Position numbers and translations under genes: made by a program. Source: Patescibacteria group bacterium (lineage in GTDB: Bacteria; Patescibacteriota; Minisyncoccia; Phycocordibacterales; UBA12079). From it: a stretch of 40,290 nt of DNA. How positions within the stretch are numbered: position 1 is the stretch's first letter; each line of letters opens with the position of its first letter. Below the pieces are notes generated by a model. It was not told the origin of the DNA, did no database searches, and saw only the letters and a list, made by a program, of their open reading frames with translations. This document shows, one piece after another, positions 1 through 40,290 of this stretch. Where the stretch lies: assembly GCA_018817595.1 (NCBI GenBank), contig JAHITU010000019.1, forward strand, positions 1 to 40,290, given 5' to 3'.

Positions 1-132
1 ACAACCAATTCACTAGATGGTGGTGTTTTTTCACATATGAAGAAATTATTAAAAAACCATAATGGTTTAAGGAGTGAGTTGAGAGAGAAATTAGTTGATG
101 ATTATTTGAATCGCCCAAACCCCCAAAAGTGA
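1..132 (+). CDS. Transposase, C-terminal fragment cut by window edge
   Basis: An open frame enters from the left edge and ends at a TGA stop at 130-132, giving 43 residues. The translation contains TTNSLDGGVFSHMKKLL and ends ELREKLVDDYLNR. The pattern T-x-N-x-(L/I)-(D/E)-G-G-x-x-x-x-x-(L/M)-K followed by a basic helix is typical of the end of DDE transposases. The IS family cannot be decided from this fragment; an IS1595-like or similar element is possible. No terminal inverted repeat was recognised in the following 30 bases. The rest of the gene lies outside the window. Confidence 0.55.
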   Translation, partial: TTNSLDGGVFSHMKKLLKNHNGLRSELREKLVDDYLNRPNPQK

Positions 133-164
133 TATTACATCGATTTTTCTATTTTTTATTGAAA

Positions 165-353
165 TTATGCTCCTAGGAATTTTAGTAGTTCAAAAACTAA
201 AAATCCTGGCCAAACAAGAGCTTTTAAGAACCCAACGAAACCTATAAAAAAAGAAGTTGCAGTGGAAAAGTAATAAACTATGGCTCCTAAAAAACCTAAG
301 CCATAAATGGTTTTATTATTAGGGCAACGACCACAAATTGTTCTATACATCAT
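165..353 (-). CDS. Small hydrophobic membrane protein (62 aa)
   Basis: This 62-residue protein begins MMYRTICGRCPNNKTIYGLG. It has a short cysteine-containing N-terminus (C7, C10) followed by a hydrophobic stretch of about 45 residues that can form one or two membrane segments. I recall proteins of this form (R-C-P-N-N, then Y-G-L-G-F-x-G-A) in other Patescibacteria, but no function is known to me. A TATAAA box lies about five bases before the start, and there is no Shine-Dalgarno sequence. It stands alone between the transposase tail and the DUF378 gene. Confidence 0.6.
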   Translation of the reverse strand: MMYRTICGRCPNNKTIYGLGFLGAIVYYFSTATSFFIGFVGFLKALVWPGFLVFELLKFLGA

Positions 354-486
354 AATGTTTTATAAATTAATTATTAATGAAGTATTACTGGTAATTTATA
401 TTTAATCTAATTACCTGCCAACCATGCCAAAAAATAAATATTATTAGTTTTAGCATGGCAAACGGATATCCGAAAAATATTCGGCT

Positions 487-693
487 TTATTTTTTAGAAA
501 TCTTTGTAAGATTCATCAAAATATAAATCGCTGATAGACCAACCAAGATGTAAACTATTCTTGACAATACTGACATATCTCCTAATATAGTTGCTACTAA
601 GTCAAAATTAAAAAAACCTACCAAAGCCCAATTTAAACCACCTACAATCAATAAAATGTAAGCAATCCAATCTAAAGTATTTAATTTGTTCAT
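487..693 (-). CDS. DUF378 family membrane protein
   Basis: This 68-residue protein has two membrane segments (about residues 8-30 and 42-62). It carries the family hallmark of N-x-L-D-W-I-A-Y near the start and GGLNWALVGFFNFDLV in the middle, matching DUF378 (YuzA-like) proteins of usual length 65-80. The family is integral to the cytoplasmic membrane and its function is unknown. No ribosome binding site is obvious. An AT-rich gap separates it from the operon at 781-1777, so it is probably transcribed on its own. Confidence 0.8.
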   Translation of the reverse strand: MNKLNTLDWIAYILLIVGGLNWALVGFFNFDLVATILGDMSVLSRIVYILVGLSAIYILMNLTKISKK

Positions 694-780
694 ATAACTA
701 AATAAATTATTTATAAATTAAACAATAAAATTCGACCTTTATTATTTTATCGTAGAGGTTAAACCCCGTTCGTTATTTAT

Positions 781-1299
781 TTAAAGCTTTCTACTGTCAT
801 AAGCCCAATGAAGGAGTGCTTGTCTTTGTTTAGGTCGACATAACATATCTTTTTTCCTGCAGTTTTTAGCTATTTGGGAAGAATGCCTTTTCATCGCCTT
901 CCAGCGAGCAATTTGTATTTTGTCTTCTTTAGGTAATCTTCTTCCCTGATAATAACGACAATACCATTGAAACCAACCTCTAGGGTCGTGTTCTTCGTTT
1001 ATCCAACCTTTTTTTCTCCAAACTTTTAGTGGTTGACTAGCATTAATTTTGAAATAATTTAACTCACCTAGATGTTTATTTATTTCCTTTGGGGCGAATT
1101 TAGCTTTTGTAAACCAGTTTTTAGGAAATTCTTTAATGCAGTCTCTCATATAAACACCACCAAAAATGCCCAAGGCCAACATTTCTTTAGGACTAAGGTC
1201 GGGCTTGAAATCAGAGTGAAACTTTTTCCCAGCAGATTCATTTAATTCATATTTATATTTTTTCTGCATTTTGTCTCTAACAATAATAGATTTAGACAT
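781..1299 (-). CDS. Conserved uncharacterised protein with a WFQWYCRYYQGRR motif
   Basis: This 172-residue soluble, basic protein has no signal peptide or membrane segment. Its most distinctive feature is the aromatic/basic run DPRGWFQWYCRYYQGRR at about residues 105-121, preceded by WRKKGWINEEHDPRG. I recall this motif in scattered bacterial, fungal and plant proteins of unknown function, but cannot name a family. The C-terminal third is rich in Lys, Arg and Cys, suggesting nucleic-acid or metal binding; that is inference. It follows the membrane protein at 1304-1777 by four bases on the same strand, so the two are very likely co-transcribed. Confidence 0.65.
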   Translation of the reverse strand: MSKSIIVRDKMQKKYKYELNESAGKKFHSDFKPDLSPKEMLALGIFGGVYMRDCIKEFPKNWFTKAKFAPKEINKHLGELNYFKINASQPLKVWRKKGWINEEHDPRGWFQWYCRYYQGRRLPKEDKIQIARWKAMKRHSSQIAKNCRKKDMLCRPKQRQALLHWAYDSRKL

Positions 1300-1303
1300 A
1301 GAT

Positions 1304-1777
1304 TTATTTTAATAGATATAAAACCAATAATAATAATCCACCCCACCAACCAATATCAGAAATTATCAAACTAATTGTTATCTTTTTTTGCCAGGAGTAG
1401 GGGATTAATTCTTTAGCTCTCCCCTCTATTTCTCGTTTTAAAAGAAAGGGGCTAACTTTAAATGAAAGAAAAATTCCGTTTAAAATGAGAACAACTCCTA
1501 TAAGTAAATGAACAAGAGGAATCCCTATTAACATATCATTACGATAAAAAATAAACCCACCAATAAAAGTGAGAATGATTCCAAGCCAAATTAATGGTTT
1601 GGTAATTTTGTGAGTTCTGATGGTAGTTTCTGTCCAATAGACAGAATTTTTTCCTAAAAAACCTTGTAAATCTATAACAATTACAGCTCCTAGGCCGATA
1701 ATAAAACCAGCCAAAAACAAAAACAACCCAATTATATCAAGCCATACTATTGATTCATTTATAATCTCGGTGGGCAT
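1304..1777 (-). CDS. Four-helix integral membrane protein, unknown function
   Basis: This 157-residue protein has four predicted membrane segments, at roughly residues 12-37, 60-77, 85-107 and 136-156. A Thr/Lys-rich polar loop (ETTIRTHKITKP) follows the first. The topology resembles small DUF2269/CopD-like membrane proteins, but there are no diagnostic histidine ligands beyond H55 and H90, so I do not assign a family. It is the first gene of a two-gene unit with the conserved protein immediately downstream, four bases away. There is no strong ribosome binding site before the ATG. Confidence 0.6.
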   Translation of the reverse strand: MPTEIINESIVWLDIIGLFLFLAGFIIGLGAVIVIDLQGFLGKNSVYWTETTIRTHKITKPLIWLGIILTFIGGFIFYRNDMLIGIPLVHLLIGVVLILNGIFLSFKVSPFLLKREIEGRAKELIPYSWQKKITISLIISDIGWWGGLLLLVLYLLK

Positions 1778-1951
1778 AATTGTTATATAAAGACTTTTAT
1801 TACAAAAGTCATTGGTATTTTAAAAAACTCTTATTTATATTTTAACAGATTTTTTAGAAAAAATAACACATTATGTTGATATCTTTGATTAGTATAAATG
1901 GGTTCTCCAGGAGATAAATAAAATGCATACTGTATTTTGTTGCTAGTTATG

Positions 1952-1960
1952 TGTTATAAT
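1952..1960 (+). promoter_or_regulatory. Extended -10 promoter (TGTTATAAT)
   Basis: A TG-N-TATAAT extended -10 element ends 29 bases before the ATG of the 63-aa gene at 1990. No good -35 element is seen at the expected spacing, as is usual for extended -10 promoters. The predicted leader is about 22 nt. Confidence 0.5.
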
Positions 1961-1989
1961 TGTTTATTATTAGATAAGTATTTAAAGAT

Positions 1990-2181
1990 ATGAACAAAAA
2001 CATTCTATGGGTAATAATAATCTTGATTATTATTATTGGAGGATTTTTCTTTTTCCAAAAAGATGATGTTGTTGTAATCCCAGAAAATACCGATATTATT
2101 TCTACAGAAAATATTCCAGTAGAACCAGATAACGGAATTGGGGATGGAGCTCAACCACTTGATGAAGTTTTAAATGAATAA
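1990..2181 (+). CDS. Small membrane-anchored protein (63 aa)
   Basis: This 63-residue protein has a single N-terminal membrane segment (about residues 5-22, IVIILIIIIGGFFFF type). A strongly acidic tail follows, rich in Glu, Asp and Pro (net negative). It looks like a signal anchor with a short extracytoplasmic tail. The unit is complete and monocistronic: an extended -10 promoter lies upstream and a perfect intrinsic terminator lies 17 bases after the stop. That supports it as a real gene despite its size. No family recognised. Confidence 0.6.
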   Translation: MNKNILWVIIILIIIIGGFFFFQKDDVVVIPENTDIISTENIPVEPDNGIGDGAQPLDEVLNE

Positions 2182-2195
2182 AAACTTAAGATAAA

Positions 2196-2227
2196 AAACG
2201 TGGAAATATCATTTCCACGTTTTTTTA
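2196..2227 (+). terminator. Intrinsic terminator after the 63-aa gene
   Basis: A perfect 10-bp stem (ACGTGGAAAT / ATTTCCACGT) with a 3-nt loop is followed by seven T residues. It is oriented for the plus-strand gene ending at 2181; the A-run on its left side would also let it serve the minus strand. Confidence 0.85.
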
Positions 2228-2310
2228 TTTTTAAGTTTTTTATATGAAGAGTGATGGAATAAAAAACTACTTAGGAATAAAAGTTATTAAACGGTTTTTC
2301 TTAAGTGATT

Positions 2311-3192
2311 TTAGCGATAATAATCCAATAAAGCATTAACTCCTTTTAAGTTTTTATCCCACTCGATAGTCTCATGGGTTTTTAATTCTACAGTAATGGC
2401 AGGAATATTTATGGAAGCTAGCCAACCTTCTGCATCACCTGTTACTTCATAGGCATCAAAAGAATCGACGGCCTTATAACCAGAAGCCTTAGAATAAACG
2501 TTCATAATTTCAAGAGTCTTTGGGAGAATTCCATTTTCGCATTCCGAAGCATAAACCGCATTGGATTGACTATGCCAAAAAATCACAGCTATTGGGTTGT
2601 TTTCTAAAACATAATTTTTAATAGCCAAAGACTCTGGTTCCGAAAAAGCAGAGGTGCCTGCACTAACTGGGTTAGATTTCCAAGTGCTTCTAGGTTGCCA
2701 TTTACAATCAAAATTCCTATTTAAATCTACATCATTTGCATTAAAACGACCCAACCCAAAAGTTTGGCTTTCTTTAACATCTTCTGTTTTAAAAAACCCT
2801 TCTCTGCCTGTAATTTGATAAAGTCCATCAGGATTAGCCGAGGGGATAATTGTTAATTTAATATTTTCTGGAACAAGACTGGGGTGTATTCTAAGATAGT
2901 CTATAAATTTATAGGCTAGTAAAACAGAATTCCATTCATAACCCCCATGAATTCCTCCTACAAACAGAAGATTTTTTTCTCCTTGACCAAAAGTATAGAC
3001 TTCAATCTTTCTGTTCTCAACAGAATAGCCGATTATTTCATGGCTTTGAAAATAAATTTTATTTACTTCTAATTGATCTAAAAGATCAATTTTCTTTTTG
3101 TTTTCTAAGTAATTAAAAATATAAATACTTGTTCCAATTAAAACAATGAGAATAACGATTCCGATAATTCGTCTTACAAAAAAATTTCTCAT
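2311..3192 (-). CDS. Membrane-anchored M14 zinc carboxypeptidase-like protein
   Basis: This 293-residue protein has an N-terminal membrane anchor (about residues 9-28) and an extracytoplasmic M14-family peptidase domain. The likely zinc ligands are all present: H82 and E86 in GGIHGGYEWN, and H207 in FWHSQ. The substrate-binding N158-R159 pair is in DLNRNFDC, and the catalytic glutamate E269 is in ITVELKTHE. The family removes C-terminal or D-amino residues, often from peptidoglycan peptides, so a cell-wall role outside the membrane is plausible. Its ATG overlaps the stop of the upstream paralogue by one base (TAATG), implying translational coupling. It is the catalytically intact member of the pair. 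Confidence 0.8.
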   Translation of the reverse strand: MRNFFVRRIIGIVILIVLIGTSIYIFNYLENKKKIDLLDQLEVNKIYFQSHEIIGYSVENRKIEVYTFGQGEKNLLFVGGIHGGYEWNSVLLAYKFIDYLRIHPSLVPENIKLTIIPSANPDGLYQITGREGFFKTEDVKESQTFGLGRFNANDVDLNRNFDCKWQPRSTWKSNPVSAGTSAFSEPESLAIKNYVLENNPIAVIFWHSQSNAVYASECENGILPKTLEIMNVYSKASGYKAVDSFDAYEVTGDAEGWLASINIPAITVELKTHETIEWDKNLKGVNALLDYYR

Positions 3193-4109
3193 TATAGTGA
3201 ATATTGATTAAGTATAGCTTCAATACCGGATTTGTTTTTATTCCATTCTGTCTCTGTATGATTAGTCAAAAGTACACTAATAGCAGGAATATTTTTTTTA
3301 GCTAACCAATTAACCATATCTCCAGTAATGTCATAAGAGTCAAATTCTTCGTAGCTTTTATAACCAGAAGCTGTGGCATAGGTTTTAGTTAAATTTTTGG
3401 TTTCTTTAGATATACCGTTGTGACAACTGGAAGAATAAACTCCACCAGCAGCACTATACCAAACTATAACGGCTTGAGGTTTTTGAGTTTCTATATAATT
3501 TTTAATGGCTTGGCTTTCTGGTTCAGAAAAGATTTCAGTTCCGCCACTAACAGTTTTGTTTTGCCATTTGCTTGTTGCTTGCCAATCACAATCAAAGTTT
3601 CTATTTAAATCTACTTGGTTGGCATTGAATCTTCCTGCTATTAATTCTGTTTGAGAATCTGGCACAGCGGATATCTCAAAACGTTCCGAACTTCCAACAG
3701 TTTTATTTAATCCATCTGGATTTAAAACAGGGATAATAGTTATTTTTAGGTTATTTGGAATTTTGTCTGGGTTAGCTTTAAAGTAATCCACTGCTTCATA
3801 GGCAAGTAATGAAGTGTTCCACCCATAGCCACCATGAATTCCTCCTATGAAAAGAATTTCTGTGTCACCCTCGCCATATTGATAAGCCATAATGTTTTTT
3901 TCTTCGACTGATTTTCCGATTTCAAATTCACTTATAGTTTTTGGTGTGGTGGTAGCAATTTCTTCTGCTTGTTGATTGTTTTGTTTGGTATTTATACTAG
4001 TGTTTTTATATTCAGTTCCTTCTGAATCATTTGATGAATTAGGGATTAAAAAATATAATCCTAAACCAATGATAATAACAAGTATAATTCCAATAATGAT
4101 ATTTTTCAT
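3192..4109 (-). CDS. M14-like paralogue lacking zinc and catalytic residues (probable pseudoenzyme)
   Basis: This 305-residue protein has an N-terminal membrane segment (residues 3-22), a polar linker of about 40 residues and an M14-like domain clearly homologous to its neighbour. N169-R170 of DLNRNFDC and the overall fold signatures are kept. Three functional residues are changed: the HGGYE motif is HGGYG (Glu to Gly at 96), the third zinc ligand His is Tyr218 (VWYSA), and the catalytic Glu is Leu280 (SVLLTNH). The reading frame is intact, so this is more likely a selected pseudoenzyme or binding protein than a decaying gene. It is translated first in the pair and could regulate or scaffold the active copy. 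Confidence 0.8.
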   Translation of the reverse strand: MKNIIIGIILVIIIGLGLYFLIPNSSNDSEGTEYKNTSINTKQNNQQAEEIATTTPKTISEFEIGKSVEEKNIMAYQYGEGDTEILFIGGIHGGYGWNTSLLAYEAVDYFKANPDKIPNNLKITIIPVLNPDGLNKTVGSSERFEISAVPDSQTELIAGRFNANQVDLNRNFDCDWQATSKWQNKTVSGGTEIFSEPESQAIKNYIETQKPQAVIVWYSAAGGVYSSSCHNGISKETKNLTKTYATASGYKSYEEFDSYDITGDMVNWLAKKNIPAISVLLTNHTETEWNKNKSGIEAILNQYSL

Positions 4110-4143
4110 AATTTTACTTAGTTTAACAATAATATTTTAATTG

Positions 4144-4168
4144 TATCAGAATTTACAAAATTCTGATA
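4144..4168. promoter_or_regulatory. Perfect palindrome in divergent promoter region
   Basis: The 11-bp arms TATCAGAATTT and AAATTCTGATA are separated by three bases. It lies between the divergent M14 pair and the PAS gene, in the only shared control region, so it is a candidate operator. A transcript-borne hairpin is the alternative. No candidate regulator is known. Confidence 0.4.
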
Positions 4169-4280
4169 ATTATAAAATAGTAATATATTTTATAATAAGT
4201 TATCCACAGTTTTGGCTATCTTTTTTATAATAAATAATTTTGGTACTATTAAGATAGTTAAAAGTAATTTATATAATCCT

Positions 4281-4844
4281 ATGGAAAAAGATAAATTAAA
4301 ATTAGATGAGGATAAAAAAATGGCCCTTTTTTATCTCAAAACATTTGCCGATACTATAAGAGAACCTATTTTAATTCTTGACCCTGATCTTCGAGTAGTG
4401 GGTGGTAATAGTGTTTTTTATAATCTTTTCCTGGTAAAAAAATCAGAAACAGAGAATAAACTTGTTTACGAGCTAGGGAATAGACAATGGGACATACCTG
4501 AGCTTCGAACATTGTTAGAAAAAGTCTTACCTGAGAAAAAATTTATTAACGATTTTGAAGTTACCCATGAATTTCCTTCTATTGGTTTGAAGGTAATGTT
4601 ACTCAACGCAAGGCAGTTAGACCATGTTAATCAAATCTTGTTAGCTTTTGAAGATGTCACTTTAAAGAGAACAATCGAGGCAAGATTAGCCAAATATACT
4701 AAGGATATAGAAAAAGGAATATTAGAAAAAACCAAAGAACTAAAATGTCGTGTCGATGAGTTAGAAAATCTGAATAAAATAATGGTAGGTCGTGAACTAA
4801 AGATGCTAGAAATGAAAGAAGAATTAGAACAGTTAAAAAAATAA
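4281..4844 (+). CDS. PAS-domain protein with C-terminal coiled coil
   Basis: This protein is 187 residues from the ATG at 4281. An upstream in-frame TTG at 4212 exists, but its extra residues look non-conserved and overlap a promoter-like TATAAT at 4226-4231. A PAS fold covers about residues 15-130. Its parts include PILILDPDLRVVGGNSVFY, then LPEKKFINDFEVTHEFPSIG and LLAFEDVTLKRTIEARL, closely resembling the PAS domain of CheB/CheR-type and two-component sensors. A heptad-rich coiled coil (about 135-187) follows and then the protein ends. No kinase, cyclase or HTH output domain is present, so it is probably a cytoplasmic sensor or dimerisation adaptor acting with another protein. Confidence 0.7.
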   Translation: MEKDKLKLDEDKKMALFYLKTFADTIREPILILDPDLRVVGGNSVFYNLFLVKKSETENKLVYELGNRQWDIPELRTLLEKVLPEKKFINDFEVTHEFPSIGLKVMLLNARQLDHVNQILLAFEDVTLKRTIEARLAKYTKDIEKGILEKTKELKCRVDELENLNKIMVGRELKMLEMKEELEQLKK

Positions 4845-4862
4845 AAAAATAACAAAACAAAA

Positions 4863-4887
4863 GCACCTTTTCCAAGGTGTCTTTGTT
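4863..4887 (+). terminator. Weak intrinsic terminator after PAS gene
   Basis: A 7-bp stem (GCACCTT / AAGGTGT, one G-T pair) with a TTCC loop is followed by a T-rich but interrupted tail. It sits 18 bases after the PAS stop codon. Confidence 0.55.
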
Positions 4888-5034
4888 TATATTTAGAAAT
4901 TATTAAAAATCAATAAAATTTAATATTCTCTTTTGGTTTATTTTGTCTCAGTTTATATAAATTGTTTTAAAATATATAAAATACCTATATTTACTGTGTA
5001 TTTAAGAGATTTAAAGGCACAGATTGTAAATGTC

Positions 5035-5061
5035 TTGCGGGTCTTTACAAAATAGTATAAT
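5035..5061 (+). promoter_or_regulatory. uvrB promoter
   Basis: TTGCGG (5035-5040) and TATAAT (5056-5061) are separated by 15 bp. The predicted start near 5068 leaves a leader of only about 7 nt before the ATG at 5075. The promoter lies downstream of the more distal in-frame ATG at 5030, which argues for 5075 as the true start. No SOS-type GAAC-N4-GTTC box is seen here. Confidence 0.5.
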
Positions 5062-5074
5062 ATGTAGTGTTATT

Positions 5075-7138
5075 ATGAAAACTAATTTCAAACTACATTC
5101 TGAGTATAATCCTGCTGGAGATCAAGAAAAAGCTATTAAATCTCTTGTAAAGGGGTTAAAGTCTGGTGATAAACATCAGACTCTTTTAGGTGTGACTGGG
5201 TCGGGTAAAACCTTTACGATAGCTAATGTTATTTCTGAAATCAATAAGTCAACTTTGGTAGTTACTCACAATAAAACTTTAGCTGCTCAGCTAGCCCAAG
5301 AATTTAAAGAATTTTTCCCTGAAAATGCTGTTCATTATTTTGTATCTTATTATGACTACTATCAACCAGAAGCCTATGTGTCTACTTCTGATACATATAT
5401 AGAAAAGGAGGCCAGTATTAATACTGAAGTAGAGAGGCTTAGACATGCTACCACTCAATCATTATTAACCCGAAAAGATGTTATTGTGGTTGCAACCGTA
5501 TCTTGTATCTATGGTTTGGGTAATCCAATTGAATATGAGAAAATCCATTTAAAAATCAAAACAGGAGAAAAAATAAGTCAAAAAAGCTTTATTCGAGATT
5601 TAATCTCTTTGTTTTTTGAAAGAACTAACGCTGATTTAGAACCAGGGAAGTTTAGAGTTGTAGGGAACGCTATCGAGATAATGCCTGTTAACGAAAAACA
5701 AAATTATCGAATTCAAATAGAAGGGGGGAAAATAGATTCTATTCAAAAAATAGACCCTGTTTCCCAAATAATTATGGAAGAGAAAGATTTATATTTTCTT
5801 TTCCCAGCCAAGCATTTTATTACTGACCCTGCTAAAAAGGAAATAGCATTAAAACAGATTGAAAAAGATTTAGAAAAACAATTAAAGGTTTTTGAAAAAG
5901 ACGGAAAATTGCTAGAAGTAGATAGATTAAAAAGAAGAACAAGATACGATTTAGCTTTGATGCGAGAAATTGGATATGTTTCAGGGATAGAAAATTATTC
6001 TCGATATTTTGACCAAAGAAAAGAAGGAGAAGCTCCGTATACTTTGTTGGATTATTTTTCAGAAGATTTTTTAACAGTAATTGATGAATCTCATGTGGCT
6101 GTTCCACAAATAGGAGGAATGTATGCGGGAGACCGTTCTAGAAAAAATAATTTAATAAATTATGGTTTTAGGTTGCCTAGTGCTAAGGATAATCGCCCTT
6201 TAACTTTTGATGAATTTTCTTCAAAAATAGGGCAGACTATTTATACATCAGCTACTCCAGGAACTTATGAATTAGAAAACTCAAAAAATATAACAGAACA
6301 AATTATTCGACCAACAGGACTAATTGATCCCAAAATAATTATAAAACCGATTCAACAATCAGGTGAATACAAAGGGCAAATTCAAGATTTTATTGAAGAA
6401 GCTAAAAAAAATATAGCTAGTGGAGGTAGAGTATTAGCTACAACTTTGACCAAAAAAATGGCAGAAGATTTAACTGATTATTTAGAAGAAAGAGGAATAA
6501 AAACAGCTTATATTCATAGTGATATAGGAACGGTGGAAAGAATTGATATTATTACAGATTTCCGAAAAGGAAAATACGATATATTAGTAGGTGTGAACTT
6601 ACTTAGAGAAGGTCTAGATATGCCAGAAGTAGAACTGATTGGTATTTTAGATGCTGACAAAGAAGGCTTTTTGCGTTCTGTGACTTCCTTGATTCAGACA
6701 ATCGGTAGGGCTGCTAGAAATGTAAATGGGCGAGTTATTTTATATGCTGATAAAATAACAAAATCTATTGAAAAAGCTATGGAAGAAACAGATAGAAGAA
6801 GAATCATTCAGTTAAAATACAATAAGGAAAATGGTATTACTCCACAAACAATTAAAAAGAAAATAACCAGTATTGCTGATCAAATAAGGAGTGATCATGA
6901 GAAAACAGTTGAACAACTTTTGATGGTGGATAAAGAATTAATGAAAAAAAGTCCTAAAAAGTTTATAAAAGAAAAAATGAAAAGAATGACTGAAGCGGTT
7001 AAAGTTTTGGATTTTGAAACAGCTGCTATCTTGCGTGATGAAATCAAAGAGTTAGAAAAGATGCTTCCACAGCCATCTCCGTCTTTGCGAGGAGCGAAAC
7101 GTAGTGAAGCGACGAAGCAATCCAGAAATAGTAAATAA
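5075..7138 (+). CDS. uvrB: UvrABC excinuclease subunit B
   Basis: UvrB is the DNA-damage verification helicase of nucleotide excision repair; it is loaded by UvrA and recruits UvrC. From the ATG at 5075 the protein is 687 residues and begins MKTNFKLHSEYNPAGDQ, the usual family start. Visible motifs are the Walker A box GVTGSGKT, the beta-hairpin region VSYYDYYQPEAYVSTSDTYI, the DESH box, the TSATPG motif and the helicase segment VGVNLLREGLDMPEV. A UVR domain lies near the C-terminus (DFETAAILRDEIKELEKML). The last 23 residues (after ELEKML) are encoded by a dispersed DNA repeat and are not part of the family. First gene of uvrB-uvrA-uvrC. Confidence 0.97.
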   Translation: MKTNFKLHSEYNPAGDQEKAIKSLVKGLKSGDKHQTLLGVTGSGKTFTIANVISEINKSTLVVTHNKTLAAQLAQEFKEFFPENAVHYFVSYYDYYQPEAYVSTSDTYIEKEASINTEVERLRHATTQSLLTRKDVIVVATVSCIYGLGNPIEYEKIHLKIKTGEKISQKSFIRDLISLFFERTNADLEPGKFRVVGNAIEIMPVNEKQNYRIQIEGGKIDSIQKIDPVSQIIMEEKDLYFLFPAKHFITDPAKKEIALKQIEKDLEKQLKVFEKDGKLLEVDRLKRRTRYDLALMREIGYVSGIENYSRYFDQRKEGEAPYTLLDYFSEDFLTVIDESHVAVPQIGGMYAGDRSRKNNLINYGFRLPSAKDNRPLTFDEFSSKIGQTIYTSATPGTYELENSKNITEQIIRPTGLIDPKIIIKPIQQSGEYKGQIQDFIEEAKKNIASGGRVLATTLTKKMAEDLTDYLEERGIKTAYIHSDIGTVERIDIITDFRKGKYDILVGVNLLREGLDMPEVELIGILDADKEGFLRSVTSLIQTIGRAARNVNGRVILYADKITKSIEKAMEETDRRRIIQLKYNKENGITPQTIKKKITSIADQIRSDHEKTVEQLLMVDKELMKKSPKKFIKEKMKRMTEAVKVLDFETAAILRDEIKELEKMLPQPSPSLRGAKRSEATKQSRNSK
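7079..7127 (+). repeat. Dispersed repeat encoding the UvrB tail
   Basis: The 49-bp segment starts CCGTCTTTGCGA and ends GAAGCAATCCAGAA. Repeats with these ends are, from general knowledge, scattered in many bacterial genomes. Here it lies inside the uvrB frame and encodes SLRGAKRSEATKQS. The same two ends occur at 16165-16176 and 16271-16284 around a different interior. Confidence 0.7.
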
Positions 7139-7148
7139 AAACAATAAT

Positions 7149-9779
7149 ATGTTAGAAGAAAAAGAAAAAAGAAAAATAGATGAAAATGATCCATCTAAAT
7201 GGATTGAGGTTAAGGGTGCTCGTACTCATAATCTAAAAAATATCACAGTAAAAATGCCTCGAAATAAGATGGTAGCGGTTACTGGTTTGTCTGGTTCAGG
7301 AAAATCTTCCCTTGTTTTTGATACTATTTTTGCCGAAGGACAGAGAAAATATATTGAGTCTTTGTCTGCTTATGCTCGACAATTTATTTCTCAAATGAAA
7401 AAACCCGACGTCGATGAAATTACTGGACTTTCTCCTGCTATTTCTATTGATCAAAAGTCTCGGTCAAATAACCCTCGTTCTACTGTAGCAACTATTACAG
7501 AGATTTATGATTATTTACGTATTTTATATGCTCGGGTTGGTCAACCATATTGTTTAGAGTGTGGTAAAAAAATAGAAAAGCTTTCCAAAGAGGAAATTCA
7601 AAAATTCATCTTGAAAAAGATAAACGAGAAGAACAAATCTTTAAAGAAAGGGGATTTAAACGAAATGAGTCTCGATATTTTAGCTCCTGTGGTTAAAGGA
7701 AGAAAAGGAGAGTATTACCAATTATTATATGATTTACTAGGTAAGGGTTATTCAAATGTGGTAATTGATGGGAAAAAACACAGCCTTCGAGAAAAAATAG
7801 TTTTAACTAAAACCAAAAAACATAATATTGATGTTGTAGTTGATACTATTCATTTTGCTGATTTAAAAGAAGAGGGAGAGGGTTTGAAAGGTTTAATTGG
7901 TAAAGCAATGAAAGAAAGATTACTTGATTCTATCGAAAAGTCTATAAATGAATCAGGGGGCTTAGTAAAAAATGTTTTTTCTGATAAAGAAGAATTATTG
8001 CTTTCTACAAATTTTTCTTGTCCGATGGATGGCTATTCTTATCCTGAAATAGAACCTAGATTATTTTCTTTTAACTCTCCTTATGGAGCTTGTCCAGAAT
8101 GTAAAGGTTTAGGGACAGATGAATTTTGGGCAAAAGAAATTTGTAAAGTATGTAAGGGTGCTCGATTAAGACCCGAAGCTTTAAATGTTTACCTTTATGA
8201 TGGTAAAGGTGGTAAGAAAAATATCGTAGAAGTAACAGCACTTCCTGTGAATGAAGCCAAAGACTTTTTTGATAATATTCAATTAACAGATAAACAAAAA
8301 AAGATTTCAGAAGTTTTAATTAGAGAAATTCTAGAAAGGCTGATTTTTATGAAAAATGTAGGTATTGAATATCTAACTTTAGATAGAAGAGCTAATACAT
8401 TGTCAGGTGGGGAGGCTCAAAGAATTCGTTTAGCTAGTCAATTAGGTTCAGGCTTAGTAGGGGCTTTGTATGTTTTGGATGAGCCGACTATTGGACTTCA
8501 TTCAAAAGATAATGACCGTCTTATTAAAACACTTTTGCGGTTGAAAGAGTTGGGGAATACTATTATCGTTGTTGAACATGATGAAGATACTATTTACTCG
8601 GCTGATTACTTAGTGGATATCGGACCAGGAGCAGGAACACATGGAGGCGAAGAAGTCGTTTCTGGTTATCTAGATGATTTATTAACAGCAGAAAAAAATG
8701 AATCAGGCTCTAGAACTTTAGCGTATTTAAGAGAAGAAAAGAAAATAGAAATTCCAGAAAAAAGAAGAACCTCTAATAAAGGTTTCTTAAGAGTGGAAGG
8801 TGGTAAGATATTTAATATCGAAAATATGAAAGTAGAATTACCTTTGAGTAAATTTGTTACTATTACTGGGGTTTCTGGTTCTGGAAAATCTTCTTTTGTT
8901 TATGAAATTTTGCACAAAAACTTAAGAGCTCGGTTCGATAGAAAATATCGTTCGGCTAAAGTTTTTAACTGTGCGAAATTTAGTGGGGCAGAATATTTAA
9001 GTCGAGCTATTTTAATTAATCAATCACCTATTGGAAGAACTAGTCGTTCAAACCCTGCAACTTATACTGGTGTTTTCACTCATATCCGAGAATTGTTTGA
9101 AGCCACAACAGAAGCCAGAGCTCGTGGTTGGAAATCCAGTCGATTTTCTTTCAATGTAAAAGGTGGTCGTTGCGAAGCCTGTCAAGGAAAAGGGGAAGTG
9201 GCTGTTGAAATGCATTTCTTACCGACTGTGAATGTCAGTTGTGATGTTTGTAATGGTAAAAGATATACCAAAGAAACTTTGGAAGTTAAATATAAAGGGA
9301 AGAATATTAATGAAGTTTTATCTATGACTATAGAAGAGGCTTTGAATTTCTTTAATGATATTCCTGCTATTTATGATAGATTGAAAACATTAATGGATGT
9401 TGGACTTGGTTACTTAGAATTAGGTCAGCCGGCTTCTACTTTGTCAGGTGGAGAATCACAAAGAGTTAAAATCGCCTCAGAATTATATCGACCAATTACT
9501 CAAAAAACTATTTATCTTTTAGACGAGCCGACTATTGGTTTGCATTATGATGATGTAAAAAAATTAATAGAGATATTACAAAAACTAGTAGATAGAGGAA
9601 ATACTGTAGTGGTGATTGAACACAATATGGATTTAATAAAATCATCTGATTATGTTGTTGATATTGGTCCTGATGGTGGGGTAAAAGGTGGAAAAATAGT
9701 AGCCAAAGGGACCCCTGAAGAAGTTGCTGATACAGAGGGGTCACATACTGGTGAATACTTGAGACGTTATTTGAAATAA
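7149..9779 (+). CDS. uvrA: UvrABC excinuclease subunit A
   Basis: UvrA is the damage-sensing ATPase dimer of excision repair. The protein is 876 residues from the ATG at 7149, 10 bases after the uvrB stop; an upstream GTG would lie within the uvrB tail repeat and is unlikely. Two ABC modules are seen. The first has [12 protein letters not shown], signature LSGGEAQR and LDEPTIGLH. The second has [18 protein letters not shown] and LDEPTIGLH. The C-terminal zinc finger is complete (CEACQGKG with CDVCNGK). The insertion-domain site reads CPMDGYS where CPxC is usual, with ACPECKG later, so one ligand may be Asp or absent. It is slightly shorter than the usual 940 residues. Confidence 0.97.
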
Positions 9780-9781
9780 TA

Positions 9782-11002
9782 ATGGAAAAACTAACAATTC
9801 AAAATATAAATAAATTACCTGATAAACCAGGAGTTTACTTGTTTAAAAAAGACAAGGTTATTTTGTATATTGGTAAGGCCACTTCATTACGTGATCGGGT
9901 AAAAAGCTATTTTAATGATGATTTAATTGTCAGTCGAGGTCCTAAGATAGTTAAAATGATGGAAGAAATAAATGAAATTGACTGGCAAGAAACTGATTCT
10001 GTTTTGGAAGCTTTAATCCTTGAAGCTTCTTTAATTAAAAAACATCTTCCTTCAGCTAATACCTTAGGTAAAGATAATAAAAGTTATAATCATATAATTA
10101 TTACAGAAGAAGAATATCCTCGGGTTATTCTTGTCAGAGAACATAATCTAAAGCATTCTGAAGAATTAGGTTTTGATATTAAATACCAATTCGGACCTTT
10201 CCCTTACTCTTTTCAATTAAAAGAAGCTTTAAAAATAATTAGAAAAATATTCCCATTTAGAGGAGAAAAAGATTTAATTCATAAAAAACAAAAGAGAAAA
10301 TCTGCACTCAATATTGAAATTGGTTTAAGTCCTGATTTTTCCGTTGTTTCTAAAAGCGATTATGCAAAAAATATTAGGAATATAAAAATGTTTTTAGAGG
10401 GTAAAAAAGCCTCTCTTGTAAAAAAACTAGAAAAAGAAATGCATACTTTTGCAAAGAAAAAAGAATTTGAAAAAGCTAACAAAATCAAAAAGCAGATTTT
10501 TGCTCTTTCACATATCCAAGATATCGCTTTGATAAAAGAACAAAATATTTCTAATACAAAGAGAATAGAATCTTATGATATTGCTCATATGTCAGAAAAA
10601 AATAAAGTTGGGGTGATGACAGTCATAGAAGGTGGAATGATTAAAAAGAGCGAATATAGAAAATTCAATATAAAAAGACAAGGAGGGGGAGACATTGGAG
10701 CTTTAAGGGAAGTTTTAGAAAGGCGTTTAAAACACGATGAATGGCAATTACCTAAAATAATTGTTATAGATGGTGGTTTGGCTCAAAAAAATGTAGCTGA
10801 AAAAGTTTTGACTAATCTTGGTTTTATGATTCCTGTAATTGCTGTAGTTAAAGACGAACACCACAGACCTAAAAAGTTTTTAGGTAAATCAGACATAATC
10901 GCTGACAACGAAAGAGATATTTTGATTGCTAATAGTGAAGCACATCGCTTTGCTATTAAATTTCATAAGCAAAAAAGATCTAAAGCTTTTCTTAGGAATT
11001 AG
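9782..11002 (+). CDS. uvrC: UvrABC excinuclease subunit C, short form
   Basis: UvrC makes the two incisions around damaged DNA. This copy has 406 residues, against about 600 in most bacteria. The GIY-YIG nuclease domain (PGVYLFKKDKVILYIGKATSL, residues 15-35), the UVR segment (about 225-255) and the RNase H-like second nuclease domain (ESYDIAHMSEK, IIVIDGGLAQK, AHRFAIKFHKQKR) are present. The C-terminal helix-hairpin-helix domain is absent, as I recall for Patescibacteria. Its ATG is two bases after the uvrA stop, so the genes are co-translated. Its last 152 bp are duplicated at 12185-12336. Confidence 0.95.
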   Translation: MEKLTIQNINKLPDKPGVYLFKKDKVILYIGKATSLRDRVKSYFNDDLIVSRGPKIVKMMEEINEIDWQETDSVLEALILEASLIKKHLPSANTLGKDNKSYNHIIITEEEYPRVILVREHNLKHSEELGFDIKYQFGPFPYSFQLKEALKIIRKIFPFRGEKDLIHKKQKRKSALNIEIGLSPDFSVVSKSDYAKNIRNIKMFLEGKKASLVKKLEKEMHTFAKKKEFEKANKIKKQIFALSHIQDIALIKEQNISNTKRIESYDIAHMSEKNKVGVMTVIEGGMIKKSEYRKFNIKRQGGGDIGALREVLERRLKHDEWQLPKIIVIDGGLAQKNVAEKVLTNLGFMIPVIAVVKDEHHRPKKFLGKSDIIADNERDILIANSEAHRFAIKFHKQKRSKAFLRN

Positions 11003-11044
11003 AAAAACCGCACAAAGAAGATTGTGTGGTCTTTCTATGTGCGG
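11003..11044 (-). terminator. Intrinsic terminator of the repeat-protein gene
   Basis: On the minus strand the stem CCGCACA / TGTGCGG (7 bp, with further pairing inside the loop) is followed by TTTTTC. It begins at the base next to the TAG stop of the gene ending at 11045. On the plus strand an alternative stem (CCGCACAA / TTGTGTGG) could weakly stop uvrABC transcription. Confidence 0.75.
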
Positions 11045-12079
11045 CTATAGTTCTCTCAAGAATTTTATTATAGTTGGTTTCATCGAATCAGGACAATTTT
11101 GATATAGTTCCTTGGCTTCCGTTGGAGTTTTCAGAAAAGGAATAGCTTTTTTTGTTAATTCTATTCTTTTGTTTATAACTGTCGGTCCCATTGAATTAGG
11201 ACAATTTCGATATAGTTCCTTGGCTTCTGCCGGAGTCTTCAGAAGAGGAATAGCTTTTTTTGTTAATTCTTTCCATTTTATTGTAACTTCTGGTTCTGTT
11301 GAATCAGCACAATTTTGATGTAACTCGTGGGCTTCTGCTGGAGTTTTTAGAAGAGGAATAGCTTTTTTTGTTAATTCTTCCCATTTTCTTATAATTGCTG
11401 GTTCCATTGATTTGGGGCAATTATTACGAAAAAACTCTCTAATTTCTGCTGGAGTTTTAAGGGAATTAATAATAAGCTCTTCCTGTTTTTTTCTAACTAC
11501 TGTTTTCATTGAATCAGCACAATTCCGATAAAGTTCCCCGGCTTTTGTCGGAGTTTTCAGAAGTAGAATTGCTTTTCCTGTCAATTCTTCCCATTTCTTT
11601 ATAACTGCCGGTTCCGTTGATTTGGGACAATCCCATAGTAAATTTTTAGCTTCTGCCGGAGTCTTCAGAAGAGGAATAGCTTTTTTTGTTAATTCTTCCC
11701 ATTTTCTTGTAACTGCTGGTTTTATTGATTTGGGAGAGTTTTTATACAACTTTTTAGCTTCTGCAGGAGTCTTCAGAAAAGGAATGGTTTTTTCTGTTAA
11801 TTCTTCTAATTTTCTTGTAACTGCTGGTTCCATTTCCTCGGGACAGTTTTGATACAGAACACAAGCTTCTTGGAGAGTAGTCAAAAGAGGAATGGCTTCT
11901 TTAATTAGTTTTTTCCACTTTTTCATAATAGTTGGTCTCATTGAATCAGGGCACTTACAATATAATTCCTTGGCTTTTGTTGGGGTTTCTATAAGGGGAA
12001 TATCCTCTACTCTCCCCAAAGAAAAAATGACTTGGTTATTTGTGATACCTAGTAATTTACTAATATCATTTACTTCCAT
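11045..12079 (-). CDS. Alpha-helical 36-residue tandem repeat protein
   Basis: This 344-residue protein has a unique N-terminus (about residues 1-31, with DISKLLGITNNQV resembling a helix-turn-helix start) followed by nine repeats. Consensus: T-P-A-E-A-K-E-L-Y-x-N-C-P-x-S-M-x-P, then x-V-x-x-K-W-E-E-L-T-K-K-A-I-P-L-L-K. Most units are 36 residues, one is 33, one is 37 and the last is partial. The helix-turn-helix periodicity suggests an alpha-solenoid resembling TPR or HEAT arrays, presumably for protein binding. A strong Shine-Dalgarno (AAAGGAGA) precedes the ATG and a private terminator follows. No membrane or signal segment. The gene sits between two copies of the uvrC 3' end, indicating insertion. 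Function unknown. Confidence 0.75.
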   Translation of the reverse strand: MEVNDISKLLGITNNQVIFSLGRVEDIPLIETPTKAKELYCKCPDSMRPTIMKKWKKLIKEAIPLLTTLQEACVLYQNCPEEMEPAVTRKLEELTEKTIPFLKTPAEAKKLYKNSPKSIKPAVTRKWEELTKKAIPLLKTPAEAKNLLWDCPKSTEPAVIKKWEELTGKAILLLKTPTKAGELYRNCADSMKTVVRKKQEELIINSLKTPAEIREFFRNNCPKSMEPAIIRKWEELTKKAIPLLKTPAEAHELHQNCADSTEPEVTIKWKELTKKAIPLLKTPAEAKELYRNCPNSMGPTVINKRIELTKKAIPFLKTPTEAKELYQNCPDSMKPTIIKFLREL

Positions 12080-12184
12080 ATTAAAATCTCCTTTCTATTT
12101 TTTTGTTTAAATTAACTATCTAATTAAACAGTACAACAGCTTATTAAAAAAATCAAGTTAAATTAAGTTCAACACAATAAGCTT

Positions 12185-12336
12185 AAGATGAACACCACAG
12201 ACCCAAAAAGTTTTTAGGTAAGTCTGACATAATCGCTGACAACGAAAGAGATATTTTGATTGCTAATAGTGAAGCACATCGCTTTGCTATTAAATTTCAT
12301 AAGCAAAAAAGATCTAAAGCTTTTCTTAGGAATTAG
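12185..12336 (+). pseudogene. uvrC 3'-end remnant (duplicate of 10851-11002)
   Basis: This 152-bp stretch matches the last 50 codons of uvrC including the TAG stop, at a constant offset of 1334. There are only four mismatches, all within the first 50 bp and all at third codon positions that leave the encoded residues unchanged (Asp, Pro, Lys, Ser). The last 102 bp are identical. It has no start codon and is not a gene. It is probably the end of the former uvrC left behind when the segment carrying the repeat-protein gene was inserted. Confidence 0.9.
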
Positions 12337-12997
12337 ATTTTTGTTTTCTTATTTTAAAAAATAAAATTACTACCACTAAAATTATTACAAAAAGTAAAAT
12401 TGGTAAAAAGGTAAATAAAGTCATTTTGTTTGTAAAGGCAGAATGCCAAGGCTTATCAAAAATATTTTCTTTAACTTTTATTAATTGTTTAAAGGTTTCA
12501 AAAGTTGTGCTTAATGGAAATGATTCTATTTCACCTACAGCTAAAACATATTTTCCTTTGTTTTCTGGGTTAGAAACTTTAATTAAATATTCACCAAAAG
12601 GAACCTGTGCTTTAAATTCAGGACCTTTCCAATACCAATCACCTGCAAATTCTTCATAGAATCTTTCCCATCGAAAAGACTCTCCGTCGAGGAATATTAC
12701 TTGGTTGTCCTCCTTATCAATAACTTTTACTGAATAGTCCTTGTAAGTTTCTGGAAGGTCAGGGCTTAAAATACCTAAATATAATTCAAAGTCATTTTCT
12801 GAATTGATGGTATAAATTACTTCTTCACCTGAAAGTTCTCCATAATAAGCCTTAGATATTTCAGGTTCAATTACTTCGATATTTGTTTGATCAGCTATAT
12901 AATTAGGTTGATGAGCTTCTGTTGTTGTAGGATTTAAAATCAATAGATTTATAAACAGAAATAAAAAAGCATAATATATTTTAGTATTTGTTTTCAT
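12326..12997 (-). CDS. Secreted or membrane-anchored protein, beta-rich, unknown function
   Basis: This 223-residue protein has an N-terminal signal peptide (residues 1-28, ending near TTTEAHQ) and a C-terminal membrane segment (about 193-215) followed by a short basic tail (KIRKQKSNS). The layout is typical of a surface protein with a single anchor. The extracellular part is beta-rich and contains EVIYTINSENDFELYLGILSPD and KAQVPFGEYLIKVSNPENKGKYVLAVG, resembling the C-terminal pre-peptidase type of beta-sandwich. The last three codons and stop lie inside the uvrC remnant, so before the insertion this gene and uvrC converged and overlapped by 11 bp. An extended -10 box ends seven bases before the ATG. 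Confidence 0.7.
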   Translation of the reverse strand: MKTNTKIYYAFLFLFINLLILNPTTTEAHQPNYIADQTNIEVIEPEISKAYYGELSGEEVIYTINSENDFELYLGILSPDLPETYKDYSVKVIDKEDNQVIFLDGESFRWERFYEEFAGDWYWKGPEFKAQVPFGEYLIKVSNPENKGKYVLAVGEIESFPLSTTFETFKQLIKVKENIFDKPWHSAFTNKMTLFTFLPILLFVIILVVVILFFKIRKQKSNS

Positions 12998-13004
12998 TTT
13001 TTAA

Positions 13005-13013
13005 ATTATATCA
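13005..13013 (-). promoter_or_regulatory. Extended -10 promoter, leaderless type
   Basis: On the minus strand TGATATAAT ends seven bases before the ATG at 12997, so the transcript should begin at or next to the start codon. No Shine-Dalgarno sequence is present. Confidence 0.55.
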
Positions 13014-13161
13014 AACCTTAAATAAAAGATTAGTTATTTTGTGGGTAACTAGAATAAAAAAATATTAATAAAAACCAATTTTTATTAACACCTTTAAGTA
13101 AAATTTTTTTAGGTTTGAGTTATAATAATATTAGGTGTTTATTTCTTAATTTAAAATAATT

Positions 13162-13641
13162 ATGATTTTTGATTTAGTTTCTTGGAATATTGTTTTAGGA
13201 GTTCTATTAAGAACCGTTATTATTTTTTTCTTTGCTTTTCTTATTTTGAGATTGTTAGGGAAAAAGCAATTAGCACATCTTACTTATGTGGATTTGTTAT
13301 TGATTATTGCACTTGGTTCAGCGGTTGGGGATGTTATGATTTATGACGAAAATGTTGTTCAGATGATTTCTTCAATGGTTGCCATCGGAGTTGTAGGGTT
13401 GATTGTTAAAGTGATAAATGAGTTTACCTCACATTCACAACAAATGAGAAAGTTATTATCAGGGGAGGCAAGACTTCTTGTTGTTGATGGAGTTATTGAT
13501 GAAAAAGCACTTGCTCATGAGGATTTAGACAAGTCTCAATTGATGGGTGTTTTAAGACTCAAGGGGATTGATGATTTAAAACAAATTAAAAAAGCTTTTA
13601 TTGAAGCTAATGGAGAAGTCAGTATTATCAGGAGGTCTTAG
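13162..13641 (+). CDS. DUF421 family membrane protein (YetF-like)
   Basis: This 159-residue protein matches DUF421/YetF. Membrane segments cover about residues 10-32, 40-58 and 65-83, with the conserved LRLLGKKQLAHLTYVDLLLIIALGSAVGD region between the first two. A small cytoplasmic domain follows, containing LLSGEARLLVVDGVIDEKALAHEDLDKSQL and then LRLKGIDDLKQIKKAFIEANGEVSII. The cytoplasmic part has the usual R-x-x-x-x-x-L-R-x-x-G-I pattern. The family is widespread in spore-forming and other bacteria and its exact activity is unresolved. The gene is monocistronic and ends at a very strong terminator shared with the convergent rhodanese gene. Confidence 0.85.
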   Translation: MIFDLVSWNIVLGVLLRTVIIFFFAFLILRLLGKKQLAHLTYVDLLLIIALGSAVGDVMIYDENVVQMISSMVAIGVVGLIVKVINEFTSHSQQMRKLLSGEARLLVVDGVIDEKALAHEDLDKSQLMGVLRLKGIDDLKQIKKAFIEANGEVSIIRRS

Positions 13642-13647
13642 TATAAA

Positions 13648-13685
13648 AGAATAGACCTTATTGCAATAGCAATAAGGTCTATTCT
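13648..13685. terminator. Bidirectional intrinsic terminator
   Basis: A perfect 17-bp stem (AGAATAGACCTTATTGC and its complement) has a 4-nt loop. It lies between the convergent DUF421 (ends 13641) and rhodanese (ends 13709) genes, with A/T-rich flanks on both sides. Confidence 0.9.
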
Positions 13686-13708
13686 AAAAAATATTTTATA
13701 AATATTTT

Positions 13709-14149
13709 TTATTTCTCAGTAGGGTACCCTGCATCAACCCAGCCAGAATAATTTCCTTCTAATCGGTATACTGTAGTAAAGCCCGCATCGATAAGTTTTT
13801 GAGCCCCTGCAATAGCAGCACTGTCAAAATGACAATAAACTAAGTATTCTCCATTTTTATCTAGAGAAGGAATGGCTGCATCCAAAGACCCATCTCCTAC
13901 ATAATAGTTTATTGCTCCAGGTAAATGACCTTCTGCATAATTAGGAGAGACATCAATTATAACTAATTCAGGATTAGTTTCGATTAAGCTCATAGCTTCA
14001 GCCACTGATATATCCATGTATTCTAATGTTTGGATTTCTTCTGTATTTTCATCAGTGATTACTTCCGCTTTATTTCCCATTTGTTGATAACCAAAATAAC
14101 CGATTATGATTAAAATGATAATTATTATTGATATATTTGTTTTAGACAT
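13709..14149 (-). CDS. Membrane-anchored rhodanese-like protein
   Basis: This 146-residue protein has an N-terminal membrane anchor (about residues 5-22) and a single rhodanese domain (about 50-143). Family features include SLIETNPELVIIDVSPNYAEGHLPGAIN and YLVYCHFDSAAIAGAQKLIDAGFTTVYRLEGNYSGWVDAGYP. The active-site cysteine is present (VYCHF), but the loop lacks the usual C-x5-R arginine, so sulfur transfer may be altered. The domain is predicted to face outside the cytoplasm, where it could handle sulfur or redox chemistry together with the DsbA-like protein at 33762. That link is inference. Confidence 0.85.
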   Translation of the reverse strand: MSKTNISIIIIILIIIGYFGYQQMGNKAEVITDENTEEIQTLEYMDISVAEAMSLIETNPELVIIDVSPNYAEGHLPGAINYYVGDGSLDAAIPSLDKNGEYLVYCHFDSAAIAGAQKLIDAGFTTVYRLEGNYSGWVDAGYPTEK

Positions 14150-14264
14150 AATATAAATTAAATTGAATAATAATAAGAACTCGACTTACTTAATTGTAAC
14201 AGATATTATATTTTTGAAGAATTTATAAAAAGTGGAAAAGAAAAGATTAAGATATTTTTATATC

Positions 14265-14293
14265 TTGTTACTGAACGAGCGTTCATATATAAT
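14265..14293 (+). promoter_or_regulatory. SOS-controlled promoter with LexA box, leaderless
   Basis: TTGTTA (14265-14270) and TATAAT (14288-14293) are separated by 17 bp. The spacer contains TGAACGAGCGTTCA (14272-14285). This is a palindrome with a two-base centre that matches the Gram-positive LexA box GAAC-N4-GTTC. The -10 ends six bases before the ATG at 14300, predicting a leaderless mRNA. Confidence 0.8.
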
Positions 14294-14299
14294 ATATGT

Positions 14300-14875
14300 A
14301 TGAAATACACTAAAGAAAAACTTGTATCTTTTTTTAAATCTAATGGGCGAATGCCTAGCTATTCTGAACTAGCCAAACTTTATGGTTTTAAATCAAAGAA
14401 CTCTGCCTATTCTCTAGCGAGCAATTTTATAGACCAAGATATCCTAAGAAGAGATTCAAAAGGCTTTTTAATTCCAGGAGAGCAGTTTAATGGAATCCAA
14501 ATTTTAGGGACAGTTCAGGCTGGTTTTCCTGCCTTTGCATCAGAAGAAAAAGGCGAGCATCTATCATTAGATGAATGGTTGGTAAACGAACACGATGCCA
14601 CTTATTTATTAAGAGTCTCAGGTGACTCTATGATTGATGCGGGAATACTTGAGGGTGATTATGTTGTTGTTGAACGGACACAGGACTTTTCTGTCGGGGA
14701 TATTGTTATTGCTGAAGTGGATGATGAATGGACTATGAAATACCTGCGTATTAAAAATAATAAATATTATCTTGAAGCGGCAAATAATGAATACCCAGAT
14801 ATTTACCCAAAAGGTGAATTAAAAATACACGCAGTAGTTCGTTCTTTAGTGAGAAAATATGAAAAAAATAAATAA
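14300..14875 (+). CDS. LexA/UmuD-like S24 autoproteolytic repressor
   Basis: This 191-residue protein has an N-terminal winged-helix part (about residues 15-60, GRMPSYSELAKLYGFKSKNSA). The C-terminal S24 peptidase domain has cleavage site Ala74-Gly75 (VQAGFPA), catalytic Ser110 (SGDSM) and Lys147 (WTMKYL). This is the layout of LexA: DNA binding followed by RecA-stimulated self-cleavage. The LexA box in its own promoter supports an autoregulated SOS repressor rather than a UmuD subunit. It overlaps the start of the downstream polymerase gene by 17 bp, so both rise together after DNA damage. A phage-type repressor role is less likely because no phage genes are nearby. Confidence 0.9.
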   Translation: MKYTKEKLVSFFKSNGRMPSYSELAKLYGFKSKNSAYSLASNFIDQDILRRDSKGFLIPGEQFNGIQILGTVQAGFPAFASEEKGEHLSLDEWLVNEHDATYLLRVSGDSMIDAGILEGDYVVVERTQDFSVGDIVIAEVDDEWTMKYLRIKNNKYYLEAANNEYPDIYPKGELKIHAVVRSLVRKYEKNK

Positions 14876-16148
14876 TAAAAAAAATATTTTTGTTCATATT
14901 GACGCTGATGCTTTTTTTGCTTCAGTCGAACAAGTGCTTCATAGAGAACTTAAGGGAAAAGCTATCGTGGTTGGTCAAAATGGAGGGATTGTTTCTGCTT
15001 TGAGTTATCCAGCCAAAGATTTGGGTGTCTCTCGTGTATTACCAATTTTAACTGTTCGTAAAAAATACCCATCAGTTCATATCGTGGCATCTGATTTCCA
15101 CGCTTATGGGATTTTTTCACAAAGAATGGATAATATAATACGAAATCATTTTCCAAATCTAGTAAAAAACTCAGTGGATGAAGGGTCAATAGAAATAAGC
15201 AAGTGGATAGATACTTTCGACGAGGCAAAAGAATTAATCAAAAAATTACAAAGAGAATTGTATCAAAAACTAGGATGCACATTTTCTTTTGGTATTGCTC
15301 GGACTCCATTACTAGCAAAGCTTGCTTCAGGAATGAATAAACCACACGGAATTACTATATTAAATGACCAAAATGTAGAAGAAAAGATTTATCATAAACC
15401 TGTAAATTGTCTTTCTGGTATTGGAAAACAGGGATATATAAAATTACAGAAAAATAGAATAAATACGATTGGGGATTTTGCAAAGGCTGACGCAAATTGG
15501 CTTCGATATACTTTTTCTATTTCAATGCCCGCCTTACAAAAACAAGTTCTCGGCGAGGTAGTAGATATTCCCAAACAAAAAGAAGATATTAAAAGTATGA
15601 GTCGGGACAGGTCTTTCCTTGCAACAGATAGCTATGGTTATCTTTATAGTCAGATGTCTATGAATATAGAACATCTCGCTCAGAGAATGAGAAAAGAAAA
15701 TCTCTTTACTAAAAGAATTGGCTTAAGACTTCGTAATCAAAACCTTGATCACACACAATCGTTCGTTACTCTTTCATCACAAACAAGAGATATTGAATAT
15801 TTATTATCAGAAGCTAAAAAACTTCTTGATGAATTATATCAAGAAGGTGTCTTGTATAGACAGGTTTCAATAACTTGTGCCGGTCTTGGTGGTGCTCCTA
15901 TGCAAAATGATTTGTTTGGAGAATTAAATAGTTCCGAATCAAGAGATAATCTTTTTTATATAATTGATGATTTGGAAAATAAATTTGGCAAGTCATGTGT
16001 AGGTCTGGCGAGTAGTCTCCAGGCCAAAGACAATCTTGAAAAAATACATCTAAAATGTGTTGAAGGGGACACATACCCCCACCAATTACTCCCAGGAGAA
16101 GAAATCAAAAAGAGATTGTTGTATCCATTTTTAGGAGAGATTAATTAA
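14859..16148 (+). CDS. Y-family translesion DNA polymerase (UmuC/DinB-like)
   Basis: This 429-residue protein is an error-prone polymerase that copies past lesions. Palm motifs are VHIDADAFFASVEQ near the N-terminus (metal-binding Asp) and NSVDEGSIEI (Asp-Glu pair of the active site). Other family segments are CTFSFGIARTPLLAKLASGMNKPHGI and LSGIGKQGYIKLQKNRINTIGDFAKA (HhH-like thumb), then a little-finger domain (about 250-360). The length fits UmuC/ImpB-type enzymes. Its ATG lies inside the end of the repressor gene, giving a two-gene SOS operon. No beta-clamp motif was checked in detail. Confidence 0.93.
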   Translation: MKKINNKKNIFVHIDADAFFASVEQVLHRELKGKAIVVGQNGGIVSALSYPAKDLGVSRVLPILTVRKKYPSVHIVASDFHAYGIFSQRMDNIIRNHFPNLVKNSVDEGSIEISKWIDTFDEAKELIKKLQRELYQKLGCTFSFGIARTPLLAKLASGMNKPHGITILNDQNVEEKIYHKPVNCLSGIGKQGYIKLQKNRINTIGDFAKADANWLRYTFSISMPALQKQVLGEVVDIPKQKEDIKSMSRDRSFLATDSYGYLYSQMSMNIEHLAQRMRKENLFTKRIGLRLRNQNLDHTQSFVTLSSQTRDIEYLLSEAKKLLDELYQEGVLYRQVSITCAGLGGAPMQNDLFGELNSSESRDNLFYIIDDLENKFGKSCVGLASSLQAKDNLEKIHLKCVEGDTYPHQLLPGEEIKKRLLYPFLGEIN

Positions 16149-16164
16149 TACACTTCATCCCTTC

Positions 16165-16284
16165 CCGTCTTTGCGACCCAGCACTTTGAATTAAATTATT
16201 TACTTTAATTTCATAAAACATTATTAAGTTTTTATAAATTTTATTAATATTGTTGCAACAAAGTGCTGGGGAAGCAATCCAGAA
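16165..16284 (+). repeat. Dispersed repeat interrupted by a 94-bp palindrome-ended element
   Basis: The outer parts (CCGTCTTTGCGA at 16165-16176 and GAAGCAATCCAGAA at 16271-16284) are identical to the ends of the repeat at 7079-7127. In place of that copy's 23-bp interior there is an insert of 94 bp (16177-16270) with perfect 12-bp terminal inverted repeats, CCCAGCACTTTG and CAAAGTGCTGGG. Both flanks show GA, a possible 2-bp target duplication. The insert's interior is AT-rich and non-coding. It looks like a MITE; no transposase is present. Confidence 0.6.
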
Positions 16285-16321
16285 CCTCTCTTGTGTTAAA
16301 TATAGTTGAGTAAAGAACTGA

Positions 16322-16360
16322 GAAAAATAAAACCCCCGAAGAATGAATCTTGCGAGGGTT
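16322..16360 (-). terminator. Intrinsic terminator of the 86-aa gene
   Basis: On the minus strand an 8-bp stem (AACCCTCG paired with CGGGGGTT, one mismatch) is followed by TTTTATTTTT. It lies 28 bases beyond the stop at 16388. Confidence 0.65.
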
Positions 16361-16387
16361 GTTTTTAGACAGATTTTTTGAGACTGA

Positions 16388-16648
16388 CTAGAGGCTATTC
16401 AGCCATGTTGCTATTTGCAACGCGTCTAAATATAAATCCCAGTCATTTTTTTCTTGGAAAACATCTAAATATTTTTTCTTCTCTATTCCTTTTAATTTTT
16501 CTTCAAGAAGAAGTGCTTGGTTAGGTTTAAGGTATAAATCAGAACGAATCGCCGCTAGAATATGATTCATAAAATCACATTCTCTTTTGTCTTTTACACA
16601 ATTCATTCTTTTCAAAACTCCCTTGATTAATTTTTCGACGGTGATCAT
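16388..16648 (-). CDS. Small hypothetical protein (86 aa)
   Basis: The protein is 86 residues from the ATG at 16648. That start was chosen because AGGAGG lies seven bases upstream; an ATG eight codons earlier is upstream of the ribosome binding site. The protein is helical and charged, with no membrane segment, and contains two cysteines (MNCVKDKRECDFMNH). A Leu/Lys-rich middle and the C-terminal DWDLYLDALQIATWLNSL follow. No family recognised. It forms a self-contained cassette: strong ribosome binding site, short frame and own terminator, the same style as the neighbour at 16863-17081. Confidence 0.6.
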   Translation of the reverse strand: MITVEKLIKGVLKRMNCVKDKRECDFMNHILAAIRSDLYLKPNQALLLEEKLKGIEKKKYLDVFQEKNDWDLYLDALQIATWLNSL

Positions 16649-16811
16649 TAAAAACCTCCTGTAGTAGAACATTATTTGAAATACTCTAAATTAGACAATA
16701 TAATAATTATTATAAAAAATCAATGGTTTGAATTGGTATAGATTTATTTACTAAACTTGTTTGTATGTAATGAATAATAATATTTAGAAATTCTAATGTT
16801 TTGAAGATTGA

Positions 16812-16858
16812 AACAAAAAAGAAATTGCCCGCAAGGAACAATTTCCAGCGAGCAAATT
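16812..16858 (-). terminator. Intrinsic terminator of the 72-aa gene
   Basis: On the minus strand the stem TTGCTCGC / GCGGGCAA (one G-T pair, inner GGAA/TTCC pairing) is followed by TTTCTTTTTT. It directly follows the gene ending at 16863. Confidence 0.75.
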
Positions 16859-16862
16859 TTAT

Positions 16863-17081
16863 TTAACATAATCCTTCATCGAGAAGTCTTCTTATTCCAT
16901 CTGAAAGAGGGTCTCCATGACCTCTTTTTTCATCGAGAACTTTTACCAAGGATGAAAGAAGTCGGTGGGTTCCATAATTCTTTTTTACTATTTGCCGAAC
17001 GACTTCTTCTAAATCTATCCCGACTGTGAATTTATCATCTTTGTTGAGATGATTGTATTTTCCAACTTCTGTTTCGGACAT
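16863..17081 (-). CDS. Small hypothetical protein (72 aa)
   Basis: This 72-residue soluble protein is hydrophilic, with VGIDLEEVVRQIVKKNYGTHRLLSSLVKVLDEKRGHGDPL in its centre and a predicted helical fold. There is no signal peptide and no recognised family. A strong Shine-Dalgarno (AAAGGAGG) stands 9 bases before the ATG, and a terminator abuts the stop. It shares this cassette form with 16388-16648 although the two proteins are not obviously related in sequence. Confidence 0.6.
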   Translation of the reverse strand: MSETEVGKYNHLNKDDKFTVGIDLEEVVRQIVKKNYGTHRLLSSLVKVLDEKRGHGDPLSDGIRRLLDEGLC

Positions 17082-17168
17082 TTTATAAATCCTCCTTTAT
17101 ATTATAAGTGCTATTTCTTCTGTTAGAAATATTACGATAAATATTAAATAAAGTAAAGAGTTTTCCAG

Positions 17169-17198
17169 CCTGCCTGCCCATGCGCGCCGGCAGGCAGG
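17169..17198. repeat. GC-rich palindromic repeat
   Basis: Arms CCTGCCTGCC and GGCAGGCAGG enclose CATGCGCGCC. One of five related palindromes in the window (also 26717, 27319, 28290, 34468). It stands out strongly from the AT-rich background. Confidence 0.85.
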
Positions 17199-17230
17199 GA
17201 ACATAGCAAAATGTCCTCTTGGGGGTATGA

Positions 17231-17271
17231 AAAAATATGGCTCTATTAAGCCATATTTTTAGTCTGCTCCG
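17231..17271 (-). terminator. Terminator hairpin with tRNA-3'-like flank (left copy)
   Basis: A perfect 12-bp stem (AAAAATATGGCT / AGCCATATTTTT) has a 6-nt loop and is followed on its right by AGTCTGCTCCG. On the minus strand it follows the toxin gene and a GTTCGAAC T-loop-like sequence at 17284-17291. The same module recurs at 26699-26779, there with a palindrome inserted in the loop. Confidence 0.7.
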
Positions 17272-17301
17272 TTTAGTAGACGACGTTCGAACCTGTGTGG
17301 T

Positions 17302-17811
17302 TTAACATCTTTTCGAAATATTATAATTTCTTCCTATTTCTGTTTTGAAACGAGGTCTTATATTTTCGGTTCTTCTTATTAGTAAAATTAATTTTTCAGA
17401 ATCCTGTTTGTTTAATTTATCTCTCAAGGATGCCATTCCTTCTGACTTCCAACTTGTTAAAACTTCTTTATCTTCTGTTTTAGGGTCTTCATTTATTATA
17501 ATCATACTGTCTTTTTCCAAACATCCTTGATAAGCAAAGTGTTTGTCAAGAAAAAAAGCATCACAAAGATTTCCTGTTGGATATATTATTGATTTATTTT
17601 TTTCTTTTCCAAAATAAATGAAAAATCTTTTATTCTTTTTTTCTATACAATCATTGAAAAAATCTAATAAATCTCTAAAAACTTTATAGGTACGAGATGT
17701 TATAAGATAATACATCACCTCATTTCTTCGTGTTTCTCCTAATATAAGTATAAAATGTTTGATTGTGGGGGAATTTCTACAATCAATAATTTCTCCAAAT
17801 TCATACTTCAT
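17302..17811 (-). CDS. Putative toxin partner of a Panacea antitoxin
   Basis: This 169-residue protein has no recognised family. The N-terminal part (YEFGEIIDCRNSPTIKHFILIL, then MYYLITSRTYKVFRDLLDFF) alternates hydrophobic strands in a way that recalls SH3-like barrels of the PemK/MazF type, but no catalytic residue can be assigned. The C-terminal half is charged and Lys/Arg-rich. The toxin role rests on context: it starts one base after the stop of the Panacea-domain gene, and that domain is known from two-gene toxin-antitoxin systems with very diverse toxins. Downstream lies the terminator/tRNA-like module at 17231. Confidence 0.5.
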   Translation of the reverse strand: MKYEFGEIIDCRNSPTIKHFILILGETRRNEVMYYLITSRTYKVFRDLLDFFNDCIEKKNKRFFIYFGKEKNKSIIYPTGNLCDAFFLDKHFAYQGCLEKDSMIIINEDPKTEDKEVLTSWKSEGMASLRDKLNKQDSEKLILLIRRTENIRPRFKTEIGRNYNISKRC

Positions 17812-17812
17812 T

Positions 17813-18331
17813 TTATTTAAAGTTAGGAAGTATATTTTCTATATTTAAACTATTAGCTAAAGAATAGTCTATAACAGAATTATTGCTTGTAAGTTGCCAA
17901 GGTTTTTCTCTATGTGTTTTTTCAGATATAACACTAGCTTTAGTTTGTTTAAATTCTGTAGATATACTTTTAATTAAATTTCTTTCAAATGGTGCTAGTT
18001 TGTTTATTTCACAATTTTTAGAATTATTTATGACTCTTCTCCCAAATTCATCTTTGTCTTTTTTGAGATTTATAAATTTAGATAATTGTGATTTATATTT
18101 ACCTTCTAAATCAGAGTTTATTAACAAATCTATTTCATTTTTTATTGTAGTTGGTACTGGTCCGTAAGGAAGTTTAAAATATATATCGCCAGTAACAGAA
18201 GAACCTCTTCTATTATAAGAGATAAAATCTACATAATAAAAAAGTTTAAGGAGTTTTGTGACATACAAATTATTTACATTTTCTGCAAAGTAAGAAGATA
18301 TTATTCCAATTTTTTCAAAATCAACTTTCAT
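17813..18331 (-). CDS. Panacea (DUF4065/SocA-like) antitoxin
   Basis: This 172-residue protein carries the Panacea-domain hallmarks: an N-terminal helical pair with TKLLKLFYYVDFISYNRRG, the beta-strand segment SVTGDIYFKLPYGPVPTTI, and a C-terminal helix set ending with SEKTHREKPWQLT. Panacea proteins neutralise partner toxins, with SocA and phage GepA-like proteins as relatives. It is the first gene of a two-gene unit, consistent with antitoxin-first order. A minus-strand TATAAT ends six bases before the ATG, so the message should be leaderless. Confidence 0.8.
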   Translation of the reverse strand: MKVDFEKIGIISSYFAENVNNLYVTKLLKLFYYVDFISYNRRGSSVTGDIYFKLPYGPVPTTIKNEIDLLINSDLEGKYKSQLSKFINLKKDKDEFGRRVINNSKNCEINKLAPFERNLIKSISTEFKQTKASVISEKTHREKPWQLTSNNSVIDYSLANSLNIENILPNFK

Positions 18332-18337
18332 AATTAA

Positions 18338-18343
18338 ATTATA
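18338..18343 (-). promoter_or_regulatory. Leaderless -10 box of the toxin-antitoxin unit
   Basis: On the minus strand TATAAT is followed by six bases (TTAATT) and the ATG at 18331. The spacing equals that at 14288, 25789 and 27508. No -35 consensus was recognised. Confidence 0.5.
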
Positions 18344-18409
18344 TAACTTTTAATTGATTTAGTTTAACTGTAGTTGGGGATAATTACAAGAAAATTTGTT
18401 TTTTGTTTT

Positions 18410-18577
18410 TTAAATACCCATTTCCCAAATTTCATAAGCTTCGTCAATATCTAGACCTAAATCATCCATAAGTTCTTGAATTTCTTGTGCTTCTCCAATA
18501 TCTAAATTGTAATCTCTTGATATTTCTAAGATATTATCATCTTCGTTTATATTATAATCTTGAGTTTCTTCATCCAT
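18410..18577 (-). CDS. Small acidic helical protein (55 aa)
   Basis: ATG at 18577 to TAA at 18410 gives 55 residues, strongly acidic with almost no basic residues. Two similar helical units follow each other: YNLDIGEAQEIQELM and LGLDIDEAYEIWEMG share L-D-I-x-E-A-x-E-I. This internal symmetry and the lack of stop codons suggest a real protein, perhaps a UBA-like or adaptor helix bundle; that is inference. It starts six bases after the stop of the membrane protein at 18584, so they probably share an mRNA. Confidence 0.55.
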   Translation of the reverse strand: MDEETQDYNINEDDNILEISRDYNLDIGEAQEIQELMDDLGLDIDEAYEIWEMGI

Positions 18578-18583
18578 ATTTAT

Positions 18584-18961
18584 TTATTGTTTTTTGATAA
18601 AAAATTTGTAAATAATTAATTTAAGAATAAAAAAGAAAATTATTGATGAAAATATAGCTATTGGTAAAGGATAAATATTATATTTATTTACTAAATTTCT
18701 ACAATTATTGAGAGACTCTTCTGACCATTTATCAAGATTTGCCCTTCTATTATTTATAACTTCCATCTCTTTTGCTCCGAGAATATCATAACTATTTATT
18801 AAATTTGCAATAGAATTTGTTTTTTGTTGTAATTCAATTTGAAAATTACTATAACATTTTCTATAAAGTTTATATGATGATAAATTTATAATATAGATAA
18901 AAAATACAAAAGTAAAAATTATCAAAAATATATTTTTTAATATGTTTTTTCGAATTTTCAT
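18584..18961 (-). CDS. Two-TM membrane protein with extracytoplasmic helical middle
   Basis: This 125-residue protein has membrane segments at about residues 9-28 and 99-119, with a basic C-terminal tail. The helical middle (QQKTNSIANLINSYDILGAKEMEV and NCRNLVNKYNIYPLP) loosely resembles LemA-type helices but is too divergent to assign. It belongs to a run of same-strand small membrane genes (20048 down to 18410) with intergenic gaps of 1-6 bases, suggesting a single operon. Confidence 0.55.
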   Translation of the reverse strand: MKIRKNILKNIFLIIFTFVFFIYIINLSSYKLYRKCYSNFQIELQQKTNSIANLINSYDILGAKEMEVINNRRANLDKWSEESLNNCRNLVNKYNIYPLPIAIFSSIIFFFILKLIIYKFFIKKQ

Positions 18962-18962
18962 A

Positions 18963-19256
18963 CTAATTTTTTATTTTCCAAATGGAAGTTAGGAATAATA
19001 TTGAGGTAATAAAATCTATAACTACCCAAACTTCCTTATCTAAATGGAATGGAAAAAAGGGATTAAAAGCTATTGCGATAACTCCCATTATAATTGTCCA
19101 AGTGATGTTTTCTTTTTTTATAGATAAATATCCAAGATATACTCCAATACCAAGTACAACCCATCGTAACAATTGATAATAGCCATAAGGCCATATACTA
19201 GGTATTGCTAGTAACAACATTATGATTCCAATTATAGTAATAATATTTTTTTTCAT
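18963..19256 (-). CDS. DUF6804-like small membrane protein
   Basis: This 97-residue protein has three to four membrane segments. The PSIWPYGYYQLLRWVVLGIGVYLGY and FNPFFPFHLDKEVWVVIDF segments match, from memory, DUF6804 membrane proteins, whose function is unknown. It lies five bases from the gene upstream and one base from the gene downstream in the same-strand run. Confidence 0.7.
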   Translation of the reverse strand: MKKNIITIIGIIMLLLAIPSIWPYGYYQLLRWVVLGIGVYLGYLSIKKENITWTIIMGVIAIAFNPFFPFHLDKEVWVVIDFITSILFLTSIWKIKN

Positions 19257-19261
19257 ATTAT

Positions 19262-19612
19262 TTAAAATGTTTTAATAAAGTCTTTGTCTGTGTCGTTATC
19301 AGTATAAATAATTTCGCAATAATCTCTAAGAAAACTTCCTTGATATTCGATTGGGTTATAGTTCCAACTTTTTACATTATTCCATTTCTCGTTTTCTACT
19401 TCATAAATAGCTAAACAATCTAGTTTCCTCTGAGCCACATACTCCAAATCTTCTTTATTTTTTTCTGCTTGTAATTCTACCCACTGTTGTTCTTTTATTG
19501 AATTTTGTTTATTTACTTGAACAGCATAATAAAAACCACCTAAAATAATACTAATTATTATAAGTGTCAAAGGACCAGAGAGCCTGTTTATTTTTTTAAA
19601 AAAATTTTTCAT
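19262..19612 (-). CDS. Membrane-anchored protein of unknown function (116 aa)
   Basis: The start was set at the ATG at 19612, giving 116 residues. Longer in-frame starts would run through the end of the upstream gene and encode low-complexity Ile/Lys sequence. A single membrane segment (about residues 14-33) precedes an extracytoplasmic domain with two cysteines (KLDCLAIYEVE, RDYCEIIYTD) that may form a disulfide. The layout matches the neighbour at 19614-20048, so the two may be distant paralogues. No family recognised. Confidence 0.6.
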   Translation of the reverse strand: MKNFFKKINRLSGPLTLIIISIILGGFYYAVQVNKQNSIKEQQWVELQAEKNKEDLEYVAQRKLDCLAIYEVENEKWNNVKSWNYNPIEYQGSFLRDYCEIIYTDNDTDKDFIKTF

Positions 19613-19613
19613 A

Positions 19614-20048
19614 TTAATTTTTATATTTTTCAACTTCTTTTGAGTAGTTTGGTCTTTGGTTATAAGACCAATTATCTTCATTTGTGGAAGAATTATCATA
19701 ATCAACACTAAAGATTTCGTCTCCTGAGAAATAATCAACTATAACAAAACTTCCTGATTCGTTAGGTGGGGTTCCAAATAATTCTAATCCATGAGTGTAT
19801 AAACAAGTATCTAATTTAGAACTATAGAAAATATCATAAAAATATGGAGTTGCTATTTTATAAGTTTCGTTTAGTTGATTTTTGGCTTGTTCCCGATAAT
19901 TTGCACATTTTTCTCTTTTATCAAAAAGAGTGTTTGATGAGTCTTCTGTAGAAATTTTCTCTTTTGAAATATTTCCTGAAAAGGTATACCCTAAAAAAAT
20001 ACCTATTATAAGAGTCATAAATAATTGTATTAAATATTCTTTTTTCAT
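19614..20048 (-). CDS. Membrane-anchored protein of unknown function (144 aa)
   Basis: This 144-residue protein has an N-terminal membrane anchor (about residues 6-24). The extracytoplasmic domain has FDKREKCANYREQAKNQL, then YDIFYSSKLDTCLYTHG and a C-terminal VDYFSGDEIFSVDY. The segment (F/I)-Y-S-x-K-L-x-T-C-L-Y recurs, as I recall, in many Patescibacteria surface proteins of unknown role. Two cysteines could form a disulfide. First gene of the run that continues to 18410; the next gene starts one base after its stop. Confidence 0.6.
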   Translation of the reverse strand: MKKEYLIQLFMTLIIGIFLGYTFSGNISKEKISTEDSSNTLFDKREKCANYREQAKNQLNETYKIATPYFYDIFYSSKLDTCLYTHGLELFGTPPNESGSFVIVDYFSGDEIFSVDYDNSSTNEDNWSYNQRPNYSKEVEKYKN

Positions 20049-20182
20049 ATTAATTCTAATTTAATTATTAATATATTGATAAGGTTTTATTGTTATTTAA
20101 AATAATAACATAAATTTTATAAAAAAATCTCTAAAACCTGCAGATAATGAATCTCTGGGATTTCATAAGTTTACCTGCAGAT

Positions 20183-20214
20183 TTTAAAGACCTAGCGAAT
20201 GCTAAGTCTTTAAA
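20183..20214 (-). terminator. Hairpin after the secreted-protein gene
   Basis: A 14-bp stem (TTTAAAGACCTAGC against GCTAAGTCTTTAAA, one mismatch) with a GAAT loop lies directly after the stop at 20216. The following T-run is weak on the minus strand. Confidence 0.5.
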
Positions 20215-20215
20215 T

Positions 20216-20569
20216 TTAGTTAATATATTTAACAAACAAAGTTTTATCCAAAGAACAACTTCCTTGATACCAGATAGGGCAGGAATCAGTTATTCCGTTA
20301 GTTAATAATACTTTTTGTCCTTGTAAAATAGTCATTAAGTTCTTTTTAACTGAAGAACTAACTGAAGTCATTTCCAACCAATGATTCATAGTAATACAAG
20401 AAACAATCGTTCTCCCATCAGATGAATAAACAGCATGGTCTACACCACAATTATTATTTGTAGGTTTGTAGTAATTAGAATAAGCACTTCCATTTTCATA
20501 GGAAGCATTAACATTACCTAAACCTAACACAAAAAACCCTACCAACACAAAGAAAAATATTTTTTTCAT
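20216..20569 (-). CDS. Small secreted cysteine-containing protein (117 aa)
   Basis: This 117-residue protein has a clear signal peptide (MKKIFFFVLVGFFVLGLGNVNA, cleavage near residue 22). The mature part of about 95 residues has four cysteines (CGVDHAV, SCITMNHW, DSCPIWYQGSC) and few charged residues, typical of a disulfide-stabilised secreted protein. No family is recognised. It is separated from the membrane-protein run by about 170 bases containing two ACCTGCAGAT direct repeats and a terminator-like hairpin. Confidence 0.6.
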   Translation of the reverse strand: MKKIFFFVLVGFFVLGLGNVNASYENGSAYSNYYKPTNNNCGVDHAVYSSDGRTIVSCITMNHWLEMTSVSSSVKKNLMTILQGQKVLLTNGITDSCPIWYQGSCSLDKTLFVKYIN

Positions 20570-20582
20570 ATTTTTATTTTCT

Positions 20583-20657
20583 ACTTGGACGTAGCACGTC
20601 CAAGTTTTTAATTAATTTTGAAACTTTTTAGATTACTTGGACACCGGGTGTCCAAGT
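20583..20657. repeat. Pair of related hairpins (ACTTGGAC...GTCCAAGT)
   Basis: Two perfect palindromes lie 29 bp apart: 20583-20605 (10-bp arms, ACTTGGACGT, AGC loop) and 20635-20657 (11-bp arms, ACTTGGACACC, one-base centre). They share ACTTGGAC/GTCCAAGT and differ in the core. They begin 13 bases upstream of the secreted-protein gene start. Their role is unknown. Confidence 0.7.
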
Positions 20658-20764
20658 AGTTTAAAGTTGGTTTCAAAATGCTAATAATTAATAATGACAA
20701 CTAAATTATTATTGGGTTTTTGTCATTTATATAATTATTTAATTAAAAAATTGAAAACAAAAAG

Positions 20765-20863
20765 CCCGTTACTAGGAAGGCTCCTTACGGAAATCCTCAA
20801 CTGCAGTTTCCCACAGTGACGCACTCAACGCCCTAATAACGGGTTTTTTATTGTTGAGTGCGT
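20765..20863. ncRNA. Candidate structured RNA with interleaved stems (pseudoknot topology)
   Basis: Stem A pairs 20765-20776 with 20832-20843 (12 bp, one mismatch; CCCGTTACTAGG with CCTAATAACGGG) and is followed by TTTTTT on the plus strand. Stem B pairs 20819-20829 with 20853-20863 (11 bp, perfect; ACGCACTCAAC with GTTGAGTGCGT). The order A5'-B5'-A3'-B3' is that of a pseudoknot or of two mutually exclusive hairpins. The 55-nt loop of stem A has further short hairpins. On the minus strand stem A is also followed by a T-run. Neither strand encodes a protein here. Together with 20583-20657 and a hairpin at 20998-21025, this fills the 704-bp gap 20570-21273. Confidence 0.4.
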
Positions 20864-20997
20864 TTTAAAACCATATCCTTTAATTACTTAAAGGGGTTAG
20901 GTCATAATCTATTACTTACTATTGAAAATAATAGATAAAACTTATTTAGTTGTTCCTAATACAATATCAAAAATTTAAAATAAATGATAGGGCTAAA

Positions 20998-21025
20998 ACA
21001 TCTTTATATGTGTATAAAGATGTTC
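20998..21025. other. Perfect hairpin in the intergenic gap upstream of the methyltransferase
   Basis: The 12-bp arms AACATCTTTATA and TATAAAGATGTT have a 4-nt loop (TGTG). A TATAAT-like box at about 21220 (ATATATAATC) is the likely promoter of the methyltransferase operon, leaving a leader of about 45 nt. Apart from a run of eight G residues near 21055, I see nothing else in 20870-21273. Confidence 0.5.
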
Positions 21026-21273
21026 GCCCAAATATTTTCATTAGAAAATGTTTTAGGGGGGGAATTAAACTAATAAAAAATTTTATAAAAGTTGTATAAA
21101 ATCTTTATCTTTTCTTCATATCTAATTTAGTATAATTGAATATAGAAGTAATTTTTGACGAAATCTTTTGAATGTTGTTTATAAACTTATACTCCTGGTT
21201 TTTTCATAAAAAGTAATATATAATCTAATCATAAGAAAGAATATTTAAAATTTAAAATCAAGTAAATAGAAAA

Positions 21274-22452
21274 ATGAAAAATAAAAAATTTACTTATATT
21301 GATATTTTTGCAGGCTGTGGAGGATTGTCTCTTGGTCTTTATAATTCTAAAAAATGGAGAGGTATTTTTGCTGTTGAAAAAAACAAAGATGCATTTATGA
21401 CATTAAAACATAATTTAATTGACAGTAAAAATCATTTTAATTTCCCTGAATGGTTAGATGAAAAAGAACACGATATAAATGAAATTTTAAAAAATAAAAA
21501 TTTAAGAAAATATGCTGGAAAAATAGATCTTGTAGTCGGAGGACCTCCTTGTCAGGGGTTTTCTTTAGCTGGTAGGAGAAATGAAAAAGATGCTAGAAAT
21601 TCTTTGGTTTATTCATATTTAAAATTTATTAAAGTTATTCAGCCTAAAATTCTTTTTTTTGAAAATGTAAAAGGTTTTGGAGTATCATTTAAAGGAACAA
21701 ATAAAAAACCAATGTCTGAAACAGTAATAGAGGAATTACAAAAAATTGGATATAAAGATGCTCGTTTTGAAATTTTAGATTTTTCTCAATTCGGTATTCC
21801 TCAATCAAGAAAAAGGATTGTAATTATTGCTACAAAAAACGGAAAGGCTCAAGATTTTTTTTCAATATTAAAAAAACAATCACAAAAAATATTAAAAAAG
21901 AAAGGGCTTAATTCTTATATTACTTTAGGTGAAGCAATTTCTGATTTGTATAAAGGAAATAGTTGCATTAAATCACCTGATTCAGTAGGATTTACTACTG
22001 TGGAATATAAACCAATTAAATCTAAGTACCAAAAGTTGATGAGACAGAATATTGACCATAATATTCCTGATAGTCATAGATTTGCTAACCATACAACTAA
22101 AACATTGAAGAAATTTTCACAAATTATAAATGAAAAACTTTCATCAAAAAAAATACAACAGAAATTTTGTACAAAAAAAACAAGTACAAGACTTTTGGAC
22201 CAAAACAAACCTAGTCCAACAATAACAACCCTTCCTGATGATTATGTTCACTATAAAGAATCTAGAATTCTAACAGTAAGAGAATACGCAAGAATTCAGT
22301 CGTTCCCAGATGATTTTGAATTTAAAGGTAAATATACGACAGGTGGAAAATTAAGAAAAAAAGAAGTACCAAGATACACTCAGATAGGGAATGCAATTCC
22401 TCCACTTTTTGGGGAACAAGTTGGTGTTATATTAGCTCAATTATTAAAATAA
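21274..22452 (+). CDS. C5-cytosine DNA methyltransferase
   Basis: This 392-residue enzyme transfers a methyl group from S-adenosylmethionine to cytosine C5 in DNA. The motifs appear in order: motif I DIFAGCGGLSLGL (about residues 11-23), motif IV GGPPCQGFSLAG with catalytic Cys93, motif VI FFENVKG, motif VIII QFGIPQSRKRIVIIA, a target-recognition region (about 210-330), and motifs IX/X TVREYARIQSFPDDF and QIGNAIPPLFGEQV. It is first in a three-gene operon; the GHKL gene starts one base after its stop. No restriction-type nuclease gene is adjacent, so it may mark self DNA for the downstream signalling pair. Confidence 0.95.
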   Translation: MKNKKFTYIDIFAGCGGLSLGLYNSKKWRGIFAVEKNKDAFMTLKHNLIDSKNHFNFPEWLDEKEHDINEILKNKNLRKYAGKIDLVVGGPPCQGFSLAGRRNEKDARNSLVYSYLKFIKVIQPKILFFENVKGFGVSFKGTNKKPMSETVIEELQKIGYKDARFEILDFSQFGIPQSRKRIVIIATKNGKAQDFFSILKKQSQKILKKKGLNSYITLGEAISDLYKGNSCIKSPDSVGFTTVEYKPIKSKYQKLMRQNIDHNIPDSHRFANHTTKTLKKFSQIINEKLSSKKIQQKFCTKKTSTRLLDQNKPSPTITTLPDDYVHYKESRILTVREYARIQSFPDDFEFKGKYTTGGKLRKKEVPRYTQIGNAIPPLFGEQVGVILAQLLK

Positions 22453-22453
22453 T

Positions 22454-24613
22454 ATGGAAAAATTACAATTTAGAATTAGTTCAGCTACAAAAAGTATTTT
22501 AGGAAAAGATTTAATTGTTGATAAAAATATAGCAATTTTTGAATTGGTAAAAAATGCGTATGACGCCAGTGCTGAAAAAGTGGATATTTATATTAATGAT
22601 GAAAAAATCACTATTATTGATAATGGAGAAGGAATGGATATAAATGATATAAAAAATAAATGGTTGTATGTTGGGTATTCTGAGAAATCAGACAATAAGA
22701 ATATTATAAAAAAAGGTTCTAAAAGAAGAACTTTTGCAGGTGCAAAAGGAATCGGGAGACTTGCTTGTGATAGATTAGGAAAAGATTTGAGACTTATATC
22801 TATAAAAAATAAAAAAATTGAACAGCTTGATGTAAACTGGGGAGATTTCGAAAAAAGTTCAAAAATTGATTTTAATAAAATAGATATAGAACATACAAAT
22901 CTTAAAAAAAGTCCTTCTAAAGAATTTAAGAAAGGGACAATACTAGAGATAACTTCATTAAGAGAAAGATGGGATGAGGAAGATTTGAAAAAACTAAAAA
23001 GTCACTTAATAAAGCTTATTAGTCCAGTAAAAGAAGATAAAGAGGTTTTTGATATTTTTATTCACTACTATGAAGAAAAGGCTATTAAAATTAATAATTT
23101 TATTTTTGATAAATTAGGATTAAAAACTACACAAATAGATGTTGAAGTGTCTTTAGACGGTAAGTTTATTACTACAGAACTAATTGATCGAGGTGATAGA
23201 ATCTATAAAATTATAGAAAAAAATAAATGGAGTAAAAAAACTGCAAATATAAAATTTCAACTTTTTTACTTAAGTCCCCCGACAAAATTATCATTTTGGC
23301 ATTCAATGAAAATAGATTCTGTAAATTTTGGATCTGTATTTTTATATAAAAATGGGTTTAGAGTTTATCCATATGGAAATCCTGGAGATGATTCTCTTGG
23401 ACTAGATAGAAGAAAAGGGCAGGGTCGCACTCGTCATTTTGGAACCAGAGAAGTTATTGGGAATATTATTATTAATAATACATCTGATGAATTTAAAGAA
23501 ACTTCAAGTCGAGACGGGGGATTATTGAATACAAAAGGATTTCAAGAATTGAAAGAATTATTTAAAAAAAATGTATTAAGACGACTTGAAATATACGCAA
23601 TTGATACCCTGAAGTGGACATATGACGGAGGAACACAAAAGGAGTTTTTTCCTGAAGAAAAAGAAAATGAGATAAAAAAATTAATTCAAAAACTTACAAA
23701 ATCAAATGATTTTGTAAGTCTTGAGTATGATTATTCTAAATTCGAGAAACAAATTGAAAAAAAAGTTAATGAAGGATTTCAAGGAGCAACAGGAGTATTA
23801 AAAAAACAAGCAGAAAAAACTAATAATATAAAATTAAAAAAAGCAGTAGAGAAAATAGAAAAAGTTCAAAAAGAACAGAAAGATTTAATAAGAAAACAAG
23901 AAACAAAAATTGAAAAAAAAGATGAGCAAGTGTCTGCCTTAAAAAGTTTTACAAATAAAGACCTTGAAAACCTTCAAAGTTATCATCATCAAATAGGTAT
24001 TAGTACAAAAACAATAGATAATTATATTCTTCACTCTTTCAATATACTTAAATCTAAAAAATATGAAAAATTAGAAAAATATTTACAAAAAATCAAAAAA
24101 GAAAATGATAAAATTAATTCAATTGCTAGATTTGCAACTGGAAGTGGTATGAATGAGCTAGCTATAAAAAAAGAACGAAGTTTAAACAATATAATAAAAA
24201 AGTATTTGAAAGATGATTATATTCCTGTTGCATCAGACGGTCTTGAAATTCAGATAAAAGATAATACAACCAATGATTTCATTACTTCATTTAGACCATT
24301 CGATATTTCTATGATTTTTGATAATCTTCTTGATAATGCAAAAAAAGCAAAAGCTAATAATTGTGTAGTAGAATTATGTGGAGGGGTAAATGTTTTAGAA
24401 GTTTTTGTAAAAGATAATGGTGTTGGAATAAATAAAAGATTTAAAGATAATATAGAAGAAATTTTTGATTTAAAAACTTCTTCTACTGATGGCGCAGGAA
24501 TAGGGTTGTTTAATGTTCAGGAAATATTAACATCAATTTTTAATGCAAGTATTTCAGTTAAACAAAATACACCAAAAAAAGGATTAACCTTCACATTAAC
24601 TTTTACTAAATAA
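22454..24613 (+). CDS. Double GHKL ATPase / histidine-kinase-like sensor
   Basis: This 719-residue protein has two GHKL ATP-binding modules. The N-terminal one (about residues 1-250) is Hsp90/MutL-like, with FELVKNAYDA (E30, N34), DNGEGM (D56) and GAKGIGRLACDRLG (96-109). A middle region (about 250-430) is followed by a Lys/Glu-rich coiled coil (about 440-500) and a DHp-like helix with LQSYHHQIGIS (H511, H512). The C-terminal module (about 610-719) is of histidine-kinase type: FDNLLDNAKKA, DNGVGI and DGAGIGLF. The first module resembles the paraMORC/MORC GHKL ATPases of restriction-modification loci. The second module plus the next gene suggest phosphotransfer to a receiver. It is predicted to be cytoplasmic. 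Confidence 0.85.
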   Translation: MEKLQFRISSATKSILGKDLIVDKNIAIFELVKNAYDASAEKVDIYINDEKITIIDNGEGMDINDIKNKWLYVGYSEKSDNKNIIKKGSKRRTFAGAKGIGRLACDRLGKDLRLISIKNKKIEQLDVNWGDFEKSSKIDFNKIDIEHTNLKKSPSKEFKKGTILEITSLRERWDEEDLKKLKSHLIKLISPVKEDKEVFDIFIHYYEEKAIKINNFIFDKLGLKTTQIDVEVSLDGKFITTELIDRGDRIYKIIEKNKWSKKTANIKFQLFYLSPPTKLSFWHSMKIDSVNFGSVFLYKNGFRVYPYGNPGDDSLGLDRRKGQGRTRHFGTREVIGNIIINNTSDEFKETSSRDGGLLNTKGFQELKELFKKNVLRRLEIYAIDTLKWTYDGGTQKEFFPEEKENEIKKLIQKLTKSNDFVSLEYDYSKFEKQIEKKVNEGFQGATGVLKKQAEKTNNIKLKKAVEKIEKVQKEQKDLIRKQETKIEKKDEQVSALKSFTNKDLENLQSYHHQIGISTKTIDNYILHSFNILKSKKYEKLEKYLQKIKKENDKINSIARFATGSGMNELAIKKERSLNNIIKKYLKDDYIPVASDGLEIQIKDNTTNDFITSFRPFDISMIFDNLLDNAKKAKANNCVVELCGGVNVLEVFVKDNGVGINKRFKDNIEEIFDLKTSSTDGAGIGLFNVQEILTSIFNASISVKQNTPKKGLTFTLTFTK

Positions 24614-24615
24614 TC

Positions 24616-25494
24616 ATGAATTTAAAATATAAAATATTATGGATTGAGGATGAAAAAGATTGGATAGAATCGGAAATAGTATTTGTTCAAAAATATTTAG
24701 AGAAATATGGTTTTATGTTGGAGTATGAAAATCCAGAAAAGTATGAAAATTACGACTTTTCTCAATTTGATATTATTGTTGTTGATTTTAACCTTGCGAA
24801 TGAAGAAAAAGGTTCAAATGTTATTAAAAAAATAAGAGAACAAGAACTTTATACTGAAATACTTTTTTATTCTGTCGATGGAGAAAAAAAATTAAGAAGA
24901 TTAGTAATGGACTTAGATGGGGTTTATTGTGCTAGTAAAGATACTTGTCGAAATAAATTAGAAAAATTAATTTATACAACAATTCGAAAAACTCAAGATC
25001 TAAATAATCTTCGTGGTCTAGTTATGGCAGAAACTAGTGAATTAGACCCTTTAATTAAAAAAATTCTTTGCTTAATTACTAAAAAAAATAAAGTTTCTGA
25101 AGAAAGAATTTTTAAAAGATGTAAAAAAACGTTAGATAAAAAATTAGATAAAGTTATTGAAATGGAATCTTATGTTGTTTTTAATAATTTAATAAATCTT
25201 ATCGATACAAGACATTTTAGTGCCGGAGTTTCTTATGAGTTTTTATATGATTTCTCTAAAGATGAAAATAATAATATAGATAAAGAAATAGTTTCTCCAT
25301 ATAAGAAAAAAATTATAGAAGAAAGAAATAATCTTGCTCATAACCCTGAAGATTCTAGTACTTCTGATAAAATGGTAATTAATAAAAACGGTGAACTGAT
25401 TGAATATACAGAAGATAAATTTATTGAAATTAGAAAAAATATTCAAAAATATAAGATAGTTTTTCAGGAAATCATAGATGATTTAAAAAAATAA
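24616..25494 (+). CDS. Receiver domain fused to a HEPN-like C-terminal domain
   Basis: This 292-residue protein starts two bases after the GHKL stop. Residues 6-115 form a receiver domain with all key residues: D12 (acid pocket, WIEDEKDW), phosphoacceptor D57 (IVVDFNL), S86 (FYSVD) and K108 (CASKD). The C-terminal all-helical part (about 125-292) contains IIEERNNLAHNPE, with R237 and H242 forming the R-x4-H motif of HEPN ribonucleases, often seen as RNxLAH. No DNA-binding domain is present, so it is not an ordinary response regulator. I infer that phosphorylation by the GHKL/kinase protein controls an RNA-cleaving or otherwise toxic output. Confidence 0.75.
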   Translation: MNLKYKILWIEDEKDWIESEIVFVQKYLEKYGFMLEYENPEKYENYDFSQFDIIVVDFNLANEEKGSNVIKKIREQELYTEILFYSVDGEKKLRRLVMDLDGVYCASKDTCRNKLEKLIYTTIRKTQDLNNLRGLVMAETSELDPLIKKILCLITKKNKVSEERIFKRCKKTLDKKLDKVIEMESYVVFNNLINLIDTRHFSAGVSYEFLYDFSKDENNNIDKEIVSPYKKKIIEERNNLAHNPEDSSTSDKMVINKNGELIEYTEDKFIEIRKNIQKYKIVFQEIIDDLKK

Positions 25495-25651
25495 AAAACT
25501 TGAATCGGTTTTTTAAAAAAAATTATAAAAGAAGTAATCTACCTCTACATCACTGAATAATCAAATAATAATTGAGGTGGAATAGTAGTTAAAATAAAAG
25601 AGACAGTCACCGTTTATTTGATATATACTATTAACCCTAAGCAAAAAAACT

Positions 25652-25696
25652 ATGAAAAAATTCACTCGAAAATTACAAAAAGCTAATAAAAAATAA
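25652..25696 (+). CDS. Possible 14-residue basic peptide in its own transcription unit
   Basis: The frame encodes MKKFTRKLQKANKK. A TATACT box (25624-25629) lies about 22 bases upstream and a palindromic terminator follows 14 bases after the stop. The unit fills much of the 306-bp gap 25495-25800 downstream of the defence operon; the rest of that gap shows only an 8-bp hairpin at 25741-25763. The peptide is highly basic (7 of 14 residues Lys or Arg). It may be chance. Confidence 0.25.
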   Translation: MKKFTRKLQKANKK

Positions 25697-25709
25697 AAAC
25701 AAAAAATAG

Positions 25710-25740
25710 CAGGCACCCGGTGCCTGTAATTTTTTATATC
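25710..25740 (+). terminator. Intrinsic terminator (CAGGCACC core)
   Basis: A perfect 8-bp palindrome CAGGCACC-C-GGTGCCTG is followed by TAATTTTTTAT. Its core GGCACCCGGTGCC recurs at 26144-26162, and a near-identical core with one extra C at 26109-26123. Confidence 0.7.
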
Positions 25741-25785
25741 ACTTAGTAACTCAACTACTAAGTGGTTTTGGTTTTTAATGGTTTT

Positions 25786-25794
25786 TGATATAAT
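25786..25794 (+). promoter_or_regulatory. Extended -10 promoter, leaderless type
   Basis: TGATATAAT ends six bases before the ATG at 25801. The expected start of transcription falls on the start codon. Confidence 0.55.
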
Positions 25795-25800
25795 TTAAGT

Positions 25801-26040
25801 ATGGATAATATTAAAAATCGACAATTTTATATTAAAAAAATAAAGAAACTTTTTGAGTTGATTGATTCTGATGATTCGGAAAATGCCAACAAGGAATTAG
25901 ATGAATTAAAAAAGGATTACGAAATAATAGAAGATGATTTGTTTGGGGTTTTAGTTAGAATAGAAAGTTTTTTATTAAAATCAGAAAATATTTCACTTAA
26001 TGACATAAAAAGTGAATTTAATTCTGTTTTAAATAATTAG
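25801..26040 (+). CDS. Small acidic helical protein (79 aa)
   Basis: This 79-residue protein has no membrane or signal segment. It is predicted almost entirely helical and charged (KKLFELIDSDDSENANKELDELKKDYEIIEDD in its first half). No family recognised. The gene has a leaderless extended -10 promoter and a series of three hairpins downstream (26101-26221). It lies next to the methyltransferase/HEPN operon but is transcribed separately. Confidence 0.5.
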   Translation: MDNIKNRQFYIKKIKKLFELIDSDDSENANKELDELKKDYEIIEDDLFGVLVRIESFLLKSENISLNDIKSEFNSVLNN

Positions 26041-26100
26041 AAAAATAGGTCAACCACATTTTCAAACATTTATTTTAAATAGTATATACAAGAAAAATTA

Positions 26101-26166
26101 AAAAATTTGGCACCCCGGGTGCCAAATTTTTTAATATGCCTTTGTAGGCACCCGGTGCCTACAAAG
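26101..26166. repeat. Two adjacent perfect hairpins with GGCACCCGGTGCC-type core
   Basis: 26101-26131 has 15-bp arms (AAAAATTTGGCACCC) and a one-base centre. 26140-26166 has 13-bp arms (CTTTGTAGGCACC) and a one-base centre. Both could terminate transcription; a third copy of the core is at 25710. Confidence 0.75.
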
Positions 26167-26194
26167 TTTAAAAAATAAATAAAAAATAAAAAAT

Positions 26195-26227
26195 AAAAAA
26201 GTGCGCGCTTCGAGCGCGCACTTTTTT
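26195..26227. terminator. GC-rich intrinsic terminator
   Basis: Stem GTGCGCGCT / AGCGCGCAC with a TCG loop is flanked by six A on the left and six T on the right, so it can act in both directions between 25801-26040 (+) and 26326-26607 (-). Confidence 0.85.
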
Positions 26228-26325
26228 ATTTTTGTTCACGCCCGTCGACGCACTGGGGTAGGTAAGGAACCTGTGTGAGGTGAGTAATAATTAAAATTTA
26301 TAATTACTTCTCACGTAAAGATTGT

Positions 26326-26607
26326 TTAATTTGTTATAGTACTTGTTGCAGTTTCAGAATATGGTCCTCCAAAAGATGCATATACTGCAATAAAATAAAT
26401 AATAATTCCTAATATACCTAAACCTAAACCAATTTTTGCAACAGTTGTAAATTCATATTTTTTTTGAACAATTGAAAAAATTATTGCCAAAATTGAGAAT
26501 ATTATTGATATAACAGGGATAAACAGAAATGATAATATTGCAAGAATTCCTGAAATTAAACTTAGAATTCCCCATATTTGAGTTTTTTCATGATTATTTG
26601 TTTCCAT
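26326..26607 (-). CDS. DUF4190-like small membrane protein
   Basis: This 93-residue protein has a short polar N-terminus (METNNHEKTQIW). Two or three membrane segments follow (ILSLISGILAILSFLFIPVISIIFSILAIIFSIVQ in two pieces, and KIGLGLGILGIIIYFIAV), then a short Thr/Ser tail. The Gly-rich helices and the short charged hairpin between them resemble DUF4190-type proteins. Function unknown. It lies just inside the right boundary of the proposed island. Confidence 0.55.
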   Translation of the reverse strand: METNNHEKTQIWGILSLISGILAILSFLFIPVISIIFSILAIIFSIVQKKYEFTTVAKIGLGLGILGIIIYFIAVYASFGGPYSETATSTITN

Positions 26608-26698
26608 ATATTTTTTTTGATTAATTTTAATTTTAATAAATGAATTATAACAAAATTATAGAGGTTCGAACATAGGGAAAGTTTTGTGAGGTGTATAA

Positions 26699-26779
26699 AA
26701 AAATATGGCTTAATATCTACCTGCCCCTGCGCGCCGACAGGCGTGGGTAGGTAGGAAGCCATATTTTTAGTCTGCTCCG
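26699..26779 (-). terminator. Terminator hairpin with palindrome in its loop (right copy)
   Basis: The arms AAAAATATGGCTT and AAGCCATATTTTT and the flank AGTCTGCTCCG match the module at 17231-17271. Here the loop contains the GC-rich palindrome 26717-26754. Confidence 0.7.
26717..26754. repeat. GC-rich palindromic repeat inside a terminator loop
   Basis: Arms CTACCTGCCC and GGGTAGGTAG enclose an inner CTG...CAG hairpin. It is the long form of the CCTGCC family, with two arm changes that preserve pairing (G to A on one side, C to T on the other). The copy of the host terminator at 17231 lacks it. Confidence 0.8.
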
Positions 26780-26910
26780 GCGGCAGGACTCGACCCACAG
26801 TTACTAAATATATTTCTTCGCTATCACTCGAAATCTATTAAGTACTGTTGGTCGCGGCACGAAAAAGGACATTTAGTCCTTTTTCTATCACCGTTCGAGT
26901 CCTGCCACCG
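26778..26910. ncRNA. tRNA-derived inverted repeats forming a possible three-way-junction RNA
   Basis: Stem P1 pairs 26778-26793 with 26895-26910 (16 bp, one mismatch); both sides resemble the tRNA-Asn 3' end (TCGAGTCCTGCCGCCG). Inside are a perfect hairpin P2 (26861-26870 with 26876-26885) and an imperfect stem P3 (26794-26820 with 26829-26851). On the minus strand the structure runs into the terminator at 26699-26779. It may be tRNA rubble or a structured transcript. It fills most of the 356-bp gap 26608-26963. Confidence 0.35.
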
Positions 26911-26923
26911 AAAGATAAAAGTA

Positions 26924-26959
26924 AAATTAAAACACCTCCTAAGAGAGGTGCTTTAATTT
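26924..26959 (-). terminator. Terminator of tRNA-Asn
   Basis: A 15-bp stem (AAATTAAAACACCTC against GAGGTGCTTTAATTT, one mismatch) lies five bases beyond the encoded CCA end of tRNA-Asn. Confidence 0.75.
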
Positions 26960-26963
26960 CACT

Positions 26964-27039
26964 TGGCTCCGGCGGCAGGACTCGAACCTGCGACAAAGCG
27001 ATTAACAGTCGCTTGCTCTACCAACTGAGCTACGCCGGA
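26964..27039 (-). tRNA. tRNA-Asn (anticodon GTT), CCA encoded
   Basis: On the minus strand the 73-nt body has a 7-bp acceptor stem (TCCGGCG / CGCCGGA), a D-arm GCTCAGTTGGTAGAGC, an anticodon loop CTGTTAA with GTT, a T-arm GCAGGTTCGAGTCCTGC and discriminator G. CCA is encoded at 26964-26966. Ten bases of its 5' end overlap the 3' end of the GIY-YIG gene. Fragments of the same tRNA lie on both sides (26778-26793 and 27305-27348). Confidence 0.95.
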
Positions 27040-27284
27040 ATGTTGTTTTTGAGAATTTTATTTCGAAATTCTCTTCCTGTACCTGATTTTAAAAATTTTT
27101 CACGAGCTCTTGCTTCAGAAAGAGTTTTACATTTTTCAGTATAAACTATTTTGAATGGAGCATAACTTTTATTTGATTTTGTTTGTTTTGAGTTATGTTC
27201 CTGAAGACGTCGTTCAATATCTTTAGTGAGACCAGTGTAGTAGTTTAGGTTTTTTAAACTTTGTAGAATGTAAACATAATACAT
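27030..27284 (-). CDS. GIY-YIG endonuclease domain protein (UPF0213-like)
   Basis: This protein is 84 residues from the ATG at 27284; an earlier ATG adds four residues. The single GIY-YIG domain begins MYYVYILQSLKNLNYYTGLT, with the two Tyr motifs (VYI and YTG), Arg in DIERRLQEHN and Glu in ARAREKFLKSG. Such small proteins are common in bacteria and may be genomic nucleases. It lies between tRNA-Asn, whose 5' end it overlaps, and a broken copy of the tRNA 5' half. A homing-like or tRNA-targeting role is possible but unproven. Confidence 0.85.
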   Translation of the reverse strand: MYYVYILQSLKNLNYYTGLTKDIERRLQEHNSKQTKSNKSYAPFKIVYTEKCKTLSEARAREKFLKSGTGREFRNKILKNNIPA

Positions 27285-27304
27285 ATTAGTTATCATAACA
27301 TTTA

Positions 27305-27348
27305 TCTACCAACTGAGCCCTGCCTGCGGCAGGCAGGTACGCCGGAAT
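27305..27348 (-). pseudogene. tRNA-Asn 5' fragment split by a palindrome
   Basis: On the minus strand the tRNA 5' sequence TCCGGCGTA is followed by the palindrome (27319-27337) and then GCTCAGTTGGTAG. Without the palindrome it would be continuous with the first 22 nt of tRNA-Asn. The anticodon and 3' parts are missing. Confidence 0.8.
27319..27337. repeat. GC-rich palindrome inserted in a tRNA fragment
   Basis: CCTGCCTGC-G-GCAGGCAGG, 19 bp, is the short form of the family. The intact tRNA at 27018-27039 shows the uninterrupted sequence. Confidence 0.85.
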
Positions 27349-27504
27349 GGTTATTTTATTTTCAATATTGTATTCAATAAATGAATATAAAACTGTTACG
27401 TATTTTAACAAATAATTAGGAAAAGTCCAACTTTCTAAGGTTTGTTAATTATTGGATTACTTTTTAAAACTTAATAGTTTTAACTTTCTATGAAACTAAA
27501 CAAA

Positions 27505-27513
27505 TGATATAAT
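27505..27513 (+). promoter_or_regulatory. Extended -10 promoter, leaderless type
   Basis: TGATATAAT ends six bases before the ATG at 27520, with the same element and spacing as upstream of 25801. It rules out the in-frame GTG at 27514, which would lie upstream of the transcript start. Confidence 0.6.
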
Positions 27514-27519
27514 GTGTAC

Positions 27520-28218
27520 ATGACAAAAAAGAAATATTTAATTTTATTTACGATTATTATCGTTTTATTAGTAGCCGTTTTAATTATTAATAATATGCCA
27601 GATAAAAATTCTATTAATGAGCAAATGGTAGAAAAATCTTCGGATAGTTTTGGAACAACAGAAGATATTATAGTCGCAGACATAAATCAAGAAGAACCGA
27701 TTCAAGCTAGTTTTGCTCGAGAGTCTAGTTTAAAAATTGGACGCTTAACTTTATTTAGTCCAGATTTTCAAAACTTGGAATTAATTCCGGCTAAGTTTAC
27801 TTGTGATGGGGATAACATTAATCCTAATTTAGAAATTTCAGGGGTAGATGAAAAAGCTAAATCATTAGTTTTAATTATGGATGATCCAGATGCTCCTAAT
27901 GGAACATGGGATCATTGGATTAAATTTAATATTCCTGCCAACACTAGAAATATTAATGCAGGGGAGGAATTGAAAGGTATTTCAGGAAAGGGAACAGGGG
28001 GAAATCTTGATTATGCTGGACCTTGTCCTCCTAATGGAAAGCATAATTATATTTTTAAGCTTTATGCTCTTGATACTGAGTTGACTTTATCAGAAGGGTC
28101 TTCAAAATCTGATGTTGAAAAAGCTATGGAAGGACATATTTTACAACAAGTTGAATTAATAGGTGTTTATCAAAGAAAGCTGGATTTAGTAGAAGAAAAA
28201 GTAGAAGTAACAGAGTAG
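27520..28218 (+). CDS. YbhB/YbcL (PEBP) family protein, membrane-anchored
   Basis: This 232-residue protein has an N-terminal membrane anchor (about residues 5-23) and a linker, then a phosphatidylethanolamine-binding (Raf kinase inhibitor-like) domain. Family motifs include IPAKFTCDGDNINPNLEISGV, VLIMDDPDAPNGTWDHWIKFNIP, GGNLDYAGPCPPNGKHNYIFKLYALD and a C-terminal AMEGHILQQVELIGVY. The ligand-pocket residues Asp (DDPDAP) and His (DHW, KHNY) are present. The biological ligand of bacterial members is not settled. A terminator hairpin follows at 28250. Confidence 0.9.
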   Translation: MTKKKYLILFTIIIVLLVAVLIINNMPDKNSINEQMVEKSSDSFGTTEDIIVADINQEEPIQASFARESSLKIGRLTLFSPDFQNLELIPAKFTCDGDNINPNLEISGVDEKAKSLVLIMDDPDAPNGTWDHWIKFNIPANTRNINAGEELKGISGKGTGGNLDYAGPCPPNGKHNYIFKLYALDTELTLSEGSSKSDVEKAMEGHILQQVELIGVYQRKLDLVEEKVEVTE

Positions 28219-28236
28219 AAAGTTTATAAAGTCCAT

Positions 28237-28345
28237 AGTCTATAAAGCAAGAAAAATCGCAAAGCGATTTTTCTGAAAGACTTTCGACTCCTGCCTGCCA
28301 CTGCGCGTCGGCAGGCGTGGGCAGGCAGGTTCGTCTTTATAGACT
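28237..28345. repeat. Composite inverted repeat: terminator plus GC palindrome framed by AGTCTATAAAG
   Basis: The outer arms are AGTCTATAAAG (28237-28247) and CTTTATAGACT (28335-28345). Inside are an 11-bp terminator hairpin (28250-28260 with 28264-28274, AGAAAAATCGC) and the 40-bp palindrome 28290-28329 with CCTGCCTGCC arms. The palindrome at 34468 is likewise flanked by TCGAAAG and GTCTATAAAG. Confidence 0.75.
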
Positions 28346-28358
28346 TTTAACTAATGTT

Positions 28359-28598
28359 ATGTACATAAAAGCAAAAGTTTTTCCAAAATCAAAAAAAGAA
28401 TCTATCGAGAAAGTGAAAGATTTTCGTTTTGAGATTCATATTAAAGAAAAGGCTGAAAAAAACATGGCTAATAAAAGAGTTTTGGAATTATTAGTGGAGT
28501 ACTTTAAAATAAGATCAAAGGATATAAAAATTATTAGTGGGCATCATCATCCTGTTAAGTTATTAAGTATTAATGATGAAGCTCTTTTAAATACCTAA
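28359..28598 (+). CDS. DUF167 (YggU-like) family protein
   Basis: This protein is 79 residues from the ATG at 28359; upstream in-frame codons are in the palindrome. It has the compact DUF167 pattern: a start with MYIKAKVFPKSKKESIEKV, then FEIHIKEKAEKNMANKRVLELLVEYFKI and KDIKIISGHHHPVKLLSI. The expected K-A-x-x-x-x-A-N-x-x-L-x-x-x-L core and the final G-x-x-x-x-x-K are present. Function unknown; related proteins are small cytoplasmic alpha/beta folds. It precedes the HPF gene by 54 bases. Confidence 0.85.
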   Translation: MYIKAKVFPKSKKESIEKVKDFRFEIHIKEKAEKNMANKRVLELLVEYFKIRSKDIKIISGHHHPVKLLSINDEALLNT

Positions 28599-28652
28599 TT
28601 CCAAAAGATTATTGTAATAATTTATAATAAATCGGGCGGATAAGGAAAAGTT

Positions 28653-29024
28653 ATGGAAAGAGAAAATATACAAGTGAGTGTTGTTAACCTTGAATTAAAC
28701 GATGCACTTAAGGATTATATAAATAAGAAATTAAGGTCTATAGAAAAATTTATTGATTTTAATGACCCGAGTGTGAGTGGAGATATTCGTTTGTATAAGG
28801 ATACAGGAAAGCAAAGCGGAAAGATTTATCGTGTAGAAATTAGTTTTATGAAAGCAGGTAAAAAATATGGTGTGAATGCTAGTGGTAATAATCTATTTGA
28901 AGCGATTGATGAATCTAAAGATTTGATTTTAAGAAAAATCACAGATCATAAAGAAAAAAGACAATCGTTGGTTAAAAGAGGAGGAGCAACAATTAAAACA
29001 TTTTTAAAAAAGTTTAGTAGGTAA
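28653..29024 (+). CDS. Ribosome hibernation factor, HPF/RaiA family (S30AE)
   Basis: This 123-residue protein matches the short S30AE domain that binds the 30S decoding region and stabilises inactive ribosomes. Segments: VVNLELNDALKDYINKKLRSIEKFI (first helix), a beta strand with YRVEISFMKAGKKYGVNASG, and DLFEAI-type DNLFEAIDESKDLILRKITDHKEKR with the characteristic basic helix. The long-form C-terminal dimerisation domain is absent. A Shine-Dalgarno-like AAGGA is present and a TATAAT lies 30 bases upstream. The cyclophilin gene follows 16 bases later and is probably co-transcribed. Confidence 0.88.
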   Translation: MERENIQVSVVNLELNDALKDYINKKLRSIEKFIDFNDPSVSGDIRLYKDTGKQSGKIYRVEISFMKAGKKYGVNASGNNLFEAIDESKDLILRKITDHKEKRQSLVKRGGATIKTFLKKFSR

Positions 29025-29040
29025 TTTAAATTAAGCAAGC

Positions 29041-29652
29041 ATGAAATATTTAGAAACAATAGGGGGTAGGATTAGTGTATTTTTAGGATTATTAATTATT
29101 ATTGGGGTAACATCATATTTTTATTTTATGGATAATACAAAAGCAGAATTAAATAGCGAACAAGGAGGGATTGCAATTTTTCACACAAATTTTGGTGATT
29201 TTGAAGTGAGTTTTATGGGTGAAAAATCACCTAAAACAGTAGATAATTTTAAAAAATTAGCATCTGAAGGTTTTTACAACGGAGTTAAATTCCACAGAGT
29301 TATAAAAGGCTTTATGGTTCAAGCAGGGGATCCTTTAACTAAGGATGATTCTATGGAAGACGCTTGGGGGACAGGAGGACCAGGGTATATGTTTGAAGAT
29401 GAAATTTGCCCTTTGAACAAAAATAAAAGAGGAACTATTTCTATGGCTAATGCCGGAGCGAACACAAACGGTTCTCAATTCTTTGTTAATACAGCTGATA
29501 ATAACTTCCTAGATGATAAACATACAGTTTTTGGAGAAGTGGTCAAAGGAATGGAAGTAATTGAAGAAATAGAAAAGGTTGAAGTAAAATATCCAGGAGT
29601 TAGAGATATTCCAGTTTCTCCGGTAATAATTGAATCGATTGAATTGAAATAG
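29041..29652 (+). CDS. Membrane-anchored cyclophilin-type peptidyl-prolyl isomerase
   Basis: This 203-residue protein has an N-terminal membrane segment (about residues 13-31) followed by a cyclophilin domain. Motifs: PKTVDNFKKLASEGFYNGVKFHRVIKGFMVQAGDP with the catalytic Arg (FHRV), then GTISMANAGANTNGSQFFVN and DDKHTVFGEVVKGMEV. It catalyses cis-trans isomerisation of proline peptide bonds, here apparently outside the membrane where secreted proteins fold. The DsbA-like protein at 33762 could act in the same compartment. Confidence 0.93.
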   Translation: MKYLETIGGRISVFLGLLIIIGVTSYFYFMDNTKAELNSEQGGIAIFHTNFGDFEVSFMGEKSPKTVDNFKKLASEGFYNGVKFHRVIKGFMVQAGDPLTKDDSMEDAWGTGGPGYMFEDEICPLNKNKRGTISMANAGANTNGSQFFVNTADNNFLDDKHTVFGEVVKGMEVIEEIEKVEVKYPGVRDIPVSPVIIESIELK

Positions 29653-29685
29653 AAGCACTTCGTCTTATATAAACTCCTCGGCTCG

Positions 29686-29724
29686 GTAATTGAAAAAACC
29701 GACTTCGCTATATTTTTCAATTAC
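29686..29724. other. Hairpin between cyclophilin gene and terminator
   Basis: The arms GTAATTGAAAAA and TTTTTCAATTAC (12 bp, perfect) enclose a 15-nt loop. It begins 34 bases after the cyclophilin stop; role unknown. Confidence 0.55.
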
Positions 29725-29762
29725 TCTCGCCATATGTCGTTTATAAAGATTACATATAAATT

Positions 29763-29803
29763 AAAAAGGGTGATTTGATAAATAAAACAAATCGCCCTTT
29801 TTT
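29763..29803. terminator. Bidirectional intrinsic terminator
   Basis: A 15-bp stem (AAAAAGGGTGATTTG against CAAATCGCCCTTTTT, one G-T pair) lies between the convergent cyclophilin gene (ends 29652) and the gene ending at 29806. Confidence 0.85.
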
Positions 29804-29805
29804 AT

Positions 29806-30192
29806 TTAAAAATGAACAAATAAGACGGGATATTTTACAGTCGGAGTGACTGGTATTTCTACAAGATTACAAAAAATATTAGCTTTTTTGAATTCCTGTT
29901 TAAAAGAATATAATCCAGCTTTCAATTTTGTATAATGATTGGTGTGACAAGGATCGTAAGCTACAGAACCGGCGCCCGTCATTACAACACAATAACCATC
30001 TTCAAAAGCATTCATTCTTATTTCATTACTTACTAAAGAAATAATAGTTATTTCTTTTTGATTAAGAGAGTGAGGATTGAGGACAGCAAACCCATGTTTG
30101 ATGGGGTTTTTAGTATTGTCTAACTTACTATATCCTATTAAAATTCCTTCTATAAATTTAATTTCCTTAAGTATTTCACTAGTATTTTTCAC
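29806..30192 (-). CDS. Hypothetical protein (128 aa), GTG start with strong RBS
   Basis: This 128-residue soluble protein starts at GTG 30192, with AAAGGAGA eight bases upstream. It has alternating strands and helices and a central Gly/Ala/Cys-rich segment (YCVVMTGAGSVAYDPCHTNHY). Cys and His residues there could bind metal or form an active site, but no family is recognised. It is a monocistronic cassette with its own terminator. Confidence 0.55.
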   Translation of the reverse strand: MKNTSEILKEIKFIEGILIGYSKLDNTKNPIKHGFAVLNPHSLNQKEITIISLVSNEIRMNAFEDGYCVVMTGAGSVAYDPCHTNHYTKLKAGLYSFKQEFKKANIFCNLVEIPVTPTVKYPVLFVHF

Positions 30193-30269
30193 TTTTAATC
30201 TCCTTTATTTTTGATTATTCCTACTTTCTAATCTGAGATTATCATATTTTTATATATTTTCCAAATAAA

Positions 30270-31061
30270 TTACCATTTTAGCTTTCTAGCTCGAAAACCA
30301 AATATTTTTTCGTAGGCTTTTTCACTAAAAAGAATAGGGTAGAAGCTTCTTTTAGCAATTATTTTTTTAGTAGTAGTTTCTCCGATCAAATCACCTTTTT
30401 TTATTTCTTTGAAATTTTTTAATTCTTTGTTTACTTTGCATCCTTTCGGTTTATCTAAGGTATCAATTACTTTATATAATTCTGTTTTTTGTTTAGGTTT
30501 TTTAATTTTTTCTTCTATTAGATTTAAATTACTTAATATAATTTTTATATCATTTAATGCATTTTTATAGGCATCATTAGATTTATCGTTTCCATATTCA
30601 AAAGAAATTCCAGCATTACAATAATAAATCATAGCTTTTTGAGCAATATTTTTTGGCATTAAAGCTACTCTTTTTGAATTGAAAGCATTGATTAAACTTC
30701 TTATTTCTTTATTTAGTTTTGTAATAATAACCAATGATTCTACGTCCGTTGTAGTGGAGTGAATATCAATTACATAATTAAAATCTTGTAGTTCTTTGTT
30801 TAATTTATAGGCAATTTTTTCCTCATGTGTCCCATTTTTATTTCCAGGAAAAGAACGATTTAAATCGGTATCAATACATCTTTTTTTCTTTTTTACAGCT
30901 TCTGGGTTAGCGATAAATGTTTTTAAAATACCGTTTTTAATTGTTAATTTGTTTAGTTCTCTTATAATTTTTTTTCCTACTAATTCATCACCATGGACAC
31001 AGGCAACCACAGCTACTTTAATATTATTTATTTTGTTTTCTTTTTGTCTCAATTTTTGCAT
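30270..31061 (-). CDS. Succinylglutamate desuccinylase/aspartoacylase-like zinc hydrolase (M14 fold)
   Basis: This protein is 263 residues from the ATG at 31061; the preceding codons lie in the upstream gene's terminator. The AstE/AspA pattern is complete: zinc ligands H and E in VACVHGDELVG, DLNRSFPG (Arg for substrate carboxylate), DIHSTTT (third zinc ligand His) and ISFEYG (catalytic Glu). These enzymes remove N-acyl groups from amino acids. Its C-terminal part (about 190-263) has a small beta domain, as in the family. It follows the carboxylate-amine ligase on the same strand, after a strong terminator. The natural substrate is unknown. Confidence 0.8.
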   Translation of the reverse strand: MQKLRQKENKINNIKVAVVACVHGDELVGKKIIRELNKLTIKNGILKTFIANPEAVKKKKRCIDTDLNRSFPGNKNGTHEEKIAYKLNKELQDFNYVIDIHSTTTDVESLVIITKLNKEIRSLINAFNSKRVALMPKNIAQKAMIYYCNAGISFEYGNDKSNDAYKNALNDIKIILSNLNLIEEKIKKPKQKTELYKVIDTLDKPKGCKVNKELKNFKEIKKGDLIGETTTKKIIAKRSFYPILFSEKAYEKIFGFRARKLKW

Positions 31062-31077
31062 ATTTAAATATATTAGA

Positions 31078-31126
31078 ATAAAAAACGAGGTGCATTCTCT
31101 TATATGAAGAGTATACACCTCGTTTG
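31078..31126 (-). terminator. Intrinsic terminator after the ligase gene
   Basis: On the minus strand AACGAGGTG and CACCTCGTT (9 bp) enclose an inner CTCTT/AAGAG stem and are followed by TTTTATTC. It separates the ligase from the aspartoacylase-like gene. Confidence 0.85.
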
Positions 31127-31141
31127 AACATTTCGTCAAAT

Positions 31142-31924
31142 TCAATAATCATCAACTGCCATTAAACATAAACAATGACAGATTTCAGCCCACTTGGCTA
31201 CTTTTTGAATATCAGCAGTATTTCCGAACATCCTGAACTCTATAGTTCCATGAATGGATATTCGAATAAAATGCCAACATTTCCTTGGATCTTCATCAAA
31301 ACCCTTGTTTAAAGCTTCTTGGTAGAACGATTCCCAATTATTATAACGTGGAGGGGAAAAATCAGGAGCCATAACCTTATAGATTTTTAATCTTTCTCCA
31401 TTGGAATTGTCTCCGATACGACATAACCTATCCACGTGGTTTATAACATAGTTATAAACCTTAAGGGTTGTTTCTATATTGGGCATTCCAATATGAAAAT
31501 GTGTTGCCGCAACTCGACAGGCTGCTCTAAGAATATCAACAGGCATATCCTTTGTTATTTTCTGGTATCTTCCAGTTGGGTCAGGAAAAACGTCCAAAGG
31601 CATGTCTTCTGGAGCAACTTCTAGGTATTCTCTTCTAAAACATAATATTTTTTCTGCGGTATCAAGTTTTTCGCTGTTTCTCAAAAGATGCTCTTTTACC
31701 TTTTCAATTCTAACAGGACCAATTCTTTCTTCTAATTGGCAAGCTGATAGTTCGTAACCAAATTCACGACTTTGGTCAGTAATTCCAAAAAAATTTAAAA
31801 CTTGAGGGTTGATTGGAACAATCTCCCCAGTTAGGTTTGTTAGAAAAGTTTCCCTTTCAATCCCAACCTTAAAAGTATTTGTTGGATCAAATTTAAATTT
31901 ACTAGTAAACTTTTGGATATCCAT
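31142..31924 (-). CDS. GCS2-family carboxylate-amine ligase
   Basis: This protein is 260 residues from the ATG at 31924, chosen because AAAGGAGAG lies just upstream; a longer frame adds 29 atypical residues. Family motifs of the glutamate-cysteine ligase type 2 / YbdK group are present: VGIERETFLTN near the N-terminus, YELSACQLEERIGP, the metal/ATP segment AATHFHIGMPN, and RISIHGTIEFRMFGNTADI. It would join the carboxylate of an amino acid to an amine using ATP. It is shorter than YbdK (about 370 residues). It is divergent from the PLP decarboxylase, sharing a 205-bp control region. Confidence 0.85.
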   Translation of the reverse strand: MDIQKFTSKFKFDPTNTFKVGIERETFLTNLTGEIVPINPQVLNFFGITDQSREFGYELSACQLEERIGPVRIEKVKEHLLRNSEKLDTAEKILCFRREYLEVAPEDMPLDVFPDPTGRYQKITKDMPVDILRAACRVAATHFHIGMPNIETTLKVYNYVINHVDRLCRIGDNSNGERLKIYKVMAPDFSPPRYNNWESFYQEALNKGFDEDPRKCWHFIRISIHGTIEFRMFGNTADIQKVAKWAEICHCLCLMAVDDY

Positions 31925-32128
31925 TTTTTCTCTCCTTTGTTGTTTTTTAGGAACATAAGTATTTATAACTTTTTCTAAAATCATAGTATCAATATTTATA
32001 TTTAAAAGCAATTAAATTTAATTATAGGTTTTTACTTTTGTCAATTGACAGAGAATTTTGGTTAAAGTATCTTTAAATTAGGCTTAGATGTTCTTTTAAA
32101 TAACCTACTTTGAATAGGAGAGTTGAAA

Positions 32129-33394
32129 ATGAAAAATAATAAAACTAATAAGGAGTATGATTGGCAAAAAGGAATGGATCCAAATGACATATTTTCCAAT
32201 ATTGGAAAATTAATGCGAATGAATATTTCATATGGAAGAGACGATATTGTTGGATTTCCAGGGACTACACCTTTGAACATAGCTGAATGTGTTTATGCTG
32301 AATATCTTGGTTATCATGCCAATAATATTGGATTGCACACTACTGGTAATGATAAAGAAGTTGGTTTTGGCGGAACTCAAACTGCTGAGGAAGAAGTTAT
32401 TGCTATGGCGGCTGACTTAATGGGAGTAACCCTTGAAGAAGTTGATGGGTATATTTCCAGTGGAGGAACGGAAGCTAACTTTATGGGGTGTTGGATTGGA
32501 AGAAATTCTTCTGAAAATCCTCAAAAAACAGCGTTGTTGTGTTCTTCTCTGACACACAATTCTATTACAGCGAAGACTGTGGATATTTTAATGAATAGGG
32601 ATAGAAAATGTTTGAAGTTGATTCCTACTGACAAAAGTGGTCATATTCTTGTTGAAAAAATGATTGAGGCTGTGGAGGTTTCAATTAATGATTTTGATAA
32701 TTTTGTGATTGTTGGAAATGCTGGAACTACTATGCTGGGTTCTGTGGATGATATTCCTAGAATGAGTTTTGCTTTGGGTGAACTTAAAAAAATTTATCCA
32801 CATAAAAAATTTCATTTTCATGTAGATGCTGCTTTCGGTGGTTTTGTTGTCCCTTTCATTTCAAATATTCCACATATTGGCTTTAGGAATCATCATGTTG
32901 ATACTATTACCCTAGATGCTCATAAAATGGGTTTAACCCCTTATGGGAGCGGTATTATTCTTTCAAGAAAAGGACTTTTTGCTAGAACCTCAACAAAGGC
33001 CCCATATTTCCCAGGAGCAGATGCTTCTTTTTCTGGTTCTCGTTCAGGAGCCAGCGCCTTAAGTACTTGGGCTGCAATGAAATATATGGGAAAAGATGGT
33101 TATGCAAAAACAACTCAGAGACTTATGAAAGTGACATCTGAAATTAAATGTATTTTACATAATAACGGTTTTGAAATCTTTAAGAATGATATAAATATTA
33201 TTGGGGTTAAGGGTTCTTTACCTAGGTGGATACAGAAAGACTTTCGTGTTCATGTACAGGAATCATTTCCTGAAAATTTGTCTCATCCTGAAAATGGAAA
33301 AATTATTTCAGTGTGGAACATTGTTGTGATGAATCATACAAAACCAGAATTGATTGAAAAAATTATTTCTCAATTGAAAAGAAAAGTAGGTTAA
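32129..33394 (+). CDS. PLP-dependent amino-acid decarboxylase (group II)
   Basis: This protein is 421 residues from the ATG at 32129, preceded by AGGAG. It has the fold-type I decarboxylase pattern: GYISSGGTEANFMGCWIGR (cofactor binding), SLTHNSITAK, VGNAGTTMLGSVDDI, HFHVDAAFGGFVVPF (Asp contacting the pyridine nitrogen) and LDAHKMGLTPYGSGIILSR, with the Lys that binds PLP. Relatives decarboxylate glutamate, tyrosine, histidine or aspartate; the substrate is not predictable here. It is divergent to the carboxylate-amine ligase, so the amine produced could be the ligase's substrate (inference). A terminator follows. Confidence 0.93.
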   Translation: MKNNKTNKEYDWQKGMDPNDIFSNIGKLMRMNISYGRDDIVGFPGTTPLNIAECVYAEYLGYHANNIGLHTTGNDKEVGFGGTQTAEEEVIAMAADLMGVTLEEVDGYISSGGTEANFMGCWIGRNSSENPQKTALLCSSLTHNSITAKTVDILMNRDRKCLKLIPTDKSGHILVEKMIEAVEVSINDFDNFVIVGNAGTTMLGSVDDIPRMSFALGELKKIYPHKKFHFHVDAAFGGFVVPFISNIPHIGFRNHHVDTITLDAHKMGLTPYGSGIILSRKGLFARTSTKAPYFPGADASFSGSRSGASALSTWAAMKYMGKDGYAKTTQRLMKVTSEIKCILHNNGFEIFKNDINIIGVKGSLPRWIQKDFRVHVQESFPENLSHPENGKIISVWNIVVMNHTKPELIEKIISQLKRKVG

Positions 33395-33415
33395 TTTTGA
33401 ACAATATAGACATAC

Positions 33416-33460
33416 AAAGGCCCTGACTTTACTAATAAAGTAAAGATACTGGGCCTTTTT
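33416..33460 (+). terminator. Intrinsic terminator of the decarboxylase gene
   Basis: AAAGGCCC / GGGCCTTT with an inner CTTTACT / AGTAAAG stem is followed by TTTTT-AATTTT. Confidence 0.85.
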
Positions 33461-33590
33461 AATTTTATAAATTAATTGACTAAATTATAAATTAGAAATG
33501 ATTGAAATCAAATAGTGTTTTTATTATTTAAACTAGTTTATGCAGGAAGAAATGAAAGCAAAAAAATAGTGGAAATTGGTAAATTAAGAG

Positions 33591-33716
33591 TTACGATGCT
33601 AGTTTGGCTACTTATAATAACTCAAAAAAGTTATGAAAATTATTTTCAACAAAGAAGCAGTTGTTTCTTTATTGTTATATAAAAAAAAGTCCTTCTTTAT
33701 AATTTTTGATGAATAA
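33591..33716 (+). other. Possible tiny gene in the 33395-33761 gap
   Basis: The 367-bp gap contains the decarboxylase terminator, a weak promoter (TTACGA 33591-33596, TATAAT 33613-33618) and a 27-codon frame from ATG 33633 to TAA 33716 (MKIIFNKEAVVSLLLYKKK at its start). The frame is Lys- and Phe-rich and runs into the convergent gene's terminator. It may be chance; nothing else is seen in the gap. Confidence 0.2.
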
Positions 33717-33746
33717 AAAAAGAGCCACATTTTTATATGGCTCTAT
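33712..33746 (-). terminator. Intrinsic terminator of the DsbA-like gene
   Basis: On the minus strand AGAGCCA / TGGCTCT (7 bp plus A-T extension) is followed by TTTTTTTATTC. It lies 16 bases beyond the stop at 33762. Confidence 0.75.
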
Positions 33747-33761
33747 TTTTTGTATTTAATT

Positions 33762-34448
33762 TTATTGAGCTAAAATCATATCAATCATTCCTTTGATTTC
33801 GTCATATGGTCTAGCTCCTTCAAGAGGAATTTGTTCTCCTGATTCTAAAATAATTATAGAATGAGGTGTTCCTTGTATTCCTAAATCAATTCCATTTTGA
33901 AAATCTTCCTGAGCTTTTTTGTTTGTATCTTCGTTTTCTAAACAAATGTTAAAATCATTTGTATCTAATCCTAATGACATTGCTAGAACAGGTAATTCTT
34001 CAACGCTGATCCAACCTGTCGGTGTTGTTTCAAAAATTTTATCTGTCATTTCCCAAAATTTGGATTCACCTCCTAATTTCCCAGCACACTCAGAAGCCAC
34101 AGCTTTTATTTGGGTAGGGACTCCATGAACAGGGAATTGTCTCATTGCCCAAGCTACTTTGCCGTCTTTTGCATATTCATCAGTAATTTGAATCATAGTC
34201 TTGTGAAAATCTGAACAATAAGGACATTCAAAATCACTAAAAGTTATTATTTTTATTTTAGCATCTGGATTTCCTAGTATATGATCTGAGTCTTTAAAAT
34301 TTACTTTAATAGGTTCTTGTGTTACTTGTTCTGTATTATTCATATCAGAAGGTTTAGTTTCTGATCCATTACTTGAATAAAACCCCCAACCGATTAAGGC
34401 TCCTGCAATTATTATTGCGATTGGTACTAAATATTTATTTTCTTCCAT
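33762..34448 (-). CDS. DsbA-family thiol-disulfide oxidoreductase, membrane-anchored
   Basis: This 228-residue protein has an N-terminal membrane anchor (about residues 7-24). The linker is followed by a thioredoxin fold with a helical insert. The redox motif FSDFECPYCSDFH (C-P-Y-C) and the cis-proline loop GTPHS are both present, matching the DsbA/DsbG-like thioredoxin_4 group. It likely makes or isomerises disulfides in exported proteins, of which several with paired cysteines are in this window (for example 19614 and 20216). No DsbB or VKOR partner is seen nearby. Confidence 0.9.
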   Translation of the reverse strand: MEENKYLVPIAIIIAGALIGWGFYSSNGSETKPSDMNNTEQVTQEPIKVNFKDSDHILGNPDAKIKIITFSDFECPYCSDFHKTMIQITDEYAKDGKVAWAMRQFPVHGVPTQIKAVASECAGKLGGESKFWEMTDKIFETTPTGWISVEELPVLAMSLGLDTNDFNICLENEDTNKKAQEDFQNGIDLGIQGTPHSIIILESGEQIPLEGARPYDEIKGMIDMILAQ

Positions 34449-34467
34449 AATATAAATTTGTCGAAAG

Positions 34468-34487
34468 CCTGCCTGCCGGCAGGCAGG
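34468..34487. repeat. Perfect 20-bp GC palindrome
   Basis: CCTGCCTGCCGGCAGGCAGG, short form of the family, followed by two direct repeats of TCTATAAAG at 34488-34506. It lies 19 bases upstream of the DsbA-like gene start. Confidence 0.9.
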
Positions 34488-34589
34488 TCTATAAAGTCTA
34501 TAAAGTCAAAAGTCTAAAATTTATTTAATAAATTTTATTATTTTCTATTTTACGACTCCACCTTTCTATTTATTAATTATTAATTTTTA

Positions 34590-35162
34590 TTAAAACAATG
34601 AATTGGTAATTGTTTTTTCTTCTTTTTCTTCCCATTTAGAAGTATCTAGTTTAATTTCTTTTAATACTCCGTTGTCTTTCCATTTTAACATATTATTTTT
34701 AATTGCGTAATCATATACTTCTTTTGTTATCCGAACATCATCTAAACAGTATTTTTTTATTTTTTCTTTTTCACCTGTTTTCCACCAAGTAATTGCTTCC
34801 ATCCCATGTCCTGATTTTTTCTCTCCTAAAGTCATTTCTGCGATATTGTCTAACTTCATTCTTCTTCCTGTTTTTTTATATATTTCTTTTAGAATATCAA
34901 GACTTTTTATTTGAGTTAAATCGCCATTATAATATTTATTTAAAAGAGGTATATCAAAATGATCTGAATTATATCCAATTAACATATCGGCTTTTTCTAG
35001 TATAGGCCAAAGTTTGTCTAAATCTTCTTCCCAAAAACAATCATATTTATCAGTTTTTGAGTCATGGATACAAACTACAGAAATATCTAATTTTGTGGCA
35101 TCGGTTGATTCAACTTCTTCAAAACTATTTTTAGTTTCTATATCAAAGGTAATTTTTCGCAT
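34590..35162 (-). CDS. DEDD-type 3'-5' exonuclease (RNase H-like fold)
   Basis: This 190-residue protein has the order of acidic motifs of DnaQ/PolB-like exonucleases: ITFDIETKNSF (D and E of motif I), MLIGYNSDHFDIPLLNKYY (motif II Asp) and EKIKKYCLDDVRITKEVYDYA (motif III Y-x3-D, DEDDy type). The length and the segment SLDILKEIYKKTGRRMKLDNIAEMTLG fit stand-alone ribonuclease H-like / YprB-type exonucleases. It should degrade or trim nucleic acid 3' ends. No polymerase domain is attached. It stands alone on its strand. Confidence 0.85.
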   Translation of the reverse strand: MRKITFDIETKNSFEEVESTDATKLDISVVCIHDSKTDKYDCFWEEDLDKLWPILEKADMLIGYNSDHFDIPLLNKYYNGDLTQIKSLDILKEIYKKTGRRMKLDNIAEMTLGEKKSGHGMEAITWWKTGEKEKIKKYCLDDVRITKEVYDYAIKNNMLKWKDNGVLKEIKLDTSKWEEKEEKTITNSLF

Positions 35163-35246
35163 ATATAAATTGTGTATTAATTATCAAGTATTTTAAAACG
35201 GTTTCTTCATTTTAACGAAATAAGAAAATTAACACAAGAAAATTAA

Positions 35247-35275
35247 AAAGGTTATCATTCAAAATGATAACCTTT
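35247..35275 (-). terminator. Intrinsic terminator of the beta-rich secreted protein gene
   Basis: A perfect 13-bp stem (AAAGGTTATCATT and complement) with a CAA loop is followed on the minus strand by TTTTTAATTTT; it lies 15 bases beyond the stop at 35290. Confidence 0.85.
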
Positions 35276-35289
35276 AAATTTTATTTTCA

Positions 35290-35820
35290 CTAAAAAGGGA
35301 AAGAAACTTTTATTCCTCCTTCAATTAAAGCTGAGTTTTCAATTCTTTCCTGATAATCAAAAACAGGCTCGATTTTGAAATTTTCAAAATCGATAACTTT
35401 TGAAATTTTTAATTTTGTTAGGCTGGGTTCTTTTCCTTCCATTATAAAATCAAAAGTTAAACCTGTGTTTGTTTCCAATAAACACATTTGATAGAGATAT
35501 TTTGGATCACTTCTATTTTTATTCGGTAAACCGCAATAAAAATAGAAATATGATTTAAAATTTAAGATTTCATTAAATCTTATATTAAGATTTATCTCTT
35601 TGTTTTCTCCTTCTGTTGTTAATGAATAGGTTAGGTTTGTATCTAACCAATTGAAGTTCTTTCGGATACCTATATCATATTGATAGAGGGATATTTTTCC
35701 ATACAGGCCATTATCTGATTGTACCGAAATTCCATCTGTGGAAAAATCTAATTTCCCTTGACATATATTTGTCATGGAAAAAAATAAAAATAAAGTCAAG
35801 ATTAATTTTTTTAAAGTCAT
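35290..35820 (-). CDS. Secreted beta-rich protein with outer-membrane-like C-terminus
   Basis: This 176-residue protein has a signal peptide (about residues 1-22, ending NICQG) and a mature part of alternating polar/hydrophobic strands, ending in GGIKVSFPF. A terminal Phe with alternating aromatic residues is the usual signature of outer-membrane beta-barrels, which is unexpected in a lineage thought to lack a typical outer membrane. Two cysteines (YFYCGLPNK, YQMCLLE) may pair. A strong AAAAGGAG precedes the ATG and a private terminator follows, so it is an accessory-style cassette. No family recognised. Confidence 0.6.
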   Translation of the reverse strand: MTLKKLILTLFLFFSMTNICQGKLDFSTDGISVQSDNGLYGKISLYQYDIGIRKNFNWLDTNLTYSLTTEGENKEINLNIRFNEILNFKSYFYFYCGLPNKNRSDPKYLYQMCLLETNTGLTFDFIMEGKEPSLTKLKISKVIDFENFKIEPVFDYQERIENSALIEGGIKVSFPF

Positions 35821-35905
35821 TCCTGCTCCTTTTGTGAAAATATTTTTTTATTCAATTACAATTCCTATTCACAATATACATAAATAATATCTTTATGTCA
35901 ACAAA

Positions 35906-35933
35906 TTGTGTTTTCTCTTAATATATATATAAT
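35906..35933 (+). promoter_or_regulatory. truB promoter
   Basis: TTGTGT (35906-35911) and TATAAT (35928-35933) are separated by 16 bp, with a predicted leader of about 19 nt before the ATG at 35959. Confidence 0.55.
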
Positions 35934-35958
35934 TAGAGATTAAGCTATATTTAATTTT

Positions 35959-36720
35959 ATGTTGAATAAAATACTTTTGTACAAAAAAATGTCTGAGACT
36001 CCCTTAGAAACTATCCAGAGATGGAAAAAGGAAAATTCAGAATATATAGACGAAAAGATGACTTATGCCGGTCGTTTAGATCCAATGGCTGAAGGGGAGC
36101 TTTTGGTATTGGTAGGGGAGGAATGTAAGAAAAAACAAGAATATTTAGGGTTAGACAAAGAATATGAAATGGATGTTTTGTTTGGTTTTCAAACTGATAC
36201 TTATGATATTCTAGGTTTAATTAATGGTTTTATTAATTTAGCAAGTTCACAGGACTATGTTATATCTGATCACGCAAGAAAGGTTGGAAGATTTTTGAGT
36301 AAATTAGTGGGAAAACAGATGCAAAAATATCCTTCATTTTCTTCTATGACAGTTAATGGTAAACAATTATTCCAAATTACAAAAGATGATGAATTAAATG
36401 ATATTGAAATTCCTATAAAAGAAATTGAGGTTTACAAGGCTGAACTATTAAAAAATTATTTTATTACAGGAAGAGATTTGAAAGCTGATATTATGAAAAG
36501 AATTTTATTGGTAAGAGGGGATTTTCGACAAGAGGAAATCCTAGAAAAATGGAACCAAGTTTTGACGGGTAGGGAAATGGATCAATTTTTGGTAACCAAA
36601 ATAAAAGTGAAATGTTCAAGTGGAACCTATATGCGTTCAATCGCTCAGAGATTAGGAGAATTTTTAGGTATTCCTGCTTTAGCTTTTGGAATCAAAAGAA
36701 TTAAAATTTACCTAAATTAA
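35959..36720 (+). CDS. truB: tRNA pseudouridine(55) synthase TruB
   Basis: This 253-residue protein makes pseudouridine 55 in the tRNA T-loop. The catalytic motif is clear: MTYAGRLDPMAEGELLVLVG, with Asp in GRLDP, followed by the expected EYEMDVLFGFQTDTYDILG. A C-terminal segment KIKVKCSSGTYMRSIAQRLGEFLGIPALAFGIKRI matches the second conserved TruB block (G-T-Y-(I/M)-R-(S/T)-(I/L)). The protein starts MLNKILLYKKMSETPLETI, where the usual family segment is a K-P-x-G-x-T-S motif; this region is divergent. Monocistronic. Confidence 0.92.
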   Translation: MLNKILLYKKMSETPLETIQRWKKENSEYIDEKMTYAGRLDPMAEGELLVLVGEECKKKQEYLGLDKEYEMDVLFGFQTDTYDILGLINGFINLASSQDYVISDHARKVGRFLSKLVGKQMQKYPSFSSMTVNGKQLFQITKDDELNDIEIPIKEIEVYKAELLKNYFITGRDLKADIMKRILLVRGDFRQEEILEKWNQVLTGREMDQFLVTKIKVKCSSGTYMRSIAQRLGEFLGIPALAFGIKRIKIYLN

Positions 36721-36809
36721 TTAGACCTAGGTTGTTTTTTAAAATAAATCAGTGTATTCTTCAAACTAGAAACCGTATCTATTAAATTTGTAAACAAGGA
36801 GGAATATTA

Positions 36810-36968
36810 ATGACTAGAATTAAAAAGATTATTCCGACTATTATAGATAGAAGAATAAAATATAGAAAAATAATTTTAGAAAAATTAAATATTTTTCCGG
36901 GTAAAAGGATTTACCTGAGAAAAAAATATTTAGGGTTTGCTCTATTAGAGAAAATTTTGTTCTTTTAG
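36810..36968 (+). CDS. Small basic protein (52 aa), possibly frameshifted
   Basis: An AAGGAGG site seven bases upstream makes the ATG at 36810 convincing. The frame encodes 52 residues, basic and aromatic-rich (TRIKKIIPTIIDRRIKYRK). An A7 run lies at 36919-36925. One extra A there would join the frame to a second open stretch ending at 37041 and give about 77 residues, ending QLFFDPINFFSISKFN. So the gene may be truncated by a homopolymer error or a recent mutation. A terminator follows at 37046, after the longer end. Confidence 0.45.
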   Translation: MTRIKKIIPTIIDRRIKYRKIILEKLNIFPGKRIYLRKKYLGFALLEKILFF

Positions 36969-37045
36969 TAGAGAAAGAGATTACTAACGATCAATTGTTT
37001 TTTGACCCTATAAATTTTTTTTCAATCTCAAAATTTAATTAAAAA

Positions 37046-37074
37046 AATAGCGAGTCCAATTTGGGTTCGCTATT
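37046..37074. terminator. Intrinsic terminator between convergent genes
   Basis: AATAGCGA / TCGCTATT (8 bp) with inner CCAA/TTGG pairing is flanked by A7 on the left and TCTTTTAATTTTT on the right. It serves 36810 (+) and 37095 (-). Confidence 0.8.
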
Positions 37075-37094
37075 CTTTTAATTTTTTGTAGTAA

Positions 37095-37559
37095 TTAAAT
37101 ATTTAATATGTTTCCTCCTGTTGTTAAAAAGACATCTAGGACTTCTCTTTGCCCAACTGCAATAATTAAATCATTAGCAATTGCCATTAAGAAAATCGAT
37201 ATTGCAAAAGCTATAATAGTGGCTAAAATCTTTTGGTCTTTTTTCCAGTTAGTATTTTTCCAAATATTAGGTAATGTTGGAATCATAGCTAATGAAATTA
37301 TAAAAGGCATAGCTAAGGCAACTACGAATACAGCTCCCCAAAGAACATGGGATAATGATAATAGGGTAGTGCTAACTGTAAAAGTTCTAAAAATAAATCT
37401 TATAGCCAAGAATATATTGTCTATATAGAAAATAGCAAAATAAATAAATAAAAATAAATATGGAATGGTAAATAGAGATTGCCAACTTGCCTTGAAATAA
37501 AATTGTTTAAGAGATTGAGTTAAGGTCAAATCATCTTGAGTTGTTTCTTTTGGGTTCAT
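37095..37559 (-). CDS. Four-TM membrane protein of unknown function
   Basis: This 154-residue protein has an acidic/polar N-terminus (about 1-25) and four membrane segments (about 30-46, 50-66, 69-92 and 109-130). Gly/Thr-rich loops follow and the protein ends FLTTGGNILNI. The C-terminal hydrophobic block with GQREVLDVFLTTGGN recalls small channel- or conjugation-type membrane proteins (pilin- or TrbC-like), but identity is too weak to claim. A minus-strand TATAAT ends eight bases before the ATG. Monocistronic. Confidence 0.55.
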   Translation of the reverse strand: MNPKETTQDDLTLTQSLKQFYFKASWQSLFTIPYLFLFIYFAIFYIDNIFLAIRFIFRTFTVSTTLLSLSHVLWGAVFVVALAMPFIISLAMIPTLPNIWKNTNWKKDQKILATIIAFAISIFLMAIANDLIIAVGQREVLDVFLTTGGNILNI

Positions 37560-37567
37560 GATCCTTG

Positions 37568-37573
37568 ATTATA
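37568..37573 (-). promoter_or_regulatory. Near-leaderless -10 box
   Basis: On the minus strand TATAAT ends eight bases before the ATG at 37559. AAGGA lies between them but is too close to the ATG for normal ribosome binding. Confidence 0.45.
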
Positions 37574-37659
37574 TTGTTTATTTTAATAATTTAACTATAT
37601 CAATTTTGATAAAAAAAGTCAATAGCTGTGGATATCTATTTCCTTTTACTTTAAATAAT

Positions 37660-37686
37660 GTTGTATAATAATTGATATTATACAAC
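37660..37686 (+). promoter_or_regulatory. Palindrome covering the -10 box of the TolB-like gene
   Basis: The arms GTTGTATAATA and TATTATACAAC (11 bp, perfect) are separated by five bases. The left arm contains TATAAT (37664-37669). It is a candidate operator or a 5' hairpin, 22 bases upstream of the ATG at 37708. Confidence 0.45.
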
Positions 37687-37707
37687 TATCTAATTAATAT
37701 AAAAATT

Positions 37708-38814
37708 ATGGAAAATAATAATCAAGTTGATAAAGAGTTTAGTCTTAATATTGATAATATAGAAGATTCAGAAGGAGAAAATAGCAACAAAATTATGTGG
37801 TTTAGTTTTGTTGTTTTAATCTTAGCTTTGATAGCGATTGCTGTTTTTGTTTTTAAATATTATGAAAAATATGCGATAGTTAAAGAAATTACAGATCCAA
37901 ATCAAGAATTGTTAGTTGAAGATGATTTAAGTTTGAAAAAAAAATTACCAGTAGAAATGAAAGGTAAAATATATTTAACTTTAGCTCCAAAAAACGATGA
38001 AAATAATTCGGTTGGTCTTTATAGTTATAATCTAAAAAAAGAAAAATTAGAAGAAGCTTTGTTAATTGAAGGAAAGCAATTTAGAGGAGGAGAAGTTTTT
38101 CATACAGGAAACAGAATTTTAACTACTGATGGAGAAGATGTTTTTATTAATGATATGGCTGATTTAAATAGTCAAGGAATTGTTTTTGATGATGATATTT
38201 ATAATATTAAAAGTGAACCAGTCTGGTCCATTGGAGGGTGGTATACTTTTTATAGTGCTATGAACGATTTATCTCTAGATATAAATATTCCTGAGAGTTG
38301 GAAAATTTATTCTGTTCATAATGATGGGACACAAAAATATTTAGTTGATGGAGTTCATCCTCATATTTCAAAGGATAATTATATAGTCTTTTTAAAAAAT
38401 AATGGTCTTTATGGAATGGATCTAGATGGGTCTAATGAAATCAAAATCTGGGAAATAGAAGGAGAGGCTCGAACCAGTATACAATTAGATGTATCTCATT
38501 TAAGTAATTTAGCTATTTTAAGTAACCCTTTCGAAGCCTCTGTATATATTTTAAAGTTTAAAATAGCTGAAGGAGAGAATTTTTTTGAGGGTGAAACAAT
38601 TAAGGAAATTAAAACCTACGGTTTTCAACCAACTCTTTCTCCTGATGATAAATATTTAGCAATTATAGAAGCTTCTTTAGAAAAAACTGAAGAATATATA
38701 TATGTAAGACCAAAGTTAGTAGTTTATGATTTAGAAACCTATAAAAGATATGAATTGATGGATTTGAAAGATTATAGACCTGAAGAAATTTTAATTAATG
38801 ATTGGTGGATTTAA
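37708..38814 (+). CDS. Membrane-anchored TolB-like beta-propeller protein
   Basis: This protein is 368 residues from the ATG at 37708; 12 further in-frame codons upstream lie within the palindromic promoter. It has a short cytoplasmic tail and a membrane segment (about residues 30-49). The large extracytoplasmic part is built of repeated strands with D-G-x-x and N-D-x-G-T-x-x-x-L motifs. Examples are IYSVHNDGTQKYLVDGVHP, LYGMDLDGSNEIKIW and FQPTLSPDDKYLAII, the last being the typical TolB/WD40-like P-x-x-S-P-D-x-x-x-(I/L)-A element. It probably binds proteins at the cell surface. A terminator follows. Confidence 0.7.
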   Translation: MENNNQVDKEFSLNIDNIEDSEGENSNKIMWFSFVVLILALIAIAVFVFKYYEKYAIVKEITDPNQELLVEDDLSLKKKLPVEMKGKIYLTLAPKNDENNSVGLYSYNLKKEKLEEALLIEGKQFRGGEVFHTGNRILTTDGEDVFINDMADLNSQGIVFDDDIYNIKSEPVWSIGGWYTFYSAMNDLSLDINIPESWKIYSVHNDGTQKYLVDGVHPHISKDNYIVFLKNNGLYGMDLDGSNEIKIWEIEGEARTSIQLDVSHLSNLAILSNPFEASVYILKFKIAEGENFFEGETIKEIKTYGFQPTLSPDDKYLAIIEASLEKTEEYIYVRPKLVVYDLETYKRYELMDLKDYRPEEILINDWWI

Positions 38815-38836
38815 TTTATATATTTGCTTGAACAAG

Positions 38837-38871
38837 ATTTAAAAATGATTGCTGTGCAATCATTTTTAAAT
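38837..38871. terminator. Perfect 16-bp hairpin after the TolB-like gene
   Basis: ATTTAAAAATGATTGC and its complement are separated by a 3-nt loop. The T-run is contained within the stem, so termination efficiency is uncertain. Confidence 0.65.
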
Positions 38872-39076
38872 TTAGCAGGACTCCAATTAGAAGTATTTAA
38901 TGAAAGTGTTGCTATAAGAGGTTGAATGTACACTTTGTAATGTTGCTTTTTAATTGGTATCGTGGTATAAATTAATATGAAAGTTTAGAATAAAAACGAT
39001 TGAAAAAAGTTGTTTTTGTTCTTTGAAAAAATAAATAAATTAAGATATTTTAAAAAAATATATCCGGAGGTATATT

Positions 39077-39676
39077 ATGAAAAAGTTTTTGGTTTTGGTT
39101 GTTGTTTCTTGTTTTTTATTCAGTTCTGTTTATGCAGAACAAAAAAAAATAGGCGTCGTTGAATATAACGGAGAAATTTTAAACCTTAATCTCTCAAATG
39201 AGAGATGGAGAGTTGGGGATCACAAAAAAACCCAAGAATTTTTCCCGGGAATACCAGTGTGGTATTTCCCAGATAAAAAAAATAAAACTAGTTTTTCTGT
39301 GATGTATTTTGCAGAAGGGCTAGAAAGCAAAAATTTTTTTATGGAGAAATCTATGAAAGAGTTTTGGAGATGGTTCCGAAAAGTACCGTCTAAGAATTTA
39401 CCAAAAAGTCTTGAATCAATTGTTGAGGATTATACAAAAACTGAGCCTAAAGAAATTTTACTAGGGGGTAGGAAAGGTTTCCTTCTGGAAACTAACTTAA
39501 ACCTTGTTAATTTAGGATCAAAATATGAACCCACTTTTTTTTCTTGTGGAAACTTTTTTATAGTTGTTCATAACTATACAAAGTTTTCGGGTGAAAATGG
39601 GCACCGATCTGAACTTTTTGGAGAAATTTTTCCCAATATTTCTGTTTATATAGAAAATAAAATTGCTCAAAATTAA
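39077..39676 (+). CDS. Secreted protein of unknown function (199 aa)
   Basis: This 199-residue protein has a clear signal peptide (MKKFLVLVVVSCFLFSSVYA, cleavage near residue 20). The mature part is mixed alpha/beta and aromatic-rich, with FPGIPVWYFPDKKNK, EFWRWFRKVPSKNLP and a C-terminal ELFGEIFPNISVYIENK. No family recognised. A CGGAGG ribosome binding site precedes the ATG and a strong terminator follows, the same cassette style as 35290-35820. The 262 bases upstream hold the hairpin at 38837 and nothing else clear. Confidence 0.65.
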   Translation: MKKFLVLVVVSCFLFSSVYAEQKKIGVVEYNGEILNLNLSNERWRVGDHKKTQEFFPGIPVWYFPDKKNKTSFSVMYFAEGLESKNFFMEKSMKEFWRWFRKVPSKNLPKSLESIVEDYTKTEPKEILLGGRKGFLLETNLNLVNLGSKYEPTFFSCGNFFIVVHNYTKFSGENGHRSELFGEIFPNISVYIENKIAQN

Positions 39677-39709
39677 TTAGGAGTTATGTTGATATGGAAT
39701 CTCATTTTC

Positions 39710-39758
39710 GCGTCGTGTAGATAATACTTAGGTTAAGTATTCTACACGACGCTTTTTT
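39710..39758 (+). terminator. Strong intrinsic terminator
   Basis: A 12-bp stem GCGTCGTGTAGA / TCTACACGACGC is extended by AATACTTA / TAAGTATT and followed by six T. Confidence 0.92.
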
Positions 39759-39763
39759 CTTTC

Positions 39764-39772
39764 TGTGGATAA
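39764..39772 (-). promoter_or_regulatory. DnaA-box sequence (TGTGGATAA)
   Basis: A perfect DnaA-box match in reverse orientation, between a terminator and the Hint gene promoter (TATAAT at about 39797). A second perfect match (TTATCCACA) is at 4200-4208. Isolated copies do not make an origin. Confidence 0.35.
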
Positions 39773-39840
39773 CTTTTTTTATTTAGAATTAAAAGAGTTA
39801 TAATAATATTAAATATATTATTATTCTAATAAACAAAATT

Positions 39841-40290
39841 GTGAAAAAAATAAATCTAATTTTCCCTATATTAATTGTATTTTTTATATTGATAACATCT
39901 TCTATTAGTTTAGCTGGTGGTGGTGGTGCAGGTGGCGGTGGTGGGTCTGGAGAAGGAGACTGTCCTGATGGTAGTTGTCCCGGTTCTTCATCAGGATCAT
40001 CTTCTAGTGGCGATGGGGAAGGTTCTTGTTTCCTCCCTGGAACACTAGTAACCATGTCAGATGGAACATTCAAAAAAATCGAAGACATCCAAGTGGGAGA
40101 AATAGTTTTAGGTTATGATATTAAAAGAGATAGATATACTAATAATAGGGTACTAGAAATAGAAGCTCCTATTCGTTCTGATTGGTTTATGGTGACTCTT
40201 GAAGATGGAACAGTTTTAAGAACGACTAATGACCACCCCATTTATATAGAGAAGGGAAATGATTATAAAGGTTGGGGTTCCATTGATCCT
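39841..40290 (+). CDS. Secreted Hint (intein/hedgehog-like) domain protein, cut by window edge
   Basis: From the GTG at 39841 (an in-frame TAA lies just upstream) the first 150 residues are visible. A signal peptide (about 1-25) is followed by a low-complexity Gly/Ser/Asp linker with a Cys pair. A Hint domain begins at Cys63: SCFLPGTLVTMSDGTFKKIEDIQVGEIVLGYD is the usual first block, and RTTNDHPIYI contains the T-x-x-H of block B (T129, H132). Hint domains cleave themselves at this Cys, releasing or lipidating the upstream part; bacterial ones often sit in secreted toxins or surface proteins. The C-terminal part, including any toxin, is outside the window. Confidence 0.85.
   Translation, partial: MKKINLIFPILIVFFILITSSISLAGGGGAGGGGGSGEGDCPDGSCPGSSSGSSSSGDGEGSCFLPGTLVTMSDGTFKKIEDIQVGEIVLGYDIKRDRYTNNRVLEIEAPIRSDWFMVTLEDGTVLRTTNDHPIYIEKGNDYKGWGSIDP

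Follow-up and report, generated by a model that had tools for sequence, protein, structure and literature searches.

What function could unite a DNA methylase, a protein with two GHKL domains and a receiver fused to a HEPN-like domain in a single operon? The question is raised by a window, by which we mean the whole analysed stretch of 40,290 nucleotides from a Patescibacteria group bacterium (contig JAHITU010000019.1). The initial annotation of this DNA described three genes in one direction, separated by 1 and 2 nt, and read them as a methylation-aware abortive-infection system in which DNA status is perceived by the GHKL protein and passed on to a HEPN output. The ORF coordinates bear out the trio, its gaps and its single direction on the + strand. 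The operon and its parts were delimited as follows.

21274..22452, + strand: C5-cytosine DNA methyltransferase, 392 aa (PF00145, motifs)
22454..24613, + strand: predicted soluble double-GHKL sensor histidine kinase, 719 aa (ORF, Pfam, alignment, profile matches)
22526..22912, + strand: HATPase_c_3, N-terminal GHKL ATPase of the kinase, residues 25-153 (Pfam, invariant motif columns)
23987..23989, + strand: codon of H512, predicted phospho-accepting histidine (invariant in 61/61, HK853 alignment)
24305..24604, + strand: HATPase_c, C-terminal catalytic ATP-binding domain of the kinase, residues 618-717, with N, G1 and G2 boxes (Pfam)
24616..25494, + strand: receiver-HEPN protein, 292 aa (ORF, Pfam, homologue alignment, model)
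24637..24972, + strand: receiver domain, residues 8-119 (PF00072, model, PDB receiver matches)
24784-24786, + strand: phospho-acceptor D57 of the receiver (invariant in 39 homologues)
25000..25488, + strand: HEPN-like all-helical output domain, residues 129-291 (motif, Pfam tally, model helices)
25324-25326 (R237) and 25339-25341 (H242), + strand: RNNLAH motif (42/42 in the alignment)
25709..25727, + strand: terminator-like hairpin, 3' of the operon

The hairpin probably marks the end of the transcription unit. As had been remarked initially, no endonuclease or helicase gene occurs within the three-gene operon; a small GIY-YIG ORF (27030-27296, - strand) is found only past the terminator, where it overlaps the end of a tRNA-Asn. 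A 79-aa ORF (25801-26040) is also located beyond the hairpin, and no link between it and the trio was made.

The first protein is, judging by its family match and motifs, a C5-cytosine DNA methyltransferase. It matches PF00145 DNA_methylase with E=1.6e-59, the motifs FAGCGG, GPPCQ, ENV, QSRKR and QIGNAIPP are all present, and C93 (codon 21550-21552) corresponds to the catalytic PCQ cysteine. The closest methylase relative found, with 64% identity, belongs to a Gracilibacteria locus (L112).

The second protein consists of a paraMORC/MutL-like N-half, a coiled linker, a DHp region and a HATPase_c domain. Pfam recognises both GHKL domains, HATPase_c_3 with 1.2e-22 (residues 25-153) and HATPase_c with 8.4e-19 (residues 618-717). 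The N-half displays the Bergerat motifs ELVKN, DNGEGM and GAKGIGR, the corresponding columns (ELVKN, DxGxGM and GxKGxGR) being invariant in 37-40 homologues, and its profile weakly matches structures of MutL, PMS1 and Hsp90. The profile of the C-half matches complete DHp-CA kinases (ZraS 2.9e-17, HK853 about 3e-16), and residues N624, N628, G680, G682 and G684 of HATPase_c are invariant in the homologue alignment. H512, which is invariant in 61/61 kinases, is aligned on the H-box phospho-histidine of HK853 in profile alignments with two HK853 entries, and is predicted to be the phospho-accepting histidine. The preceding H511 occurs in 12/61 kinases and was dropped as a candidate since it is unconserved. 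Kinase activity is not certain, since the position after H512 is acidic (D) in only 5/61 kinases, unlike in HisKA kinases. The sequence features expected of a phosphorelay are present, namely a predicted phospho-histidine in the DHp, the N and G boxes of the CA domain and the receiver aspartate.

The third protein starts with a receiver (Response_reg PF00072, residues 8-119, 3.7e-07), of which D57 is invariant across 39 homologues. The HEPN-like nature that the initial annotation ascribed to its C-terminal domain is supported by motif and family matches. Across 42 receiver proteins sharing this layout, chosen by position and length without use of the motif, R237 and H242 of RNxxAH are each found in 42/42, N238 in 95% and A241 in 83%. 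When the C-terminal domains of 39 members were compared alone with Pfam, the top families were HEPN_RiboL-PSP (6), HEPN_Swt1 (6) and HEPN_MAE_28990 (3), the best HEPN_RiboL-PSP score being 5.5e-6; the window's own C-terminal domain matched no Pfam family. An AlphaFold2 model of the whole protein, with 39 homologues in the alignment, is confident (mean pLDDT 89, pTM 0.85) and shows a receiver in which strands alternate with helices, and after it an all-helical domain, in which the RNNLAH motif closes helix 223-242. The C-terminal domain modelled alone is helical as well (mean pLDDT 81). A Foldseek comparison of the whole model with the PDB returned receivers only, PorX first, and the C-terminal part yielded no significant match and no HEPN (best E=0.79). 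The HEPN assignment is therefore backed by sequence but not yet by structure comparison. Pfam detected no DNA-binding domain in the output protein of the window or its homologues. As to the residues that the initial annotation had named, C93, D57 and R237/H242 are in place, and of the pair H511/H512 only the latter is conserved.

An alignment of five kinase proteins was used to scan 84,980 species genomes. This resulted in 80 loci, 61 of which, the window included, have a kinase of at least 200 bits and form the close set. A C5-methylase is encoded directly upstream of the kinase in 56/61 loci (median gap -1 nt) and an adjacent ORF directly downstream in 59/61 (median gap -4 nt), the genes mostly overlapping. 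Since loci were picked by the kinase alone, with no methylase or receiver criterion, this co-occurrence is not built in. The methylase of L096 is present and was missed because the kinase start was called early, and in L072 and L073 it is found one gene further upstream. According to the record titles, hosts include Bacteroidota, Sulfurimonas, Pseudomonas, Clostridia, Spirochaetales, Omnitrophota, Gracilibacteria and several archaea, hence in the search across genomes that the initial annotation had called for, the trio co-occurs widely, in both bacteria and archaea.

Within the phylum a match over the N-terminal GHKL half above 250 bits was obtained in 3/380 genomes, the window's included; close kin of the window genome are without the trio and a comparable match is found in only 2/379 other same-phylum genomes. 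The kinase profile over the 380 genomes was swamped by ordinary histidine kinases. Used as a single-protein query against genome contigs, the window kinase retrieved no relative, whereas the five-protein alignment did find loci. Protein 3 had no tblastn match at 0.01 on plasmids, and among same-phylum genomes it gave receiver or chance matches only, for instance to L031 in a stop-containing frame. The 123 ORFs flanking homologues show a modest R-M/defence content, counted without a control set and therefore not used as strong evidence for defence islands.

Several loci deviate from the common layout. The Gracilibacteria trio (L112:4793-9230) occurs in an organism with genetic code 25 and is open only with TGA read as glycine, its three genes containing 20, 35 and 16 TGA codons; its receiver protein bears a cysteine-rich insert, and a recombinase-like ORF is found at 11556-13040. 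A conserved 360-codon frame separates C5-methylase and kinase in L072 and L073 (4910-5989 in both), and the third gene is receiver-only. This frame presumably resembles HpaII-type restriction enzymes, and these loci possibly represent a variant with a real endonuclease. L002 and L003, from genomes of the window's order, are two-gene systems of a C5-methylase and a single-GHKL protein with an R-x4-H-like motif at its C-terminus, which in L002 is Pfam Hypoth_Ymh (1.9e-10). The methylase plus GHKL-Ymh relative shows the same parts and logic without the relay.

The output is variable. In thirteen close loci the receiver is shorter (about 225-247 aa) and a further, separate ORF of about 210-240 aa comes after it. 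Sixteen effector proteins from short-receiver loci, three of them encoded outside the close set, share H60, G61 and C99 as their only invariant residues upon alignment. Matches of the effector profile to legumain and caspase-1/-2 consistently cover the same H/C region but are not significant (E 0.2-1.2), for which reason the label caspase-like is a lead only. A Stenotrophomonas plasmid (L016:6635-7965) carries C5-methylase, kinase and short receiver; the ORF that comes next is unannotated and has HG and SC motifs resembling those of the caspase-like group.

Pairs of related loci indicate how the variation arose. L101 and L118, both from Tenacibaculum, are 97% identical in the methylase and 98% in the kinase N-half versus 28% in the kinase C-half and 27% in the receiver, and 3.1 kb of matching DNA ends inside the kinase gene. 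The pairs L099/L106, L087/L122, L094/L103 and L089/L092 repeat this pattern of HEPN-type versus caspase-type outputs, and identity along the paired kinases drops abruptly ahead of the DHp. The DNA of the Flavobacterium pair L099/L106 is similar upstream, through the methylase and the kinase N-half, and again downstream, and similarity is lost over kinase C-half, receiver and effector, meaning that only the cassette was exchanged. As read from these alignments, the pairs reveal recombination inside the kinase gene. Furthermore, the kinase C-half tracks receiver identity far more closely than the N-half does, with a rank-correlation difference of 0.26-0.54 (bootstrap 95%, 58 core loci). The tie of the methylase to the kinase N-half over the C-half has the same direction and is not significant (interval -0.05 to 0.24, core set). 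From the pairwise swaps and the covariation of kinase C-half with receiver, we read sensing module and output cassette as separable parts that are joined by a specific kinase-receiver pair. A phosphorelay from H512 to D57 is likewise supported, as evidenced by the invariance of both residues, the covariation and the swapping of kinase C-half, receiver and output as a cassette. The relay of the initial reading is supported in this way, as is, by sequence, its HEPN output; defence, RNA cleavage and the perception of DNA status by the GHKL half are presumed.

The surroundings of the operon were analysed by means of a repeat search that covered the whole 815,563-base genome (34 contigs), and three features delimit its setting.

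17248..17271, + strand: left-hand copy of an exact direct repeat of 24 bp, which possibly marks an attachment site or the boundary of an element
26756..26779, + strand: right-hand copy of that repeat, continuing into a fragment that resembles the 3' end of tRNA-Asn
26964..27039, - strand: tRNA-Asn (GTT), with synteny to relatives conserved beyond it but not towards the operon

The 24-bp repeat brackets the trio (17248-26779), has no third copy in the genome even with 3 mismatches allowed, and holds part of a terminator-like hairpin. Four relatives retain the tRNA-Asn and the gene beyond it and nothing on the operon side, and the operon is located within a low-GC stretch. This setting suggests that the trio was inserted at a tRNA-linked site; an integrase was not identified in the bracketed segment. 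On predicted viral contigs 11 full-length homologues were found, nine with the HEPN motif and two of the short-receiver type; an adjacent C5-methylase is absent in 4/11. More distant relatives are found on plasmids, where they are accompanied by other methylases and other downstream genes (HNH, MBL-fold).

The same region contains further genes and repeats. At 17302-18331 (- strand), between the two repeat copies, a SocA/Panacea antitoxin-like gene and a gene of unknown family are separated by 1 nt and possibly form a toxin-antitoxin pair. At 14300-16148 an S24 (LexA/UmuD-like) peptidase gene overlaps a DinB/UmuC polymerase gene in a UmuDC-like pair. This polymerase was not found in the ten genus and family relatives searched and was thus unusable as anchor for an empty site. 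Related GC-rich palindromic intergenic repeats (CTGCCTGCC...GGCAGGCAGG) are present at 17170-17271, 26717-26796 and 28291-28329. Two of the three adjoin the 24-bp repeat, and they are possibly a dispersed small element.

The initial annotation knew of no described system with exactly this trio. That statement needs amendment, given that a related trio of C5-methylase, HATPase_c_3-HEF_HK-HATPase_c and Response_reg_2, without assigned output, was described in 2021 (Bellieny-Rabelo, PMC8011034). In that work the kinase/regulator pair with upstream C5-methylases was linked to R-M and paraMORC, and the HEF_HK (PF19191)/Response_reg_2 (PF19192) system was proposed to regulate R-M systems. The window family shares the architecture: a soluble kinase with HATPase_c_3, a DHp-like region and HATPase_c, an adjoining response regulator, and often a position downstream of a C5-methylase. 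The DHp and receiver domains, however, do not match those of the 2021 system. HEF_HK has no match at E<=10 in the window kinase and is found in 0/40 homologues (among the families listed in the Pfam tally), although the same search detected it in the Acinetobacter record CP040048, used as positive control. Response_reg_2 is absent in the window's protein 3, whose receiver matches classical Response_reg instead, and was found in 1/39 homologues, weakly (best E 0.0017); a 19-record Response_reg_2 search was without positive control. The PMC8011034 text consulted makes no mention of HEPN, and reports no output domain, effector exchange or archaeal members.

The other parts have precedents as well. 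ParaMORC/MORC GHKL proteins are known from R-M operons (Iyer 2008, PMC2292703), and Ymh, a HEPN domain, occurs in paraMORC-Ymh fusions (Anantharaman 2013, PMC3710099). With these the trio shares a GHKL ATPase beside DNA methylases and a HEPN as end effector, whereas in the window the HEPN-like domain belongs to a receiver protein of its own, with a histidine-kinase half placed between sensor and effector. Type I Shedu VcSduA, formerly paraMORC3, is a validated anti-phage protein with a GHKL N-terminus (PMC12137116). It resembles the trio in that a GHKL ATPase controls an effector, but it is a single protein with a PD-(D/E)xK nuclease and has no methylase or phosphorelay. PADLOC gave no match for protein 3 and only REase_II and TmtA for the kinase, in a release that may be without Detocs models. 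Detocs reportedly comprises three genes, for a kinase, a receiver and a cell-harming effector, with exchangeable effectors, and is said to have neither a DNA methylase nor a MutL/MORC-like sensor half. The likeness is in kinase, receiver and effector arranged in three-gene systems, to which the window trio adds the methylase and the MutL/MORC-like half. Detocs is listed as a defensive two-component system in the glossary of PMC11249213. In the open-licence literature no receiver-HEPN or caspase-like version of the trio was found; an earlier description elsewhere is possible. What this analysis adds is a separate branch, its assigned output and the evidence for cassette exchange, not a wholly new kind of system.

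We consider it rather probable that the trio acts as a self/non-self alarm, i.e. a two-component abortive-infection system made of methylase, sensor kinase and receiver-HEPN. As expected for its family, the methylase would mark the host copies of a target site. The MutL/MORC-like N-half of the kinase would be an ATP-driven clamp that engages DNA, by itself or together with the methylase, and switches state when this DNA is unmarked or comes from an invader. This change would induce the C-terminal kinase to phosphorylate H512, from where the phosphate would pass to D57 of the receiver. The receiver would then free the fused HEPN domain, which may cut RNA, its presumed target, and stop growth before the invader multiplies. 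The sign of this control could also be reversed, the phosphate either activating or restraining the HEPN domain. The output would be modular, as relatives carry a receiver plus a predicted caspase-like peptidase in place of the receiver-HEPN. That the trio serves defence may be surmised from its families and its mobility.

Mobility would also fit a selfish addiction module with the same parts and methylation check that benefits the element itself, in which loss of the island leads to loss of methylation and to killing by residual kinase and HEPN, phage defence being a by-product. The element-like setting with its twice-only repeat and the break of synteny at the tRNA-Asn, the occurrence of homologues on predicted viral contigs and of more remote relatives on plasmids, as well as the fact that R-M systems are known to act in this way (PMC8011034), all fit. 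However, the Flavobacterium site keeps the system and exchanges its output only, which looks like selection on the output. The data hardly separate addiction from immune alarm since both share the mechanism, and we regard addiction as rather unlikely. That the GHKL protein is the restriction enzyme of a true type II R-M system, with kinase and receiver as accessories, is suggested by the match of the N-half to NF050001 'BbrUII/HgiDII family restriction enzyme' (2.5e-27) and to PADLOC REase_II models (1.5e-11); BbrUII/HgiDII systems also share the C5-methylase adjoining a GHKL protein. Yet the NF050001 match covers only residues 14-203, i.e. the GHKL domain, and its 95.7 bits are below the curated cut-off of 550 bits. 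Moreover, a search for a nuclease domain in the kinase protein found none, the window adds a kinase half and a receiver partner, and the single-GHKL relative L002 bears a HEPN (Ymh) at its C-terminus instead, which makes this explanation quite improbable.

A regulatory two-component system that tunes neighbouring R-M genes, as published in 2021 for HEF_HK/Response_reg_2 (PMC8011034), would explain the receiver and kinase domains. It is hard to reconcile with an output that either resembles HEPN or is accompanied by a caspase-like protein, in which a DNA-binding domain was not detected, and with an operon in the window that has no restriction enzyme to regulate; we find it very improbable. Finally, the genes might share no immune function at all, for instance as a housekeeping RNA-turnover switch hitch-hiking with an orphan methylase, given that HEPN domains occur outside defence too. 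Conflict systems typically show such patchiness (3/380 same-phylum genomes), mobility and exchange of outputs, and to this last explanation we give the least credence.

The alarm interpretation can be extended to the family, though with evenly divided confidence: it may constitute a widespread R-M-like immunity in which the restriction half is a sensor kinase instead of a nuclease, and in which the conserved sensing half is combined, through natural recombination within the kinase gene, with interchangeable kinase-receiver-effector cassettes, either HEPN RNase or caspase-like protease, in bacteria, archaea and predicted viruses. If true, DNA methylation, by which R-M systems classically mark self, would be linked to phosphorelay signalling and cell suicide, and an output would be supplied for an association whose only reported role, in 2021, was the possible regulation of R-M genes. 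HEPN versus caspase-like outputs at homologous sites would parallel the effector exchange in other bacterial immune systems. The cassette swaps are ready-made natural chimeras that mark the boundary between sensing and output, and they allow a direct test of what is detected by a MORC-like ATPase from prokaryotes.
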